Assembly: GCF_902506295.1 (NCBI RefSeq)
Contig: NZ_LR733312.1
Coordinates: 2,060,089 to 2,124,088, forward strand
From: Luteimonas sp. 9C
GTDB taxonomy: Bacteria > Pseudomonadota > Gammaproteobacteria > Xanthomonadales > Xanthomonadaceae
Length of the DNA: 64,000 nt
Direction of reading: 5' to 3'
Positions within the stretch are counted from its first letter, which is position 1. Each line of letters begins with the position of its first letter. This document shows, one piece after another, positions 1-64,000 of the stretch. A program made the position numbers and the translations under genes. The notes beneath the pieces are model-generated. The model had not been told where the DNA came from and did no database searches. It saw only the letters and a program-made list of their open reading frames with translations.

Positions 1-592
1 TGCCGATCTCGACCACGCGGTCGCCCGGCCGCAAGGCCAGACGCGTACAGATGCGGTCGAGCTTGCGCGTGGACGCGGTTTCCAGCGTGTCGTCCTCGCG
101 TTCGAACAGCGCGGAGGAATACATCAGGTCCGGCGAGAGGAACAGCGAGAAGAAATCGTTGCCGAGATCGTAGTGCGCGGCGATGTTGCGGCGGCTGCCG
201 TCGCGCGTGTTCCGGCGCAGCGCGTTCCAGCCGCGCATCGCGAGCCCGCCAAGGCGCGCGATGCCGGTTTCCATGCCGTCGAGCAGATCGCGGTTGCGCA
301 CCAGCAGGCGCACCAGGCCGACCAGATCGTCGCAATCCCAGTGTCCCTCCATGTAGGACTCGCCCGCACCGACGCTGCCGTTGGCGGCCACCAGGCGGTA
401 GAACGCGGGATCGTGCACGCGCACGTGCACCGGTCGGATCGTCGCGTCGCCGAAGGTCTCGCTGCCGAGTGCGTCATCGAGCCGCAGCGCGTCGCCTTCC
501 ATCCGGGCGAACTGGGTGACAAGGCGCGCACGCAGAGCCCGCTCGAGCGCGCCGGGCGGGCGCAGCGTCGCATGGGCGGCGATCTGGTTCAT
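1..592 (-). CDS. cfa: Cyclopropane-fatty-acyl-phospholipid synthase (3' part outside window)
   Basis: Predicted to methylate cis double bonds of phospholipid acyl chains with S-adenosylmethionine, at the inner membrane. About 197 residues are readable. They include the family-typical stretch around AHYDLGNDFFSLFLSP and MYSSALFE, and the window edge falls in the SAM-binding glycine motif (RPGDRVVEIG). Start is the ATG at 592: it overlaps the stop of the DUF1365 gene in an ATGA and has an AGGAG about 8 nt upstream. It is the last visible gene of the sigma / anti-sigma / desaturase / FAD-oxidoreductase / DUF1365 series. The C-terminal catalytic half is not visible, so activity cannot be judged. 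Proteins of this fold can also make other modified fatty acids, so cyclopropane formation is the family default, not proven here. Confidence 0.93.
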   Translation of the reverse strand, partial: MNQIAAHATLRPPGALERALRARLVTQFARMEGDALRLDDALGSETFGDATIRPVHVRVHDPAFYRLVAANGSVGAGESYMEGHWDCDDLVGLVRLLVRNRDLLDGMETGIARLGGLAMRGWNALRRNTRDGSRRNIAAHYDLGNDFFSLFLSPDLMYSSALFEREDDTLETASTRKLDRICTRLALRPGDRVVEIG

Positions 593-1404
593 CGGGAAGG
601 CTCCTGTTCGGTCCGCGGCAGACGCGGGTGGTCGTGCACCGGATTGCGCTTGAGCCAGAGACGCAGCGCCTGCCAGTGGATCGCGGCGACGACCTGTGCG
701 GTCATCGCGGGGTAGCGCCACAGCACGCGCGCAAGCGAGCCCGCGTCCAAGGGTCGCCGTTGCAGTGTCATCGTGGCGTCGAATTCGCGCACGTCATCGC
801 GCAGCACGTCCATGTGGATGTGCAGATCCTCCACCGGTGGCGTCAGCCGCCAGCGGTAGCGGTGGTCCATCGCCATGAACGGCGAGACGTGGAAGACCTT
901 GTCGAACGCCCACTGCAGCGCGCGGCCGTGCCGTTCGGCATCCGCGGCCGGCAGCACGTAGGCATGGCGCTCCTTCCACGGCGTATTGGTGATCTCGGCG
1001 ACGATGCAGTCGAGCGTCGTGCCATCGGCGCGATAGCAGTAGTAAAAGCTCACCGGGTTGAACACGAATCCGAAGTAGCGCAGATGCGTGAGCAGCCGGA
1101 TCGGGCCGTCGGGCCTGCGTCCCAGTGCGGCTTCGACGCGCAGGCGCACGGCCTCGGCGAGCGGCACGTCGGTCGGGCCGAGGTAATCGGCGCGGCGGAA
1201 CCGGGCCAGTGCCGGGCGTCGGGTCGACCACAGCCAGCGGCCCTCGAACACGCGATCGAGCTCGTCGAGATCGAGCCACAGCTGCGCGACGCGGTAGGAA
1301 AATGCGTGCGGCACCGGGTGGTAACGGCGATGGCGCACCACGCCTTCGTAGACCGCGCTGTGCAGCCCCGGGGCCGGCGTCGCGCGAATGCCGTCGCCGC
1401 TCAT
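589..1404 (-). CDS. DUF1365 domain-containing protein
   Basis: Protein of 271 residues of the DUF1365 (COG3496) family, biochemical function unknown. Recognisable family features are an N-terminal SAVYEGVVRHRRYHPVPHAF segment, a central FGFVFNPVSFYYCY motif and a PWKERHAYVLP motif. DUF1365 genes are usually found between a COG2907 FAD oxidoreductase and a cyclopropane-synthase-like gene, exactly as here. In Rhodobacter a DUF1365 protein is encoded with a cyclopropane-synthase homologue in the RpoE/ChrR singlet-oxygen regulon (from memory). The start at 1404 overlaps the stop of the FAD gene (ATGA), and its stop overlaps the cfa start in the same way, so the three are almost certainly translationally coupled. 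A role in modifying membrane fatty acids is inferred from context only. Confidence 0.9.
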   Translation of the reverse strand: MSGDGIRATPAPGLHSAVYEGVVRHRRYHPVPHAFSYRVAQLWLDLDELDRVFEGRWLWSTRRPALARFRRADYLGPTDVPLAEAVRLRVEAALGRRPDGPIRLLTHLRYFGFVFNPVSFYYCYRADGTTLDCIVAEITNTPWKERHAYVLPAADAERHGRALQWAFDKVFHVSPFMAMDHRYRWRLTPPVEDLHIHMDVLRDDVREFDATMTLQRRPLDAGSLARVLWRYPAMTAQVVAAIHWQALRLWLKRNPVHDHPRLPRTEQEPSR

Positions 1405-2702
1405 GCGACGGCGCTCACGGGCCGCGGCGCCGCCGGTTCGCGGGCTGCGTCGGCCAGTGGTCCGACTCCGAACGCACGCGCGACCTGGGCCGCGCTGCGG
1501 ATGCCGTCTTCGTGGAATCCCCAGCCCCAGTACGCACCGGCGTACCAGGTCCGGCGCGTGCCCTGGATCTCCTCGCGGCGGCCCTGCGCAGCCACCATCG
1601 CCGCGTCGTAGACCGGGTGCGCATAACGCATGCGCGCAAGCACGCGCGCCGGATCGATCGCACCGCTGCGGTTGAGCGTGACCACCAGCGGCTCGGGCGC
1701 ATCGAGGCCTTGCAGCTGGTGCATGCAGTAGCTCACCGTGCACGCCGCACCGGGCGTGGCGGGAATGTGCGCGTTCCACGCCGCCCAGGCCTTGCGGTTG
1801 CGCGGCAGCAGACGTGCATCGGTGTGCAGCACCGTCTCGTTGTGCTGGTAGCGGATCGCGCCAAGGATGTCGCGCTCGGCGGCATCGGCATCGTCGAGCA
1901 GGGCGAGTGCCTGGTCGCTGTGGCAGGCCAGCACGACCTGGTCGAAACGCTCGCTGCCGGCGGCGGACGTCACGAGCACGCCCTCGGCATCGCGGCGGAC
2001 CGCATCGACGGGACAGCCGACGCGCTCGGTCACCGACCAGCGGGCGCGCAGCGCATCGATGTAGCGCGACGACCCGCCGCGCACCACACGCCACTCCGGC
2101 CGGCCGCTGAGCTGCAGCATGTGGTGGTTGGCCATGAACTGCACGAGATAGCGCGCCGGAAACTCGAGGATGCCGGTGCTCGGCGACGACCACAGCGCCG
2201 AGGCCATCGGCACCAGATGCAGATCACGGAACGCGGCGCCGTAGCGATTGGCCTGCAGGTATTCGCCGAGTGTCGGGCCGGCATCGTCACTGTCGAGCAG
2301 TGCCGGCGCCTCGCGATAGAACCGTCGCAGGTCGCGCAGCATGCCCCAGAAGCGCGGCGACGCCAGGTTGCGCCGCTGGCAGAACAGGGTGTCGAGCGTG
2401 GTCGCGTTGTACTCCAGCCCGTCCGCTTCGTTGTGCACCGAGAAACTCATCGTCGTCGGCTGCGAGGCGACGTCCAGCGATTCGAACAGCCCGCTCAGCA
2501 GCGGATAGTGCGCCGGATTGAAGACGATGAAGCCCGTGTCGACCGCGAACCGCTGACCGCCCACCTGCACGTCGTGCGTGTGGGTATGGCCGCCAAGCCG
2601 CGTGTCGGCCTCGAACAGCGTCACCGCATGACGCTGCGACAGCCACCACGCGGTGGACAGACCGGCAATGCCGGACCCGACGACGGCGATGCGCTGCGTC
2701 AT
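1401..2702 (-). CDS. NAD(P)/FAD-dependent oxidoreductase, COG2907 type
   Basis: Flavoprotein of 433 residues related to amine oxidases and phytoene desaturases. The N-terminal dinucleotide-binding motif VGSGIAGLSTAWWL is at residues about 8-21, followed by an acidic residue at the end of beta-2 (LFEAD) and GGHTHTH. FIVFNPAHYPLL and NEADGLEYN are typical of the COG2907 branch. Start ATG at 2702 overlaps the desaturase stop (ATGA); the stop overlaps the DUF1365 start. In this neighbourhood it probably oxidises or desaturates a membrane acyl chain before or after the cyclopropane-synthase-like step; the true substrate is not visible from sequence. No N-terminal signal peptide, so it should act at the cytoplasmic side. 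Confidence 0.92.
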   Translation of the reverse strand: MTQRIAVVGSGIAGLSTAWWLSQRHAVTLFEADTRLGGHTHTHDVQVGGQRFAVDTGFIVFNPAHYPLLSGLFESLDVASQPTTMSFSVHNEADGLEYNATTLDTLFCQRRNLASPRFWGMLRDLRRFYREAPALLDSDDAGPTLGEYLQANRYGAAFRDLHLVPMASALWSSPSTGILEFPARYLVQFMANHHMLQLSGRPEWRVVRGGSSRYIDALRARWSVTERVGCPVDAVRRDAEGVLVTSAAGSERFDQVVLACHSDQALALLDDADAAERDILGAIRYQHNETVLHTDARLLPRNRKAWAAWNAHIPATPGAACTVSYCMHQLQGLDAPEPLVVTLNRSGAIDPARVLARMRYAHPVYDAAMVAAQGRREEIQGTRRTWYAGAYWGWGFHEDGIRSAAQVARAFGVGPLADAAREPAAPRPVSAVA

Positions 2703-3652
2703 GCGCGCGCCTTGTCGTGCACCCAGGCAGGCACCGGCTTGAGATCACGCACCAGGCCGACCCACGACATCAGTTTGAGGCCGTACCAGGTCAGATCGAT
2801 CTCCCACCAGCGGAACCCCTGGCGCACGGTGCCCGGGAAGAAGTGATGGTTGTTGTGCCAGCCTTCGCCGAAGGTCAGCAGCGCCAGCCAGACGTTGTTG
2901 CGGCTGTCGTCGCCGGTGTCGAAGCGCTGGCTGCCGAAGCGGTGGGACAACGAATTGATCGTCACCGTCGCGTGGAACAGCGCCGTGGTGGAGATGAAGA
3001 AGCCCCAGACCAGCATCTGCCCGCCACTGGTGCCCAGGCCCGGCGCCACGCGTTCGAGCAGCGCGCCCAGGCCGTACAGCGCGACCGCGAGCAGCACCGG
3101 TACCAGCGTGTCGAAGCGGTCGAGCCAGCGCAGCTCCGGGAACTTCGCCAGGTCCGGAATGCGCGACCAGTCGGTGCGGAAGCCTTCGCGGGTCAGGAAC
3201 CAGCCCATGTGGCTCCACCAGAAGCCGTGGACGCGCGGCGAATGCGGATCCAGTGCGGTCTCGGTATGCCGATGGTGATTGCGGTGATGCGCGGCCCACC
3301 ACAGCGGACCACGCTGCACGCACGACGCACCGATCAGCGCGAACACGAACTGCACCACGCGCGAGGTGCGGAACGTGCGATGCGAAAAGTAACGGTGGTA
3401 GAAACCCGTCAACGCGAACATCCGGATCGCGTACAGCGCCACCGCCACGATCACCGCGATGGGCGACACGCCGACCCAGAACGCCAGCAGGCAGGCGAGA
3501 TGCATCGCCACGAACGGCGTCGCGCGCAGCCAGTCGATCCGGTCGTCGCCTTCGCGCACGTCGTTGGCTTGCGCGCCGGTATCGAACCAGCGGCCCAGAC
3601 TTGCGCGCAACGTGCGGGTGCCGGTCGCGCTGCGGCCGGGATCGCTCGACAT
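2699..3652 (-). CDS. Acyl-CoA / fatty acid desaturase (di-iron, membrane)
   Basis: Membrane di-iron desaturase of 317 residues, stearoyl-CoA delta-9 type. All three histidine boxes are present: HRYFSHR, HHRNHH and HNNHH (in WHNNHHFFPG). Hydrophobic segments flank them (FVAMHLACLLAFWVGVSPIA and following). The start at 3652 (MSSDPGRS) is chosen because an AGGAG lies 7 nt upstream and upstream in-frame residues look non-coding. A 136-nt gap separates it from the anti-sigma gene and holds an ECF-like promoter candidate, so it may head a separately transcribed lipid operon. Its product would supply the cis double bond that cfa and the FAD oxidoreductase could then use. Confidence 0.93.
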   Translation of the reverse strand: MSSDPGRSATGTRTLRASLGRWFDTGAQANDVREGDDRIDWLRATPFVAMHLACLLAFWVGVSPIAVIVAVALYAIRMFALTGFYHRYFSHRTFRTSRVVQFVFALIGASCVQRGPLWWAAHHRNHHRHTETALDPHSPRVHGFWWSHMGWFLTREGFRTDWSRIPDLAKFPELRWLDRFDTLVPVLLAVALYGLGALLERVAPGLGTSGGQMLVWGFFISTTALFHATVTINSLSHRFGSQRFDTGDDSRNNVWLALLTFGEGWHNNHHFFPGTVRQGFRWWEIDLTWYGLKLMSWVGLVRDLKPVPAWVHDKARA

Positions 3653-3682
3653 TGAAAGACTCCTGCGGATGTGGCTTACGGG

Positions 3683-3709
3683 AAATACGCGCAGGCGCGT
3701 GGAACGGAT
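3683..3709 (-). promoter_or_regulatory. Candidate ECF-type promoter before the desaturase
   Basis: Read on the minus strand: a -35-like ATCCG (3705-3709), a 15-nt spacer, then CGTATTT (3683-3689). A similar ATCCG / CGAAC pair with a 16-nt spacer lies before the sigma gene. This fits a self-activating ECF sigma factor that also drives the lipid operon, but two degenerate sites in GC-rich DNA are weak evidence. Confidence 0.3.
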
Positions 3710-3788
3710 GCACGCCGCATCCCTGCGTTCACGCGCGCACGTGGCGCGCCGCGATGTCCGGCGGCCTGCGCCGCCGGTTGGGGATCGC

Positions 3789-4586
3789 TTAGATGCGCAA
3801 GGCGCCGCTGGCGACGACGGGACCCGTGGGGGCGTTCCCTGGCGAGCCACCCGGCGGCTCCAGCGACACCGCCAGCGTGGCGCCCGTGACCAGCGCAGCC
3901 TGCAGCGCGGCGGGCACTTCGACCGCATGCGTCCGGTCGTGCGGCAACAGACCGAGCGAGGTCGGCGCGCCGCCCTCGGGGATCAGCCACAACTCGGCCA
4001 CGCGCCCTGCCGCATCGACATCGGCGGGCACCGGCACGACCAGCACCCGGCCCTGCCCGGCATCCACCGACGCCAGCCACGCCGGCGAGCCGTCTTCATG
4101 CGCGAGCGTGGTGACCGGCAGCGCATCGATGGCGGGTGCAGGTGCAGGCGCGGGCACCGGCGCAGGCGTCGGCGCGACCACCACCGGCGACGCGCGCTCG
4201 TCGTCGACAGGCATGCGGCCGGCCAGCACCGCGACGATCGCGACCACGGCCGCCAACGCCGTGGCGCCGCGCCAGAAACCGGTGCTGTGCCACAGACCCT
4301 CGGGCCGTGCCGCCACCGGCGTCCAGCCCAGGGCGGTGCGGATCCGCGGCCAGACGTGCGCGGGCACATCGGCTGCCGGAAACTCGGCGAACCACGGCGC
4401 AAGCCGCACGTCCCATTCGGCCACCAGACGCGCGAAGCCCGGATCCCGGGCGATGCGCGCTTCGGCCGACGCGCGCGCCGGCGCGTCGAGCACACCGAGC
4501 ACGTACTCGCCGGCGAGCAGATCCGCCCGCGGCGGCTCGGGACCACCGTTGTCGTCGATGTCGAAGTCGAGGTCGCGCACGTTCAT
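3789..4586 (-). CDS. Anti-sigma factor, RskA-like, single membrane segment
   Basis: Anti-sigma factor of 265 residues, predicted to bind and inhibit the upstream ECF sigma factor. Layout: N-terminal cytoplasmic region with an anti-sigma-type LLAGEYVLGVLDAPAR motif at about 25-40, one transmembrane helix (ATALAAVVAIVAVLAG) at about residues 109-124, a Pro/Ala linker, and a C-terminal RskA-type extracytoplasmic domain with the AELWLIPEGGAPTSLG signature. I chose ATG 4586 (MNVRDLDF), which makes ATGA with the sigma stop, over an in-frame GTG at 4598. No zinc-binding HxxxCxxC motif is seen, so direct redox sensing by a ZAS domain is unlikely; release probably involves regulated proteolysis, as in other RskA proteins (family knowledge). 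Confidence 0.9.
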   Translation of the reverse strand: MNVRDLDFDIDDNGGPEPPRADLLAGEYVLGVLDAPARASAEARIARDPGFARLVAEWDVRLAPWFAEFPAADVPAHVWPRIRTALGWTPVAARPEGLWHSTGFWRGATALAAVVAIVAVLAGRMPVDDERASPVVVAPTPAPVPAPAPAPAIDALPVTTLAHEDGSPAWLASVDAGQGRVLVVPVPADVDAAGRVAELWLIPEGGAPTSLGLLPHDRTHAVEVPAALQAALVTGATLAVSLEPPGGSPGNAPTGPVVASGALRI

Positions 4587-5152
4587 GGCTCCAGGCACGT
4601 CCGCAGCTGCAGCAGGCCACGGCGGATCCAGCTCTTGACCGAACCCAGCGGCGAGCCCACGCGCTGCGCGAGTTCTTCGTAGGTGGCACCGTCGAAGAAC
4701 GCAGCACGGATCAGTCGGCGACGGCGCGGCTCCAGGGTGTCGAAACAGGTGTCCAGGCGCGCGCGGTCACCCGCGCGTTCACTCGACTCCAGCGGCGTGT
4801 CGCCGTCGTCGGGCATCGCCTCGATGAGTTCGACCGGCGCGAGCTGGTGCTGCGGGCGCGCGCGCAACCGGTCGATCGCGGTATTGCGGGCGATCGTCGC
4901 CAGCCAGGTCGCTGCCGCGGCGCGCGCGGGATCGAACTGCGCGGCCTTGCGCCAGATGCGCACATAGACATCCTGCAGCGCGTCTTCGGCTTCGCCGCGG
5001 TCGTGCAGCACCCGGATGCAGATGCCGAGCAGCCGCGAAGCGCTGGCGCGGTACAGCGATTCGAACGCGCGCTGGTCGCCTTCGGCCACCTGGCCCAGCC
5101 AGTGATCCAGGCCCGGCTGTTGCGCTGTGGCGATCGCATCGTGCTGTGGCAT
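4583..5152 (-). CDS. RNA polymerase ECF-family sigma factor
   Basis: Group IV sigma factor of 189 residues. Region 2 covers about residues 25-95, with DALQDVYVRIWRKAAQFD and TWLATIARNTAIDRLR (core binding and -10 recognition). Region 4 covers about 130-185 and has a helix-turn-helix at ATYEELAQRVGSPLGSVKSW (-35 recognition). Start ATG at 5152 gives a normal family length. The 3' end overlaps the anti-sigma gene (ATGA), the standard sigma/anti-sigma pairing. Inferred targets are its own operon and the desaturase-to-cfa genes downstream, since similar candidate promoter elements lie before both. Pairing with a RskA-like partner suggests the SigK/RskA branch, while the lipid genes recall RpoE/ChrR regulons; which branch is right needs phylogeny. 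Confidence 0.94.
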   Translation of the reverse strand: MPQHDAIATAQQPGLDHWLGQVAEGDQRAFESLYRASASRLLGICIRVLHDRGEAEDALQDVYVRIWRKAAQFDPARAAAATWLATIARNTAIDRLRARPQHQLAPVELIEAMPDDGDTPLESSERAGDRARLDTCFDTLEPRRRRLIRAAFFDGATYEELAQRVGSPLGSVKSWIRRGLLQLRTCLEP

Positions 5153-5205
5153 CCGGCGCACGCATCCCGAGAAATGATGGACCGCCATCCTCACAGCGGC
5201 CCGCC

Positions 5206-5231
5206 GTTCGCGCAAGCGCGGTCGTGCGGAT
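5206..5231 (-). promoter_or_regulatory. Candidate ECF-type promoter before the sigma gene
   Basis: On the minus strand: ATCCG (5227-5231), 16-nt spacer, CGAAC (5206-5210), about 54 nt before the sigma start. It resembles the element at 3683-3709. Degenerate and short, so only suggestive of autoregulation. Confidence 0.25.
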
Positions 5232-5265
5232 CGCCGGCGGCGGCCAGTGCGGGGGGCGGCGGACG

Positions 5266-6051
5266 TCAGGTGGCGCATCGGCCTGTCAACGGTTCGGCCA
5301 GCGCGGCGGCGACTTCGGTCGCCGCGACGCGGCTCGGTGGCTGGACGGGAAACACGATCCGCACCTCGCGCGGTTTGCCGCGCGCATCGCGCACCGTGCC
5401 GGGACCCGCGAACTCGCGCAGCCGCCGGTCCTCGAGCCCGTATTGCAGCTCGATGGGGGCGACCGCGAAGCCGAACCAGCGATCCACCGACATCCGCAAC
5501 CGGCGTACGCCGCCGGCGTCGTCCACTTTTTCCACGCGCACCGGCATGAACGTGAGACGTTCGGGCAGCAGGAACGACAGCCGCTGCGGCGATTCGCCCA
5601 GCGCCGACCAGCGTGCGCGCACGGCGGCGTCGAAGCCGGCATCGATCACCGCGCCCTCGGTCGCAGGCAGTGCCGCGGTGCGCGGCGCGGCATCGCCGCG
5701 CTGGACGAAGATTTCGCGCGCGCCGCCCTGGGTGCGCACGCCTTCGCGGTAGCCGCTGCGCGCATCGATGAAGGCGAAGTCCGGCTGCGCGGCGACGCCC
5801 TGGGTGCGCACCACCTTGCGCGCGAACGCCGCGCCGTCCGGGCACCGGTACAGCACGACGCGGCGCGCGGCATCGCCGTCGTGATCCTGGTAATGCACTT
5901 CCCGATACAGCAACCGACCGTCATCGCGCGCCAGTGCGCGTGCTTCCTCCCGCTCGGCCGCCACCAGCGGCGATGCCACCAGCAGGCATGCGGCCAGCGC
6001 AGCGCATCGCACGCGCGGACGGACGGCAGCTTCGACGACGGACAGTGGCAT
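5266..6051 (-). CDS. Hypothetical secreted protein
   Basis: Protein of 261 residues that I cannot assign to a named family. It begins with a signal peptide (hydrophobic [18 protein letters not shown] at about residues 15-32, with an Ala-x-Ala type cleavage site), so it is probably periplasmic. The mature part is rich in short beta-like segments ([43 protein letters not shown]) and contains one Cys pair candidate (C69 and the C-terminal Cys). The start at 6051 has a GGGAG Shine-Dalgarno 6 nt upstream that lies in the 3' arm of an 8-bp hairpin (6059-6080). It sits between glpQ and the sigma operon on the same strand; no functional link is evident. Confidence 0.8.
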
Positions 6052-6058
6052 GGGCGGC

Positions 6059-6080
6059 TCCCGTGATGAGGTTCACGGGA
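6059..6080 (-). promoter_or_regulatory. Hairpin occluding the Shine-Dalgarno of the 6051 gene
   Basis: Perfect 8-bp inverted repeat (6059-6066 with 6073-6080, 6-nt loop) ending 7 nt before the ATG at 6051. In the minus-strand RNA the 3' arm contains most of the GGGAG ribosome-binding site. It could limit translation, or simply act as a spacer hairpin after glpQ. There is no T-tract, so it is not a typical terminator. Confidence 0.4.
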
Positions 6081-6116
6081 CGTACGCCGGCATTGCGGGG
6101 CGCGGATGCAGTCGGT

Positions 6117-7193
6117 TCAGCGCGCGTCCACCGCGCGGCGCGCGAGTGCGGGATCGTCGGCGAACAGACCATCGACGCCCGCATCGAGGAACGCCCGCAT
6201 CTCGGCGATGGCGCCGGCCTCGTTGCGCGCATCGGGACCGCCGTGACGCAATCCGAGCGGCAGATAGCGATTTTCGGGACGGAAGGTGTAGGGCATGACC
6301 TGCAGGCCGGCGGCGTGCGCATCGGCCACCAGCGTGGTCGCCTCGAACCGGCCATCGGCGATCTGCGACTTGTGCGGTCCCAGCAGCGCTGCGTACGTCG
6401 CGATCGCACGCAGGCCGTCCGGGGTCAGCATGTCGCGGTCGCGCAGATCGCTGCGAGCGGCGTCGCCATCCGCCGGACGCGCGCGCGGATCGCCGATCAG
6501 CTGGAGCAGGCGCAGGTCGGGCAGCACCGGCGCGGCGATGTCGCGCAGCGTGCGCAGGCTGGTCGATTCGAACGACTGCACGACCAGCGGCACGCGCGTG
6601 GCGATGTCGTGTTCCGCGAGCACGTCGATCAGCGCCTGTTCCATCGGCAGGCCGATCGCGCGGAAGTGCGTGGGGTGCTTGAGTTCCGGGATCAGGCCGA
6701 CCTGACGGCCCGACGTGCGCACCAGATCGTCGAGCAGCGCCAGGATCTCGTGCAGCGTGGACACCGGGAACCGGCGGTCGTGCGCATCGCCGCGCAGGGC
6801 CGGCATCGGTTCACGGGCACGCAGCGTCTTCAGCTCGGACAGGGTGAAGTCCTCGGTGAACCAGCCGGTGATGGCGCGCCCGTCGATGGGCTGCGTGCGC
6901 TGTCGTGCCGCAAACTGAGGATGCAGCGCGACATCGGTGGTGCCGCCGAGCTCGTTCTCGTGACGCGCGACCAGCACGCCGTCGCGGGTCATCACCAGAT
7001 CCGGCTCGATGAAATCGGCGCCGTCCTCGACCGCGCGGCGATACGCCGGCAGCGTGTGCTCGGGCCTGTGCGCGCTCGCGCCGCGATGCGCGATCACCCG
7101 CGGCGCTCCGGCAGCGGGCGGGGCAGCGGAGGCGGCGTGCTCGGGCAAGGTCATGGCGGCGGTGGCGATCAGCAGCGGCAGCAGGCAGCGCAA
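6117..7193 (-). CDS. glpQ: Periplasmic glycerophosphodiester phosphodiesterase
   Basis: Hydrolyses glycerophosphodiesters to glycerol 3-phosphate and an alcohol. Diagnostic GDPD residues: [19 protein letters not shown] (catalytic His/Arg and Glu), [18 protein letters not shown] (metal-binding Glu/Asp and second His), a Glu in GLIPELKHP, and the C-terminal DGLFADDP. The organisation matches periplasmic GlpQ (358 residues here, the same size class as the enterobacterial enzyme). An ATG at 7154 would leave no leader; the TTG at 7193 adds [20 protein letters not shown], a convincing signal peptide, so I prefer it although no clear Shine-Dalgarno precedes it. It is divergent from queD with about 110 nt between them. 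Confidence 0.88.
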
Positions 7194-7301
7194 CGGACAG
7201 CGGAGCGGGTGCCGGGCAGACAGGACCCGGCGATCGTGGCGTCTGCGCAGGTCGGCACCGCGACGATTGCCGCGCGAGCGGCCACGCCCGAGAATGCGCG
7301 C

Positions 7302-7658
7302 ATGGACATCTTCAAGGTTTTCACCCTCGAGGCCGCGCATCGGCTGCCGAACGTGCCGCCGGGCCACAAGTGCGCGCGCCTGCATGGCCATTCGTTCCAG
7401 GTCGAGGTGCACGTGTCCGGCGAACCGGGGCCGGAGACCGGCTGGATCATGGACTTCGGCGATCTGAAGGCCGCGTTCGCACCGCTCTATGCCCAGCTCG
7501 ACCACCACTATCTCAATGACATTCCCGGCCTCGAGAACCCGACAAGCGAGCGTCTGGCGATCTGGATCTGGGAACGCCTCAAGCCCGGCCTGCCGGCGCT
7601 GAGCGCCATCGTGATCCGCGAGACCTGCACGTCCGGATGTCGCTATACCGGCCCCTGA
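7302..7658 (+). CDS. queD: 6-carboxytetrahydropterin synthase
   Basis: Converts 7,8-dihydroneopterin triphosphate to 6-carboxy-5,6,7,8-tetrahydropterin, the second step of queuosine (preQ0) synthesis. 118 residues, normal for QueD. Visible motifs: zinc ligands in AAHRL and LHGHSF, the catalytic Cys in the KCARLHGHS segment, the DFGDLK motif, LDHHYLN, and the C-terminal ETCTSGCRY that binds the pterin. Start ATG at 7302 ([15 protein letters not shown]) matches the family N-terminus. It appears as a single-gene unit on the plus strand; other que genes are not in the window. Confidence 0.94.
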
Positions 7659-7742
7659 GCAGGCCGGCACGGGCACTGGAAACGGTTCCAAGCCACTGAT
7701 TCGCTTACGGAACTGAATGCACGACGACCGCTTGTCGGAAGT

Positions 7743-7771
7743 TTGTTGCAACGCAGCATGGTTGCGATATG
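7743..7771 (+). promoter_or_regulatory. Candidate sigma-70 promoter of the phasin gene
   Basis: TTGTTG (7743-7748), 17-nt spacer, GATATG (7766-7771), about 49 nt upstream of the phasin ATG. The -35 is reasonable and the -10 weak; spacing is ideal. Confidence 0.3.
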
Positions 7772-7819
7772 CTGCACCGCACAAACCCGGCAGATCGCCG
7801 GCTCACGCAGGTAACCGCC

Positions 7820-8221
7820 ATGTCCTACCAGTTCAACGAGCAGTTCACCGCCGCGTCGCGCCAGTTCGCCGATGCAGCCGCCCAGTTCAACCGCCTGGCG
7901 CTCGAGAACGCCGAGACCCTGTTCGGTCTCCACCTCTCGACCCTCAACGACAACACCAATGCCACGTTCGCCTTCGTCAACGAAGCGATCGACGTGCGCG
8001 ACATGGATGGCCTCAAGGCCCTGTGGCCGAAGGGCGCGCAGGTTGCACGCGAGAACGTCGAGCGTCTCGTCAGCGCCGGCCAGGAAACCCTGGGCCGCAC
8101 GGTGAAGACGCACGAAGCCATCGCCGGCCTCGCCAAGGCGCAGGTCGAATCGGCCACCGCCGACGTCCGCGCCGAGGCCGAGAAGGTTGCCAAGGCCGCC
8201 GCGAAGACCGCGAAGCGCTGA
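7820..8221 (+). CDS. Phasin family protein
   Basis: Small helical protein of 133 residues related to phasins, which coat polyhydroxyalkanoate granules in producers. The N-terminal half (MSYQFNEQFTAASRQFADAA, QFNRLALENAETLFGLHLST) is typical of the phasin_2 domain. The C-terminal third is an Ala/Lys/Glu-rich amphipathic helix (EAEKVAKAAAKTAKR), probably a coiled-coil or surface-binding tail. I use the ATG at 7820; an upstream in-frame ATG would add an atypical Arg-rich leader. It has its own upstream promoter candidate and a strong terminator 67 nt downstream, so it is monocistronic. Xanthomonads often carry phasin genes away from pha synthase genes, so granule binding is not certain. Confidence 0.9.
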   Translation: MSYQFNEQFTAASRQFADAAAQFNRLALENAETLFGLHLSTLNDNTNATFAFVNEAIDVRDMDGLKALWPKGAQVARENVERLVSAGQETLGRTVKTHEAIAGLAKAQVESATADVRAEAEKVAKAAAKTAKR

Positions 8222-8287
8222 ACCGCGCTGCGGCGCTCCGGCGCCGCCACCTGAACTCCGGGCGATCCCTCCCTCGCCCGTAGCCGA

Positions 8288-8319
8288 CCCGGCAGCCCCC
8301 ACGCTGCCGGGTTTTTTTT
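8288..8319 (+). terminator. Rho-independent terminator after the phasin gene
   Basis: Nine-bp perfect stem CCCGGCAGC / GCTGCCGGG (8288-8296 with 8303-8311), 6-nt loop, followed by eight T residues (8312-8319). The T-tract reaches the TAA of the convergent DUF3037 gene. Confidence 0.9.
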
Positions 8320-8719
8320 ATGCGCCGCGAAGCGGCGCCGGGGGCAGCACCATCCGCGTCATCAGGCGCGTGCACAGTCCATGCGGATCGTCGGTGCGCC
8401 CGGTGTGCACCGGCGAGACCTGGATGATCGAACTGCGCTTCGCCGTGAGCCAGTGGAAGCGCGCACGCGCCGGCAACGCGGCGATCGGCCCGCCATCCGC
8501 ATCGCCGCGGCAGATGCGCACGATGGCGTCGAGATGCCGCTGCAGGGTGTCGAGATCGGCGTGCGGATCGAGTGCGTGCAGCCGCGCCGGGTCCAGCGCG
8601 ACCGCGGCCGCGAGCGTCCGCGCGCCCTGGCAGGACACGATGACGCCCACGTTGATGAACTCCTCGCGCTCGACCCGGGGCACGGCCCGGATCACCGCGT
8701 AGTCATAGACCTGCTGCAT
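8318..8719 (-). CDS. DUF3037 domain-containing protein
   Basis: Protein of 133 residues with the DUF3037 signature: N-terminal [20 protein letters not shown] followed by GVIVSCQGARTL, then LHALDPHADLDTLQRHLDAI, a central RFHWLTAKRSSIIQVSPVH, and DPHGLCTRLMTRMVLP near the end. Function unknown. The start at 8719 lies inside the HipA-like kinase gene (17-nt overlap), so the two are almost certainly made together; this pairing recurs in other genomes (family knowledge). The overlap, the shared transcript with ung, and the absence of a DNA-binding HipB-like gene suggest the pair is not a conventional HipAB toxin-antitoxin. DUF3037 could be a substrate or partner of the kinase; that is inference. 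Confidence 0.88.
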   Translation of the reverse strand: MQQVYDYAVIRAVPRVEREEFINVGVIVSCQGARTLAAAVALDPARLHALDPHADLDTLQRHLDAIVRICRGDADGGPIAALPARARFHWLTAKRSSIIQVSPVHTGRTDDPHGLCTRLMTRMVLPPAPLRGA

Positions 8720-9482
8720 GCGCACGCTGCGCCTCCCCGACGAACGTCGACCGGTGCGCCAGGCGCGTGCAGAAGAACGCGACGTAGGCATCGCGGAGCG
8801 CATCGGCGTCGGCGAACCCGGGTTCGGGCGCCAGCCACCCGTCGGGCACCAGCGCGACGATGCGGCGGATGTCGGCCTCCGTGATGCGCGCCGACAAGGC
8901 GGCATCGGCGGCGTCGAGCGCGGTCGCGAACGGCAGCAGCACGTGGTCGGCGATGCGCGCGAACGGCCCGGTCGCGATGCGTGCAGCGCTGTCCCAGTCG
9001 TGATGGAAGTACAACGCCGCGCCGTGATCGATCAGCGTCAGCCGGCGGTGCCAGACCAGCAGGTTGGTATTGCGCGCGGTGCGGTCGACATTGCAGATGA
9101 AGGCATCGAACCAGACGATCCACGACGCGAGCGCGGCATCGGGCGGCGCGACCGCGGGGTCGAAGTTGATCGCGCCGGGCAGATAGTCCAGCGCGAGATT
9201 GCAGCCCCCGCTGGCGCGGATCAGGTGCTGGATTTCCGAATCGGGCTCGGTCGCGGCCAGGTCCGGATCGAGATCGATGAAGACGATCTCCGGCATCGGC
9301 AGGCCCAGCAGGCGCGCGAATTCGCCGCCGACCAGTTCGGCCACCAGCGCCTTGGCGCCCTGCCCCGCGCCGCGGAACTTGATGACGTACATGCCGTCGT
9401 CGTCGGCTTCGACGACCGCCGGCAGCGAGCCGCCTTCGCGCAGCGGCGTCACGTAGCGCGTGGCCTCGACGCTGCGGATCAT
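8703..9482 (-). CDS. HipA-family kinase-like protein, short form
   Basis: Protein of 259 residues with a HipA/PI4-kinase-like fold. Candidate ATP-binding Lys is in MYVIKF (about residue 35), the catalytic loop is [10 protein letters not shown] (residues 131-140, Asp 133) and the metal-binding Asp is in [10 protein letters not shown] (about 152). Canonical HipA toxins are about 430 residues with an N-terminal subdomain and pair with an HTH antitoxin; neither is present here. It overlaps ung upstream by ATGA (9479-9482) and the DUF3037 gene downstream by 17 nt, making a tight three-gene unit. The likely activity is Ser/Thr protein phosphorylation, with unknown target. HipA-like/DUF3037 pairs are known only from annotation, as far as I can recall. 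Confidence 0.85.
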
Positions 9483-10177
9483 GCGGCCAGCTCCGCTCGC
9501 GGCGGCAACGACCAGTCGATCGGTGCGATGCCGCGTTTGCGCAGGAACCCGTTGGTCTTGGAGAAATGCCCGCTGCCGAGGAAACCGCGATAGGCCGACA
9601 GCGGCGACGGGTGCGTGGTGCGCAGCACGCAGTGTCGAGTGGTGTCGATGACCTTGCCCTTGGCCTGCGCGTAACTGCCCCACAGCAGGAACACCAGATC
9701 CTCGCGCTCGCGGTTGAGCACATCGACGACGTGGTCGGTGAAGCCTTCCCAGCCCTTGCCCTGGTGCGCGCCGGCCCGGCCCTCTTCCACCGTCAGCACC
9801 GCATTGAGCAGCAGCACCCCGCGCCGGGCCCAGGGCATCAGCCAGCCGTGATCGGGCCGCGGCAGCCCCAGGTCGCGTTCGAGTTCCTTGTACATGTTGT
9901 CCAGCGACGGCGGCACGCGCTGGTCGGGACGCACGGAGAAACACAGACCGTGCGCCTGGCCGGGGCCGTGGTAGGGATCCTGGCCGAGGATCACCACCTT
10001 CACCGCATCGAACGGCGTCGCATCGAAGGCCGCGAAGATGTCCGGCCCGGGTGGGTAGATCCGCGCACCGGCGGCCTTGCGTTGACGCAGGAACGCCGAC
10101 AGCGCCTGCATGTCGTCGCGACGCAGCCAGTCGCCGACGTGCGCTTTCCAGGAGGGCTCGAGTCGGATGTCGGACAT
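9479..10177 (-). CDS. ung: Uracil-DNA glycosylase, family 1
   Basis: Removes uracil from DNA to start base-excision repair. 232 residues, normal for family 1 UDG. Catalytic water-activating motif [18 protein letters not shown] is at about residues 66-83, the uracil-recognition segment is [10 protein letters not shown] (conserved Asn), and the C-terminal [11 protein letters not shown] provides the catalytic His and the DNA-intercalation loop. Start ATG at 10177 ([10 protein letters not shown]) fits the family; upstream in-frame sequence lacks similarity. Its stop overlaps the start of the HipA-like gene (ATGA), coupling a DNA repair enzyme to the kinase/DUF3037 pair. Confidence 0.97.
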
Positions 10178-10223
10178 GCAGGGGTTCGATGCGGCGCGGG
10201 GCGCGACAGGGTAACGCGGACGC

Positions 10224-11045
10224 TCAGCCCGGCATTGCGGCGAGCCGCAGCTGGAACAGCGTCTTGGTGGCCAGCACGCGTTCCTCGGCCGGTTTGACGA
10301 CCAGATCGTTGGCGCCTGCACGCAGCAGCGCGACCTGGTTGTCGTGGTTGCCGTCGCCGGTCATCACCAGCACCGGCAGGCGCCGCTTGCCGTAACCGAA
10401 GTCGCGGCGCACGGCCCGCAGCAGGTCGTGGCCGCTGAGTTCCCCCTTCAGATACACGTCGGTCAGCAGCAGGTCGGCGCCCGGCGCGGCCGGGCCGTCG
10501 CGGTAGGCGTCGAGGTAGGCCAGGGCGTCCTCCGCGCTGAGCACGTGGGTCACGCGCATCTGCTGCGCCTCGAGCATGCGACGGGTCGCCAGCGCGACCG
10601 TGCGGCTGTCCTCGACGTAGAGCACGTGCGCGTCCGGCACCGGCGCGGGCTGCACGTAGCCGCGGATGAATTCCGCCAGCGCGCGATGACCCAGTGCCTT
10701 GTCGAAATGATCGGTGACGTCTTCGGTGAAGCGGCGCGCTTCGAGATGGGCCTGCGCGTCGCCCGACACCACGATCACCGGCACGTAACGTTGCCCGGTG
10801 GCTTCGCGCACGCGGCGCGCCAGCTGCAGGCCATCCCCGTCGGGCAACGCCAGCGCGGTACTGACCAGATCCACCGGCGCGGCCTCCAGCGCGGCCACCG
10901 CGTCAGCCAGGCCCGCACACTCCACCACGTCCACATCGGCCAGCGACTGCCGCAGCACGTCGCCGATCAGCCGGCGGACGAGCTTCGAGCCGTCGACGAC
11001 CATCACCCGGGGGGCGTCGCCGGCCAAATGACGAAGATCGTGCAT
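10224..11045 (-). CDS. Response regulator with two receiver domains, first one degenerate
   Basis: Protein of 273 residues made of two REC domains and no visible output domain. The second domain (about 141-270) has VEDSRT for the acidic pocket, the phospho-acceptor Asp in [18 protein letters not shown] and the conserved Lys in LVVKPAEE. The first (about 12-130) starts [11 protein letters not shown], but where the acceptor Asp should be the sequence reads [13 protein letters not shown], with Ala 64 in the acceptor position; it should not be phosphorylated in the usual way. It follows ftsX after only 3 nt, so it is probably co-transcribed with ftsEX. Related two-receiver proteins occur in xanthomonads; partner kinase unknown. 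Confidence 0.88.
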
Positions 11046-11048
11046 GGA

Positions 11049-11999
11049 TCAGGTATCGGTGGGCCGCGTCTGGCGCAGGAAATGCCCGGTCACGACACCG
11101 CCACCGCACCAGCCCAGCGCGGTGGCGCCGGCCAGCACCGCCACGACGCCCATCGGACCGAAGCCGCGCAGCGCGAACGCCGCGCCGTAACTCGCGGCCA
11201 GTTCCGCCAGCGGCGGTTGCAGCGCAAGGCCGGCGAGCGCGAGCAGTCCGAGCGCGGCCGCGCCCGCGGCCAGCCCGTACCAGGCGCCGAGATACAGGAA
11301 CGGTCGACGGATGAAGCCGTCGGTGGCGCCGAGCAACTGCAGCACGCCCAGTTCGTCGCGCCGCGACTGGATGTCGAGCCGCACCGTATTGCCGACCACC
11401 AGCAAGGCGCCGATGCCGAGCAGCGCCGCCAGCACCCAGACCACGCGGCCGCCGAAGCGCAGCCAGCCGTCGAGCCGTTCGCGCCACTGCGCATCGTGCT
11501 GGACGAGTTCCGATTCCGGCAGCGTACGTAGCGACTCGGCCAGCAGCATCTCGTCGCCACCGGGCGTCACGATCAGCACGTGCGGCAGCGGGTTCTCGCC
11601 CAGCACGTCGATCGCGTCGCCGAATTCGCCGCGCTCGCGCAGTTCCGCCAGGCCTTCGTCCGGCGAGCGGTGCACGACGTTGCCGACGTCGCCGCGACCG
11701 CGCAGTTCGCCGGCGAGCGCCTCGGCGCGCGGCCCGTCGACGTCCTGTCTGAGGAACACGCTGATCTCGCGCGAGGCGTCGATGCTGCCGCCCAGGCGCC
11801 CGACGTTGTCGAGCACCAGCCACAGGCCGAGCGGCAGTGCGAGCGCGACCGCCATGACGCCGATCGTCAGCGCCGCCGACCACGGTTTCTTGAACAGCCG
11901 GCCGAGGCTGGCGAGCACGCTGTAGACGTGATGGTCCACCCACGTGCCGACGGGCGACGTGCCCTTGCGCGCAGGCTGGTTGCGGGGCGCCTCAGGCAT
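11049..11999 (-). CDS. ftsX: Cell division protein FtsX (ABC permease)
   Basis: Membrane subunit of the FtsEX complex, which couples ATP hydrolysis at the divisome to activation of periplasmic peptidoglycan hydrolases. 316 residues with the expected layout: cytoplasmic N-terminus, one transmembrane helix (AALTIGVMAVALALPLGLWL, about 42-61), an extracytoplasmic domain (about 70-180, including REISVFLRQDVDG), then three helices in the FtsX/MacB permease core (ending LLLVAGAT-like segments about 185-300). The RLDIQSRRDELGVLQLLGAT coupling motif is present. It overlaps ftsE by 8 nt. A response regulator follows instead of the rpoH seen downstream in enterobacteria. Confidence 0.95.
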   Translation of the reverse strand: MPEAPRNQPARKGTSPVGTWVDHHVYSVLASLGRLFKKPWSAALTIGVMAVALALPLGLWLVLDNVGRLGGSIDASREISVFLRQDVDGPRAEALAGELRGRGDVGNVVHRSPDEGLAELRERGEFGDAIDVLGENPLPHVLIVTPGGDEMLLAESLRTLPESELVQHDAQWRERLDGWLRFGGRVVWVLAALLGIGALLVVGNTVRLDIQSRRDELGVLQLLGATDGFIRRPFLYLGAWYGLAAGAAALGLLALAGLALQPPLAELAASYGAAFALRGFGPMGVVAVLAGATALGWCGGGVVTGHFLRQTRPTDT

Positions 12000-12681
12000 C
12001 GGCGAGGTCCTCCGGCGAAATGTCGTCGGCCAGCGTGCCGTGGTCGAGCACCAGCGTGCGCTTCTTCATGCGCTTGACCAGACCGAGGTCGTGACTGGCG
12101 ATCAACACGCTGGTCCCGCGCTCGGGCAGCTCGGCGAACAGGGCCATGATTTCGGCCGACAGCGTCGGGTCGAGATTGCCCGTCGGTTCGTCGGCGACCA
12201 GCAGCATCGGCTCGCCGACGATCGCGCGGGCGATGCCGATGCGCTGCTGTTCGCCGGCCGAGAGCTGGGTAGGCAACGCACGTTCGCGCGCGCCCAGCGC
12301 CAGCCGTTCCAGCACGCTGCGCACGCGCTTGCCGATCTCCGGCCGGCGCATGCCGCGCAGGATCAACGGCAGCGCGATGTTGTCGAACACGCTGCGGTCG
12401 GGCAGCAGGCGGTGGTCCTGGAAGACCACGCCGATGTCGCGGCGATGCAGTGCGACCCGGCGACCGCGCACCTTGAGCAGATTGCGCTCGCCGAACACCA
12501 CCGCGCCGCGGCTCGGCCGCTCGGCCAGATGGATGAGTTTCAGCAGCGTGCTCTTGCCCGCACCGGAGTGGCCGGTGACGAACAGCATCTCGCCGGCCGC
12601 CACATCGAAACTCACGTCCGACAGCGCCACGTGGCCGCCCGGATACTGCTTGCTGACGTTGTCGAATCGCAGAACGCTCAT
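11992..12681 (-). CDS. ftsE: Cell division ATP-binding protein FtsE
   Basis: Cytoplasmic ATPase of the FtsEX divisome complex, 229 residues. Walker A GHSGAGKST is at about 36-44, followed by the Q-loop VVFQDHRLLPDRSVFDNIAL characteristic of FtsE, the signature LSAGEQQRIGIARAI, Walker B LLVADEPTGNLD and the switch His in IASHDLGLV. The start at 12681 (MSVLRFDNVSKQYPGG) is the family norm. It begins the ftsE-ftsX-response regulator unit. Upstream lies about 290 nt without a convincing gene, containing the terminator of rhlB. Confidence 0.97.
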   Translation of the reverse strand: MSVLRFDNVSKQYPGGHVALSDVSFDVAAGEMLFVTGHSGAGKSTLLKLIHLAERPSRGAVVFGERNLLKVRGRRVALHRRDIGVVFQDHRLLPDRSVFDNIALPLILRGMRRPEIGKRVRSVLERLALGARERALPTQLSAGEQQRIGIARAIVGEPMLLVADEPTGNLDPTLSAEIMALFAELPERGTSVLIASHDLGLVKRMKKRTLVLDHGTLADDISPEDLADA

Positions 12682-12921
12682 GCGCGGCAGTATCGCAGGG
12701 AATGCGCACAGCAGCGTCATGACCGGCGCGCGCCGGCGGGCGATTCCGCAGCAGGCGTGGCGTCGCGTTGCGCCGGTCCGGACGCATCGACGCAGCGAGC
12801 CGCGCAGGTACCGGTGCAAAGTGCGTGGCGCGATGGCTTCCATGCCGCAGACCCCGTGATCGAGTCCTGGCGCAGGCGCGGCACGGCGGTCGCCAGGCGC
12901 GGCCATCCGGATGGCCCCCAG

Positions 12922-12950
12922 AAAAAAGCCCCGCCGAAGCGGGGCTTTTT
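12922..12950 (-). terminator. Terminator of rhlB
   Basis: GCCCCGC / GCGGGGC stem (12928-12934 with 12939-12945) with CGAA loop. On the minus strand it is followed by six U residues (12922-12927), 25 nt after the rhlB stop. A T-run on the plus strand makes it potentially bidirectional. Nothing else convincing is seen between 12682 and 12974. Confidence 0.88.
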
Positions 12951-12974
12951 CATCACACCGGCCGACGCCTGCGA

Positions 12975-14741
12975 TCAGCGCTTGTCGTCGCCCGAGACCA
13001 GGCGACGCAGCCCGCGACCGATGCGGCTCAGCAGCGACGGCGCCTGTTCGGACTTCGGCGCCGGCGCCGGACGCTGGGTCGGACGCACTTCGCGCGGACC
13101 CTTGGCTCCGTTGCCCTGCGGCTTCTTCGACGCGTCGGCTGCGGTGGTCCCGGCAGCCTGCGGCGCTGCACCCTCGGCACCTTCGATCTTCTTGCCCGCG
13201 CGACGGCGACGACGCTTGCGCGGCGGTCGCGATTCGTCCGGCATCGCCTGCGCGACCGATCCGGCGGCATCGATCCCCGGCTGCGCAGCGGCGACGGCCG
13301 GTGCGGCCGCGGCCTGCTCGCCCTCGACCCGCGGCGGACGCGGCTTGCGCGGTCCGCGCTCGCCACGACCTTCGCCGCTGCCCGCCGAACGCGGCCCACG
13401 CGAACCGGGCGCACCCCGACCGCCGCCACCGGCGCCCGCACCGCGACCACCGCCACGCTTGGCATCCTCGACGGCGCGCGCTTCGCGCACTTCCTTGAAG
13501 ATCTCGTGGATGCTCTCGCCGTCCTCGTCGTCGAGCTCGACGCCCTCGCGCGGCTTGCGCGGCAGCGCGGTCAGCAGCTCCGAGGTCACCGGCTCCACCG
13601 GGATCTTCTGCTCGATGTAGGCCTCGATCTCCGGCAGGCTCTGCGCGTAGCGCTCGCAGGCGAAGCTGATCGCGTCGCCCTCGGCGCCGAGGCGCGCGGT
13701 GCGGCCGATGCGGTGGACATAGTCTTCGGCATCGAACGGCAGGTCATAGTTGAAGACGTGGCTGACGCCGTCGATGTGCAGACCGCGCGCGGCGACATCG
13801 GTGGCCACCAGCAGTTCGAGCTGGCCGGCCTGGAACTTCTTCAACAGGCTTTCGCGCTTCTTCTGCGGCACGTCACCCGACAGCACGCCAACCCGGTAGC
13901 CGGCCTTCTCCAGCGCACGCGCCACCCGCTCGATGAACGCCTTTGTGTTGACGAACACCATCGTGCGCGCGCCCTCGCTGCGCGACAGCAGGCCCAGCAA
14001 CAGCTGCAGCTTCTCGTCGTCGGCGGGGAAATACATCACCTGCCGGACCTTGGCGTTGGTGATGAACTCGCTTTCGACGACGAGCTTCTCCGGCTCGTTC
14101 ATGTGCTCGTATGCGAGCTCCAGCACGCGATGGCTGAGCGTCGCCGAGAACAGCAGCGTCTGGCGCTCGGTACGGATCGGCATGCGCCGCAGCAGGAAGC
14201 GGATGTCCTTGATGAAGCCCAGGTCGAACATGCGGTCGGCTTCGTCGAGCACGCACATCTCGCAGGCGTGCAGGCTGACGACCTTGTGCTGCTTGACGTA
14301 GTCGATCAGGCGGCCGGGGGTCGCGATGATGACGTCCGCGCCCTCGGTGAGGATCTGGCGCTGCTTGTCGTAGTCGACGCCGCCATAGACCAGGGCGAAC
14401 TTCAGCCCGAGGTGGCTGCCGAACTTCACCGCGTCCTTGTGGATCTGGATGGCGAGCTCGCGGGTCGGCGCGAGGATCAGCGCGCGCGGGTCTTCCGGCT
14501 TGCGGTCGGCCAGCGCCGGCTTCGACAGCAGGCGGTTGATCACCGCGACCAGGAAGGCCAGGGTCTTGCCGGTGCCGGTCTGGGCCTGGCCGGCGACGTC
14601 GCGGCCGTTGAGGGCCAGCGGCAGCGTCAGCGCCTGGATCGGCGTGCAGCGGGTGAACCCGGCCTCTTCCAGCCCGGCGAGCAATGCCGGATGCAGGTCG
14701 AAGGACGAGAAGGTGATGTCGGTAAGAGGCTTGTCGCTCAT
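12975..14741 (-). CDS. rhlB: DEAD-box ATP-dependent RNA helicase RhlB
   Basis: RNA helicase, in many gammaproteobacteria a partner of the RNase E degradosome. 588 residues, longer than the enterobacterial protein (about 420) because of a C-terminal low-complexity tail. Helicase motifs in order: Q motif region FTRCTPIQ, motif I AQTGTGKT, Ia PTRELA, II DEADRM, III SAT, then [13 protein letters not shown] and HRIGRTAR. After about residue 400 the tail is Gly/Arg- then Lys/Arg-rich ([31 protein letters not shown]), probably an RNA-binding or phase-separating region. Start ATG at 14741 ([14 protein letters not shown]) matches RhlB. It is divergent from trxA, an arrangement shared by many gammaproteobacteria in which rho also follows. 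Confidence 0.95.
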
Positions 14742-14944
14742 GCGTAGGAAGGTGTCCGGGCGTCGCCGACTGGGAGGGCGCCGCGTGCTTGCGTGGGAGG
14801 CAGTCGCGACGGCAGACTGCCTGGGCGCAGGACGCGTGGGTCGTCCCGCAGGAGCGCCACCTTGATTCCGGGCGGCGATTCCCCATTTTACATCCATCCC
14901 GGCGCCGCTGCTTCGAAGCGCGCCCCAGCCCCCCGGAGCCCCCC

Positions 14945-15271
14945 GTGACCGATGCCGTCATCCATGCCAGCGATTCCGATTTCGACACCACCGTCCTGCA
15001 GTCCGACGTACCGGTGCTGGTCGATTTCTGGGCCCCGTGGTGTGGCCCCTGCAAGATGATCGCCCCGGCGCTCGACGAACTGGCGGGCGACTACGCCGGC
15101 CGCGCCAAGATCGTGAAGATCGACGTCGACCAGAACCAGGCCACCGCGCTCAAGTACCACGTGCGCTCGATCCCGATGCTGCTGCTGTTCAAGGACGGCC
15201 AGGTCCAGGGCACGCAGATCGGCGCGGTGGGCAAGCCGCAGCTGGCGCAGCTGATCGACAAGGCCCTCTGA
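14945..15271 (+). CDS. trxA: Thioredoxin 1
   Basis: General cytoplasmic disulfide reductase, 108 residues as usual. The active-site motif is [10 protein letters not shown] at about residues 29-38, with the buried Asp in VLVDFWA and cis-Pro in SIPMLLLF. The start is a GTG at 14945 ([13 protein letters not shown]), which gives the standard length; a GGAG lies about 10 nt upstream. It lies between rhlB (divergent) and rho (same strand), the conserved rhlB-trxA-rho neighbourhood. A 28-bp palindrome follows the stop. Confidence 0.97.
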
Positions 15272-15288
15272 GACCCGCTTCCATGCAG

Positions 15289-15316
15289 CGACAGGCCGCC
15301 CGCGGGCGGCCTGTCG
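15289..15316 (+). terminator. Palindrome between trxA and rho
   Basis: Perfect 28-bp palindrome (CGACAGGCCGCCCG and its complement) 18 nt after trxA, forming a 12-bp stem with a 4-nt loop. No T-tract follows, so it would act as a pause, RNA-stability or Rho-dependent element more than an intrinsic terminator. The next 170 nt are the leader of rho and may take part in Rho autoregulation, as known in other bacteria. Confidence 0.45.
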
Positions 15317-15484
15317 TCTGAACCGACCTTGCGGCCGCCGCTTGCCGCCGGTCGGACGCAGTGCTAGGTTTGCGCTGCTCCGGCGTGTGTACCGCGCGCC
15401 GCACCCATCTGGCGTCACTCCCGACTGTCCGTTTTCCTGCCGCCGCCCGTCCCGGGCGCTCGCAACCGAGCGAGGATTTTCCGC

Positions 15485-17263
15485 TTGTCCGACCACACAT
15501 CCGATCCCGGCACGCCCGAGGGCGACACCGCCGTGAAGCGCGTGCGCAAGCCGCGCGTGGCCAAGAAGGCCACCGACACCGCGTCCCCCGATTCCCAGTC
15601 CCAGTTGCCCTTGGCGACGCAGGACGCCCCGGCCCCGAAGGCGTCGCAGGCCGGCGCACCGCCGCAGCCCGAGGCGCCGAAGGCATCCGGCGACTCCGCC
15701 CAGGGCGATGCGCCGCGCGGCAATCCCGGCAACCCGGGCGCGCAGAACAACCCGGGTGGTGGCCAGTCCAACGGCGGCCAGCACCATGCCCAGCAGGGCG
15801 GCGAGCCGCGCCAGCACGGCGGCGGCCAGCAGCACCAGAACCGCGGCAACAACAACGAACAGGGCGGCAACAACCGCCGCGACCGGTTCAAGAACCGTCG
15901 TGACCGTCCGCGTGGCGGTGGCCGCGATGACGGCCTGCCGCAGGACGGCGGCAACGACCACGTCCAGCGCCTGCCGCCTCCGAACATTCCGGAAGGCTTC
16001 CCGCAGTACACGCTGAGCGACCTCAAGCGGATGCCGGCGCACAAGCTGCTCGACATCGCCGACCAGCTGGCGATCGAAGGCGTGGCCCGCGCGCGCAAGC
16101 AGGACGTGATCTTCGGCCTGCTCAAGGTCCTGACCCGTCACGGTGAGGGTGTCGTCGCCGACGGCGTGCTCGAGATCCTGCCAGACGGCTACGGCTTCCT
16201 GCGCGCGGCCGAAGCGAGCTACCTCGCCGGTCCCGACGATGTCTATATCTCGCCCAGCCAGATCCGCCGCTTCAACCTGCGCACCGGCGACCACCTGCTC
16301 GGCCGCATCCGCTGGCCCAAGGACGGCGAACGCTACTTCGCGCTGTCGGTCGTCGACACGATCAACGGCGAGCCGCCGGAAGCCAGCAAGGGCAAGGTGC
16401 TGTTCGAGAACCTGACCCCGCTGTTCCCGCGCAAGCGCTTCAAGCTCGAGCGTGGTGACGGTTCCAGCGAGGACATCGCCGGCCGCATCCTCGATCTGAT
16501 GGCCCCGCAGGGCAAGGGCCAGCGCGCCCTGATCGTCTCGCCGCCGAAGGCCGGCAAGACGATGATGATGCAGCAGATCGCCAGCGCGATTACCTACAAC
16601 CATCCTGACGTGCACATGATCGTGCTGCTGATCGACGAGCGTCCGGAAGAAGTGACCGAGATGCAGCGCACCGTGCGCGGCGAAGTCATCTCGTCGACGT
16701 TCGACGAGCCGGCCGCGCGCCACGTGCAGGTGGCAGAAATGGTCATCGAGCGCGCCAAGCGCCTGGTCGAGCACAAGAAGGATGTCGTCATCCTGCTCGA
16801 CTCGATCACCCGCCTCGCCCGCGCTTACAACAACGTCGTGCCGAGCTCGGGCAAAGTCCTGACCGGTGGTGTCGACGCCAACGCGATGCACCGCCCGAAG
16901 CGCTTCTTCGGCGCCGCGCGCAACGTCGAGGAAGGCGGTTCGCTGACCATCATCGCCACCGCCCTCGTCGACACCGGCAGCGCGATGGACAAGGTGATCT
17001 ACGAAGAGTTCAAGGGCACCGGCAACTCCGAAGTGCACCTCGACCGTCGCATCACCGAGAAGCGCGTCTACCCGGCGATCAACGTCAACCAGTCGGGCAC
17101 CCGCCGCGAGGATTACCTCATCGAGCCGGACCTGCTGCAGCGCATCTGGATCCTGCGCAAGCTGCTCCATCCGATGGACGAGATCGCCGCGATGGAATTC
17201 CTGCTCGACAAGATGAAGACCACGAAGTCCAACGACGAGTTCTTCTCGTCGATGAAGCGCTGA
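15485..17263 (+). CDS. rho: Transcription termination factor Rho with low-complexity N-terminal insert
   Basis: Hexameric RNA-dependent ATPase that terminates transcription. 592 residues against about 420 in E. coli; the extra length is N-terminal. Residues 1-40 are Lys/Arg/Thr-rich ([16 protein letters not shown]), and about 75-150 are Asn/Gln/Gly/His-rich ([20 protein letters not shown] and [15 protein letters not shown]). The conserved part starts with [19 protein letters not shown], then the cold-shock-like RNA-binding domain ([14 protein letters not shown]), the P-loop [19 protein letters not shown] and the Q/R-loop segment. Start is TTG at 15485, supported by [17 protein letters not shown] N-termini in relatives. 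A strong terminator follows. Confidence 0.96.
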
Positions 17264-17283
17264 CCCGAAGGTCTTCGCGCACG

Positions 17284-17313
17284 AAAAAGCCCCGCAGTTG
17301 CGGGGCTTTTTTT
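17284..17313 (+). terminator. Terminator of rho, bidirectional
   Basis: GCCCCGC / GCGGGGC stem (17289-17295 with 17300-17306), loop AGTT, then seven T residues. Five A residues precede the stem, so it can also serve the convergent TonB-domain gene ending at 17332. Confidence 0.92.
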
Positions 17314-17331
17314 GGGGCCGGTCCGGCGGGC

Positions 17332-18201
17332 TCAGCCTTCGAACGGCGTGAGCAGGCGGAAGCGGGACTCTCCCTGATGCAGCGTGCCGGCGACCTGCGC
17401 GTCCGGGTTGAAGCCGGGCGGGTCCGGCATCGCCCAGGTCGGACGGGTCTGCGCGCCTGGCACGTATCCGAGCCACTGGCCGTAAGCCGGACCTTCCGGA
17501 CGCCGGGGGTCATCGGAGAGCGAGAAGTCAACCGGCACACGGACCACCCAGTGATCGCTGGAGACCGCGTCGCCGGTGGTCGGCGGCGAGAACGTCCACT
17601 CCCGGGCCTTGTCGATCGCCGCCTTCTCCAGGCCGCGGCGGATCATCTCCATCTGCCGCGCCGAGCCCAGCGCCGTCAGGTTGGTCTGCTCGGCTGCGAC
17701 GTCCTCCACACGGCCATCGCGCCCGACCTTGACCAGCAAATAGACCGTGCCCTTGCCGCCGATCTGCGCGATGTGCATCGGATACCGCGGCGGCTTCATC
17801 TCGATCGAGCGGACGCGTCCGGTGTCGTCCGGATCGTATTCCTCGCCGAAACTCGCGCTCTTGATCGCGATCTGCATGTTGCCGTCGTCCGCAGGCGTCG
17901 CCACCAGCCGGATGGTCATCTTCGCGCGCGCCAGCACCGCCGCGCCGTCGACGCGCACCGGTTCGAAGCGCAGCGCCGGCACCGCGCGCTCGATCAGACG
18001 CACGACGTAGTCGGGAAGCTTGTCCGGTTGATCGAGCGTGTGGGCGCTGACGCTGCCGTCGCGCGCGATGTCGACATGCCCGGTCACCAGCATGCTGCCC
18101 TCCACCTGCTGGCGCATTTCGCGCGCGCTCTGCGCCGCAGTCACCGACGGCACGAGGCAGGCCGTCGCGAGCAGTACACCCAGCAATCTTTGAAGTGTCA
18201 T
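17332..18201 (-). CDS. TonB C-terminal-domain (energy-transducer-like) secreted protein
   Basis: Protein of 289 residues with an N-terminal signal peptide (LLGVLLATACLVPSVTAAQS, about residues 6-25) and a TonB-like C-terminal domain at about 130-215: PPRYPMHIAQIGGKGTVYLL, then VKVGRDGRVEDVA and the closing AREWTFSPP. Unlike true TonB it has no long Pro-rich periplasmic spanner and the only hydrophobic segment looks cleavable, so it may not transduce energy to receptors. An N-terminal region (LVTGHVDIARDGSVSAHTLD) may be a second degenerate copy of the same fold. I chose ATG 18201; an ATG at 18258 would add 19 polar residues in front of the signal sequence. Confidence 0.78.
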   Translation of the reverse strand: MTLQRLLGVLLATACLVPSVTAAQSAREMRQQVEGSMLVTGHVDIARDGSVSAHTLDQPDKLPDYVVRLIERAVPALRFEPVRVDGAAVLARAKMTIRLVATPADDGNMQIAIKSASFGEEYDPDDTGRVRSIEMKPPRYPMHIAQIGGKGTVYLLVKVGRDGRVEDVAAEQTNLTALGSARQMEMIRRGLEKAAIDKAREWTFSPPTTGDAVSSDHWVVRVPVDFSLSDDPRRPEGPAYGQWLGYVPGAQTRPTWAMPDPPGFNPDAQVAGTLHQGESRFRLLTPFEG

Positions 18202-18279
18202 CACGGGTCCATCCTTGAGTGAGGACCCGACGGTACGCCCGGACCCCGGCCCGGACAAGCCGGGGTCAACCCTGTGCGG

Positions 18280-21200
18280 TCAGCGCTGCTCGCGCAGGAA
18301 CCGCGCCATCGATACGCCATCCCCGCTCTGGGGCGGCGCGAACTCGGCGGCGACGTCGATGAAACCGCGCATGATCGCGATCTCGCGCGGTGTGCGGTTG
18401 AGCGTATCGCGCAGGTCGGGATCGGCGCCGGCGCGCAGCAGGCGGCGGGCGAGCCGGAGCTGGCCGTGCAGGCCCGACAGGTGCAGCGGGCCGAAGCCGC
18501 GCTGGTCCTGCGCATCGAGCGATACGCCTTCGTCGAGCAGATGCTCCATGGCCGCCAGCGCCACGTCCTCGTCGCAGGGCGTGCCGGGTTCGGCGCGCGC
18601 CCCGAGCAGCAGCAGCAACGGCGTCACGCCGCCCGCCGCCGGGGCGTCGACCTCGGCACCTGCCAGCAACAGGGTGTCGAACAGCGCGAGCAGGCGCGGC
18701 CGATCGCGCGAGGTGAAGCCGTACAGCGCCGCGCAGTGCAGCGGGGTGAGCCCCTGCGCATCCGTCGCGTGGATGTCGGCGCCGGCGGTGAGCAGACGCG
18801 CGGCGAGATCCGGCAGGCCCAGCGCAGCGGCCAGCATCAGCACGCTGACTTCGCCCGGCAGGCGCTGGTCGAGCGAGACGTCCGCTGCCAGCAGGCGATC
18901 GACGACGTCCGCGTGGCGCATGCTGACCGCCGCCGACAGCGGCGTCGCACCGGACGCCGCGGCGCGTGCGGCGTCGGCCGCGCGTGCCAGCAGCAGATCG
19001 ACGACCTCGCGATGTCCGCCGCCGGCGGCGCGGAGCAGCGCGGTGCAGCCCTGGGCGTCTACGGTGTCGACCGGAAACCCGAGATCCAGCAGGCGACGCA
19101 CCGCCTGCGCATCGCCGGTGGTCGCGGCGGCCGGCAGATCGGCGGGTTCCAGCGCGCGGCGCGGCAACGTCCAGCCGCGCCAGTCGAGCCAGTCGGCGAG
19201 ATCGCGGCGGCCGGCCGACAGCGCAACGCCCAGCGGTGTCTGGCCATCGGCCGCACAGGCCGCCGGCGATGCGCCGTGACGCACCAGGACTTTCAGCGCG
19301 CCCTCGCGGCCGAGCGCGGCGGCGAGATGCAAGGCGGTCATGCCGCGGGCGTCGCGGGCGTCGAGATCGACGCCGTGGCCGACCAGGCGCTCGATCAGCC
19401 GCAGCCAGCCCAACCGCACGGCGAGCGACAGCGGCGGGTCGCCGGCCGACGACGGCGCGAACGGATCGGCACCACGCGCCAGCAGATCGAGCGCGAAGGT
19501 TTCGAACGTGCGCGCGGCCTGGTCGTCATCGCTGCAGGCTGCGAGATAGCGCGCCAGCGTGCCGGCGCCGCCGGGCGAAGCGCCATGACGCAACAGCGTC
19601 TGCAGGATCGGCAGATGCTGCGGCGCCGACGCCAGCAGCGCGCACAGCGGCGGCGCGCCGGTGGCATCGGTCACCTCGACATCCGCGCCCTGCGCGAGCA
19701 GCCATTCGATGCGGTCCAGCGACGGCGGCGCCTCGGGATCGAGCAACAGGCCGCCGAGCTCGCGCGCACCCAGCAGCCGCAGCAGCGGGCCCTGCTCGTC
19801 GAACCGGCCTTCGCGCAGACTGGCGCGCAGCAGCAGCACCGGCGTGCGGTCGCTCGCAGTGACGCCGTCCTCGTCGTCGCCGATGCCCAGGTTCACCGGC
19901 AGCGGGTACTCGGGATCGAGCAGACGCACCAGCGTCCAGCGGCCGGTCTCGGCGGCGCGATCGACGGGTTTGCGGCCATCAGCATCGGCGACGTCCGCCG
20001 GCACGCCGAGTTCGAGCAGGCGCTGCAGCAATGCGGCCGAGGGCAGTTCGGCGCTGCAGGCCAGCATCACCGCGTTGCGCCCGGCGACGTCCACCGCGGC
20101 GACATCCGCGCCAGCTGCGAGCAGCGCTTCGAGCGCCGACAGACGGCCGCCACGCGCCGCTTCGAGCAAGGGCGTGCGGCCGTCGCTATCGCGGCCGCGC
20201 ACGTCGGCACCGGCGCCCAGCAGCGCCGACAGGATGTCGTCGTGTCCCTGGAAGGCCGCGACATGCAGGGCGCTGCGGCGCTGTGCATCGCGCGCATCGA
20301 CGCGCGCCTTGTGCTTGAGCAGCAACTGCACGCCGGCCGCATCGTCCTCGTCGCCGCCAGCCGCCGCCAGCAGCGCCGGCGTCCCGCCTTCGACCTCGGC
20401 GCGGGCGCCGCGTTCGAGCAGGAATTTCGCGAGCCGCCAGTTGCCGACCGCGCATGCCATGCCGAGCGGGGTCAGGCCGTCATGGTTGCGCGTTTCGAGC
20501 TCGGCGGCGGCATCGCGCAGCAGCGCGGCGACCCCGGGGTCGGAGCTGCGGGCCGCCAGATGGAGCGGCGTATTGCCTTCGTGGTCGGTGATCCGCGGAT
20601 CGGCGCCGTTCGCCAGCAGGGTCATCACCGCGTCGGGCCGCCCGTGCCAGCTGTCGCGCGTCGCCGCGAGCAGCGGCGTCATGCCCGCATGCGCGGCGTT
20701 GACGTCGACGCCGCGTGCGATCAGTTCACGCAGCAGGCGCAGGTCCGGCAGCACCGCTGCCAGGACGGGCAGGCTGCGCTGGTCACGGTCGTCGCCCGCA
20801 GGCAGCACGCGCACATCGGCGCCGGCTTCGATGAGAGCCAGGGCCCGGTCGACGCGGCCGGCCCGGGCAGCGGCGTACAGCGCGACATCGGGCGCCGCAT
20901 CCATCGGCTCCATCGACAGCGCCACGGCGGGGTCGCCTGCCATTTCGACGATCTGGATCGGCATCGGCGCCGGCGGTGCGATGCGCTGCAGCACCGCGTG
21001 CAGGCCGAGCGACGCGAGCACGGTAAGGATCGCCACGCCTACGCGCGGGCCGATGCCACCGGCCGGCAACCAGGCCGGCACCAGCACGAGAGCGACGATC
21101 GCCGCCACGCACACCGCCGCACCGACCCCGCGCCAGTTGCCGGTCTCGCGTTCCGACAGCGCGCGCCAGTGCGCGCGCAGATCGCCGCCGTCGCGCTCGA

Positions 21201-21582
21201 GCCCGTGCCACAACGGCCAGGTGCGCCAGAACCCGATGACCGCAAGCCCGACCGCGACACTCAGCGCGAGCGCCGCACCCAGTTCGCCGCCCTGACGCAA
21301 CGCGGACAGGGGCCAGGCCACCAGCGCCGCGGTCGCGAGCGTGGCGCCACCCCAGGCACCGGCCAGCGACAGCAGATCGGTCCGCAGGGCGAGGCCGCCC
21401 GGCACCGTGCGCGTCCGCCACGACCGGATGACCTGCGCGAACGCGGGCTGCGCAAGCGCGCCGGCCACCGCGGCGAGCGGCCCACCGACGAGCGTCAGCG
21501 CCGCCAGCGCGAGGCCGGCCAGCAGGACGGGAAGCAGGGATCGGGCGAACGCGGCCGACGGCCGCTGCGCGGACTCAGGCAT
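18280..21582 (-). CDS. Large membrane-anchored ankyrin-repeat protein
   Basis: Protein of 1100 residues. The first about 205 residues hold roughly five hydrophobic segments (for example [75 protein letters not shown]). The remainder, from about 225 to the end, is a chain of around twenty ankyrin repeats with recurring G-x-TPLHLAA and LL-x-x-GAD motifs. This implies an inner-membrane anchor presenting a long protein-binding solenoid, presumably cytoplasmic. No enzymatic domain is seen. It overlaps the YcgL gene upstream by 8 nt. Ankyrin proteins of this architecture occur in xanthomonads, but no role is known to me. Confidence 0.88.
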
Positions 21583-21847
21583 CGGTGCCCCAGTCCTCCG
21601 TCAGCGGATCGTGGACCAGGCGCGGCGGCATCTGCAGGTGGAACTTCTGCGTGCGCAAGCGCTCGCGCACGATCGCGGCGTCCTCGCGCTCGAGCCTGCG
21701 CTCGGGCGTCAGGGCCACGTCCAGCACGAACGTCAGCTCGCCCAGCTGTGCGCGCACCGCGTCGGGCAGGACGTCGAACGCATCGCGCTCGGCGAGGTAC
21801 ACATAAGTGTCCGCCTTGCGCTGGCTTTTGTAGACGTAGGCGTGCAT
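21575..21847 (-). CDS. YcgL domain-containing protein
   Basis: Small protein of 90 residues of the YcgL family (DUF709), function unknown. The family pattern is clear: [20 protein letters not shown] at the N-terminus, [20 protein letters not shown] and the [16 protein letters not shown] helix, ending in GFHLQMPP-type sequence ([14 protein letters not shown]). Start ATG at 21847. The 3' end overlaps the ankyrin gene by 8 nt. In other gammaproteobacteria ycgL lies near RNase D or min genes; here that context is missing. Confidence 0.92.
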
Positions 21848-21945
21848 GGCCGAAGAACCGCGGAAACACGCTCGATTGTGCGGCAAAAGGCCGGGCTTGG
21901 GTATCGCGACACCGGGCGGATCGGCCTTGCGCGTCGACGTCGCGT

Positions 21946-22965
21946 TCAGTGATAGCCGGCGTCGGCGGCCACCTTGCCGCGGAAGACGCGATACGACCAC
22001 GCCGTGTAGCCCAGGATCAGCGGAAGCAGCACGATCAGCCCGACCAGCACGAAGCCCTGCGACGACGGCGGCGACGCCGCCTCCCAGATGCTCAATGACG
22101 GCGGCACGATGTTCGGCCACATCCCCAGCACCAGGCCGACGAAACCGAGACCGAAGAAACTGAGCGTCAGCAGGAACGGGCGCGCGTCGCGGCCCTCGCG
22201 CAGCGCCGCGCGGAACAGCCAGATCGCGTTGACCAGTGCCAGCACCGGCACCGGCGACAGCCACCAGAAATTCGCGCCCTCGAACCAGCGCGCCATGATC
22301 TGCGAGTCGAGGAAGGGCAGCCACACGCTGACCAGGCCCATGCACACGGCCACCACCAGCACCAGTGGACGGGTCGCCTTGCGCGCCAGCTGCTGCAGCC
22401 GGCCTTCGGTCTTGAGGATCAGCCAGCCGCTGCCGAGCAGCGCGTAGCCGGCCACCACCGCCGCGCCGGTCAGCATCGCGAACGGGCTGAACCAGTCCAG
22501 CGCGCCACCGGCGTACTTGCCCTCCTCCAGCGCCATGCCCTCGACCAGCGCCCCGAGGATCACGCCCTGCGCGAACGCCGCCAGCAGCGAGCCGAGCGCG
22601 AACGCCACGCCCCAGAAGCGCTTGCCGCGCCGGGCCTTGAAGCGGAACTCGAACGCGACGCCGCGGAACACCAGCGCGATCAGCATCAACAGCACCGGCA
22701 GGTAGAGCGCCGACAGCACGATCGCATAGGCGCGCGGAAACGCCGCCAGCAGGCCGGCACCGCCGAGCACCAGCCAGGTCTCGTTGCCGTCCCAGATCGG
22801 CGCGGCGGTGGTCATCATGTGGTCGAGCTGCTCGCCGTCCTCGGCGAACGGCGCCAGCACGCCCAGCCCCAGCACGAAGCCATCCAGCAGCACGTACATC
22901 AGCACGCCGAAGCCGATCACGCCGAACCAGATCACCGGCAGCACGGTCTGCAGATCGAGATCCAT
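21946..22965 (-). CDS. cydB: Cytochrome bd ubiquinol oxidase subunit II
   Basis: Subunit II of a bd-type quinol oxidase, 339 residues and highly hydrophobic, with the conserved [20 protein letters not shown] start region, [12 protein letters not shown] and the [10 protein letters not shown] motif. It probably pairs with the upstream CydA: the stop of cydA and start of cydB share one base (TGATG). About 98 nt separate it from the YcgL gene. No small CydX-like reading frame is evident right after it; the 98-nt gap is too short to exclude a very small one. Confidence 0.96.
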
Positions 22966-24362
22966 CAGTCGTCTCCCACCGGGCCGTCGGCCGCCGAAAT
23001 CGGTCGCATCGGCGTGCGTTCGCCATCGTCGTGATCCGGACCATCGTCGATGGGCTGCGGGCCCTTGCGTATCATCTTGAGGATGTAGCCGCCGCCGGCG
23101 CCGAACACCACCGCATAGGCGATGACGAAGGCGGTCAGCGAGATGATCACGCTGGTGCGGTCGATGTCGCTGACCGCGTCCGCGGTGCGCAGCAGGCCCT
23201 GGATCGCCCACGGCTGACGCCCGAGCTCGACGACGAACCAGCCGGCCAGCACCGCGATGAACCCGCTCGGCGCCATCAGCCGCCACGCATCGAGCAGCCA
23301 CCGCGATTCGAACAGCCAGCGCCGGCGCCACGCCCACAGCGAGACGGCCGTGAGCAGCAGCATCGCCATGCCGATGCCGACCATGACCCGGAACGCGTAG
23401 AACACCGGCGCGACCGGCGGTCGCTCGTCGCGCGGCACCGCGGTCAGCGGCGCGATGGTGCCGTCCCAGCTGTGGGTCAGGATCACGCTGCCGAGCCGCG
23501 GAATCGCGATCTCGTAATCGTTGCGTTCCGCATCCACGTTCGGCACCGCGAACAGCACCAGCGGCACGCCTTCGCCGGGCTCGCTTTCGTGCCAGTGCGC
23601 TTCCATCGCCGCCAGCTTGACCGGCTGCATCTCGCCGGTCTTCAGGCCGTGCAGGTCGCCGAAGAATATCTGGAGCGGCACGGTGATCGCCGCGAACGCG
23701 ACCGCGAGCTTGAGCATCCGCGTCGCCGCATCGACATGTTCCCCACGGCGCAGATACCACGCCGCCACGCCGCCGATGACAAAGCACGTGGTGATGAACG
23801 CCGCCAGCACCATGTGCCCCAGTCGGTACGGGAACGACGGGTTGAAAATGATCGCCATCCAGTCGGCGGGATGGAACACGCCGTCGATCAATTCATAGCC
23901 CGCCGGCGTGTGCAGCCAGCTGTTGGCCGAGAGGATCCAGAAGGTCGAGATCAACGTGCCCACTGCGACCAGGCACGTCGAGAGGAAATGCAGCTTCTCC
24001 GACACCCGCCCCCAGCCGAACAGCATCACGCCGAGGAAGCTCGCCTCCAGGAAGAACGCGGTCAGCACTTCGTAACTGAGCAGCGGTCCGAGGATGTTGC
24101 CGGCGGCGATGCTCAGCGCCGACCAGTTGGTGCCGAACTGGAAACTCATGACGATGCCCGACACCACGCCCATGCCGAACGACACGGCGAAGATCCGCAT
24201 CCAGAAGAAATACAGCTCGCGCCACACCGGATCGCGCGTGCGCAGCCAGCGGAACTCGAGGAAGGCGAGCCAGCTCGACAAACCGATCGTGAACGCGGGA
24301 AACAGCACATGGAAGGAGATCACGAATCCGAACTGGATCCGCGACAACAGCAGGGCGTCCAA
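22965..24362 (-). CDS. cydA: Cytochrome bd ubiquinol oxidase subunit I, short Q-loop (CIO-like)
   Basis: Quinol-oxidising, haem-carrying subunit of cytochrome bd, which reduces O2 to water. 465 residues against about 520 in E. coli CydA, because the Q-loop is short; this is the form often called cyanide-insensitive oxidase (CioA). Visible: [20 protein letters not shown] (N-terminal haem His region), GTNWS, the KLAAMEAHW motif and [12 protein letters not shown]. No ATG gives the family N-terminus; the TTG at 24362 yields [11 protein letters not shown] with GGAG 8 nt before it, so I use that. Transcribed divergently from the S9 peptidase gene. Confidence 0.95.
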
Positions 24363-24527
24363 GCGGAGCTCCAGTGGGCGGCGCTGGTGGATTCTGACCG
24401 CGGCGACGTGAAAGCACGATGCGGCGTGATGCCGCACGTCACGGCGCCGACCATGACCTTCGCCAGAGCAGCCCGGACGACCCGGCCCGTTACACTTCGG
24501 CCTCCTTGTCCGTGATGGAACCGTCGA

Positions 24528-26897
24528 ATGCGTCGACTGCCGTTGAGCTGGGTGCTCGCCTGTGCCCTCGTGTCTCCCGCCGTTCTGGCACAGCCGGCGC
24601 AGCCGCTGACGATGGAGCGGATCATGGCCGATCCGGACTGGATCGGCGCGCCGGTCGAAGGCGCGTGGTGGCGCTGGGACGGCCAGGCGGCGTACTACAC
24701 GCGCAAGCGCGAAGGCAGCAGCGTCCGCGAGACCTGGCAGCAGCCCCTGGCCGGCGGTGCATCTGCCCGCGTCGAAGATGGCGCGCGCGCCGATCTCGAT
24801 GCGCAGAACCCGATCACCGACGCCACCGGCACGCGCATGGCGTTCCTGCGCAATGGCGATCTGTTCGTTCGCGATCTGCGCACCGGCGCGCTGACCCAGG
24901 TCACGCGTACCGAAGCCCAGGAAGCGCAGCCGCAGTGGTCGACAACCGGCGGCCTGGTCTGGCGCGCCGGCAACGACTGGTTCGGCTGGGACGCGCAGCG
25001 CGGCACCACGCAGCTCGCAAGCCTCAAGGCCGAGGACGATCCGGCCAAGCCGCCGAAGGACGACGACCTGCGCGACCGCCAGCTGCGCATGATCGAAACC
25101 CTGCGCGTCGAGCGCGACCGTCGCGACGGCCTGCGCACCCAGAACGAAGCCTGGCGCCGCAGCGATGCCACGCGCGCGCCCGGCCCGGTGTTCCTGGGCA
25201 AGGACGTCACCATCGCCGGCAGTGCGCTGTCGCCGGCCGGTGATCGTCTGATCGTCGTCACCACCGCCAAGAGCGGCGACGAAGGGCGCGAGGGCAAGAT
25301 GCCGCGCTACGTCACCGAATCGGGCTACGAGGAATTCGAGGACGTGCGCACGCGCGTCGGCCGCAACGACCCGCTGCCGCACACGCTGTGGCTGGTGGAC
25401 GTGGCCAGCGGCCAGGCGCGTGAGCTGAAGACCGATGCCCTGCCCGGCATCGGCACCGACCCGCTGGCCGACCTGCGCCGCGCCGCCGGCAAGGACGCCC
25501 TCAAGGGCAACCGCCCCGTGCGTCTGGAACTCGACGGTCGCGGCGGTGGCGGCGGTGCGATCCGCTGGAGCGACGACGGTCGCAGCGTCGCGCTGTCGAT
25601 CCATTCGGTCGACAACAAGGACCGCTGGCTCGCCACCGTCGATCTGGCCGGCGCGACGCTGCACAGCCGCGACCGCCTGACCGACGCCGCGTGGATCAAC
25701 TGGGACTTCAACGAATTCGGCTGGCTGCCCGACAACCGCACGCTGTGGTTCCTGTCGGAGACCTCCGGCTATTCGCATCTGTATCTCAACGACGGCGGCC
25801 GCTCGCGCGCGCTGACCACGGGCCGGTGGGAAGTCTCCTCGCCGGTGATGTCGCGCGACGGCAGCCGCTTCTTCTTCCTGTGCAACCAACAGTGGCCGGG
25901 CCGGTACGAGGTCTGCAGCGCCAGTGGCGGCACCGTCAGCGAGCTCACGAAGACCGGCGGCATCGAGGATTTCGCGCTGTCGCCCGACGAGACCCGCCTG
26001 CTGCTGCGCACCTCCGCCAGCTACACGCCGCCGCAGCTCGCGGTGGCCGACGTCGCCGGCGGCGACGTGCGCGTGCTCACCGACACGCGCACCGCCGAGT
26101 TCAAGGCGCACGACTGGCTGCAGCCCGAATACGTGCAGATTCCGTCCAAGCACGGCGCCGGCACGGTCTGGGGCAAGTTCTACGCGCCCGAGACCTACGA
26201 GCCGGGCCGCAAGTATCCGGTCGTGCTGTTCGTGCACGGCGCCGGCTACCTGCAGAACGTCAGCGACCGCTATCCGAACTACTTCCGCGAGCAGATGTTC
26301 CACAACCTGCTGGTGCAGCAGGGCTACATCGTGCTGGATCTCGACTTCCGCGCATCCGCCGGCTACGGCCGCGACTGGCGCACCGCGATCTACCGGCAGA
26401 TGGGCCATCCGGAACTCGAGGACTACCTCGACGGCATCGACTGGCTGGTCGACAACCACCAGGCCGATCGCGACCGCGTCGGCATTTACGGCGGCAGCTA
26501 CGGCGGCTTCATGACCTTTATGGCGCTGTTCCGCGAGCCCGGCGTGTTCAAGGCCGGCGCCGCGCTGCGCCCGGTCACCGACTGGTCGCAGTACAACCAC
26601 GCCTACACTGCGAACATCCTCAACACGCCGGACATCGACCCCGAGGCGTACCTGAAGTCCTCGCCGATGGAGTACGCCGACCGTCTGCAGGACAACCTGC
26701 TGATCGCGCACGGCATGATCGACGACAACGTGTTCTACAAGGACTCGGTGATGATGTCCCAGCGCCTGATCGAGCTGCGCAAGGACAAGTGGGAACTGGC
26801 CAGCTACCCGCTCGAACGCCACGCCTACCAGCACCCGGCCTCGTGGTACGACCAGTACCGCCGCATCTACGAACTCTTCGAGCGCACGCTGAAATGA
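24528..26897 (+). CDS. S9-family prolyl oligopeptidase / dipeptidyl peptidase, secreted
   Basis: Serine peptidase of 789 residues. Signal peptide at 1-22 (LSWVLACALVSPAVLAQ). The middle (about 40-510) is a beta-propeller-like region with TolB/DPP-IV type segments such as LPDNRTLWFLSETSGYSHLY and SRDGSRFFFLCN. The C-terminal alpha/beta hydrolase carries the nucleophile motif GGSYGGFMT, an Asp in GMIDDNVFYKDS and a His in LERHAYQHP, so the catalytic triad is complete. Peptidases of this kind release dipeptides or small peptides in the periplasm and are numerous in protein-degrading xanthomonads. The stop overlaps the next gene (ATGA). Confidence 0.94.
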   Translation: MRRLPLSWVLACALVSPAVLAQPAQPLTMERIMADPDWIGAPVEGAWWRWDGQAAYYTRKREGSSVRETWQQPLAGGASARVEDGARADLDAQNPITDATGTRMAFLRNGDLFVRDLRTGALTQVTRTEAQEAQPQWSTTGGLVWRAGNDWFGWDAQRGTTQLASLKAEDDPAKPPKDDDLRDRQLRMIETLRVERDRRDGLRTQNEAWRRSDATRAPGPVFLGKDVTIAGSALSPAGDRLIVVTTAKSGDEGREGKMPRYVTESGYEEFEDVRTRVGRNDPLPHTLWLVDVASGQARELKTDALPGIGTDPLADLRRAAGKDALKGNRPVRLELDGRGGGGGAIRWSDDGRSVALSIHSVDNKDRWLATVDLAGATLHSRDRLTDAAWINWDFNEFGWLPDNRTLWFLSETSGYSHLYLNDGGRSRALTTGRWEVSSPVMSRDGSRFFFLCNQQWPGRYEVCSASGGTVSELTKTGGIEDFALSPDETRLLLRTSASYTPPQLAVADVAGGDVRVLTDTRTAEFKAHDWLQPEYVQIPSKHGAGTVWGKFYAPETYEPGRKYPVVLFVHGAGYLQNVSDRYPNYFREQMFHNLLVQQGYIVLDLDFRASAGYGRDWRTAIYRQMGHPELEDYLDGIDWLVDNHQADRDRVGIYGGSYGGFMTFMALFREPGVFKAGAALRPVTDWSQYNHAYTANILNTPDIDPEAYLKSSPMEYADRLQDNLLIAHGMIDDNVFYKDSVMMSQRLIELRKDKWELASYPLERHAYQHPASWYDQYRRIYELFERTLK

Positions 26898-27370
26898 CCG
26901 CGCCCGGCCCGTTGCCGGCGGTCGAGCTGCTGCGGCCGTCGCCGTGGAAGATGCTCGCGCTGCTGGCGATTTCGGCCGGGTTCGTGTGGATGGCGCTCGT
27001 CATCGGCGAGCGCCATCTGCTGATCGCGTGGCTGTGCGGTGGGTTCTTCGGGCTGTGCACGCTGGTCGCGCTGGTGTCGCTGCTGCCCGGCGCGAACCAT
27101 CTGCGGCTCGATGCCGACGGCATCGAGTTGCGCTCGCTGTTCCGGGTCACCCGCTGGGGCTGGCGCGATGTCGTGCGCTTCGGTCCCACGCGCGTGGGAC
27201 TGCACACGATGGTCGGGATCGATTTCGCCGACCACGTGGACGCCGCGGCGCGCCTGCGCCGCGTCAACCGGGGCCTGACCGGCTTCGACGGGGCCCTGCC
27301 CGACACCTACGGACACCGGGCGGCCGCACTCGCCGCCAAGCTGGAACGCTGGCGCCACGCGCACGCCTGA
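26894..27370 (+). CDS. Small membrane protein with PH-like domain (STM3941-type)
   Basis: Protein of 158 residues with two adjacent hydrophobic helices ([19 protein letters not shown] and [20 protein letters not shown], about 20-65), followed by a soluble PH-like part ([20 protein letters not shown], then WRDVVRFGP). Similar two-helix plus PH-like proteins are annotated as STM3941 family; function unknown. Start ATG at 26894 overlaps the peptidase stop (ATGA), so it is translationally coupled to it; whether it assists the peptidase is unknown. Confidence 0.75.
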
Positions 27371-27431
27371 CGCCGTCGCGGCATTGACCCGGATCAATGC
27401 CGCCACACGGGCGCCGCCTACAATGCGGGCC

Positions 27432-28343
27432 ATGAACGATTTCGACACCGTCCGCGACTATCTGACCGGCCTGCAGGACCGGATCTGCCATGCGATCGAA
27501 GGCGCGGACGGCCGCGCCCGTTTCGTCGAAGACCGGTGGCAACGCCCCGAAGGCGGCGGCGGACGCACCCGCGTGCTGCGCGACGGCGCGGTGTTCGAGC
27601 AGGCCGGCATCGGCTTCTCCGATGTCTCCGGCACGGCGCTGCCGCCGTCGGCCAGCGCCAACCGGCCCGAACTCGCAGGCGCCTCGTGGCGCGCCTGCGG
27701 CGTGTCGCTGGTGTTCCATCCGCACAATCCGCATCTGCCGACCACGCACGCCAACGTGCGCCACTTCCGCGCCGTGCGCGACGGCGAAACCGTGGCCTGG
27801 TGGTTCGGCGGCGGTTTCGATCTGACCCCGTTCTACCCGGTCGACGAAGACGTGCTGCACTGGCACCGCACCGCGCGCGATCTGTGCGAACCCTTCGGCG
27901 GGCAGGCGCGCTATGAGGCGCACAAAAAGTGGTGCGACGACTACTTCTTCCTCAAGCATCGCAACGAGACGCGCGGCGTCGGCGGCCTGTTCTTCGACGA
28001 TCTGCACGGCGATTTCGACCGCGACTTCGCCTACATGCGCGCGGTTGGCGACGGTTTTCTCGATGCCTACCTGCCGATCGTCGAACGTCGCAAGCACGCG
28101 CCGCATGGTGAGGCCGAGCGCGAATTCCAGCTGTATCGCCGCGGGCGCTACGTCGAGTTCAACCTGGTCTACGACCGCGGCACGCTGTTCGGCCTGCAGT
28201 CGGGCGGCCGCGCCGAGTCGATCCTGATGAGCCTGCCGCCGCGCGTGCGCTGGGAGTACGGCTTCCAGCCCGGCGCGGGCAGCGACGAGGCCCGCCTGGC
28301 CGACTACCTGCGTCCGCGCGACTGGCTCGCCGAGCTGGCCTGA
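27432..28343 (+). CDS. hemF: Oxygen-dependent coproporphyrinogen-III oxidase
   Basis: Aerobic decarboxylation of coproporphyrinogen III to protoporphyrinogen IX in haem synthesis. 303 residues, as in E. coli HemF. Clear motifs: [78 protein letters not shown] at 27432 gives the usual N-terminus ([11 protein letters not shown]); an in-frame ATG 9 nt upstream is equally possible. The next gene starts 5 nt after the stop. Confidence 0.97.
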
Positions 28344-28347
28344 GTCT

Positions 28348-29028
28348 GTGCGCGCGTCCGACGACGCCACCGGAGCGGACATCGCGCCGCAGGCCCTGCA
28401 GGTGCTGCATGCCGACGATCACCTGCTGGCCTTCGACAAGCCCAGCGGGCTGCTGTCCGTGCCCGGCCGCGGCGCGGACAAGCAGGACTGCCTCGCGAGC
28501 CGTGTCCAGGCGCGATGGCCCGATGCGCGCGTGGTGCACCGGCTCGACCAGGCGACCTCCGGCGTCATCCTGCTGGCCCGGGGCCTCGAGATGCAGCGCA
28601 GGCTCAACGCCTGCTTCGCCGACCGCAGGATCGACAAGCGCTACATCGCGCTTGTCGACGGCTGGCCCAGTGCCGATGCCGGCACGGTGGACCTGCCGCT
28701 GCAGGCCGACTGGCCGAACCGGCCGAAACAGCACGTCGATCATGCCGGCGGCAAGCCCGCCTTGACCGGTTGGCAGGTGCTGTCCCGCGGGCAATCCGGG
28801 GACGGCAGGCCATATGCCCGACTGGCGCTGGTCCCCGAGACCGGGCGCACGCACCAGTTGCGCGTGCATCTGCAGGCGATCGGCCATCCGATCCTCGGCG
28901 ATGCCCTGTACGCGCCGCCTCGCGTCGCGGCCTGCGCGCCGCGCCTGCTGCTGCATGCCGAAACCCTTGCATTCGATCACCCCGCGACCGGTACACGGCT
29001 CGAGATCGCAGCCGCCGCCCCGTTCTGA
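28348..29028 (+). CDS. rluA: RluA-family pseudouridine synthase
   Basis: Isomerises specific uridines in RNA to pseudouridine. 226 residues, the length of RluA, which modifies 23S rRNA U746 and some tRNAs at position 32. The catalytic motif is VHRLDQATSGVILLARG (Asp in HRLD) at about residues 63-79; FDKPSGLLSVPGRG precedes it and ETGRTHQLRVHLQAIGHPI follows. There is no S4 domain. Start GTG at 28348, 4 nt after the hemF stop, so the genes are probably co-transcribed. Assignment to RluA rather than another short paralogue rests on length and motif context. Confidence 0.88.
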   Translation: MRASDDATGADIAPQALQVLHADDHLLAFDKPSGLLSVPGRGADKQDCLASRVQARWPDARVVHRLDQATSGVILLARGLEMQRRLNACFADRRIDKRYIALVDGWPSADAGTVDLPLQADWPNRPKQHVDHAGGKPALTGWQVLSRGQSGDGRPYARLALVPETGRTHQLRVHLQAIGHPILGDALYAPPRVAACAPRLLLHAETLAFDHPATGTRLEIAAAAPF

Positions 29029-29120
29029 GGCAGCTGCTTCCGACAGGCTGGATCCCGACGCAGCACGCGCCACCGGCGCGCCTGCAACCCATACATACGG
29101 CGGCTGCAAATCGCGGACAT

Positions 29121-29156
29121 AAAAAAGCCCCGCAGGCAGGGGGGGCCTACGGGGCT
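29121..29156 (-). terminator. Terminator of the sX13-like RNA (and polA read-through)
   Basis: Twelve-bp stem (29145-29156 with 29126-29137, one G-U pair) around a C-rich 7-nt loop, followed on the minus strand by six U residues. Intrinsic terminator for leftward transcription only. Confidence 0.9.
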
Positions 29157-29280
29157 CGGGGAACCGGGCGCGGGGAGACGCCTGATGGTTCCGGTCGATC
29201 ACTCCAGGGGAAGGAAGCGATCTGGCGACAGACCTTGCATCTGTCGAGGGACATAAGACCATTCCGCGGATGGATGAATC
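29121..29280 (-). ncRNA. sX13: C-rich small RNA downstream of polA, sX13-like
   Basis: The 358-nt gap between rluA and polA holds no gene but a highly structured minus-strand sequence. In RNA order: a hairpin with 7-bp stem (CGACAGA/TCTGTCG, 29246-29226), a stem-loop whose loop contains TTCCCC (GATCGCTTCC... region, about 29222-29196), a stem-loop with loop TCTCCCCG (GGAACC/GGTTCC arms, about 29192-29162) and a terminator hairpin whose loop is all C apart from one U. Repeated CCCC loops plus position beside polA match the Hfq-independent virulence regulator sX13 of Xanthomonas (from memory: family-restricted, C-rich loops, near polA). The 3' end is set by the U-tract at 29121; the 5' end, inferred from a CATAAT box, is uncertain and may be internal (sX13 is nearer 115 nt). 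Confidence 0.72.
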
Positions 29281-29286
29281 GTGAAG

Positions 29287-29314
29287 ATTATGGTTAATTT
29301 TCTGTTGGATTCAG
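29287..29314 (-). promoter_or_regulatory. Candidate promoter of the sX13-like RNA
   Basis: On the minus strand, CATAAT (29292-29287, 5/6 to the -10 consensus) in an unusually AT-rich stretch for this genome, with a weak CTGAAT 16 nt further upstream. The AT-rich interval may compensate as an UP-like or extended element. Predicted +1 near 29280. Confidence 0.45.
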
Positions 29315-29386
29315 GCCGCATTTACTCGTGTCCGCCGCAGATGCCGGCACCGCCAAATGCGGCACATTTCCCGCTGCGAACCGGTA

Positions 29387-32119
29387 TCAATGCGCCTCGT
29401 CCCAGTTGTCGCCGATGCCGCTGTCGACCACCAGCGGAACGCGCAATGCACCTGCCCCGGTCATCCGGGTCACGACTTCCGCCAGCAGCGTGTCGACGAA
29501 ATCCAGGTCCGCTTCGAACACCAGTTCGTCGTGCACCTGCAGGATCATCTTCGCCCGGTCCGCATGCGCGGCGATCCAGTCGTCGATCGTGATCATCGCC
29601 CGCTTGATGATGTCGGCCGCGGTGCCCTGCATCGGGGCGTTGATCGCGGCGCGCTCGGCGCCGGCGCGCTGCGCGGGATTGCCCTTCTGGATGAAGTCCA
29701 GCGTGAGCCTGCGCCCGAACACGGTTTCGACGTAGCCGGTCTCGCGCGCCTGCAGCCGGGTGCGGTCCATGAAGTCGCGCACGCCCGGATACCGCGAGAA
29801 GTACAGCGCGATGTAGTCCTGCGCCTCGCCACGGCCGATGCCGAGATTCCGGGCCAGGCCGAACGCGCTCATGCCGTACATCAGGCCGAAGTTGATCGCC
29901 TTCGCCGCGCGGCGCTCGTTGCCGGTCACCTCTTCCAGCGGACGGCCGAACACCTCGGCCGCGGTCGCGCGGTGGATGTCGACACCGGATTCGAAGGCGC
30001 GCACCAGGCCCGGGTCCTCGGACAGGTGGGCCATGATCCGCAGCTCGATCTGCGAGTAGTCGCAGGCGATCAGCTTGCGGCCCGGCGGCGCGACGAACGC
30101 GCGGCGGATGCGACGGCCATCGTCGGTGCGGATCGGAATGTTCTGCAGGTTCGGATCGCTCGATGACAGCCGGCCCGTCGCCGCGCCTGCCTGGTGGTAG
30201 CTGGTGTGCACCCGGCCGGTGTCGGGGTTGATCATCTCCGGCAGCTTGTCGGTATAGGTGCTGCGCAGCTTCGCGAGACCGCGGTACTCGAGAATCACCC
30301 GCGGCAGCTCGTGCTGGTCGGCGATCGCCTCCAGCGCCTCCTCGTTGGTGCTTGGCTGGCCCTTGGGCGTCTTCACCACGGCCGGCAGCTTCAGCTCGTC
30401 GAACAGCAATGCCCCCAGCTGTTTCGGCGAATCGAGATTGAAGGTGCGGCCGGCGAGTTCGGTCGCCTTCTGCTGCGCGGCGAGCATGCGCTTGGACAGG
30501 TCCGCGCTCTGCCGGCGCAGTTCGTCGGCATCGACGCGTACGCCATTGGCTTCGATGCGCGCGAGCACCGGCACCAGCGGCATCTCGATATCAGCGTAGA
30601 CGCGCGCGAGGCCCGCATCGGCCTCGATCCGCGGCTTCATGACCCTGTGGAGCCGCAGGGTGATATCGGCATCTTCGGCGGCGTACTTCGACGCATCGTC
30701 GATGGCGACCTGCGAGAACGAGATCTGCTTGACACCCTTGCCGGCCACGTCCTCGAACTTGATCGTGTCCATCCCCAGATGCCGCTTGGCCAGCGAGTCG
30801 AGATCGTGCCGGGCGATGCCCGCGTCGAGCACGAAGCTTTCCAGCAGCGTGTCGTCCGCATACCCGCGCACGTCGACGCCGTGCCGGCGCAATACATGGA
30901 TGTCGTACTTGCCGTGCTGGCCGAGCTTGCGCTTCGCCGGGTCTTCCAGCACGCCGCGCAGCGCATCGAGCACCCGCGCGCGATCGAGCTGCGCCGGTGC
31001 GCCGGGATAGTCGTGGCCGACGGGGATGTACGCGGCGCGGCCGGGCTCGATCGCGAAGCTCAGGCCGACCAGGCCCGAACGCATCGCATCCAGCGCATCG
31101 GTTTCGGTATCGAACGCGAACTCATCGGCAGCCTGCAGACGCGCGACCCAGTCATCGAGCTGTTCGCGCGTCATCACCGTCTCGTACTCGCCCGGCACCG
31201 ACAGCGCGGGATCGAGCGTCGACGGTGGCGCGGGCATCGCAGCCGCGGCTGCAGACGCCGCGCCCGTGTCGCCGGCCGCGTCGAGATCCTTCAGCGCCTG
31301 GCCGAAGCCATAGCGCGCGTAAAGGACTCGCAGGGCGTCGACAGCGCGCGGCCGCAGGATCAGCGTCTCCGGCCCGCCGTCGAGCGCGACATCGGTCTTG
31401 ATCGTCGCGAGATCGCGGCTCAGCGGCAGCTGGTGCAGCGCCTCACGCAGGTTCTCGCCGATCTTGCCCTTAATGTTGCCCGCATTCGCGATCACGCCGT
31501 CGAGCGATTCGTACTCGGTGAGCCACTTCGCCGCGGTCTTGGGCCCGCACTTCGGCACACCCGGAATGTTGTCGATGCTGTCGCCCATCAGCGCGAGCAG
31601 GTCGACGATCTGGTCGGCGCGGACGCCGAACTTCTCGCGCACGGTGTCGTCGCTGTCCATGCGGCTGCCGCTCATCGTGTTGACCAGGGTCACGCGCGGA
31701 CGCACCAGCTGGGCGAAATCCTTGTCACCGGTGGAGATCGTCACCTCGATACCGGCGTCGGCCGCCTGCAGCGCCAGCGTGCCGATGACATCGTCTGCCT
31801 CGACGCCGGAAACGCGCAGGATCGGAAAGCCCAGGGCCTCGACGATCGTGCACATCGGCTCGACCTGCGCCCGCAGCTCGTCGGGCATCGGCGGGCGATT
31901 GGCCTTGTACTGGTCGTAGAGATCGTCGCGGAAGGTCCTGCCGGGCGCATCGACGACGAACGCCGCGAAGTCCGGCGCTTCCTTCAGCGTCGCGCGCAGC
32001 ATGTTGACGATGCCGAACAGCGCGCCGGTGGGTTCACCGTCGGCATTGGCCAGCGGCGGCAGCGCGTGGAACGCGCGATACAGGTACGAAGACCCGTCGA
32101 TCAGGATGAGGCGTTTCAT
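29387..32119 (-). CDS. polA: DNA polymerase I
   Basis: Repair and Okazaki-fragment processing polymerase of 910 residues with all three domains. 5'-3' exonuclease about 1-290 (LILIDGSSYLYRAFHALPPL, STGDKDFAQLV, MGDSIDNIPGVP). The 3'-5' proofreading domain is about 310-500 with its acidic motif FAFDTETDALD intact. The polymerase domain has motif A ACDYSQIELRIMAHLS, motif B RRAAKAINFGLMYGMSAFGL and motif C QVHDELVFE. An Ala-rich linker (ASAAAAAMPAPPSTL) separates exonuclease and proofreading parts. Start ATG at 32119 (MKRLILIDGSSYLYR). It is divergent from the DUF2782 lipoprotein gene, an arrangement conserved in related bacteria. Confidence 0.98.
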   Translation of the reverse strand: MKRLILIDGSSYLYRAFHALPPLANADGEPTGALFGIVNMLRATLKEAPDFAAFVVDAPGRTFRDDLYDQYKANRPPMPDELRAQVEPMCTIVEALGFPILRVSGVEADDVIGTLALQAADAGIEVTISTGDKDFAQLVRPRVTLVNTMSGSRMDSDDTVREKFGVRADQIVDLLALMGDSIDNIPGVPKCGPKTAAKWLTEYESLDGVIANAGNIKGKIGENLREALHQLPLSRDLATIKTDVALDGGPETLILRPRAVDALRVLYARYGFGQALKDLDAAGDTGAASAAAAAMPAPPSTLDPALSVPGEYETVMTREQLDDWVARLQAADEFAFDTETDALDAMRSGLVGLSFAIEPGRAAYIPVGHDYPGAPAQLDRARVLDALRGVLEDPAKRKLGQHGKYDIHVLRRHGVDVRGYADDTLLESFVLDAGIARHDLDSLAKRHLGMDTIKFEDVAGKGVKQISFSQVAIDDASKYAAEDADITLRLHRVMKPRIEADAGLARVYADIEMPLVPVLARIEANGVRVDADELRRQSADLSKRMLAAQQKATELAGRTFNLDSPKQLGALLFDELKLPAVVKTPKGQPSTNEEALEAIADQHELPRVILEYRGLAKLRSTYTDKLPEMINPDTGRVHTSYHQAGAATGRLSSSDPNLQNIPIRTDDGRRIRRAFVAPPGRKLIACDYSQIELRIMAHLSEDPGLVRAFESGVDIHRATAAEVFGRPLEEVTGNERRAAKAINFGLMYGMSAFGLARNLGIGRGEAQDYIALYFSRYPGVRDFMDRTRLQARETGYVETVFGRRLTLDFIQKGNPAQRAGAERAAINAPMQGTAADIIKRAMITIDDWIAAHADRAKMILQVHDELVFEADLDFVDTLLAEVVTRMTGAGALRVPLVVDSGIGDNWDEAH

Positions 32120-32225
32120 GGCGTCGATTCTACCGCCGCGCCCCACGCAGCCCGTGAGACGCGTCACCCCGGCGCGATCCCCGGCCACGCATACTGGCCG
32201 TCCTTGGTCCGCGCCGGAGTTCCCC

Positions 32226-32522
32226 ATGCACAGGTTCCGCACCGCCCTGCTCGCCACCGCCCTGCTGGGCCTGTCCGCCTGCGCGACTACCGGCGGCACG
32301 GGTATGCCGGACGGCGTTCCCGCCGATGCCGAGCAGGTGACACGCACCGAGTCCAACGGCGACCAGATCACCGAGTACCGCATCGGTGGCCAGCTGCGCG
32401 CCGTGCAGGTGGTGCCGTCGCGCGGCCCGGCGTATTTCCTGTACGACCGCAACGGCGACGGCAGCATCGACGGCGACCGCGACGACGTGCCGCAGACCTA
32501 TTTCAAGCTGTTCGGCTGGTAA
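32226..32522 (+). CDS. DUF2782 lipoprotein
   Basis: Small protein of 98 residues. The N-terminus is a lipoprotein signal with lipobox LSAC (LLATALLGLSACATTGG, Cys about 20). The mature part carries the DUF2782 pattern: QITEYRIGGQLRAVQVVPSR, then GPAYFLYDRNGDG and DDVPQTYFKLFGW at the C-terminus. Function unknown; in Pseudomonas and xanthomonads this gene sits beside polA, as here. The next gene begins 4 nt after the stop. Confidence 0.93.
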   Translation: MHRFRTALLATALLGLSACATTGGTGMPDGVPADAEQVTRTESNGDQITEYRIGGQLRAVQVVPSRGPAYFLYDRNGDGSIDGDRDDVPQTYFKLFGW

Positions 32523-32526
32523 GTCC

Positions 32527-33570
32527 ATGGGCGAGGCGCTGCAGGTCGCGCTGGTCGGCTACGGCCTCGCAGGCCGCGTCTTCCATGCGCCGCTGATCGA
32601 AGCGACGCCGGGGCTGGCGCTGCACACGGTGGTGTCCAGCGATGCCGGCAAGGTCCATGCAGACCTGCCCGGTGCGCGCGTGCTGGCCGACCCACAGGCA
32701 GCATTCGAAGATCCGGCGATCGATCTCGTCGTCATCGCATCGCCCAACGTCACCCACGCGCCGCTGGCGATCGCGGCGTTGCAGGCAGGCCGCCATGTGG
32801 TCGTCGACAAGCCGTTCGCGATCGATCTGGCTGAGGCCCGGCGCGTCGCCGCGGCAGCGCAGGCGAGCGATCGGCTGCTGGCGGTTTTCCACAACCGCCG
32901 ATGGGACGCCGACTTCCTCGCGCTGCGCGCGCTGATCGACGCCGGGACGCTCGGCGACATCGCCGAGGTGCATTCGCACTTCGACCGGTTCCGCCCCGCC
33001 GTGCCCGACCGCTGGCGCGAACGCGCGGGTCCCGGCGCTGGGCTGTGGCTGGATCTCGGCCCGCATCTGGTCGATCAGGCGCTGCAGCTGTTCGGCATGC
33101 CGGACGCGGTGCAGGCCGATATCGCGATCCAGCGCACCGGCGCCGAGGTCGACGATTTCTTCCATGTCGTGCTGCGCTACCCGCGACTGCGGTTCGTGCT
33201 GCATGCCGGCGCACTGGTCCCCGATGCCGGCTTGCGGTTCGCCGTGCACGGCACCGGCGGCAGCTGGCGCAAGCGCGGGATGGATCCGCAGGAAGCGGCA
33301 TTGCGCGCAGGCGCGGCGCCGGGTGGGCCGGACTGGGGCGTCGATCCCGCGCCCGGACAGCTGCTGCGCGTGGACGCCGACGGCACGCTGCACGACGCGC
33401 CGTCACCGACGCCTGCCGGCGATTACCGCGCCTTCTATGCGGGCATCCGCGCTGCGATCGGCGACGGTGCGCCGCCGCCGGTCACGATCGACGAAGCGCT
33501 CGACGTGATGCGCGTGCTGCAGGCCGGCATAGACAGCGCCGCGGACGGACGCGTCGTCGCACTGAGTTGA
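32527..33570 (+). CDS. Gfo/Idh/MocA-family oxidoreductase
   Basis: NAD(P)-dependent oxidoreductase of 347 residues. The N-terminal Rossmann domain has VALVGYGLAGRVFHAPLI at about residues 7-24, then VVIASPNVTHAPLA and the catalytic EKP-equivalent in VVVDKPFAID (Asp in place of Glu, which is common). The second domain has NRRWDADFLALR and LGPHLVDQALQLFG (catalytic His region). It resembles YdgJ/YhhX-type sugar or inositol dehydrogenases; the substrate cannot be read. Start ATG at 32527, 4 nt after the lipoprotein stop. Confidence 0.92.
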   Translation: MGEALQVALVGYGLAGRVFHAPLIEATPGLALHTVVSSDAGKVHADLPGARVLADPQAAFEDPAIDLVVIASPNVTHAPLAIAALQAGRHVVVDKPFAIDLAEARRVAAAAQASDRLLAVFHNRRWDADFLALRALIDAGTLGDIAEVHSHFDRFRPAVPDRWRERAGPGAGLWLDLGPHLVDQALQLFGMPDAVQADIAIQRTGAEVDDFFHVVLRYPRLRFVLHAGALVPDAGLRFAVHGTGGSWRKRGMDPQEAALRAGAAPGGPDWGVDPAPGQLLRVDADGTLHDAPSPTPAGDYRAFYAGIRAAIGDGAPPPVTIDEALDVMRVLQAGIDSAADGRVVALS

Positions 33571-33591
33571 CTGCGGACGGCGCAGATGCAA

Positions 33592-33617
33592 ACGGCGCCC
33601 CGAAACCGGGACGCCGT
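33592..33617. terminator. Hairpin between convergent genes
   Basis: Eleven-bp inverted repeat with one mismatch (33592-33602 with 33607-33617, loop AAAC) between the oxidoreductase stop and the S46 peptidase stop. No T-tract on either strand; likely a transcription pause or 3'-end stabiliser. Confidence 0.45.
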
Positions 33618-33643
33618 CCGTGTGCCGCTTCCGCACGTCGTGC

Positions 33644-35719
33644 CTACTTCTGCAGCAGCTCGCCTACCAGCGCATCTGCGCCGTAGACCGACTTCAGCGA
33701 TTCGATGATCGCCGCGCTGTGCACCGACACCGTGCGGTTGAGCTTCGGGTCGTACCAGAAGTTGCCGCCCAGCGAGTGGATGTTGCCGTCGAACGCGAGG
33801 CCGATGACCTGCGCATCGCGGTTGATCACCGGGCTGCCGGAATTGCCGCCGATGATGTCGTTGGTGCTGACGAAATTGAAGCGCGTGTCCTGTGCGATAC
33901 GGCCCTGCGCATCCAGCCAGCGCTTCGGCAATGCGTACGGCTCGGCGCCGGTATTGCGCGCGAACACGCCACCCATCGTCGTGAACGGCTCGATCGCCTT
34001 GCCGTTCTCCTCCCAGCCGGCGACATCGCCGTAGGACAGGCGCAGGGTGAACGTCGCATCCGGATACACCGTGGTGCCCAGCTTGTCGAAGCGCACCTTG
34101 GCGATCTGCGTGGCGGCGCGCGATTCGATCGACGCGACTTCCGATTCCTGCCGCTGACGCACCGCACGTGCCGACGCATCGACGGCGCGGGCCAGACGGA
34201 TGAAGGGATCGTCGGACGCATCCACCGCCGCGGCACCGCCGTTCCACAGACGCTCGCGTTCGGCGACGTCGGCGAGCGTCGAGCCTTCGACGAGTGCCTT
34301 GGCGAGCTGCGCCGGCGACTGCGTGCCGAGGATGGACTTCACCAGCGGATCGTCGGTGCCCAGCAGTTCGCGGAACTTGGTAAGCGACCAGGTCAGCTTG
34401 GCGATCTCGAACTCCGGATACACCGGCGCCGAGCTCAGCAGCGTCTGGCGCAGACGGCCCTGGCCGGCCTCCTGGTATTCGGGCAGGCGCGCATCGTTGG
34501 GCTTCGCGCGCTCCGCGCCGCCACGCACCAGGGTGCGGGCGATGCCGAACAGGCGCGAGTCGAAGCCGCGGCCCTGCTCGAGCAGCATGTAGGGCACGGC
34601 GAGCTGACGCGCCGTGACCTGGGCCGCTTCCACCGCGTTCCAGGGCGCCGCGTCCACGCCGTCGCGCAGACGCGCTTCCTCGGCACGCTTGCCGGCGAAC
34701 ACCTGCGGGTCCAGCAGCGCCTGCAGCTGGCCGCGCACCACCTTGTAGCTGTTGTCGGTGAACGTGAGATCCGACTGCGCCTGGCGCGTGGCCTCGTCGC
34801 CGGTGCGGCCGTACTGGCCTAGCATCGCACGCCGTTCGGCCAGCCACAGCAGGGTGTTGATCAGGCTGACGTCCCGCACGGTTTCCAGCTGGGCGACGGT
34901 GAGCTGGCGCTGGGTGCGACCCGGATGGCCGGTGACCATGACCAGCTCGCCGGCGTCCGCGCCCTTGGGCTCGAGCGTGAAGTGGTGTTCGACGTTCGCC
35001 GGTTTGCCGTCCTCGTAGGCGCGCAGCAAGGCGGCGTCGAGGTTGTAGCGCGGGAAGTTGAAATTGTCGGGGTCGCCGCCGAAGAAGCCGACCGAATATT
35101 CGGGCGTGAACACCAGGCGCACGTCGGAATAGCGGTGATAGCGGTAGAGGTGCTGCTGGCCGCCGTTGTAGAGCTCGACGACGTCGCAGCGTGTCTTCGC
35201 CTCGTCGTCGCCGACGCATTCCGATTCGATGCGGCTCTTCTCGGCATTGCGCGCCTCCACGTAGGCCTGGCCCTGCTTGCCTTCGGCGGCGCTGGCGAGA
35301 CGAGTGCTGACGTCGGTGATCTCGCGCAACACGTTGAGTTCCTCGGCCGGGCACTGCAGCTCCTCGCCGCGCGCATCGGCGACGAAGCCGTCGTTCTGCA
35401 GGTCGCGCTGCGGCGAGGACAGCCCCTGCACGCAGCCGACCACGCAGTGCGCGTTGGTCAGCACCAGCCCGTCGGGCGAGACGAACGACCCCGAACAGCC
35501 GCCGGCGAGGCGCACCGACGACTGCATCGCGTGATCGACCCAGGCCTGATCGGGCGCGAACCGGTACTGCGACTGCAGGGCGGCCTTGGGCAGGTTGTCG
35601 AGCGTCCACATGCCTTCGGCGGCGCATGCGGCAGACCCCAGTGACAGGGCGAACAGGCCGCCGATGGACGCGGCGAGCCGCGCGCGGGACGGAACGGGCA
35701 AGGACGTGGCGGACGCCAT
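33644..35719 (-). CDS. S46-family dipeptidyl peptidase (DPP7/DPP11 type)
   Basis: Periplasmic serine exopeptidase of 691 residues releasing N-terminal dipeptides. Signal peptide about 1-34. Chymotrypsin-like triad: His in VLTNAHCVVGC (about residue 91), Asp in the FFGGDPDNFNFPRYNLD segment, Ser in GGNSGSPVINRD. The family-specific GMWTLDNLP motif follows the signal peptide. Distinction between DPP7 (hydrophobic P1) and DPP11 (acidic P1) depends on one residue near the catalytic Ser that I cannot assign safely without alignment. Start ATG at 35719. Together with the S9 enzyme it suggests a peptide-scavenging lifestyle. Confidence 0.94.
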   Translation of the reverse strand: MASATSLPVPSRARLAASIGGLFALSLGSAACAAEGMWTLDNLPKAALQSQYRFAPDQAWVDHAMQSSVRLAGGCSGSFVSPDGLVLTNAHCVVGCVQGLSSPQRDLQNDGFVADARGEELQCPAEELNVLREITDVSTRLASAAEGKQGQAYVEARNAEKSRIESECVGDDEAKTRCDVVELYNGGQQHLYRYHRYSDVRLVFTPEYSVGFFGGDPDNFNFPRYNLDAALLRAYEDGKPANVEHHFTLEPKGADAGELVMVTGHPGRTQRQLTVAQLETVRDVSLINTLLWLAERRAMLGQYGRTGDEATRQAQSDLTFTDNSYKVVRGQLQALLDPQVFAGKRAEEARLRDGVDAAPWNAVEAAQVTARQLAVPYMLLEQGRGFDSRLFGIARTLVRGGAERAKPNDARLPEYQEAGQGRLRQTLLSSAPVYPEFEIAKLTWSLTKFRELLGTDDPLVKSILGTQSPAQLAKALVEGSTLADVAERERLWNGGAAAVDASDDPFIRLARAVDASARAVRQRQESEVASIESRAATQIAKVRFDKLGTTVYPDATFTLRLSYGDVAGWEENGKAIEPFTTMGGVFARNTGAEPYALPKRWLDAQGRIAQDTRFNFVSTNDIIGGNSGSPVINRDAQVIGLAFDGNIHSLGGNFWYDPKLNRTVSVHSAAIIESLKSVYGADALVGELLQK

Positions 35720-35903
35720 GGAATCTCCAGTCGAGGCGGCCGCAGCGCGGCCGGAGGCCGCCCAGCGTACGCGCCCGCGAGGCGGCCGGCGTGGCCGGAA
35801 GGTCATGGTCCGCGGTCCCGGTTTGGTCTGCCCGACGCATTCACGTACGATCTGCGCGCACGCGACACGAGGAAGGACGGTCGCCAGTCCGCCGAGGAGC
35901 CCG

Positions 35904-36149
35904 ATGCATCCCACCGACCGCCGCAAGCCCGACCATCCGGACGCCGCTGCCCTGCGTGCCGGACTCACGCCCGCCCAGGCCCGCGCGATCGCCACCCTCG
36001 AGCAGTTCGGCTGGACCCTGCGATTCGTCCGCCGGCCCCTGTTCCGCGATCCGGTGCCGGTATTGTTCGAAAAGGCCGGCAGCCGCTGGATCGTGGTCGA
36101 CGGCGATGGCGGCCTCGACGAGAACCCGGGATTCGAGATCCGCGACTGA
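35904..36149 (+). CDS. Conserved small hypothetical protein
   Basis: Protein of 81 residues with no domain that I recognise. It has a charged N-terminus (MHPTDRRKPDHPDAAALRAG) and a compact beta-rich middle and end (FGWTLRFVRRPLFRDPVPVL, then RWIVVDGDGGLDENPGF). The ATG at 35904 is preceded by AGGAG at 5 nt spacing, good support for translation. Codon pattern and third-position GC agree with its neighbours. No signal peptide or membrane helix. It is divergent from the S46 peptidase. Confidence 0.75.
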   Translation: MHPTDRRKPDHPDAAALRAGLTPAQARAIATLEQFGWTLRFVRRPLFRDPVPVLFEKAGSRWIVVDGDGGLDENPGFEIRD

Positions 36150-36244
36150 CGCGTCCGACCTGCGGTGGGCGGTTCAGCTGAATGCGGATGATCCTCACAG
36201 CCCGCCGGCTAGCATCCGGCCGTCTTTTCCGACCGGAGCTGCCG

Positions 36245-36424
36245 ATGTCTTCGTTCTCCATCTACCTCGTGGGCATGTTCGTCCTCATCGGTGGGCTCGC
36301 CTACGGCGCCCACCTCGCCGGCCTCGCGCCGCAGTGGATCGCGGTCGGCGTGATCGTGCTGCTGGGCCTGGGCATCGTGAAGGCGGTCTCGCGTACCCGG
36401 CGCCCGGATCCGCCGTCGGCCTGA
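36245..36424 (+). CDS. Small two-helix membrane protein
   Basis: Protein of 59 residues with two hydrophobic helices (IYLVGMFVLIGGLAYGAHLA and APQWIAVGVIVLLGLGIVKAV) and a short basic tail (SRTRRPDPPSA), which predicts a hairpin in the inner membrane with cytoplasmic ends. ATG at 36245 is preceded by a GGAG 6-7 nt upstream. Function unknown. Confidence 0.7.
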   Translation: MSSFSIYLVGMFVLIGGLAYGAHLAGLAPQWIAVGVIVLLGLGIVKAVSRTRRPDPPSA

Positions 36425-36454
36425 CCCCGCGCCGCCGATGCGCGGCCGGCCTCC

Positions 36455-38632
36455 TCAGGCCGGCTGCAGATTGGCGTAGGCCAGCACCAGCCACTTGCTG
36501 CCGGCATCGTCGAAGTTGACCTGCACGCGCGCGTGCGCGCCATCGCCTTCGATGTCGGTCACGGTACCGGTGCCGAATTTCACGTGGCTCACGTTCTGTC
36601 CCAGCCGCACGCCGACCGAGGGCGCGAGGCTCGCGTGGCCGAGGTCACGCTGGCGCTGCGGGAACGCGGCACGCGCGGCCTGCGCCTTCGGGCGGACCTC
36701 GTGCAGCAGCGCCGGCGGAATCTCGCGCAGGAAGCGCGACGGCACCCCGAACATGTCCTGTCCGTGCAGGCGCCGCGCTTCGGCATAGGTCAGCACCAGC
36801 TTCTGCCGCGCGCGGGTGATGCCCACATAGGCCAGCCGGCGCTCCTCCTCGAGCCGCCCGCTCTCTTCGGCGGTGCGCGCGCTCGGGAACAGCCCTTCCT
36901 CCAGACCGACCAGGAACACCAGCGGGAACTCCAGACCCTTGGCGCTGTGCAGCGTCATCAGCTGCACGCCGTCCTCGCCGGCCTGGGCCTGGCTCTCGCC
37001 GGCTTCCAGCGAGGCGTAGGCGAGGAAGGCGACCATCTCGCTGAGCTGTGCGCTTTCCTCGTCGTCGCCGCGCACGAAGCGCGAGGCCACCGACACCAGT
37101 TCGTCGAGATTCTCGACGCGCGAATCCGCGCTGCCCTTCGATTCGTTGGCGTAATGCACGCGCAGGTTCGAGCGCGCCAGCACGTGGTCGATCTTGTCCT
37201 TGAGCGACAGCTCGGCCAGCTCGACGGACAACTGGTCGATCAGCTGCGCAAAGCCGGCCAGCGCATTGCGCGCACGCCCCGCGAGCACATTGCCGTGCGC
37301 GCTGCGGATCGCCGCCTCCCACAATGGAATGCCCTGCGCGCGCGCCTGCTGGCGCACTTCATCGAGCGTGCGCTCGCCGATGCCGCGCGGCGGCGTGTTG
37401 ACCGCACGTTCGAACGCCGCATCGTCGTCGCGGTTGGCGACCAGACGCAGATAGGCCAGCGTGTCCTTGATCTCGGCGCGTTCGAAGAAGCGCACGCCGC
37501 CGTAGACGCGATACGGCACCTGCTCGGCGACGAGCTGTTCTTCCATCGCGCGCGACTGCGCATTGCTGCGATAGAGGATCGCGATGTCGCCGTGCGAGCC
37601 GCCATCTCGAACCCACTGCAGCGCGCGCTCGACGACGTAGCGCGCTTCGTCGATCTCGTTGTAGGCGGAATACAGATCGATCGGATCGCCCTCGCCGCTG
37701 TCGGTCCACAGCTGCTTGCCGAGGCGTTCGGGGTTGTGCGCGATCACCGCGTTGGCGGCGCCGAGGATGTTGGCACTCGAGCGGTAATTCTGTTCGAGGC
37801 GGATGGTCTCCGCGCCCGGATAGTCGCGCAGGAAGCGCTGCACGTTCTCGACCTGCGCGCCACGCCAGCCGTAGATCGCCTGGTCGTCATCGCCGACGAT
37901 GAACACCTTGCCGGTGTCGCCGGCCAGCACACGCACGAAGGCGTACTGGATCGCGTTGGTGTCCTGGAATTCGTCGACCAGCAGGTGGCCGAAGCGCTGG
38001 CGGTAATGCGCGAGCAGCGCCGGCGTGTCGCGCAGCAGTTCGTGCGCGCGCAGCAGGATCTCGGCGAAGTCGACCAGCCCCGCGCGGTCGCAACGCTCCT
38101 GGTAGAGCGCATAGGCCTTGCGCATGACGTCCGACCACTCGTCGGCGCCGTCCTGGATGTGCTGCGGACGACGCCCCTCGTCCTTCTGGGCGTTGATCCA
38201 CCAGGCGATCTGCCGCGGCGGAAACCGCGCATCGTCGAGTTCGAGCTGCTGGACCACACGCTTGACCAGGCGCAGCTGGTCGTCGCTGTCGAGGATCTGG
38301 AAGCTCTCGGGCAGCTTCGCGTCCTGCCAGTGCAGACGCAGCAGCCGGTGCGCGAGGCCGTGGAAGGTGCCGATCCACATGCCGCGCGCGCCACTGCGCA
38401 GCTGCGCATCGACGCGGTGGCGCATCTCGGCGGCGGCCTTGTTGGTGAAGGTGACGGCGAAGATGCCGTGCGCGGGCACGCCGACGACCTCGTTCAGCCA
38501 TGCGATCCGGTGGGTGAGCACGCGGGTCTTGCCGCTGCCGGCGCCGGCCAGCACGAGGTAGTGGGCATCGGGCGCGGAAACCGCCTGGCGCTGTGCGGCG
38601 TTGAGGCCGTCGATCAGGTGTGACACATCCAT
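36455..38632 (-). CDS. uvrD: DNA helicase II
   Basis: Superfamily 1A 3'-5' DNA helicase in nucleotide-excision and mismatch repair, 725 residues. Motifs: Q region LNAAQRQAVSAP, Walker A AGAGSGKTRVLTHRI, Ia VTFTNKAAAEM, motif II LLVDEFQDTNAIQ, motif III GDDDQAIYGWRGA, IV LEQNYRSSANIL, V TLHSAKGLEFPLVFLVGLEE, VI RRLAYVGITRARQKL. The C-terminal Tudor-like domain binding RNA polymerase is present (GQNVSHVKFGTGTV). The sequence around ARSNLRVHYANE favours UvrD/PcrA over Rep. Confidence 0.96.
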   Translation of the reverse strand: MDVSHLIDGLNAAQRQAVSAPDAHYLVLAGAGSGKTRVLTHRIAWLNEVVGVPAHGIFAVTFTNKAAAEMRHRVDAQLRSGARGMWIGTFHGLAHRLLRLHWQDAKLPESFQILDSDDQLRLVKRVVQQLELDDARFPPRQIAWWINAQKDEGRRPQHIQDGADEWSDVMRKAYALYQERCDRAGLVDFAEILLRAHELLRDTPALLAHYRQRFGHLLVDEFQDTNAIQYAFVRVLAGDTGKVFIVGDDDQAIYGWRGAQVENVQRFLRDYPGAETIRLEQNYRSSANILGAANAVIAHNPERLGKQLWTDSGEGDPIDLYSAYNEIDEARYVVERALQWVRDGGSHGDIAILYRSNAQSRAMEEQLVAEQVPYRVYGGVRFFERAEIKDTLAYLRLVANRDDDAAFERAVNTPPRGIGERTLDEVRQQARAQGIPLWEAAIRSAHGNVLAGRARNALAGFAQLIDQLSVELAELSLKDKIDHVLARSNLRVHYANESKGSADSRVENLDELVSVASRFVRGDDEESAQLSEMVAFLAYASLEAGESQAQAGEDGVQLMTLHSAKGLEFPLVFLVGLEEGLFPSARTAEESGRLEEERRLAYVGITRARQKLVLTYAEARRLHGQDMFGVPSRFLREIPPALLHEVRPKAQAARAAFPQRQRDLGHASLAPSVGVRLGQNVSHVKFGTGTVTDIEGDGAHARVQVNFDDAGSKWLVLAYANLQPA

Positions 38633-38674
38633 CGCGGCATTCTACGCGGTCGCCGTCGCCGCTCCTGCGACGGA

Positions 38675-41600
38675 TCAGGCCGCGCCCGGCCCCTCCAGCC
38701 ACGCCAGCACGTCCTCGAACGGCGCCGGCCGCGCGAACAGGTACCCCTGCAGTTCCTCGCAGCCGTGCGTGGCCAGCCAGTGCCACTGCTGCTCCGTCTC
38801 CACGCCCTCGGCCGTGGTGCACAGGCCCAGGCGCTGGGCCATGCGGATGATCGCGTCGCAGATCGCCTCGTCGTCGGGATCGCGGCCGAGATCCTGCACG
38901 AAGGAGCGGTCCAGCTTCACCCGGTGCAGCGGCAGGCGCTTGAGATACGCGAGGCTGGAATAGCCGGTGCCGAAGTCGTCGATCGCGATGCAGACCCCGG
39001 CGTCGCGCAGCCTGGCCATGTCGCGGATCACGTGGTCGGGACTCGCCATGACCACGCTTTCGGTCAGCTCGAGCTCGAGGATGCCGTCCGGCAGCTGGAA
39101 CGCCTGCAGTACCGACAGCACGTCGTCGACCAGTCCCTGCTGGAACTGCGCGGCCGAGACGTTGACCGCGAGCCGCAGGTGTCCCCAGCCGTGCGCGGCG
39201 AGGATCTGGTGATGGCGCGCGGCTTCGCGCAGCACCCAGCGCCCGATCGGCACGATCAGTCCGCTGTCTTCGCAGATCCCGATGAACGCGTCCGGCGCCA
39301 GCAGGCCCCGCTCGGGATGGCGCCAGCGCAACAGCGCTTCCATGCCCACCGGTCGACGCTGCTGGTCGAACTGCAGCTGGAAGACGAGTGCGAACTGGTC
39401 GGCCTGCAACGCGTCGCGCAGCTGCGACACCAGGGCCAGGCGCTGGGTGGCCTGCAGGCCGAATTCCTCGCGGTAGGCCACGACGCAGTTCCGGCCCTGT
39501 TGCTTGGCCTGGTACATGGCCTGGTCCGCGTGGCGCAGCAACAGGGCGGGATCGTCGCCGTCCTCCGGGTGACGGCAGTAGCCGATGCTGGGGGTGATCT
39601 GCAGCGACGCGGCGCCGATCTCCATCGGCTGCGACAGTGCCGCGAAGACGCCTTCGGTCGCGCGCGCGATCGCGTCGCGGTCGGCGGCGTGCATCACGAT
39701 CACGAACTCGTCGCCGCCGAACCGGCCGACGGTGTCGCCCGGCCGCACTGCACCGAGCAGGCGCCGGCCGACGGTCCGCAGGACCTCGTCGCCGCTGGCG
39801 TGGCCGAGGCTGTCGTTGATCAGCTTGAAGTCGTCGAGATCGACGAAGACCAGCCCGACGCAGCCGTCGGCCGCATCCGCGCGGGAAACGGCGTCCGCGA
39901 GCCGCTCCATCACCAGCTCGCGGTTGGGCAGGCCGGTGAGTTCGTCGTGGGTGGCGCGGTGCGCGAGCGCTTCCTCCGCGCGGCGGCGTTCGGTGATGTT
40001 GTTGAGGATGCCGACGAAGTGCGTGAGCTCACCCTCCTGGTCGCGGACGGGCGCCATGCGCAGTTCGTTCCAGAACGGCGTGCCGTCGCGCCGGTAGTTG
40101 CGGAGTTGCACGCGGACCTCGCGGGCCTGCGTGATCGCGTCGCGGATCGCCACGCGAGCGGGCTGGTCGCGTTCCTCGCCCTGCAGGAACCGGCAGTTGC
40201 GGCCGACGGTCTCGTCGGCCGCGTAGCCGGTGATACGCGAGAACGCGGGATTGACGTAGACGACCGGCTGGTCGGGCGCGCGCGCGTCCGCGATCAGGAT
40301 GCCGTTTTCGGTCGCCTCCACCGCGCGCCGCAACAGCCGCAGGTCCGCCTCGTCACGCCGGCGGCGGGTGACGTCGAGCATGCCGCCGACCGCGCGCACC
40401 GCCACGCCGTCCGCATCGCGGAGAATCATGCCGCGGTCCTCGACCCAGGCGTAGTCGCCCTCGGCACGCCGCAGCCGGTACTGCGCACGCCATTCCGTGG
40501 CACCGTCCGCCACCGCGGCGTCGAGCTCGCCCGCCACGCGCGCCTCGTCGTCGGGATGCAGCAGCGCCGACCACTGGTCGATCGTCGCCGCATGCACGCG
40601 CCAGTCCCAGCCGTACTGCGTGGTGAAGCCCTCGTTCCACCACAGGCTGCCGGTGGTCAGGTCCCAGTCCCAGATCGCGTCGCTGGTGGCGCGCGCCACC
40701 ATCTGGAAACGCGCTTCGGTGCGGGCGCGCTCGGCCTCCGCGCGTTCGCCGTCGCTGATGTCCACGATCAGGACCAGGCGTGCCGGACGCCCGAGGAAAT
40801 ACAGGCTGCTCGCGTACATCATCGCGGCGAACGTGCTGCCGTCGCGGCGCCGGTGACGGAAGCGGCGCCCCACGTGCGGCGCGGGCGCGCGGGCGATCTC
40901 GCCGCGGATCCCGTCGCCGTCCATGCCGACGGCGATCGCGTCGGCGGCCAGCTGGAGAAACGCCTCGCGGGTGTATCCGTATTCGGCGATGGCCGCATCG
41001 TTGACGGCGAGCACGCGCAGCGAATCGCGGTCGTAGACGAACGCGGGCAACGGGTGCAGTTCGTAGAGGTACTGGTACTGCGCCTCGGCATCGCGCATGC
41101 GCGCGGTCAGGTCGGTGATCGTGCCTTCGGAGCGCGCGATGTCGGCGCTCAGGGCCTGTTCCCGGCGCCCGCCGACCACCAGCATCCGCACGCCGAAGAG
41201 CCAAGCCAGGAGGAGGAGGAATGCACCGGTCGCCAGCGCGGACACGAACGCCCACCAGCCGGCGAGCAGATCGTCGCGCCCGACCCCGACCGTGGCGATC
41301 AGGGGGTAGTGCGGAAGCGCGTGGAATCCGGTCAGGCGCCGCGTGCGGTCGAGATCGCTGCGTGCGTCCAGCAGCCCGGCGTCGGCGACGCGCAGGCCCT
41401 CGGTGAACAGCGCCGACTGCCCGATGTCCGTGCCCGCATAGCGGTCCAGCGCGTCGGCGCGGGTGATGACGCGTCCGTCGCGATGGACGAAGCTCGCCGT
41501 CCCGTTCCGGCCCAGGTCGAGTTCGCGCAGCAGCGCGTGCAGCGATTCCACCCGGAGGTGGCCGACCAGCCAGCGCGGCGGCGCATCCGGCGCGCCGGGC

Positions 41601-42085
41601 AGCGCGAGGGCGAGCGGCAGCACCCAGCCGTCGCGATCGGACGCCGGCTGCGGGCTGCCGGCCTGCAGCCGCACGCCGGCCTGCCCCGTGGCGGTGGCGA
41701 ACGCCGGACGCGTATCCACGAGGGCGAGATCCTGCAGCTCCGCGTGCCGCGACAGCACCCCGCGGACGGCTTCGTCGGTGAGCGTCTCCGCGGCGTCCGG
41801 GGCGCGCTGCCGGATCGCGACCAGATCCGCGCCGATCCCGGTGAAGGCGCGCTCCAGGTTCGCCAGGCTCAGTTCCAGATTGCGGGCCAGGCCGGCGGAC
41901 ATCTCGCGCACGTAGCGCTCGCCCGCGTCCTGCCGCACGCGCAGGTCGTTCCAGGCGACCACCGCGGCCGCGGCGCAGACGCTGGCGACGAGCAGGCCGC
42001 CGACGAGCAGTGCGCGATTGCGTCGACGGCGCGCGCGCGCGCCAAACGACCGGTCCTGTCTGTCCTTCCTATGATCGCGCTGCAT
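38675..42085 (-). CDS. Membrane sensor with PAS, PAS, LOV, GGDEF and EAL domains
   Basis: Cyclic-di-GMP metabolising protein of 1136 residues. Order: transmembrane helix (about 26-45), an extracytoplasmic sensor region similar to Cache/dCACHE (about 50-275), second helix (278-300), PAS (335-445), PAS with PAC (455-575), a LOV-type PAS (583-700), GGDEF (712-870) with intact FGGDEFVIV, and EAL (885-1130) with MEALLRW and IDDFGTGYSS. Both catalytic signatures look active. The LOV core has GRNCRFLQG with the flavin-adduct Cys at 631, plus the FMN-binding Asn residues in NYRRDGTPFWN; the usual Gln in the last strand is Leu (FVGILNNIT, about 694). I use ATG 42085; a GTG precedes it by one codon. 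Confidence 0.93.
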   Translation of the reverse strand: MQRDHRKDRQDRSFGARARRRRNRALLVGGLLVASVCAAAAVVAWNDLRVRQDAGERYVREMSAGLARNLELSLANLERAFTGIGADLVAIRQRAPDAAETLTDEAVRGVLSRHAELQDLALVDTRPAFATATGQAGVRLQAGSPQPASDRDGWVLPLALALPGAPDAPPRWLVGHLRVESLHALLRELDLGRNGTASFVHRDGRVITRADALDRYAGTDIGQSALFTEGLRVADAGLLDARSDLDRTRRLTGFHALPHYPLIATVGVGRDDLLAGWWAFVSALATGAFLLLLAWLFGVRMLVVGGRREQALSADIARSEGTITDLTARMRDAEAQYQYLYELHPLPAFVYDRDSLRVLAVNDAAIAEYGYTREAFLQLAADAIAVGMDGDGIRGEIARAPAPHVGRRFRHRRRDGSTFAAMMYASSLYFLGRPARLVLIVDISDGERAEAERARTEARFQMVARATSDAIWDWDLTTGSLWWNEGFTTQYGWDWRVHAATIDQWSALLHPDDEARVAGELDAAVADGATEWRAQYRLRRAEGDYAWVEDRGMILRDADGVAVRAVGGMLDVTRRRRDEADLRLLRRAVEATENGILIADARAPDQPVVYVNPAFSRITGYAADETVGRNCRFLQGEERDQPARVAIRDAITQAREVRVQLRNYRRDGTPFWNELRMAPVRDQEGELTHFVGILNNITERRRAEEALAHRATHDELTGLPNRELVMERLADAVSRADAADGCVGLVFVDLDDFKLINDSLGHASGDEVLRTVGRRLLGAVRPGDTVGRFGGDEFVIVMHAADRDAIARATEGVFAALSQPMEIGAASLQITPSIGYCRHPEDGDDPALLLRHADQAMYQAKQQGRNCVVAYREEFGLQATQRLALVSQLRDALQADQFALVFQLQFDQQRRPVGMEALLRWRHPERGLLAPDAFIGICEDSGLIVPIGRWVLREAARHHQILAAHGWGHLRLAVNVSAAQFQQGLVDDVLSVLQAFQLPDGILELELTESVVMASPDHVIRDMARLRDAGVCIAIDDFGTGYSSLAYLKRLPLHRVKLDRSFVQDLGRDPDDEAICDAIIRMAQRLGLCTTAEGVETEQQWHWLATHGCEELQGYLFARPAPFEDVLAWLEGPGAA

Positions 42086-42153
42086 CACCGGCCCGACTCA
42101 CCCCTGTCACGGCATCATCGATGCTGCCACAGATGGCCGGCGTGACGCCCGGT

Positions 42154-42804
42154 TCAGTGCGCGGCGTGCTCGCGCTTGGTGGTGCTGTTGGTCATCAGGC
42201 GGTCGGTGTAGGCGATGCCGATCGCGGACAGGATGAAGCCGCCGTGGATGATCGTCTGCCACATCACGCCCGCCTGGGTGACCTTGGTACAGGCCGGCGC
42301 CGCCAGTGACAGCCCCGCGGCGAGCGCCTGCGCATGCGCGGTGGCGGCGGTGATGAAATCGGCCGAGCCGCAGACCGGCAGCCCCACCTCGCCGGCGGCG
42401 ATGAAGGTCTTGAGCAGATGGATCGACGAGATGCCGATGATCGCCATCGCCAGCTTGACCTTGAGCACGCTCGCGTTGACGTGGCTCAGCCATTCCGGCT
42501 GGTCGGGATGGCCCTGCAGGCCGAGGCGCGACACGAACGTCTCGTAGCCGCCGACGATCACCATCACCAGCAGATTGGAGATCATGACTACGTCGATCAG
42601 GCCCAGGACCAGCAGCATGATGCCCTGCTCGGTCAGGCTGTTGGCGTCGGTCACCAGATGGGTCAGTTCCTTGAGGAACAGGAATACGTAGACGCACTGG
42701 GCGACGATCAGGCCCAGGTACAGCGGCAGCTGCAGCCAGCGTGAGCCGAAGATGATGTAGGTGAGCGGCGTCATGCGCGTCGGCGCGGCGGGCTGGATCG
42801 ACAT
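42154..42804 (-). CDS. TIGR00645 / UPF0114 family membrane protein (YqhA-like)
   Basis: Integral membrane protein of 216 residues with about four hydrophobic helices. Family hallmarks: SRWLQLPLYLGLIVAQCVYV, LIDVVMISNLLVMVIVGGYE and the AIIGISSIHLLKTF segment, with a C-terminal GIAYTDRLM. E. coli YqhA is about 165 residues; here an insert of about 40 residues (GLPVCGSADFITAATAHAQA, then a second Cys-containing part) lies before the last helix, placing two Cys in a probable loop. Function unknown. Start ATG at 42804; an internal ATG at 42774 would remove only ten residues. Confidence 0.9.
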   Translation of the reverse strand: MSIQPAAPTRMTPLTYIIFGSRWLQLPLYLGLIVAQCVYVFLFLKELTHLVTDANSLTEQGIMLLVLGLIDVVMISNLLVMVIVGGYETFVSRLGLQGHPDQPEWLSHVNASVLKVKLAMAIIGISSIHLLKTFIAAGEVGLPVCGSADFITAATAHAQALAAGLSLAAPACTKVTQAGVMWQTIIHGGFILSAIGIAYTDRLMTNSTTKREHAAH

Positions 42805-43169
42805 GGGGGACTAGGGCCGGAAAGCGGTGCGCGGAGCGTAGCGACCGGCCATGACTTTGCCAATCGCGCACAGGCGTCCAGCGGGCGCCGCATTCACGCC
42901 ACAGGCCCTATGGACGCGCACCGGATGCTGCGCTGCAGCGCAATTCTGCAGATGGCGCGACGATGGCCGCGTCCGGGCGGGCCATGCACCAGACCGCGGC
43001 GCCTTCGAATTGACAGCGTTGTCAGCCACTCGGTACAACCCAGTCCGCGGTGCCGTCCGGTGTCGCGTCCGGATCTGGGAGGGTCAGGGATGTCGTCGAC
43101 GCGCCTGGCGCGAACGGCGGACGCGGCAGGTGCCGCGCCGCCCGCTCACCGGTGGACTGCCGTGCGCAC
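42805..43169. other. 365-nt intergenic stretch with an orphan operator/promoter
   Basis: No supported gene. It contains the 14-bp operator TGACAGCGTTGTCA (43011-43024), the reverse complement of the sites before the TonB receptor and the GH3 gene. On the plus strand TTGACA (43010-43015), an 18-nt spacer and TACAAC (43034-43039) form a promoter-like pair overlapping it. Further on, a GGGAGGG Shine-Dalgarno-like run precedes an ATG at 43090. That ATG opens only a 67-codon frame running antisense into the GH92 gene, with no recognisable product. The layout resembles the leader of the TonB receptor at 51876-51986. Confidence 0.55.
43011..43024 (+). promoter_or_regulatory. LacI-type operator, orphan copy
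   Basis: TGACAGCGTTGTCA, exactly the reverse complement of the 14-mers at 51877 and 61094. One mismatch from a perfect palindrome. It overlaps the -35 box of a rightward promoter candidate with no gene downstream on that strand. Confidence 0.65.
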
Positions 43170-45536
43170 TCAGCGCGCGGCGGCGGCCGGTGTCATCGAG
43201 TACGGCGCCTCGGCGTCCAGGCCCGGCCATGTCCGCGACGGCGTGGCCTGCATCGTGAAGCGCAGTTCGCCGCCGGCGAGGATCTCGGCGTGACGCAGGA
43301 AGGCGCGGTCCAGCGGTTTGCCGTTGAGCGTGGCGCTGCCGATGTAGCCGTGGCCCTGATCGAGCCCGTCGGCGATGACGGTGAACTGCTTGCCGTTCTG
43401 CAGCCGCAGCGTGGCCCGCGGCAGGAACGGCCGGCCGATCACGTACTCGCCGCTGCCCGGCGCGACCGGGTAGAACCCGAGCGCGGTGAACAGATACCAG
43501 GCCGACATCTGGCCCAGATCGTCGTTGCCGGCGAGGCCATCGGGCCCGTCGGCGTACTGCGTCTCCATGATCGTCTTCAGCCGCGCCTGCGTGCGCCAGG
43601 GCTGGCCGGCGTAGGCATAGAGATACGCGACGTGGTGGCTGGGTTCGTTGCCGTGGGCGTACCAGCCGATCAGGCCGGTGATGTCCTCCATGTGCTCGAA
43701 GACCGACGGGTCGACCTCGGCCTCGAAGGCCTGATCGAGCTTGCCCAGCAGCGCGTCGGCGCCGCCGTGGGCGGCGGCCAGGCCGGCGACGTCGTGCGGC
43801 ACGTACCACGAGTACTGCCAGGCGTTGCCCTCGGTGTAGTCGGTGCCGTAGCCGCTGGCGGTCGGATCGAACGGCGTGCGGAAACTGCCGTCGCGGTTCT
43901 TCGCGCGCATGAAACCGGTGCCCGGATCGAAGGCGTTGCGCCAGTTCGCGGCCCGCGTGTCGAACCGCTGCGCGATGTCGGCGCGGCCCATCGCCTGCGC
44001 CATGCGCGCGATCGTCCAGTCGCCGTAGGCGTATTCGAGCGTCTTCGACGCCGCCTCGCCTTCCTCGTCGATCGGCACCCAGCCCAGTTCCATGTACTCG
44101 CGCAGCCCGTCGTAGGGGCCGTAGGACGCACTGGCGACCATCGCGTCGAGCGCGGCCTCGGCATCGAAGCCGCGAATGCCCTTGAGGTAGGCGTCCGCGA
44201 TCACCGGCACGGCGTGGTAACCGATCATCGTCCACGTCTCCTGCCCGTGGAACGACCACACCGGCAGGATCCCGTAGGGACTGCGCTGCCGGTGCGCGAG
44301 CAGCGAGTCGACGAAGTCGGCGTTGCGACTCGAAGGCTGCACGAGCGTCAGCAGCGGATGCAGCGCGCGATAGGTGTCCCACAGCGAGAACGTCGAGTAG
44401 TGGGCGAAGCCCTCGGCCGTGTGCACGGCCTGGTCCGGCCCGCGGTAGCGACCGTCGACATCCATGAAGAGCGTGGGGCCGAGCAGCGTGTGGTACAGCG
44501 CGGTGTAGGCGCTGCGGCGGTCCGGCTCGGGCGCGTCGATGTCGAGCACCGACAACGCCTCGGTCCATTCGGCCTTGGCTGCGCTGCGCACGCGGTCGAA
44601 ATCGAAGTCCGGCACCTCGGCGTCGAGATTGGCGATCGCGCCGGCCTCGTCGACCGGGGAGATCGCGACCTTGACCACGAGCGGCGCATCGAGCTTGCCG
44701 AAGTCGAAGGTGCCGACGAGTTGCCGGCCTTCGATCTGCGCGCGTTCGCCCGGGCTGCGGTCGCCAGGCGGCGCGAAGCCCTTGTAGGCGATGTCGGTCT
44801 CGGTGTTGTGGAAGGCGTGTCCGGTCAGCGGGCGCGAGAAGCGCATCGCGAAGTACAGCTGCCGGCCCGGCGCCCAGCCGCGGGTCTCGCGAAAACCCGT
44901 GATCGTGCCGTCGGGCATGCGCCGCAGCCGCGACCACAGGATCTTGCCGGGGTAGTCGTACATCGACGTGCGCAGGTCGAGCAGCACGCGCGCATCGGCG
45001 CCCTCGGGAAAGGTGTAGCGGTGCACGCCGGCGCGCGCGCTCGCGGTGAGTTCGGCGCGCACCTTCGAATCGTCGAGGGTGACGGCGTAGTAGCCGGGCC
45101 GGGCGATCTCGTCGTCGTGGCGGAAGCGCGAGGCGTAACCGCTGCCGGGCACCTCGGGATCACCGCGCTCGAGCTGCTCGGGGCCGGTAACCGGCATCAG
45201 CAGCACGTCGCCGAGATCGGAATGGCCGGTGCCGGAGAAATGCGTGTGCGAAAAGCCGACAATGCTGCTGTCGTCGTAGCGGTAGCCGGCCGCCCAGTCG
45301 TAGGCCTGCGCGCGCGGCTGGATGCGCGTGTCGGGGCTCAGCTGGACCATGCCGAAGGGCACCGTCGCGCCGGGGTAGGTGTGGCCCTCGCCGCCGGTGC
45401 CGATGAAAGGATCCACCGAGGCATAGGCGCTCTCCCCCACATCGACCTCGCGCGCCTCGGCCGACGCCGTGCCCGTACCCAGCAGCGCGCCCATCGCGAA
45501 CACCGCCCGCGCCATCGCCGTCCCCAGCTTCGCCAT
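43170..45536 (-). CDS. GH92 family alpha-mannosidase, periplasmic
   Basis: Calcium-dependent exo-alpha-mannosidase family, removing alpha-linked mannose from N-glycans or yeast mannan. 788 residues. Signal peptide about 1-27 (AVFAMGALLGTGTASAEA). GH92 signatures throughout: VDPFIGTGGEGHTYPGATVP, FGMVQLSPDT, FSHTHFSGTG, EGNAWQYSWYVPHD, HGNEPSHHVAYLYAYAG, and GNDDLGQMSAWYLFTALGFY, which includes the catalytic acid region. I use ATG 45536 with AGGA about 7 nt upstream (a GTG precedes it by one codon). It is divergent from the lacI operon across a 135-nt region with two operators. Linkage specificity (1,2, 1,3 or 1,6) cannot be read. Confidence 0.95.
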   Translation of the reverse strand: MAKLGTAMARAVFAMGALLGTGTASAEAREVDVGESAYASVDPFIGTGGEGHTYPGATVPFGMVQLSPDTRIQPRAQAYDWAAGYRYDDSSIVGFSHTHFSGTGHSDLGDVLLMPVTGPEQLERGDPEVPGSGYASRFRHDDEIARPGYYAVTLDDSKVRAELTASARAGVHRYTFPEGADARVLLDLRTSMYDYPGKILWSRLRRMPDGTITGFRETRGWAPGRQLYFAMRFSRPLTGHAFHNTETDIAYKGFAPPGDRSPGERAQIEGRQLVGTFDFGKLDAPLVVKVAISPVDEAGAIANLDAEVPDFDFDRVRSAAKAEWTEALSVLDIDAPEPDRRSAYTALYHTLLGPTLFMDVDGRYRGPDQAVHTAEGFAHYSTFSLWDTYRALHPLLTLVQPSSRNADFVDSLLAHRQRSPYGILPVWSFHGQETWTMIGYHAVPVIADAYLKGIRGFDAEAALDAMVASASYGPYDGLREYMELGWVPIDEEGEAASKTLEYAYGDWTIARMAQAMGRADIAQRFDTRAANWRNAFDPGTGFMRAKNRDGSFRTPFDPTASGYGTDYTEGNAWQYSWYVPHDVAGLAAAHGGADALLGKLDQAFEAEVDPSVFEHMEDITGLIGWYAHGNEPSHHVAYLYAYAGQPWRTQARLKTIMETQYADGPDGLAGNDDLGQMSAWYLFTALGFYPVAPGSGEYVIGRPFLPRATLRLQNGKQFTVIADGLDQGHGYIGSATLNGKPLDRAFLRHAEILAGGELRFTMQATPSRTWPGLDAEAPYSMTPAAAAR

Positions 45537-45546
45537 CACATCCTCG

Positions 45547-45562
45547 ATTGGACCGGTTCAAT
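45547..45562 (-). promoter_or_regulatory. AACCGGTT-type LacI operator before the GH92 gene
   Basis: On the minus strand ATTGAACCGGTCCAAT, a 16-bp inverted repeat with one mismatch, ending 10 nt before the GH92 start and abutting its Shine-Dalgarno. It shares the GAACCGG core with the site at 45650. Confidence 0.65.
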
Positions 45563-45649
45563 TGCCGCGACGCTAGCACCCGCGCGCTGGTCCTGCATGT
45601 TGCGCCGCAGGATGCCGTGGGCGGCCGCACTGGTCACCATGCGCGCGTC

Positions 45650-45661
45650 TGAACCGGTTCA
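45650..45661 (+). promoter_or_regulatory. AACCGGTT-type LacI operator before lacI
   Basis: Perfect 12-bp palindrome TGAACCGGTTCA with the CpG-type centre usual for LacI-family sites, 10 nt before the lacI ATG. Its position predicts autoregulation of the mannose operon. Confidence 0.7.
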
Positions 45662-45671
45662 ATTTTCTGGC

Positions 45672-46751
45672 ATGTCCTCGACCCGACGCGTGACCCTGGC
45701 CGACATCGCGGCCGCCTGCGGACTGTCCAAGGCGACGGTCTCGATGGTGCTGCGCGACAACCCGCAGGTGCATCCCGACACCCGCGCCCGGGTGCGCGCC
45801 GAACTGGCGCGGCAGGGCTACGTCTACCACCGCGGCGCGGCCAGCCTGCGCCATGGCGGGACGTCGAACGCGGTGGCCCTGGTGGTCAACGATCTGGCCA
45901 ATCCGTTCTTCGCCGAGTTCGCCGCCGGCGTGGACGCCGCGCTGGCCGAAGCCGGTCACGTGCTGCTGCTCGGCAGCACCGGCGAATCGGTCGAACGCCA
46001 GCAGGCGGTCCTGGCGTCCCTGGTCGAGCACGGTCCCGCCGCCCTGATCCTCTCGCCGGCCGAACACAGCAGCGCCGCACGGCTGCGCCGGATCTGCGGA
46101 CCGCGCCTGCCGGTGCTGCTGTTCAACCGCACGCTCGACGACGGCGGCGCCGGCGACTGGGACTACCTGGCGCTCGACAACCACGCCGGCGCACGCCTGG
46201 CCACGGAGCATCTGCTGGCGCAGGGGCATCGCGCGATCGCGTTCTTCGGCGGCCATCGCGAGTCGAGTTCCTGCGGCGAACGTCGCGCCGGCTATCGCGC
46301 GGCCCTGGCGGATGCCGGCATCGCGCCCGACCCCGCCTGGCTGATCGAATGCGCCCCCACGCGCCTCGAAGCCGCACGCCAGACGCCGGCGCTGTTCGCG
46401 CGCGACCCCGCGCCGACCGCGGCGGTCTGCTACAACGACGCCGTCGCGCTGGGCCTGATCGCCGGCCTCGCTGGCTGCGGGCGCCGCGCCGGACATGATT
46501 TCTCGGTCACCGGCTTCGACGACATCGCCGAAGCCGCCTTCGCCTCGCCGCCGTTGACCACCGTCGCCACCGACCCACGCGCTCGCGGCCTGCAGGCTGC
46601 GCGCCTGGTGCTTGCGCGGCTGCGCGGCGAATTGCCCGAACCGCCCCACTCCACCACCGCCCCCGTGGCGCTGCAGGTCCGTGCCAGCACGGCCGCCGCG
46701 TCCGACACCCCCGCCCAACCGCCCGCCCGGGCCCGAGGTAGCGCCGCATGA
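45672..46751 (+). CDS. LacI-family transcriptional regulator of the mannose operon
   Basis: DNA-binding repressor of 359 residues. The N-terminal HTH and hinge are canonical: VTLADIAAACGLSKATVSMV, then LARQGYVYHRGAASLRHG. The periplasmic-binding-protein-like ligand domain follows (AVALVVNDLANPFFAEFAAG, VTGFDDIAEAAFASPPLTTV). A Pro/Ala-rich tail of about 30 residues ends the protein. It is the first gene of a five-gene operon in which each junction is a 4-nt overlap. Inferred to bind the two GAACCGG operators in the divergent region and to respond to mannose or a mannoside. Confidence 0.93.
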   Translation: MSSTRRVTLADIAAACGLSKATVSMVLRDNPQVHPDTRARVRAELARQGYVYHRGAASLRHGGTSNAVALVVNDLANPFFAEFAAGVDAALAEAGHVLLLGSTGESVERQQAVLASLVEHGPAALILSPAEHSSAARLRRICGPRLPVLLFNRTLDDGGAGDWDYLALDNHAGARLATEHLLAQGHRAIAFFGGHRESSSCGERRAGYRAALADAGIAPDPAWLIECAPTRLEAARQTPALFARDPAPTAAVCYNDAVALGLIAGLAGCGRRAGHDFSVTGFDDIAEAAFASPPLTTVATDPRARGLQAARLVLARLRGELPEPPHSTTAPVALQVRASTAAASDTPAQPPARARGSAA

Positions 46752-48058
46752 ATCCGTCCAGCCGCACGATGTCCAATCCCGCCGCGATCGCGGTGGTCAG
46801 CCTGATCTTCTTCACCTGGGGCGGGCTGACCAGTCTCAACGACGTGCTGATCCCGCATCTCAAAGCCGTGTTCTCGATGAACTACACGCAGACGCTGCTG
46901 ATCCAGTTCACGTTCTTCGGCGCGTACTTCCTGATGTCGATGCCGGCCGGCGCCGTCGTCGCGCGCGTGGGCTACAAGGCGGGCATCGTCATCGGCCTGG
47001 TGATCGCGGCGATCGGCGCGGCGCTGTTCTATCCCGCCGCGCGCCTGCCCTCGTATCCGGTGTTCCTGACCGCGCTGTTCGTGCTGGCCAGCGGCATCAC
47101 GCTGCTGCAGGTCGCGGCCAATCCGTACATCAGCCTGCTCGGCCGGCCGGAGACCTCGCACAGCCGCCTCAACCTCGCGCAGGCGTTGAACTCGCTGGGC
47201 ACGACGGTCTTCCCGCTGCTGATCGGTCCGCTGATCCTGGTGGGCGCGGTGCTCGGCGCCGACGAGATCGCGGCGATGGGCGCGGCCGAACAGATCGCCT
47301 ACCGCGCCGCCGAGGCACGCTCGGTCGAAATGCCCTATCTGCTGTTGTCCGGGGGCCTGCTGCTGGTGGCGGTGTTCGTGCTGCTGATGCGCATTCCGTC
47401 GCTGCGCGAATCCACCGAAGCCAGCCCGGCCGTGCATCACACCTACCTCGAAGCCCTGCGCACGCCGCATCTGCGCTGGGGCGTGCTGGGCATCTTCTGC
47501 TACGTCGGCGCGGAGGTCGCGATCGGCAGCTTCCTGATCAATTACATGGCCGAGCCCGCGATCGGTGGCCTCAGCGAAGCGGCAGCCTCGCGCTTCCTGG
47601 CGTTCTACTGGGGCGGCGCGATGGTGGGCCGCTTCATCGGCGCGGCGCTGATGACGCGCATCGACGCGCGCAAGCTGCTCGGCTTCGCCGCGGGCATGGT
47701 CTGCCTGCTGCTGATCATCACGATGAGCACCACCGGCCAGGTCGCGATGTGGAGTGCGCTGGCGATCGGCCTGTTCAACTCGATCATGTTCCCGACCATC
47801 TTCACCACCGCGATCGAACGCCTGGGCACGCTGACCAGCAAGGCCTCGAGCCTGCTGGTCATGGCGATCGTCGGCGGCGCGATCATCCCGCTGGTGCAGG
47901 CGGCTTTCGCCGATGGCATCGGCATCCAGCATTCCTACTTCGTGCCGCTGGTCTGCTACCTCTACATCATCTGGTACGGCCTGCGCGGCTCGCGTCTGAG
48001 CGGCGCAGCGCTGACCGCGGCCGACGTGCCGGCACCGCGCCCGGGTGCAATGCATTGA
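46748..48058 (+). CDS. FucP-type MFS sugar transporter (probable mannose/fructose uptake)
   Basis: Inner-membrane sugar:proton symporter of 436 residues with twelve predicted helices. FucP-branch features: FFTWGGLTSLNDVLIPHLK near the N-terminus, GITLLQVAANPYISLLGRPE, SRLNLAQALNSLGTTVFPLL, and the second-half FYWGGAMVGRFIGAALM. Start ATG at 46748 makes ATGA with the lacI stop. Within this operon the expected cargo is mannose released by GH92/GH47, although relatives carry fucose, glucose, galactose or N-acetylglucosamine. Confidence 0.92.
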   Translation: MNPSSRTMSNPAAIAVVSLIFFTWGGLTSLNDVLIPHLKAVFSMNYTQTLLIQFTFFGAYFLMSMPAGAVVARVGYKAGIVIGLVIAAIGAALFYPAARLPSYPVFLTALFVLASGITLLQVAANPYISLLGRPETSHSRLNLAQALNSLGTTVFPLLIGPLILVGAVLGADEIAAMGAAEQIAYRAAEARSVEMPYLLLSGGLLLVAVFVLLMRIPSLRESTEASPAVHHTYLEALRTPHLRWGVLGIFCYVGAEVAIGSFLINYMAEPAIGGLSEAAASRFLAFYWGGAMVGRFIGAALMTRIDARKLLGFAAGMVCLLLIITMSTTGQVAMWSALAIGLFNSIMFPTIFTTAIERLGTLTSKASSLLVMAIVGGAIIPLVQAAFADGIGIQHSYFVPLVCYLYIIWYGLRGSRLSGAALTAADVPAPRPGAMH

Positions 48059-49044
48059 GAACGGCCGGCGCACGCGGCGTCGTCGCCTGCTTCGGCGAGG
48101 CGCTGATCGATTTCCGCGCCGAGCATGCCGACGACGGCACGCGCCGCTTCGTCGAGCAGCCGGGCGGCGCACCGGCCAATGTCGCGGTCGGCGTGGCGGT
48201 GCTTGGCGGCCGGGCGCGCTTCATCGGCATGCTGGCGCAGGACATGTTCGGTGATGCGCTGCAGGCCGCGCTCGTCGTCCGCGGCGTGGATGTCTCGCAG
48301 GTGCGCCGGACCGCCGACGCGCCGACCGCGCTGGCGTTCGTGGCGCTGGCCGAGGACGGCGAACGCAGCTTCAGTTTCTACCGGCCCCCGGCCGCGGACC
48401 TGCTGTTCCAGTCCAGCGATTTCGTCGAGAACGCCTTCGACGATGTCGCCGTGCTGCACGTGTGTTCGAACAGCATGACCGCGCCCGCGATCGCGGCGAC
48501 CACGCTGGAGGCAATGACGCGCGCGGCGCAGGCGGGCGCGCTGGTGAGCCTGGATCTCAACCTGCGGCCCGCGCTGTGGCCGCGCGCCGTGGATCCCACG
48601 CCGACGCTGTGGCAGGCGCTGGCGGCAGCGCAGCTGGTCAAGCTCAGCGCCGAGGAGTTCGCATTCCTGACCGCCGATGGCGACCCGGCAGACACGGTGC
48701 GTCGCATGCTGGCCGGCGCGACGCAGGCGGTGCTGGTCACCGACGGCGCCGCGCCGATGCGCTGGTGGACACGCGGGCGCGCCGGGACCGCTGGCACGTT
48801 CGAGGTCGAGGCGATCGACACCACCGCCGCCGGCGATGCATGCGTGGCCGGCCTGCTGCACTGCCTGGTCGCGCGCGGTATCGACGGCGGGCGCCTCGCC
48901 GCCGCATTCGAGGATGACGCGACCCGCGAGGACCTGCTGCGTCATGCGGCCGCCGCCGGTGCGCTCGCCACCACGCGTCACGGCGCCTTCGAGGCGATGC
49001 CGACTGCGGCGGCGCTGGCCACCCTGCTGGAGACCGCCCGTTGA
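48055..49044 (+). CDS. PfkB-family sugar kinase (probable fructokinase)
   Basis: Ribokinase/PfkB kinase of 329 residues. N-terminal CFGEALIDF and the FVEQPGGAPANVAVGVAVLG substrate motif are typical of fructokinases. The C-terminal signature is IDTTAAGDACVAGLL, with the catalytic Asp retained; the anion-hole motif reads AAGD instead of the usual GAGD. Start is a TTG at 48055 that forms TTGA with the transporter stop; no ATG gives the conserved N-terminus. In this operon it would phosphorylate fructose produced by the AGE-family isomerase to fructose 6-phosphate. Activity on mannose is an alternative. Confidence 0.88.
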   Translation: MRTAGARGVVACFGEALIDFRAEHADDGTRRFVEQPGGAPANVAVGVAVLGGRARFIGMLAQDMFGDALQAALVVRGVDVSQVRRTADAPTALAFVALAEDGERSFSFYRPPAADLLFQSSDFVENAFDDVAVLHVCSNSMTAPAIAATTLEAMTRAAQAGALVSLDLNLRPALWPRAVDPTPTLWQALAAAQLVKLSAEEFAFLTADGDPADTVRRMLAGATQAVLVTDGAAPMRWWTRGRAGTAGTFEVEAIDTTAAGDACVAGLLHCLVARGIDGGRLAAAFEDDATREDLLRHAAAAGALATTRHGAFEAMPTAAALATLLETAR

Positions 49045-50339
49045 ACCTGCCCGCCTCGCCCGTACCGGACTTCTTGACCGAGGCCACGCTGCGCGCGCAC
49101 ATCGCCGACACGATGGCGTTCTACCACCCGCGTGCGATCGACCCCGACGGCGGCTTCTTCCACTATTTCCGCGACGACGGCAGCGTCTACGACCGCGGCC
49201 ACCGCCATCTCGTCAGCAGCACCCGCTTCGTCTACGACTATGCGATGGCCGCGATCGAGTTCGCCGATGCGCCGCAGGCGGACGCGTGGCGGGATGCCGC
49301 GATGCACGGCCTGCACTTCCTGCAGACGGTCCACCGCGACCCCGGGCGCGGTGGCTACGCGTGGACGCTGCGGGACGGCGCGATCGAAGACGACACGCGT
49401 CACAGCTATGGCCTGGCCTTCGTGCTGCTGGCCTGCGCGAGCGCGTGCAAGGCCGGGCTGCCGACGCGAGCGTGGATGGACGAGACCTGGGATCTGCTCG
49501 AGCGTCATGCCTGGGATGCGGACGCGGGCCTGTACCGCGACGAGGCCGATGCACAGTGGCGCTACAGCGGCTATCGCGGGCAGAACGCGAACATGCACCT
49601 GTGCGAGGCGCTGATCGCCGCGCACGAGGCCGGCGGCGATGCACGCTATCTGCGACGCGCGCTGCAGGTGGCCGACCACATGACGCGCCGTCAGGCGGCG
49701 TTGTCGGGCGGCCTGGTGTGGGAGCACTGGCACGCGGACTGGTCGGTCGACTGGGACTACCACCGCGACGATCCCAATCACCTGTTCCGGCCGTGGGGTT
49801 TCCAGCCCGGGCACCAGATCGAATGGGCGAAGCTGCTGCTGTCGCTGCGCGCGCACCTAGGTGCCGCCGCGCCGGACTGGCTGCTGCCCACCGCGCGCCA
49901 CCTCTACGACACCGCACTCGCCCACGGCGGGGATGCCGAGCACGGCGGCATCGTCTACGGCTTCGCGCCGGAGTCGCTGCGCGACGCCTCGCCCGCGCCC
50001 GGTGCGCCGCCACCGGATCTCGCCCGCGCACCGATGTTCTGGTGCGACGACGACAAGTATTTCTGGGTGCAGGCCGAAGCGATCGCGGCCGCCTGGCGCC
50101 TGTTCGATGCGACCGGCGACGCGCGCTATCGCGACGACTACCTGCGCCTGTGGGCGTACGCATGGCGGCACTTCGTCGACCACACCCACGGCGCGTGGTT
50201 CCGCATCCTCGACCGTCACAACCGCAAGCTCGACGACCTCAAGAGCCCCGCGGGCAAGACCGACTACCACACCATGGGCGCCTGCCACGACGCGCTCGCG
50301 GTGATGCGCGGCGTCCACACCCGGAGCATCGACACATGA
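49041..50339 (+). CDS. AGE-family sugar epimerase/isomerase (probable mannose isomerase)
   Basis: (alpha/alpha)6-barrel protein of 432 residues of the N-acylglucosamine 2-epimerase superfamily. Visible family features: GGFFHYFRDDGSVYD, SSTRFVYDYAMA, RHSYGLAFVLLA, QNANMHLCEALIAAHEA, and the C-terminal His-containing GKTDYHTMGACHDA. The RxxNxNMHxxE-type segment is typical of YihS/mannose isomerases, which interconvert mannose and fructose, more than of GlcNAc epimerases. Its place between a fructokinase-like gene and an alpha-mannosidase supports that reading. Start TTG at 49041 overlaps the kinase stop (TTGA). Confidence 0.9.
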   Translation: MNLPASPVPDFLTEATLRAHIADTMAFYHPRAIDPDGGFFHYFRDDGSVYDRGHRHLVSSTRFVYDYAMAAIEFADAPQADAWRDAAMHGLHFLQTVHRDPGRGGYAWTLRDGAIEDDTRHSYGLAFVLLACASACKAGLPTRAWMDETWDLLERHAWDADAGLYRDEADAQWRYSGYRGQNANMHLCEALIAAHEAGGDARYLRRALQVADHMTRRQAALSGGLVWEHWHADWSVDWDYHRDDPNHLFRPWGFQPGHQIEWAKLLLSLRAHLGAAAPDWLLPTARHLYDTALAHGGDAEHGGIVYGFAPESLRDASPAPGAPPPDLARAPMFWCDDDKYFWVQAEAIAAAWRLFDATGDARYRDDYLRLWAYAWRHFVDHTHGAWFRILDRHNRKLDDLKSPAGKTDYHTMGACHDALAVMRGVHTRSIDT

Positions 50340-51802
50340 GTCTTGCGCGCTCGCGCTTCCGCCGACGGTCCGTCGCCATCGCATTCGCCGCCTGCACTGC
50401 GCTGTTCGCCGGTTGTGCGTCGACGGCGCCGGCCGCGCAGACCGCCATCCCGCGGACCGTCGTGTACGTCGCGCCAGGGGCGCAACGCCGCCTCGACGCC
50501 AACGGCGCGGACGCGGCGATGGCCGCCCGCGTCAAGGCGGAATTCCTGCACGGCTGGAACGGCTACAAGACCTACGCCTGGGGCCGCGATGCACTCAAGC
50601 CGCTGTCGAACACCGGCAGCGACTGGTACGCCGAGTCGCTGCTGATGACGCCGGTCGATGCACTCGACACCTTGCTGGTCATGGGCCTGACCGACGAGGC
50701 CGATGCGGCGCGTGAGCTGATCGCCACGCAGCTGTCCTTCGACAAGGACCTCGACGTCAAGCATTTCGAGATCGTGATCCGCCTGCTCGGTGGACTGTTG
50801 TCGGGTTACCAGATGACCGGCGACGCGCGCCTGCTCGCGCTGGCCGACGATCTCGGCACGCGCCTGCTGCCCACGTTCGATTCGCCGACCGGCCTGCCCT
50901 ACGTCACCGTCAACCTGCGCACCGGCGCGACCAGCGGCACCGACAGCAATCCGGCCGAGTCCGGCACGCTGCTGCTCGAGTACGGCACGCTGGCCCGCCT
51001 GACCGGCAAGCAGATCTACTGGGACAAGGCCTGGCGCGCGCTCGAGGCGACCTACGCGATGCGTTCGCCGATCGGCCTGGTCGGCGAACGCTTCGATGTC
51101 GAGACCGGCCAGTGGACGCAGACCCGCACCCACGTCGGCGCGCGCATCGACTCCTATTACGAGTACCTGTGGAAGTGCTGGCAGCTGTTCGCCGAGCCGC
51201 GCTGCAAGACCATGTGGGACACGCACATCGCCGCGCTCAATACCCATGTCGCCGACGAGGTCGACGGCGCGCTGTGGTACGGACACGTCGACATGGCCAC
51301 CGGGGCGCGCATCGCGTCGCGGTTCGGCGCCCTCGACGCCTTCTTCCCCGGGCTGCTCGCCGTCTCCGGCGATGTGGACCGCGCCGCCCGCCTGCAGCAC
51401 TCGGCGTTTTCGATGTGGCAGGCCCATGGCATCGAACCGGAAGTCTGGGATTACCGCGCCCGCACCGTCGTGTCGCCCGGCTACCCGCTGCGGCCGGAAA
51501 TCGTGGAATCGGCCTGGTACCTGTATCGCCTGACCGGTGACCCGGCCTGGCGCGACATGGGGCGCACGCTGCTTGACGACTTCGTGCGTCACACGCGCAC
51601 CAGGTCCGGCTTCGCGGCGCTCGCCGACGTGGTCACCAAGACCCGGAAGGACGAGATGGAAAGCTTCGTGCTGGCCGAGACCTTCAAGTATTTCTACCTG
51701 CTCTATGCCGATCCGGCGACGCTCGACCCCGCGCACACGGTGCTCACCACCGAAGCGCATCCGCTCCGCGCGGTGCCGCCGCCCGCCCCCCGTCGCAGAT
51801 GA
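50336..51802 (+). CDS. GH47 family alpha-mannosidase, lipoprotein
   Basis: Inverting alpha-1,2-mannosidase family best known from the eukaryotic ER and Golgi, where it trims high-mannose N-glycans. 488 residues. The N-terminus is a lipoprotein signal with lipobox FAGC (CTALFAGCAST, Cys about 26). GH47 motifs in order: FLHGWNGYKTYAWGRDALKP, SLLMTPVDALDTLLVMGLTD, FEIVIRLLGGLLSGY, GARIDSYYEYLWKCW, LRPEIVESAWYLYRLTGD, ESFVLAETFKYFYLLY and LTTEAHP near the end, whose Thr coordinates calcium. Start ATG at 50336 overlaps the isomerase stop (ATGA); last gene of the mannose operon. No terminator is seen before the TonB receptor promoter. Confidence 0.94.
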   Translation: MSLARSRFRRRSVAIAFAACTALFAGCASTAPAAQTAIPRTVVYVAPGAQRRLDANGADAAMAARVKAEFLHGWNGYKTYAWGRDALKPLSNTGSDWYAESLLMTPVDALDTLLVMGLTDEADAARELIATQLSFDKDLDVKHFEIVIRLLGGLLSGYQMTGDARLLALADDLGTRLLPTFDSPTGLPYVTVNLRTGATSGTDSNPAESGTLLLEYGTLARLTGKQIYWDKAWRALEATYAMRSPIGLVGERFDVETGQWTQTRTHVGARIDSYYEYLWKCWQLFAEPRCKTMWDTHIAALNTHVADEVDGALWYGHVDMATGARIASRFGALDAFFPGLLAVSGDVDRAARLQHSAFSMWQAHGIEPEVWDYRARTVVSPGYPLRPEIVESAWYLYRLTGDPAWRDMGRTLLDDFVRHTRTRSGFAALADVVTKTRKDEMESFVLAETFKYFYLLYADPATLDPAHTVLTTEAHPLRAVPPPAPRRR

Positions 51803-51875
51803 CTGCTGCAACGCAACACGAACCCGGGGTTTTGCCGCGTGAGGAAACTGTTTTCGCGTCCGGCGCGCCTGTCCG

Positions 51876-51904
51876 TTGACAACGCTGTCAACCTGACTTC
51901 CAAT
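51876..51904 (+). promoter_or_regulatory. TonB receptor promoter with embedded LacI-type operator
   Basis: TTGACA (51876-51881), a 17-nt spacer and TCCAAT (51899-51904, 4/6). The operator TGACAACGCTGTCA (51877-51890) covers most of the -35 box, so a bound repressor would block RNA polymerase. About 80 nt upstream of the receptor ATG. Confidence 0.65.
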
Positions 51905-51985
51905 CCGCGCTGACGAAACCGCCGGCATCCGCCTGGATGCATGGTCACAACGAGATTCCATGCGAATCCTTGGGAGGGGAGATCC

Positions 51986-54900
51986 ATGAAGCGATTGCAC
52001 GCCGCGCCGAAGAAGCGGCTTCTCACGTCCGCGCTGTTGTTCGCGCTCGCGCCGCCGCTGGCCGCGCAGGTGGCCGAACCGGCGACCGACAGCCCCGATG
52101 CGACCACGCTCGATGCGGTCACCGTGACCGGTATCCGCGGCAGCCTCGAGTCGTCGATGAACCTCAAGCGCGACGCCCGCGGCATCGTCGACGGCATCAT
52201 CGCCGAGGACATCGGCAAGTTCCCCGACACCAACCTGGCCGAGTCGCTGCAGCGCATCTCCGGTGTCTCGATCGACCGCAGCGCGATCGGCGAAGGCTCG
52301 CGGGTGACCGTGCGCGGCGTCGGCCCCGACTTCAACCTGGTGCTGCTCAACGGCCGCCAGATGCCCGCATCGAGCAACGGCGACGGCAGCACCGTCTCCA
52401 ACTCGCGCGCCTACGACTTCGCCAACATCGCCTCCGAGGCGATCTCCGCGGTCGAGGTCTACAAGAGCGGCCGCGCGGAAACCCCGACCGGCGGCATCGG
52501 CGCGACGATCAACATCAAGACCGCGCGTCCGCTCGACAATCCGGGCTTCCGGGCGAACGTCGGCCTCAAGGGCGTCTACGACACCTCGCTCGACAATCTG
52601 CCCGACCAGTTCAAGGGCAGCTCGGTCACGCCGGAAGTCTCGGGCATCTTCAGCACGACCAGCGCCGACGGCCGTTTCGGCATCGCGGTGACGGGCAGCT
52701 ACCAGGAACGCGACCTGGGCTACAACCAGGTTTCGGTGCCGGGTGGCTGGCGCGGTTTCCGCGGCGACGAGGAGAACTGGGGCGCGATCCCGCAGCCCGG
52801 CGCGCCGGGTTCGGAAAACATCGTCAACCGGCCCGGCCCGGACGACGTGTATTCGGTGCCGCAGAACCTCAACTACGCCGTCACCGGCGTGCAGCGTCAG
52901 CGCACCAACGGCCAGGTGGTGCTGCAGTGGGCGCCGACCGACGCCATCACCACGACGCTCGACTACACGTACTCCGAAAACAAGATCCAGCAGCAGCGCA
53001 ACGACATGTCGGTGTGGTTCAACTACGGCCCGTCGTCGTCGTCGTGGACCGACGGCCCGGTGGCGGCGCCGCTGCTCTACACCGAGTTCCTGCCCTTCGC
53101 CTGCAGCGATGCCGGCGTGTGCCGCGGCGCGGATCTCGCGATGGGCGGCGCGGACATCGCCAACCGCAACGAGAACAAGTCGCTCGGCTTCAACGTCGAG
53201 TGGGAAGCGACCGACAACCTCGGTTTCGAGCTCGACGTGCACAAGTCGACGGCCGAAACCAGCCCCGACAGCCCCTACGGCTCGGGCGGCACGCTGGGCA
53301 CGGCCGCGTTCATCCGCGGCAACACCACCGCCGACTTCAGCGGCGATTTCCCGATCCTGACCGTGCAGTACCCGCCGGGCTACACCGGTCCGCGCGCCTC
53401 CGACATGCTGGTCACCGGCTCGGTGTTCCACCGCAGCTACATGAAGTCGGAGATCGAGCAGGTCCAGGCCCGCGGCCACTTCAAGTTCGGCGACTACTCG
53501 CGCCTGGATTTCGGTGTGGCGGCGACGGAAGCCAACAACCGCACCGCCTACGGCAACGTGCAGCGCGACAACACCTGGGGCGGCGCGGAAGGCAGCGCCG
53601 AGGACTATCCGGACAACATCTGGATCCCGGGCAACATGGCCGACTACTTCGACGCGTTCGCCGGCAGCGGCAACCCGGCGTTCACCGACGGCTTCTACAT
53701 GTTCGACTTCAAGACCGTGCGCGATCTCGCCGCGCAGTTCGCCGGTGACGAGTCGCTGTATCTCGCGCCCGCGACCTACAACACCGACCGGCGCGTCACC
53801 GAGAAGTCGAAGAGCGCCTACGTCCAGATCAGCTCGAGCTGGGACATCGGCATCCAGTTGAACGCGGCGGCCGGCGTGCGTTACGAGAAGACCGACGTCA
53901 CCTCGTCAGCGCTCGTGCCCGTCGCCACGGCGCTGCTGTGGGAATCCAACAACGAGATCGGCATCCAGCGCGAAGGCTCCGACTTCACCACGCTCTACGG
54001 CGACTACGCGCACTGGCTGCCCAGCATCGACCTCAGCGCCGAGCTGACCGACAGCCTGGTGCTGCGCAGCAGCTACAGTCGCACGATCGGCCGTCCCGGC
54101 TGGGGCGACATCCAGGGCGGGCAGACGCTCAACGAACCGGTGCGCATCGACGGCGGCACCGGCCAGCAGGGCAATCCGGGGCTCGAGCCGCTCAAGGCCG
54201 ACAACTTCGATCTGTCGCTGGAGTGGTACTACGCCGAAGCCAGCTACCTGTCGTTCGGCTATTTCCAGAAGAACATCGACAACTACATCGGCACGACGAT
54301 CATCCAGGCGACGCCGTTCGACCTGACGACGCCGATCGGGGGCGCGTACTGGAACGCCGCCGTGGCCAATGCCTGCCCGACGACCGACCTGACCTGCATC
54401 CGCAACTACATCTTCACCAACTTCGACGGCCAGCCCGGCGTGGTGCGCGGTCCGAACGACGCGGGCGGCAATGCGACGGGCACGATCACCGGCCAGCCGG
54501 GCGATCCGATCGCGAACTTCCGCATCACCACGCCCGCCAACACCGGCTCGTCGAAGCTCGACGGCCTGGAGCTCAACCTCCAGCACGTGTTCGGCGACAG
54601 CGGTTTCGGCCTGGCGGCGAACTACACCTATGTCGACAGTCCAGACCTGAACTACGACAACGCCAACCTTGGCGGCCAGTTCGCGCTGGTGGGCCTGAGC
54701 GATTCGGCCAACCTGGTGGCGTTCTACGACAAGGGTGCGTGGCAGGCGCGTGCGGCCTACAACTGGCGCGACAAGTTTCTGTCCAGCGGTTTCGACAGCG
54801 AACGGCCCAATCCGGTGTACGTCGAGGAGTACGGCCAGCTCGACGTCAGCGTGGGCTACAAGGTGACCGACAACCTCACCGTGCAGGCCGAGGCGATCAA

Positions 54901-55006
54901 CGTGACCGACGAGACCCAGCGCACCCACGGACGCAACGCACGCCAGCTGCTGTACGGCACCCAGACCGGCCCGCGCTACATGTTCGGCGTCAGGTACACG
55001 TTCTGA
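51986..55006 (+). CDS. TonB-dependent outer-membrane receptor (TIGR01782 type)
   Basis: Outer-membrane substrate importer of 1006 residues driven by TonB-ExbBD. Signal peptide about 1-28, TonB box LDAVTVTG at about 42-49, plug domain to about 190 (RDARGIVDGIIAEDIGKFPD, TNLAESLQRISGVSIDR, VRGVGPDFNLVLLNGRQMP), then a long beta-barrel ending in the aromatic RYMFGVRYTF. The sequence belongs to the Xanthomonas/Caulobacter receptor subfamily that commonly serves complex carbohydrates. The ATG at 51986 follows a GGGAGGGGAG. A strong hairpin and the halogenase/SapC/cupin genes follow. The operator shared with the GH3 gene suggests that a beta-glucoside oligomer may be the cargo; a mannose-containing glycan is the alternative from its left neighbours. 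Confidence 0.95.
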   Translation: MKRLHAAPKKRLLTSALLFALAPPLAAQVAEPATDSPDATTLDAVTVTGIRGSLESSMNLKRDARGIVDGIIAEDIGKFPDTNLAESLQRISGVSIDRSAIGEGSRVTVRGVGPDFNLVLLNGRQMPASSNGDGSTVSNSRAYDFANIASEAISAVEVYKSGRAETPTGGIGATINIKTARPLDNPGFRANVGLKGVYDTSLDNLPDQFKGSSVTPEVSGIFSTTSADGRFGIAVTGSYQERDLGYNQVSVPGGWRGFRGDEENWGAIPQPGAPGSENIVNRPGPDDVYSVPQNLNYAVTGVQRQRTNGQVVLQWAPTDAITTTLDYTYSENKIQQQRNDMSVWFNYGPSSSSWTDGPVAAPLLYTEFLPFACSDAGVCRGADLAMGGADIANRNENKSLGFNVEWEATDNLGFELDVHKSTAETSPDSPYGSGGTLGTAAFIRGNTTADFSGDFPILTVQYPPGYTGPRASDMLVTGSVFHRSYMKSEIEQVQARGHFKFGDYSRLDFGVAATEANNRTAYGNVQRDNTWGGAEGSAEDYPDNIWIPGNMADYFDAFAGSGNPAFTDGFYMFDFKTVRDLAAQFAGDESLYLAPATYNTDRRVTEKSKSAYVQISSSWDIGIQLNAAAGVRYEKTDVTSSALVPVATALLWESNNEIGIQREGSDFTTLYGDYAHWLPSIDLSAELTDSLVLRSSYSRTIGRPGWGDIQGGQTLNEPVRIDGGTGQQGNPGLEPLKADNFDLSLEWYYAEASYLSFGYFQKNIDNYIGTTIIQATPFDLTTPIGGAYWNAAVANACPTTDLTCIRNYIFTNFDGQPGVVRGPNDAGGNATGTITGQPGDPIANFRITTPANTGSSKLDGLELNLQHVFGDSGFGLAANYTYVDSPDLNYDNANLGGQFALVGLSDSANLVAFYDKGAWQARAAYNWRDKFLSSGFDSERPNPVYVEEYGQLDVSVGYKVTDNLTVQAEAINVTDETQRTHGRNARQLLYGTQTGPRYMFGVRYTF

Positions 55007-55022
55007 TTTCCACCACCCCCCG

Positions 55023-55049
55023 GGCGCCGCGGCTCCATGCCGCGGCGCC
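55023..55049 (+). terminator. Strong hairpin between receptor and first halogenase-like gene
   Basis: Perfect 11-bp GC-only stem (55023-55033 with 55039-55049, loop TCCAT) 17 nt after the receptor stop. Only a short T-run follows (GTTTCC). It likely attenuates transcription or protects the receptor mRNA 3' end, giving more receptor than downstream enzymes. Confidence 0.55.
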
Positions 55050-55103
55050 GCGTTTCCGCAGGGCCCGCGCTGACAGGCGGGCCGCTGCTGCGAGTCCGTC
55101 GCG

Positions 55104-56657
55104 TTGAGTCGTCCGCTCCGTCATGTCGTCGTCCTCGGCGGCGGTTCCGCCGGCTGGCTGACCGCGGCGCTGCTGGCCGCCGATCACGACGGCGCATCGC
55201 CCGGCGGCCTGCGCGTGACCCTGATCGAATCGCCGGACGTGCCGACCATCGGCGTGGGCGAAGGCACCTGGCCGACGATGCGCGACACGCTGCGCCGCAT
55301 CGGCGTGTCGGAAACCGACTTCGTGCGCGCCTGCGATGCGACCTTCAAGCAGGGTTCGAAGTTCGTGCGCTGGACCCGGGACACGGCCGACGACCACTAC
55401 CACCACCCGTTCGTGCTGCCACAGGGCTACCACGATGCGGATCTCGTCGCGGGCTGGATGCGCCGCGGCGACGTGCCGTTCGACCGGCTGGTGAGCTTCC
55501 AGCCGCAACTGTGCGATGCCGGGCGCGCGCCCAAGCAGTTCGGCACGCCCGAGTACGCCGCGGTCGCGAATTACGCCTACCACCTCGATGCGGCCAAGCT
55601 GGGCATCTTCCTGCGGGCGCACTGCACGGAGCGGCTCGGCGTCCGGCTGGTGTCGGACCATGTCGACGGCATCGACGTCGACGACACCGGCGACATCGCC
55701 GCATTGCGCACCCGCGCGCACGGGGCGATCGACGCCGACCTGTTCGTCGACTGCACCGGCATGCGGGCGTTGCTGATCGGCCAGCATTACGGCATCGACA
55801 GGACGGACTGCCGCGACATGCTGTTCAACGATCGCGCACTGGCGCTGCAGGTGCGCTATCCGCATGCCGACACGCCGATCGCCTGCCAGACCGTGTCGAC
55901 CGCGCAGGCCAACGGCTGGATCTGGGATATCGGCCTGTCGGCGCGGCGCGGCGTAGGCCATGTCTATTCCAGCGCGCATACCGATGCCGACGCGGTCGAA
56001 GCCGCCCTGCACCGCTACATCCGCGAGACCGGCGGCGCGGACTGCGAGATCATCGCCCGACAGTCGCTGTCGTTCGAACCCGGCTACCGGCGGCGCAGCT
56101 GGCACCGCAACTGCGTGGCGATCGGCCTGTCGAGCGGGTTCGTCGAACCACTGGAGGCGTCCTCGCTGGTGCTGGTGGAACTGGCGGCGACGATGCTCAG
56201 CGACCAGCTGCCGGCCACGCGCGAGACGATGGACGTCGTGGCCGCGCGCTTCAACGACACGTTCGCCTATCGCTGGGAACGCGTGATCGAGTTCCTCAAG
56301 CTGCACTACGTGCTGTCGCAGCGCGACGACAGTGCCTACTGGCGCGACCATCGCGACGCCGCGTCGATGCCCGCGCGCCTGGCCGAACTCCTGGCACTGT
56401 GGCGGCACCAGTCGCCGTCGCGCTATGACCTGCCGCGCGTGGACGAGGTGTTTCCCTCCGCCAGCTGGCAGTACATTCTCTACGGCATGGGATTCCAGCC
56501 CGGGACGCGCGCCACCTCGCGGCGCGCAGCGCCCGCGGATCGTGCCGAGGCGGCGTTCCGCGAAGCCTCGGATCTCGCGCGCAGGATGATTCCGGCGCTG
56601 CCCAGCCACCGCGAACTGATCCACCACATCCATACCCGGGGCCTGTCCCCCGTCTAG
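55104..56657 (+). CDS. Flavin-dependent tryptophan-halogenase-like protein, divergent active-site motif
   Basis: FADH2-dependent halogenase fold of 517 residues. The FAD-binding GGGSAG is at 12-17, VGEGTWPTM at about 51-59, and the Lys equivalent to the halogenase catalytic lysine in ATFKQGSKF (Lys 82). The FIEPLES-type region reads GFVEPLEASSLVLVE. The second halogenase signature WxWxIP is altered to WIWDIG (270-275), with Gly for Pro. Start TTG at 55104. Genes like this accompany TonB receptors in Xanthomonas, Caulobacter and Sphingomonas; no product is established to my knowledge, and tryptophan as substrate is only the family name. Confidence 0.9.
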   Translation: MSRPLRHVVVLGGGSAGWLTAALLAADHDGASPGGLRVTLIESPDVPTIGVGEGTWPTMRDTLRRIGVSETDFVRACDATFKQGSKFVRWTRDTADDHYHHPFVLPQGYHDADLVAGWMRRGDVPFDRLVSFQPQLCDAGRAPKQFGTPEYAAVANYAYHLDAAKLGIFLRAHCTERLGVRLVSDHVDGIDVDDTGDIAALRTRAHGAIDADLFVDCTGMRALLIGQHYGIDRTDCRDMLFNDRALALQVRYPHADTPIACQTVSTAQANGWIWDIGLSARRGVGHVYSSAHTDADAVEAALHRYIRETGGADCEIIARQSLSFEPGYRRRSWHRNCVAIGLSSGFVEPLEASSLVLVELAATMLSDQLPATRETMDVVAARFNDTFAYRWERVIEFLKLHYVLSQRDDSAYWRDHRDAASMPARLAELLALWRHQSPSRYDLPRVDEVFPSASWQYILYGMGFQPGTRATSRRAAPADRAEAAFREASDLARRMIPALPSHRELIHHIHTRGLSPV

Positions 56658-56666
56658 GCGAGCCCG

Positions 56667-57374
56667 ATGTCCAGGACCGTGCAACTCAACAACGTCGACC
56701 ACCGGGACCTCCGCGTCGACACCGGCCATGGCGCCACGCTCGGCGACGACGTGATGTGGGCGCTCACGTTTCCGGCGGAATTCCGCAACGTGCAGGCGCA
56801 CTATCCGATCGTGTTCGGCAAATCGGCCGAAGGGGACTTCCAGCCGCTGGCGCTGTTCGGCTTCACCGACCGGCAGAACCTGTTTCTCGACGGCGACCGC
56901 TGGGATGCGACCTACATTCCGCTCACGATCGAACGCCAGCCGTTCCTGATCGGACGCGCCGCCGATGAGATGCTGATGCACATCGATCTCGACCACCCGC
57001 GCGTCGGCAGCACGCGGGGCGAAGCCCTGTTCCTGCCGCACGGCGGCACGAGCGCGTTCCTCGAACACGCGAGCTCCGTGCTCAACACCATCCACCAGGG
57101 CGTGCAGGCCACGGCGCCGTTCGTGGCCGCGTTGCTGCAGCACGATCTGCTCGAGCCTTTCGTGCTCGACATCCGCCTTGACGACGGCTCCGACAATCGC
57201 CTGTCGGGCTACTACACGGTCAACGAGGACCGCCTGCGCCAGCTCGACGGCGACGCCTTCTCGGCGCTGGGCCGGGCCGGTCACCTGGAAGCGGTCTACA
57301 TGATGCTGGCGTCCGTAGTCCGCTTCCGCGACCTGATCGAGCGGGTGAACCGTGCCGGCGCTGCAGGTCGATAA
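56667..57374 (+). CDS. SapC family protein
   Basis: Protein of 235 residues of the SapC family, named after a Campylobacter S-layer-locus protein; biochemical function unknown. Recognisable blocks: WALTFPAEFRNVQAHYPIVF, FQPLALFGFTDRQNLFLDGD, WDATYIPLTIERQPFLIG, and the C-terminal GHLEAVYMMLASVVRFRDLI. No signal peptide, so cytoplasmic. Start ATG at 56667, 9 nt after the halogenase stop; its 3' end overlaps the cupin gene by 23 nt. It recurs with the same partners near TonB receptors in other Proteobacteria. Confidence 0.93.
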   Translation: MSRTVQLNNVDHRDLRVDTGHGATLGDDVMWALTFPAEFRNVQAHYPIVFGKSAEGDFQPLALFGFTDRQNLFLDGDRWDATYIPLTIERQPFLIGRAADEMLMHIDLDHPRVGSTRGEALFLPHGGTSAFLEHASSVLNTIHQGVQATAPFVAALLQHDLLEPFVLDIRLDDGSDNRLSGYYTVNEDRLRQLDGDAFSALGRAGHLEAVYMMLASVVRFRDLIERVNRAGAAGR

Positions 57375-58380
57375 GCGCATCCCGGAGCGCACGGGGATCG
57401 ATCCCCGCGCGATTCCGGACGCCGTGCTGCGCTCGGAGACGCCGCTGGTGCTGCGCGGGCTGCTGTCCGAGTGGCCTGTCGTGCAGGCGGCGCGGACGTC
57501 GTCCGACGCGGCCGCGCAGTATCTGCAGCGTTTCGAACGCGTGGATGGCCCGCCGGTCATCGCGACGGTCGGCCCGCCGGAGATCGACGGCCGCTTCTTC
57601 TACGACGACACCCTGCAAGGCTTCAACTTCCGCCGCGAACACGTGCCGCTCGGTGTCGCGCTGAAGACGCTGCTCAAGTACGCACCCGATCCCGCGCCGC
57701 CGGCGATCTACATCGGCTCGACCACCCTCGACACCTGGCTGCCGGGCTTCCGCACCGAAAACGACCTGCCGCTCGGCGGGCGCGACGCGCTCGCCAGCAT
57801 CTGGATCGGCAACCGCACGCGCATCGCCGCGCACCAGGACCTGCCCGACAACCTCGCCTGCGTGGTCGCGGGCACGCGGCGCGCGACGCTGTTTCCGCCG
57901 CAGCAGCTCGAGAATCTTTACATCGGTCCGCTCGAGGTCACCCCGGCCGGGCAGGCGGTGAGCCTGGTCGATTTCGCCGACGTCGACCATGCGCGGTTTC
58001 CGCGCTTCGCGCAGGCGCAGGCACAGGCGCAGTACGCCGATCTCGAGCCGGGCGATGCGCTGTTCATCCCCAGCATGTGGTGGCACCACATGGAAGCGCA
58101 GACCACCTTCAACGTGCTGGTGAACTACTGGTGGCGCCAGGCGCCCGCCTGGGCCACCACGCCTATGGATACCTTGATGCACGCGATCGCGAGCATCCGC
58201 GACCTGCCCGACGCCGAGCGCGCGATCTGGCGCGACGTGTTCCGTCATTACGTCTTCGACTACGACGAAGACATCGTCGCCGGCCATGTGCCGGCCCCGG
58301 CGCGCGGTGCGCTGGCACCGCTCGACGAGACGCGCGCACGCGCGATCCGGGCCCGCCTGCGCAAGCGCTTCGAACGCTAG
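57352..58380 (+). CDS. Cupin-like / JmjC-type protein (putative Fe(II)/2-oxoglutarate oxygenase)
   Basis: Protein of 342 residues of the cupin_8 family, whose characterised members are JmjC-type protein hydroxylases. The iron triad is visible: HQD at residues 161-163 (IAAHQDLPDNLACVVAG) and a distal His in IPSMWWHHMEAQ (about 245). RRATLFPPQQLENLYIGP is the typical strand after the first metal ligands. N-terminal TPLVLRGLLSEWPVVQAA is the family's opening motif. Start GTG at 57352, inside the SapC gene. Predicted cytoplasmic. A hydroxylase acting on a protein, peptide or the same small molecule as the halogenases is inferred; the substrate is unknown. Confidence 0.9.
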   Translation: MPALQVDKRIPERTGIDPRAIPDAVLRSETPLVLRGLLSEWPVVQAARTSSDAAAQYLQRFERVDGPPVIATVGPPEIDGRFFYDDTLQGFNFRREHVPLGVALKTLLKYAPDPAPPAIYIGSTTLDTWLPGFRTENDLPLGGRDALASIWIGNRTRIAAHQDLPDNLACVVAGTRRATLFPPQQLENLYIGPLEVTPAGQAVSLVDFADVDHARFPRFAQAQAQAQYADLEPGDALFIPSMWWHHMEAQTTFNVLVNYWWRQAPAWATTPMDTLMHAIASIRDLPDAERAIWRDVFRHYVFDYDEDIVAGHVPAPARGALAPLDETRARAIRARLRKRFER

Positions 58381-58390
58381 GAGATCGTCC

Positions 58391-59896
58391 ATGCATGCAG
58401 CCGCCGAACCGGCCCCATCGCCCATCCGCCGTGTCGTCATCGCCGGCGGCGGCACCGCCGGCTGGATGGCCGCGGCCGCCCTGTCGCGCACCCTGGGCAA
58501 GGTGATCGATGTCACCCTGGTGGAGTCGGACGAGATCGGCACGATCGGCGTGGGCGAGGCGACGATCCCGACCCTGATGACGTTCCATCGCCTGCTCGGC
58601 ATCGGCGAGCAGGAATTCATGGCGCAGACCCAGGCCACGATCAAGCTCGGCATCAACTTCGAGAGCTGGCGCGACGTCGGCCAGGACTATTTCCATTCCT
58701 TCGGCCTCACCGGCACCGACCACTGGACGGCCGGCTTCCAGCACTTCTGGATGCGCGGCCGCGAGCGCGGCCTGGCCAGCGCCTACGACGACTACTGCCT
58801 GGAACTGAAGGCGGCGCTTGACGGGCGCTTCGCCCACCTGCCCAAGCGCAAGCTCAACTACGCCTACCACCTCGATGCGACGTTGTATGCGCGCTACCTG
58901 CGGCGTTTCAGCGAGGCCAACGGCGCGCGCCGCATTGAGGGCAAGATCGCGGACGTCGCCACCGACCCCGCATCGGGCTGCATCACCGCGCTGCAGCTCG
59001 AGAACGGCACGCGCGTCGAAGGCGATTTCTTCATCGACTGCACCGGTTTCCGCGCGCTGCTGATCGAGAAGACGCTCGGCGTCGGATTCGAGGACTGGTC
59101 GCACTGGCTGTTCAACGACCGCGCGTTCGCGGTACCCACGGCCACGGTCCGCGACGCGGTGCCCTACACCCGTTCGATCGCCGGCCCGGCCGGCTGGCAG
59201 TGGCGTATTCCGCTGCAGCATCGCGTCGGCAACGGCATCGTCTATTCGAGCCGCTACATGGACGACGACCAGGCCCGCGACACGCTGCTGTCGAGCATCG
59301 ACGGCGCGCCGCTGCGCGAACCGTTCGCGGTGCGCTTCCGTCCCGGCCAGCGCCTGCGCTACTGGGAGAAGAACTGCGTAGCGCTGGGCCTGTCTGCCAG
59401 CTTCATCGAACCGCTGGAATCCACGACGATCCACCTGATCCAGCGCGGCATCATCCACCTGATGCAGACCTTCCCGCGCACGCTGTCCCGGCCCGACATC
59501 GACCAGTACAACATGCGCATGGCCGACGAGCTGCAGCACGCGCGCGACTTCGTGATCCTGCACTTCAACGTCACCGACCGCCAGGACACGCCCTACTGGC
59601 GCGACTGCAGCGCGATGCCGATCCCCGATTCGCTGCGCCACCGCATCGAGCTGTTCCGCGAAACCGGGCGGGTGTTCCACGTTCCCACCGAACTGTTCGC
59701 GGAGAACTCCTGGATCCAGGTGATGATGGGCCAGGGCATCTATCCCCGGGAGTACCACCGCTCCGCGGACCTGATGGGCGACGCCGAACTCAAGGGATTC
59801 CTCGACGGCATCCGCCAGGACGTGGACCGCACGCTGCGCCAGTTGCCGCCGCACATGGAGTACGTGCGCAGCTACGCGCCTGCCGCAGGCGCCTGA
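58391..59896 (+). CDS. Flavin-dependent tryptophan-halogenase-like protein, canonical motifs
   Basis: Second halogenase paralogue, 501 residues. GGGTAG at 19-24, VGEATIPTL, the Lys equivalent to the catalytic lysine in ATIKLGINFESW (Lys 85), the second signature WQWRIP (269-274) intact, and SASFIEPLESTTIHLI near the FAD/chloride tunnel. Start ATG at 58391 has GGAG 6 nt upstream and lies 10 nt after the cupin stop. Unlike its paralogue at 55104 it retains every motif I can check, so it is the better candidate for genuine halogenation. The need for a flavin reductase partner is not met by any gene in the window. Confidence 0.92.
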   Translation: MHAAAEPAPSPIRRVVIAGGGTAGWMAAAALSRTLGKVIDVTLVESDEIGTIGVGEATIPTLMTFHRLLGIGEQEFMAQTQATIKLGINFESWRDVGQDYFHSFGLTGTDHWTAGFQHFWMRGRERGLASAYDDYCLELKAALDGRFAHLPKRKLNYAYHLDATLYARYLRRFSEANGARRIEGKIADVATDPASGCITALQLENGTRVEGDFFIDCTGFRALLIEKTLGVGFEDWSHWLFNDRAFAVPTATVRDAVPYTRSIAGPAGWQWRIPLQHRVGNGIVYSSRYMDDDQARDTLLSSIDGAPLREPFAVRFRPGQRLRYWEKNCVALGLSASFIEPLESTTIHLIQRGIIHLMQTFPRTLSRPDIDQYNMRMADELQHARDFVILHFNVTDRQDTPYWRDCSAMPIPDSLRHRIELFRETGRVFHVPTELFAENSWIQVMMGQGIYPREYHRSADLMGDAELKGFLDGIRQDVDRTLRQLPPHMEYVRSYAPAAGA

Positions 59897-59902
59897 GGCG
59901 GC

Positions 59903-59923
59903 CGGCATGCGCGCGGCATGCCG
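59903..59923. terminator. Hairpin between convergent halogenase-like and lacI genes
   Basis: Perfect 8-bp stem CGGCATGC / GCATGCCG (59903-59910 with 59916-59923), loop GCGCG, in the 49-nt convergent gap. No T-tract on either side; probably a shared 3'-end structure. Confidence 0.45.
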
Positions 59924-59945
59924 ACGCGGGGATCCAGCGCCCGGA

Positions 59946-60953
59946 TCAGCGCGGCGCCGGCCCCGTCGAGCGCCGGACCTGCAGGGCATAGGGCAGTTCC
60001 AGGGTCTCGCCGGCGCTGCGGTCGCGGATCGCCTTGAGCAGTTCCAGGCCGGCCAGCCGCCCCATCTCCCGGCTGGGCTGGCGCACGGTGGTCAGCGAGG
60101 GGTAGATGTGGCGCGCGATGGGCATGTCGTCGAAGCCGCAGACCGACACGTCCTTCGGCACCGACAGACCCCGCTCGCAGATCGCGCAGATCGCGCCCGC
60201 GGCCATGTCGTCGTTGGCGGCGAACACGGCGGTCGGCGGATCCGGCAGGTCGAGCAGGGTATTGGTCGCGTCGAAGCCGGATTCGTAGAAGAACTTGCCG
60301 GCGGCCACCAGCGAGGCGTCGTACTCGAGGCCGGCCTGCTTGAGACCGTCGCGATAGCCGGCCAAGCGCCAGCCGCTGGCGCCATGCGCCGGGTGGCCCT
60401 TGATGTGCGCGATGCGGCGATGGCCCAGACCGGCCAGGTGCAGCACGACATCGCGCGCCGCGCTGCGCTCGTCGACCACCGTGCCGATGCGCCGGTTGCG
60501 CTCCTGCGCCGACACGCTGGCGTAGGGCACGCCCATCTCGTCGAGGCGTGCGAGCAGTTTCGCGTCGTCGGTGATCGGCGGCGTCAGCACCACGCCGTCG
60601 AGCTGCGACTGCATGATCATCGACTCGACCTTGGCCACGATGTCCTTGGCCGTGTAGTCGACCGGCGCGAGCATCAGGTTGTAGTGCTGCGACTGGCACG
60701 CATCGAGCACGCCGAGCTCGACCTCCATGAGGTAGTTGCTCGACGGGTTGTCGTAGAGCATCGCGACCAGATACGACCGGCGGCCGGCGAGCAGGCGGGC
60801 CGACGCGAGCGGCCGGTACTGCAGCTTCTCGACCGCCGCCTCCACGGCCACGCGGGTGCGCTCCGACACGTTCGGCTCGTTGTTGAGCACGCGCGACACG
60901 GTCTTCATCGACACGCCCGCCGCTTCCGCGACATCCTCGATCCGCACACGCAT
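59946..60953 (-). CDS. LacI-family regulator of the GH3/TonB receptor genes
   Basis: Repressor of 335 residues with a canonical [34 protein letters not shown], then [17 protein letters not shown] hinge. The ligand domain includes [20 protein letters not shown] and [21 protein letters not shown] chose ATG 60953 (MRVRIEDV), the usual LacI N-terminus; ATGs 18-21 nt upstream remain possible. It is divergent from the GH3 gene. Because its HTH differs from the other LacI in the window and the operator TGACAACGCTGTCA lies in its own promoter region, it is the likely reader of that site. Confidence 0.93.
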
Positions 60954-61093
60954 GGTGTTCAATCCGGCCATCATCCGTCGTCCCGGTGGCGCATTCTGCC
61001 AGAGCGCACAGTGCATCATGCGGGATGTGAGCAGGGTCGATGACGCCCTGCAGCAAGCGTCGGCGGATGCGCACCGGTATGCTGGCCACTCGC

Positions 61094-61107
61094 TGACAAC
61101 GCTGTCA
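61094..61107 (+). promoter_or_regulatory. LacI-type operator between lacI and the GH3 gene
   Basis: TGACAACGCTGTCA, identical to 51877-51890. It lies 73 nt before the GH3 ATG and about 140 nt before the divergent lacI start. A TATGCT -10-like box (61078-61083) just upstream would place the operator over the early transcribed region of the GH3 gene. Confidence 0.65.
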
Positions 61108-61179
61108 TCGCTGCCCGGCAGCCTGGCGGCCCACCCACCCTGCGACGCACGTCGCCACCTCCTGCTCCGGAGCCCTTCG

Positions 61180-63783
<2,604 letters not shown>

Positions 63784-63805
63784 GCGCAGCACGCTTCGCT
63801 CCGAG

Positions 63806-63899
63806 CCCCTCTCCGCTGGGGAGGGGTCGGGTGCGGACAGTCGCCTGCGAGACACCCATCGACGCTGCCTCTCCAGGCGGCGTCGTGCTATCCGCACCC
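63806..63899. repeat. Nested inverted repeats, REP-like intergenic element
   Basis: Directly after the GH3 gene: CCCCTCTCC / GGGGAGGGG (63806-63814 with 63818-63826, one mismatch), then GGGTGCGGA (63829-63837) pairing with TCCGCACCC (63891-63899), enclosing a 10-bp hairpin GACGCTGCCT / AGGCGGCGTC (one G-T pair). CCCCTCTCC-GGGGAGGGG units resemble dispersed palindromic repeats of xanthomonad genomes; copy number cannot be seen here. It may also end GH3 transcription. Confidence 0.5.
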
Positions 63900-63997
63900 C
63901 GCGCCCACCACCGCAACGCAGCGTGCGCGCCGCGTCCACGCCGCGCTACAGGCGCGCGCCTAGACTCGATGCACCTGTCCCGCGGAGCATCTCCCCC

Positions 63998-64000
63998 ATG
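63998..64000 (+). CDS. Possible start codon of the next gene
   Basis: The window ends in ATG, preceded by GGAG at 63984-63987 (10 nt spacing). Only the start codon is inside the window, so nothing can be said about the product. Confidence 0.35.

Follow-up and report, generated by a model that had tools for sequence, protein, structure and literature searches.

A receptor-linked cassette of flavin-dependent halogenase, SapC and cupin genes in a carbohydrate-uptake locus of Luteimonas sp. 9C and its possible role in receptor tailoring

The window, i.e., the whole 64,000-nucleotide stretch of Luteimonas sp. 9C DNA that was analysed, contains five consecutive genes on the forward strand. The first (51986-55006) encodes a TonB-dependent receptor (TBDR) with Pfam plug and barrel domains; its ATG at 51986 is preceded by GGGAGGGGAG, a plausible ribosome site, while the mechanically defined ORF starts at 51941. 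With 665 bits to TIGR01782, the receptor is assigned by sequence to this class, within a distinct cassette-associated clade. The following genes encode HalA, a flavin-dependent halogenase-like protein (55104-56657, TTG start; PF04820, 392.8 bits); a SapC family protein (56667-57374; PF07277, 230.4 bits against a cut-off of 28.9); a Cupin_8 protein resembling the Fe(II)-2-oxoglutarate oxygenase FIH (57352-58380, GTG start; PF13621, 219.3 bits); and HalB, a flavin-dependent halogenase (FDH) by its motifs (58391-59896; Trp_halogenase PF04820, 621.1 bits). These coordinates agree with the order and spacing given in the initial annotation: the successive intergenic distances are 97, 9, -23 (an overlap) and 10 nt, which leaves scant space for a RiPP precursor peptide gene within the cassette. 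By inspection of hydropathy, a signal peptide was evident in the receptor and none in HalA, SapC, the cupin or HalB.

The genes around the cassette are those of a carbohydrate-utilization locus. Upstream, we localized a GH92 family gene on the reverse strand (43170-45539) and, on the forward strand, a sugar MFS transporter gene of the gluP/fucP type (46748-48058), a GlcNAc 2-epimerase family gene (49041-50339) preceded by a PfkB kinase (in ORF 46612-49044), and a GH47 glycosidase (50543-51802, the Pfam-matched part of ORF 48677-51802). Downstream lie a LacI-family regulator ORF on the reverse strand (59946-61538, the regulator corresponding to residues about 200-525) and a forward-strand ORF for a GH3 glycosidase with an Exop_C domain (60856-63783). 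The window thus brings together a TBDR, a sugar transporter, a regulator and glycosidases, the same combination, with an inner-membrane transporter, that defines the CUT loci described in Xanthomonas (Blanvillain 2007, PMC1790865). A palindrome resembling LacI-type operators, TTGACAACGCTGTCAA, is located upstream of the receptor (51876-51891, forward strand) and recurs with two mismatches at 61093-61108, between the genes of the LacI and GH3 domains. An operator-like site, TGNNANCGNTNNCA, precedes 88 of 104 cassette receptors, where 0.3 would be expected. As initially annotated, no NRPS or PKS gene was found among the 20 window ORFs scanned (all at or above 29.4 kb), but a ketosynthase and further FDH-like genes occur outside the window, approximately 7-20 kb to its right (L253/L254).

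Across 104 non-redundant full cassettes, the catalytic residues are essentially invariant, and the FAD motif, the catalytic Lys and the cupin HxD...H triad noted initially are present in the window and conserved in its relatives. In HalB, G19, G21 and G24 occur in 104/104 sequences and K85 and E343 in 103/104, with one gap; WxWxI occurs in 103/104 and is followed by Pro in 85 and Ala in 14 of the 104 (Pro in the window). Based on the GxGxxG, Lys, Glu and WxWxIP motifs, HalB can be classed as a flavin-dependent halogenase. Its best solved match is Xcc4156 (PDB 6y1w; E 1e-227), to which the HalB of an X. arboricola cassette of the same type aligns over 508 residues with 1022 bits. In the available text of PMC7336383 and PMC5945002, Xcc4156 and BrvH (6frl) are flavin-dependent brominases with solved structures and activity in vitro, for which no native substrate is known. 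A second FDH is situated upstream of brvH (PMC5945002, available text); in the cassette, HalA is likewise upstream of HalB, although not adjacent.

The other gene annotated as a flavin halogenase, that of HalA, shares PF04820 with HalB but departs from the halogenase motifs. GxGxxG, the catalytic Lys and the catalytic Glu are each present in 52/52 HalA sequences, and none carries WxWxIP, the Pro position being occupied by Gly in 51/52 and by Ala in one. In addition, E-A-S replaces E-S-T, with Ala in place of Ser in 52/52. HalA is therefore best described as FDH-like, and halogenation by it is not assured. Its best solved matches are PDB 2pyx, 9ltb and 9lu2; the nearest, 2pyx, a structural-genomics halogenase from Shewanella frigidimarina, shares the motifs GWIWDIG and EPLEAS with HalA. 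In the literature searched, 2pyx is named in two papers and 9ltb, 9lu2 and 9luq in none, and no function was found for the solved matches.

The cupin carries H161, D163, H245 and R176 in 104/104 sequences, i.e., the HxD...H triad and a basic 2-oxoglutarate-binding residue, as in FIH-like enzymes. Like FIH, it has an HxD...WWHH iron site and, where FIH carries Lys214, a basic residue; the alignment covers only about 110 residues (158-267), and the cupin has Arg instead of Lys. Its nearest solved relatives are mostly JmjC-type protein hydroxylases (FIH, JMJD5 and JMJD7), along with the RNA enzyme TYW5/C2orf60. SapC occurs in 67 of the 199 genomes drawn from the whole phylum, and its fold is modelled with confidence. 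None of its 383 Foldseek matches in the PDB at E<=10 reached E<=0.001, and a sequence-profile search returned just three sigma-factor matches (E about 0.7-0.9).

The recurring gene order is TBDR - [HalA] - SapC - Cupin_8 - HalB, with all genes on a single strand in 104/104 non-redundant full cassettes. Recurrence in Xanthomonas, as initially proposed, is borne out by named records (L139, L188); for Caulobacter, the evidence is a SapC match in the control genome. Other carriers include Pseudoxanthomonas yeongjuensis DSM 18204 (L134) and strains of Massilia and Duganella. Among 81 inspected SapC loci, 50 also carry the cupin, and of these the receptor is present in 49 and HalB in 49; the locus without a receptor (L099) is cut by a contig end. 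Receptor distances correlate with those of SapC (.942), the cupin (.934) and HalB (.951) over 104 cassettes, and with those of the partners at.73-.92 within each subtype. The proposed single receptor-tied module is thus upheld, the genes being tightly co-inherited with the receptor rather than scattered. In the proposed survey of the SapC-cupin pair, HalB and the receptor each accompanied it at 49/50 loci, but SapC stands without any partner at 31/81 loci, which shows that SapC also has another role.

Reduced versions of the cassette also occur. The receptor, SapC and cupin are kept without HalB in L067/L181 (one contig), L176 and L183; the receptor, HalA, SapC and HalB without the cupin in L153 and L157; the receptor and cupin only in eight genomes; and the receptor and HalB only in one. 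In three of the receptor-cupin genomes (G149, G163 and G046), no PF04820 match was found genome-wide at E<=1e-40, and the cupin adjoining the receptor is the sole Cupin_8 in the genome at E<=1e-20. The receptor is the shared partner in every version found, full or reduced. Similar FDHs are also located behind TBDRs of other families. Because of these FDHs and the lone SapC, cupin-only and HalB-only versions, we consider the cassette a modular rather than an obligatory set.

These variants bear on what the enzymes act upon. The initial annotation offered, as one of two functional guesses, modification of an aromatic attached to the imported glycan; in this case, the enzymes would act in the cytoplasm on the aromatic part of a glycan or glycoside (e.g., the aglycone of an aryl beta-glucoside) for detoxification or catabolism. 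The carbohydrate setting is consistent with such chemistry: a GH3 like that of the window occurs in the fetched flanks of 48/104 cassettes and 0/31 lone SapC loci (with an Exop_C domain next to L100, L113, L163, L185 and L073), and LacI in those of 57/104 and 1/31, respectively. So is the acceptance in vitro of free indole by BrvH (PMC5945002) and of indole derivatives by the Xcc enzymes (PMC7336383), according to the available text. Nevertheless, the glycan type varies from GH92/GH47 in the window to GH94 (L102), pullulanase (beside L130) and amylase, which adjoins the lone FDHs L279 and L298, and no aromatic-ring enzyme was found among the 20 flanking ORFs scanned, where one aldehyde dehydrogenase (L073) was present. 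Because related FDHs span mannan-, beta-glucoside- and amylase-type loci and one enzyme can be kept next to the receptor when the rest are absent, unlike in a pathway, this reading is disfavoured, and we regard it as unlikely. Bromination of indole by the relatives in vitro (PMC7336383, PMC5945002, available text) and the operator-like site upstream would also suit a halogenated or hydroxylated small molecule of the indole type that reports glycan uptake or acts on neighbours. However, the cassette comes without a biosynthetic partner, versions with only receptor and cupin exist, and a diffusible molecule needs no fixed linkage to one receptor clade; a signal of this kind seems quite improbable.

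After correction for the tree, receptor positions 277-279 co-vary with HalA presence (best LRT 25.7), a value reached in 0/60 and 0/83 simulated HalA histories (0/143 in total), while HalA changes only about six times on the tree by parsimony, i.e., in few independent events. SapC residue 183 co-varies likewise (LRT 28.5; reached in 0/82 simulated histories), and other columns, such as receptor 365 and HalB 250, also rank high. The topology of the model places receptor loop 277-280 (52769-52780, forward strand; E-E-N-W here, consensus E-N-N-W) on the extracellular side. Loop Trp280 tracks HalA poorly, being present in.87 of HalA-carrying and.50 of HalA-less receptors, and any Trp in the loop gives an LRT of only 10.3. 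A loop motif defined post hoc is absent in 8/49 receptors with HalA and kept in 1/22 without it, and four HalA-carrying Duganella receptors (L162, L171, L173, L182) lack the loop segment. The loop and HalA could each follow the cargo. The possibility that functionally unrelated redox enzymes were simply collected in sugar-responsive operons is in keeping with the presence of such FDHs in several carbohydrate loci and with the 16/36 non-cassette FDH loci at which no TBDR was detected; the fixed order, the single strand in 104/104 and the co-variation of receptor and SapC residues with HalA beyond simulation make it improbable.

Among the reduced-cassette receptors compared, no residue changes cleanly with HalB loss or with cupin loss. 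Trp270 (P0001 numbering; codon 52748-52750, forward strand) was considered as a HalB target and rejected: it is present in 109/109 full-cassette receptors but also in 8/19 control receptors, and it is kept in all eight receptor-cupin-only, in the HalB-only and in the no-HalB loci, as well as in receptors of genomes without a strong FDH. A role in ligand binding or structure is more likely. The only candidate marker of cupin loss is R618: of the four receptors without a cupin, three have K, K and H there, and 95.6% of the others have R; it involves few events and is too weak. P231, A195, G602 and I716 are changed in receptor-cupin-only receptors and unchanged in L067, L176 and L183, P231 being also changed in the orphan L040 receptor; these changes likely reflect shared ancestry.

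We tentatively propose, as a reading somewhat short of even odds, that the cassette, as part of a carbohydrate-uptake locus under LacI control, oxidatively tailors the receptor polypeptide before it is exported. A precedent is QhpG, an FDH-like flavoprotein that acts in the cytoplasm on a peptidyl Trp before export of the protein (PMC7876137, available text). QhpG, LodB and GoxB, the flavoprotein maturases of quinone-cofactor enzymes, have an FDH-like structure and are cytoplasmic according to the same text; unlike this group, the cassette enzymes retain the FDH catalytic Lys, and HalA and HalB score 44.8 and 27.7 with the QhpG maturase profile NF049967, far below its cut-off of 240. In the proposed mechanism, HalA, SapC, the cupin and HalB would act on the freshly synthesized receptor while it is still in the cytoplasm, ahead of Sec export. 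HalB, joined by HalA where present, would add a halogen or a hydroxyl group to an aromatic side chain (Trp or Tyr), with HalA acting in, or recognising, the extracellular loop around residues 277-283; the FIH-like cupin would hydroxylate another side chain; and SapC may be a dedicated adaptor or chaperone presenting the receptor to the enzymes. Each modification would adjust how firmly the receptor grips its ligand or how stable the receptor is, and reduced cassettes would arise because each can be lost separately.

The presence of the receptor in all versions, the tight co-inheritance, the co-variation with HalA, the kinship of the cupin to protein hydroxylases and the QhpG precedent speak for this tailoring. 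The lack of a residue tracking HalB or cupin loss, the behaviour of Trp270, the poor link of Trp280, the low QhpG-profile scores and the lone SapC loci count against it. Of the two initial functional guesses, modification of a protein such as the receptor is the better, though a tentative one; to our knowledge, no modified receptor of such kind has been observed so far. Alternatively, the enzymes might modify a surface polymer or a different exported protein encoded in this uptake locus (a glycosidase or lipoprotein), and their tie to the receptor would be no more than co-regulation; the name SapC derives from an S-layer gene, in line with such a target. The same cytoplasmic logic as in QhpG (PMC7876137, available text) would apply, but the constant neighbour is the receptor (49/50) and not a glycosidase (GH3 48/104), and we hold this alternative to be rather unlikely.

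The cassette was not found in print, including papers on tryptophan halogenase and TonB-dependent systems judged by title and the start of the abstract. Among the openly licensed PMC papers searched, none brings together three or more of the terms halogenase, SapC, cupin and TonB, or joins 'tryptophan halogenase', SapC and 'TonB-dependent receptor'. Halogenase, Sap, Pass1 and cupin have no occurrences in the main text of PMC1790865, and Shewanella and microbial-mat sugar papers leave the cassette genes unmentioned in theirs. The nix/nag loci were considered as a known name for these genes and set aside, the paper found concerning glycosidases with no mention of halogenase or SapC. In one paper of the SapC and TonB-dependent literature, 'SapC' is the name of a clay. 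A term search of PMC5945002 gave no occurrence of SapC or receptor, the enzyme being treated alone, and the available text of PMC7336383 also treats its enzymes alone and names no genomic partner.

An Xcc4156-type brominase is now placed in a receptor-linked cassette, together with SapC, a protein with a confidently modelled fold for which a Foldseek search of the PDB found no solved relative. The natural versions without single enzymes make the question of the native substrate of such brominases directly addressable by mass spectrometry. We consider it possible, although on the unlikely side, that the enzymes of a co-travelling cassette equip an outer-membrane nutrient receptor with halogen and/or hydroxyl groups before export, in a so far undescribed form of bacterial protein maturation, and that the native substrate of Xcc4156/BrvH-type enzymes is this receptor polypeptide and not a small molecule. 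If receptors are indeed halogenated or hydroxylated, this would add an extra chemical layer to bacterial nutrient uptake.

ORF and Pfam analyses bore out the five-gene cassette proposed in the initial annotation, in coordinates, order and strand; it comprises, all on the + strand, a TonB-dependent receptor (TBDR; 51986-55006), the flavin-dependent halogenase (FDH)-like HalA (55104-56657), SapC (56667-57374), a Cupin_8 protein (57352-58380) and a second FDH-like protein, HalB (58391-59896). SapC and Cupin_8 each have a single match in the window genome, both at this cassette, and three TIGR01782 receptors score above the cut-off. The genome appears close to Luteimonas, judging from its nearest named SapC (89%, L120). 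The surrounding genes encode a sugar MFS transporter, a LacI regulator, a PfkB kinase, a GlcNAc 2-epimerase family protein and members of families GH47, GH92 and GH3; the locus thus reads as one of mannan or N-glycan type.

An operator-like palindrome, TTGACAACGCTGTCAA, lies upstream of the receptor at 51876-51891, and a copy with two mismatches is located at 61093-61108. Three copies were found in the window compared with 0.6 expected, and at least three occurred in 2 of 100 shuffles. A copy with one mismatch is present at 43010-43025, between the UPF0114 gene and GH92. In a stretch reaching from 400 nt ahead of the receptor ORF to 60 nt past its start, we identified the LacI-type palindrome TGNNANCGNTNNCA in 88 of 104 compared cassettes, against 0.3 expected from mononucleotide shuffles. 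A GH3 resembling that of the window accompanies 48/104 cassettes and 0/31 SapC genes without cassette partners; the corresponding counts are 57/104 and 1/31 for LacI and 23/104 and 0/31 for MFS.

SapC is present in 98 of the 200 genomes of the order sample (about 137 match rows). Eighty regions, mostly of 20 kb, were taken from same-family SapC sites and part of the remainder; the window brings these to 81 loci. The cupin occurs at 50 of them, together with the receptor at 49 (the exception, L099, is truncated where its contig stops), HalB at 49 (all except L067) and HalA at 9. At the other 31 loci, none of the four partners was found within the fetched stretch. Among the 80 named loci closest to the query SapC, a set selected for nearness as the best 80 of 480 relatives, the receptor occurs at 75, the cupin at 78, HalB at 77 (in one case as a contig-end fragment) and HalA at 57; at the five receptor-less loci, SapC lies less than 2 kb from the contig start. 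Represented among these 80 are Luteimonas, Lysobacter, Pseudoxanthomonas, Xanthomonas, Stenotrophomonas, Steroidobacter, Massilia, Duganella and Paucibacter. Outside the order, six SapC sites were fetched: two carry the complete five-gene order (L314, L317), three SapC alone, and one, L316, has an incomplete FDH-like ORF beside SapC.

For comparison, 114 full cassettes were reduced by 10 duplicates to 104, three loci with broken or short receptors (L128, L151, L156) having been excluded beforehand. All cassette genes share one strand in 104/104. At L052 (G057:C21:483367-485305), an in-frame TAG breaks HalB in an otherwise complete cassette. Pairwise receptor distances, species signal included, correlate with those of SapC (.942), cupin (.934) and HalB (.951); on the same basis, HalA gives.81-.89 against the other members (52 cassettes), and within-subtype values are.75-.82 for type I (n=71) and.73-.92 for type II (n=29). 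At the two-cluster level, receptor and HalB clusters match in 103/104. On their own profile, cassette receptors score 1022-1562 bits, and the remaining TIGR01782 receptors in the same seven genomes reach at most 418; with cassette receptors as the input to the profile, this gap is partly due to construction.

A receptor search of the same 200 genomes (47 positive at E<=1e-120) exposed close receptors without adjoining SapC. The cupin is the only partner behind the receptor in eight genomes (G149, G062, G165, G163, G087, G072, G046 and G122), HalB is the only one in G102, and none of the four follows the first receptor of L040. In G149, G163 and G046, the whole genome yields a single Cupin_8 at E<=1e-20 and lacks any PF04820 match at E<=1e-40. 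Each of the remaining five genomes in this group retains one FDH, which belongs to a SapC cassette elsewhere. The cupin is absent from L153 and L157, and HalB from L067/L181, L176 and L183. Since these losses leave the receptor in each version, the receptor is the constant cassette member. A decayed second cassette in G145 (L068:10497-14585) consists of a receptor and SapC in two pieces, with cupin and HalB undetected.

FDHs were found at E<=1e-80 in 35 of 60 family genomes. We considered 41 FDH loci, 40 fetched to cover matches outside known cassettes and one from the window genome, a sample omitting at least four (G222, two of G224, one of G223). Five are SapC cassettes. In 14 of the remaining 36, a TBDR of Oar-like or TIGR01782 type (our own profiles) lies directly upstream on the same strand (gap <300 nt or overlap), and in six a TBDR is otherwise placed within about 4 kb; none was detected at 16, nor in ten large neighbouring ORFs scanned. 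The window genome has one such pair in addition to its cassette (L250:5929-10592; G000:C2 about 160.9-165.6 kb): a flavin halogenase lies 86 nt behind an Oar-like TBDR that contains CarboxypepD_reg and OMP_b-brl_4 domains, with no SapC or cupin match. At L306 and L308, a convergent pair of FDH genes, belonging to different subtypes and separated by 4 nt, lies some 4 kb from a TBDR. About 7-20 kb past the right end of the window, L253:6787-11321 and L254:25-999 encode a beta-ketoacyl-ACP synthase and FDH/CmlS-like flavoproteins, which we take to be perhaps a pigment cluster of aryl-polyene type. SapC has a separate role, as it stands without partners at L045, L074, L105 and 28 other loci; it lies between EF-G and a histidine kinase at L045, adjoins a large autotransporter-like protein at L074 and is near RND efflux genes at L105.

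Cupin residues H161, D163, R176 and H245 are kept in 104/104 cassettes, and the solved relatives of this protein are FIH, TYW5/C2orf60, JMJD5 and JMJD7. HalB Lys85 and Glu343 are kept in 103/104, the remaining one being a gap; its solved relative is Xcc4156 (PDB 6y1w), which the X. arboricola cassette HalB matches at 1022 bits. HalA, related to 2pyx, 9ltb and 9lu2, retains Lys82 and Glu351 in 52/52; given its motif variants WxWxIG (51/52) and E-A-S (52/52), it may not be a standard halogenase. The AlphaFold2 model of SapC (55 sequences; mean pLDDT 94.4) matched no PDB fold at E<=0.001.

HalA is present in 52/104 cassettes, with ~6 changes on the tree by parsimony. A tree-corrected dependent-evolution test was applied to 71 type I cassettes, using 121 columns pre-selected by frequency difference and two motifs picked after the alignment was seen. 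The highest likelihood ratios (LRTs) were obtained for SapC 183 (28.5), receptor 277 (25.7) and receptor 279 (22.4), followed, among others, by receptor 365 (18.4), HalB 250 (17.1), SapC 52 (16.9) and receptor 278 (16.5) and 283 (15.7). When HalA histories were simulated and scored under the same top-three rule, the receptor maximum averaged 13.8 (top 25.5) in 60 runs and 12.7 (top 22.7) in 83 of 140 planned runs, and the SapC maximum averaged 10.7 (top 20.4) in 82 runs of the latter series; no simulated history matched the observed values, and one came near. The clustering of the top receptor columns is unexceptional (equalled in 6/60 simulations), and Trp280 follows HalA poorly. The receptor was modelled with a mean pLDDT of 81.4, and residues 277-283 fall between the strands at 231-250 and 294-315 (model numbering, minus 15), which by barrel topology would make the segment an extracellular loop. 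Cargo may drive both loop type and HalA presence.

No target residue for HalB or the cupin was found in the receptor. Tailoring of an exported protein by an FDH-like flavoprotein is described for QhpG (PMC7876137). Pre-export tailoring of the receptor would fit the cassette better than a small-molecule pathway, because the putatively cytoplasmic enzyme set follows one receptor through the observed losses and because receptor and SapC residues co-vary with HalA.
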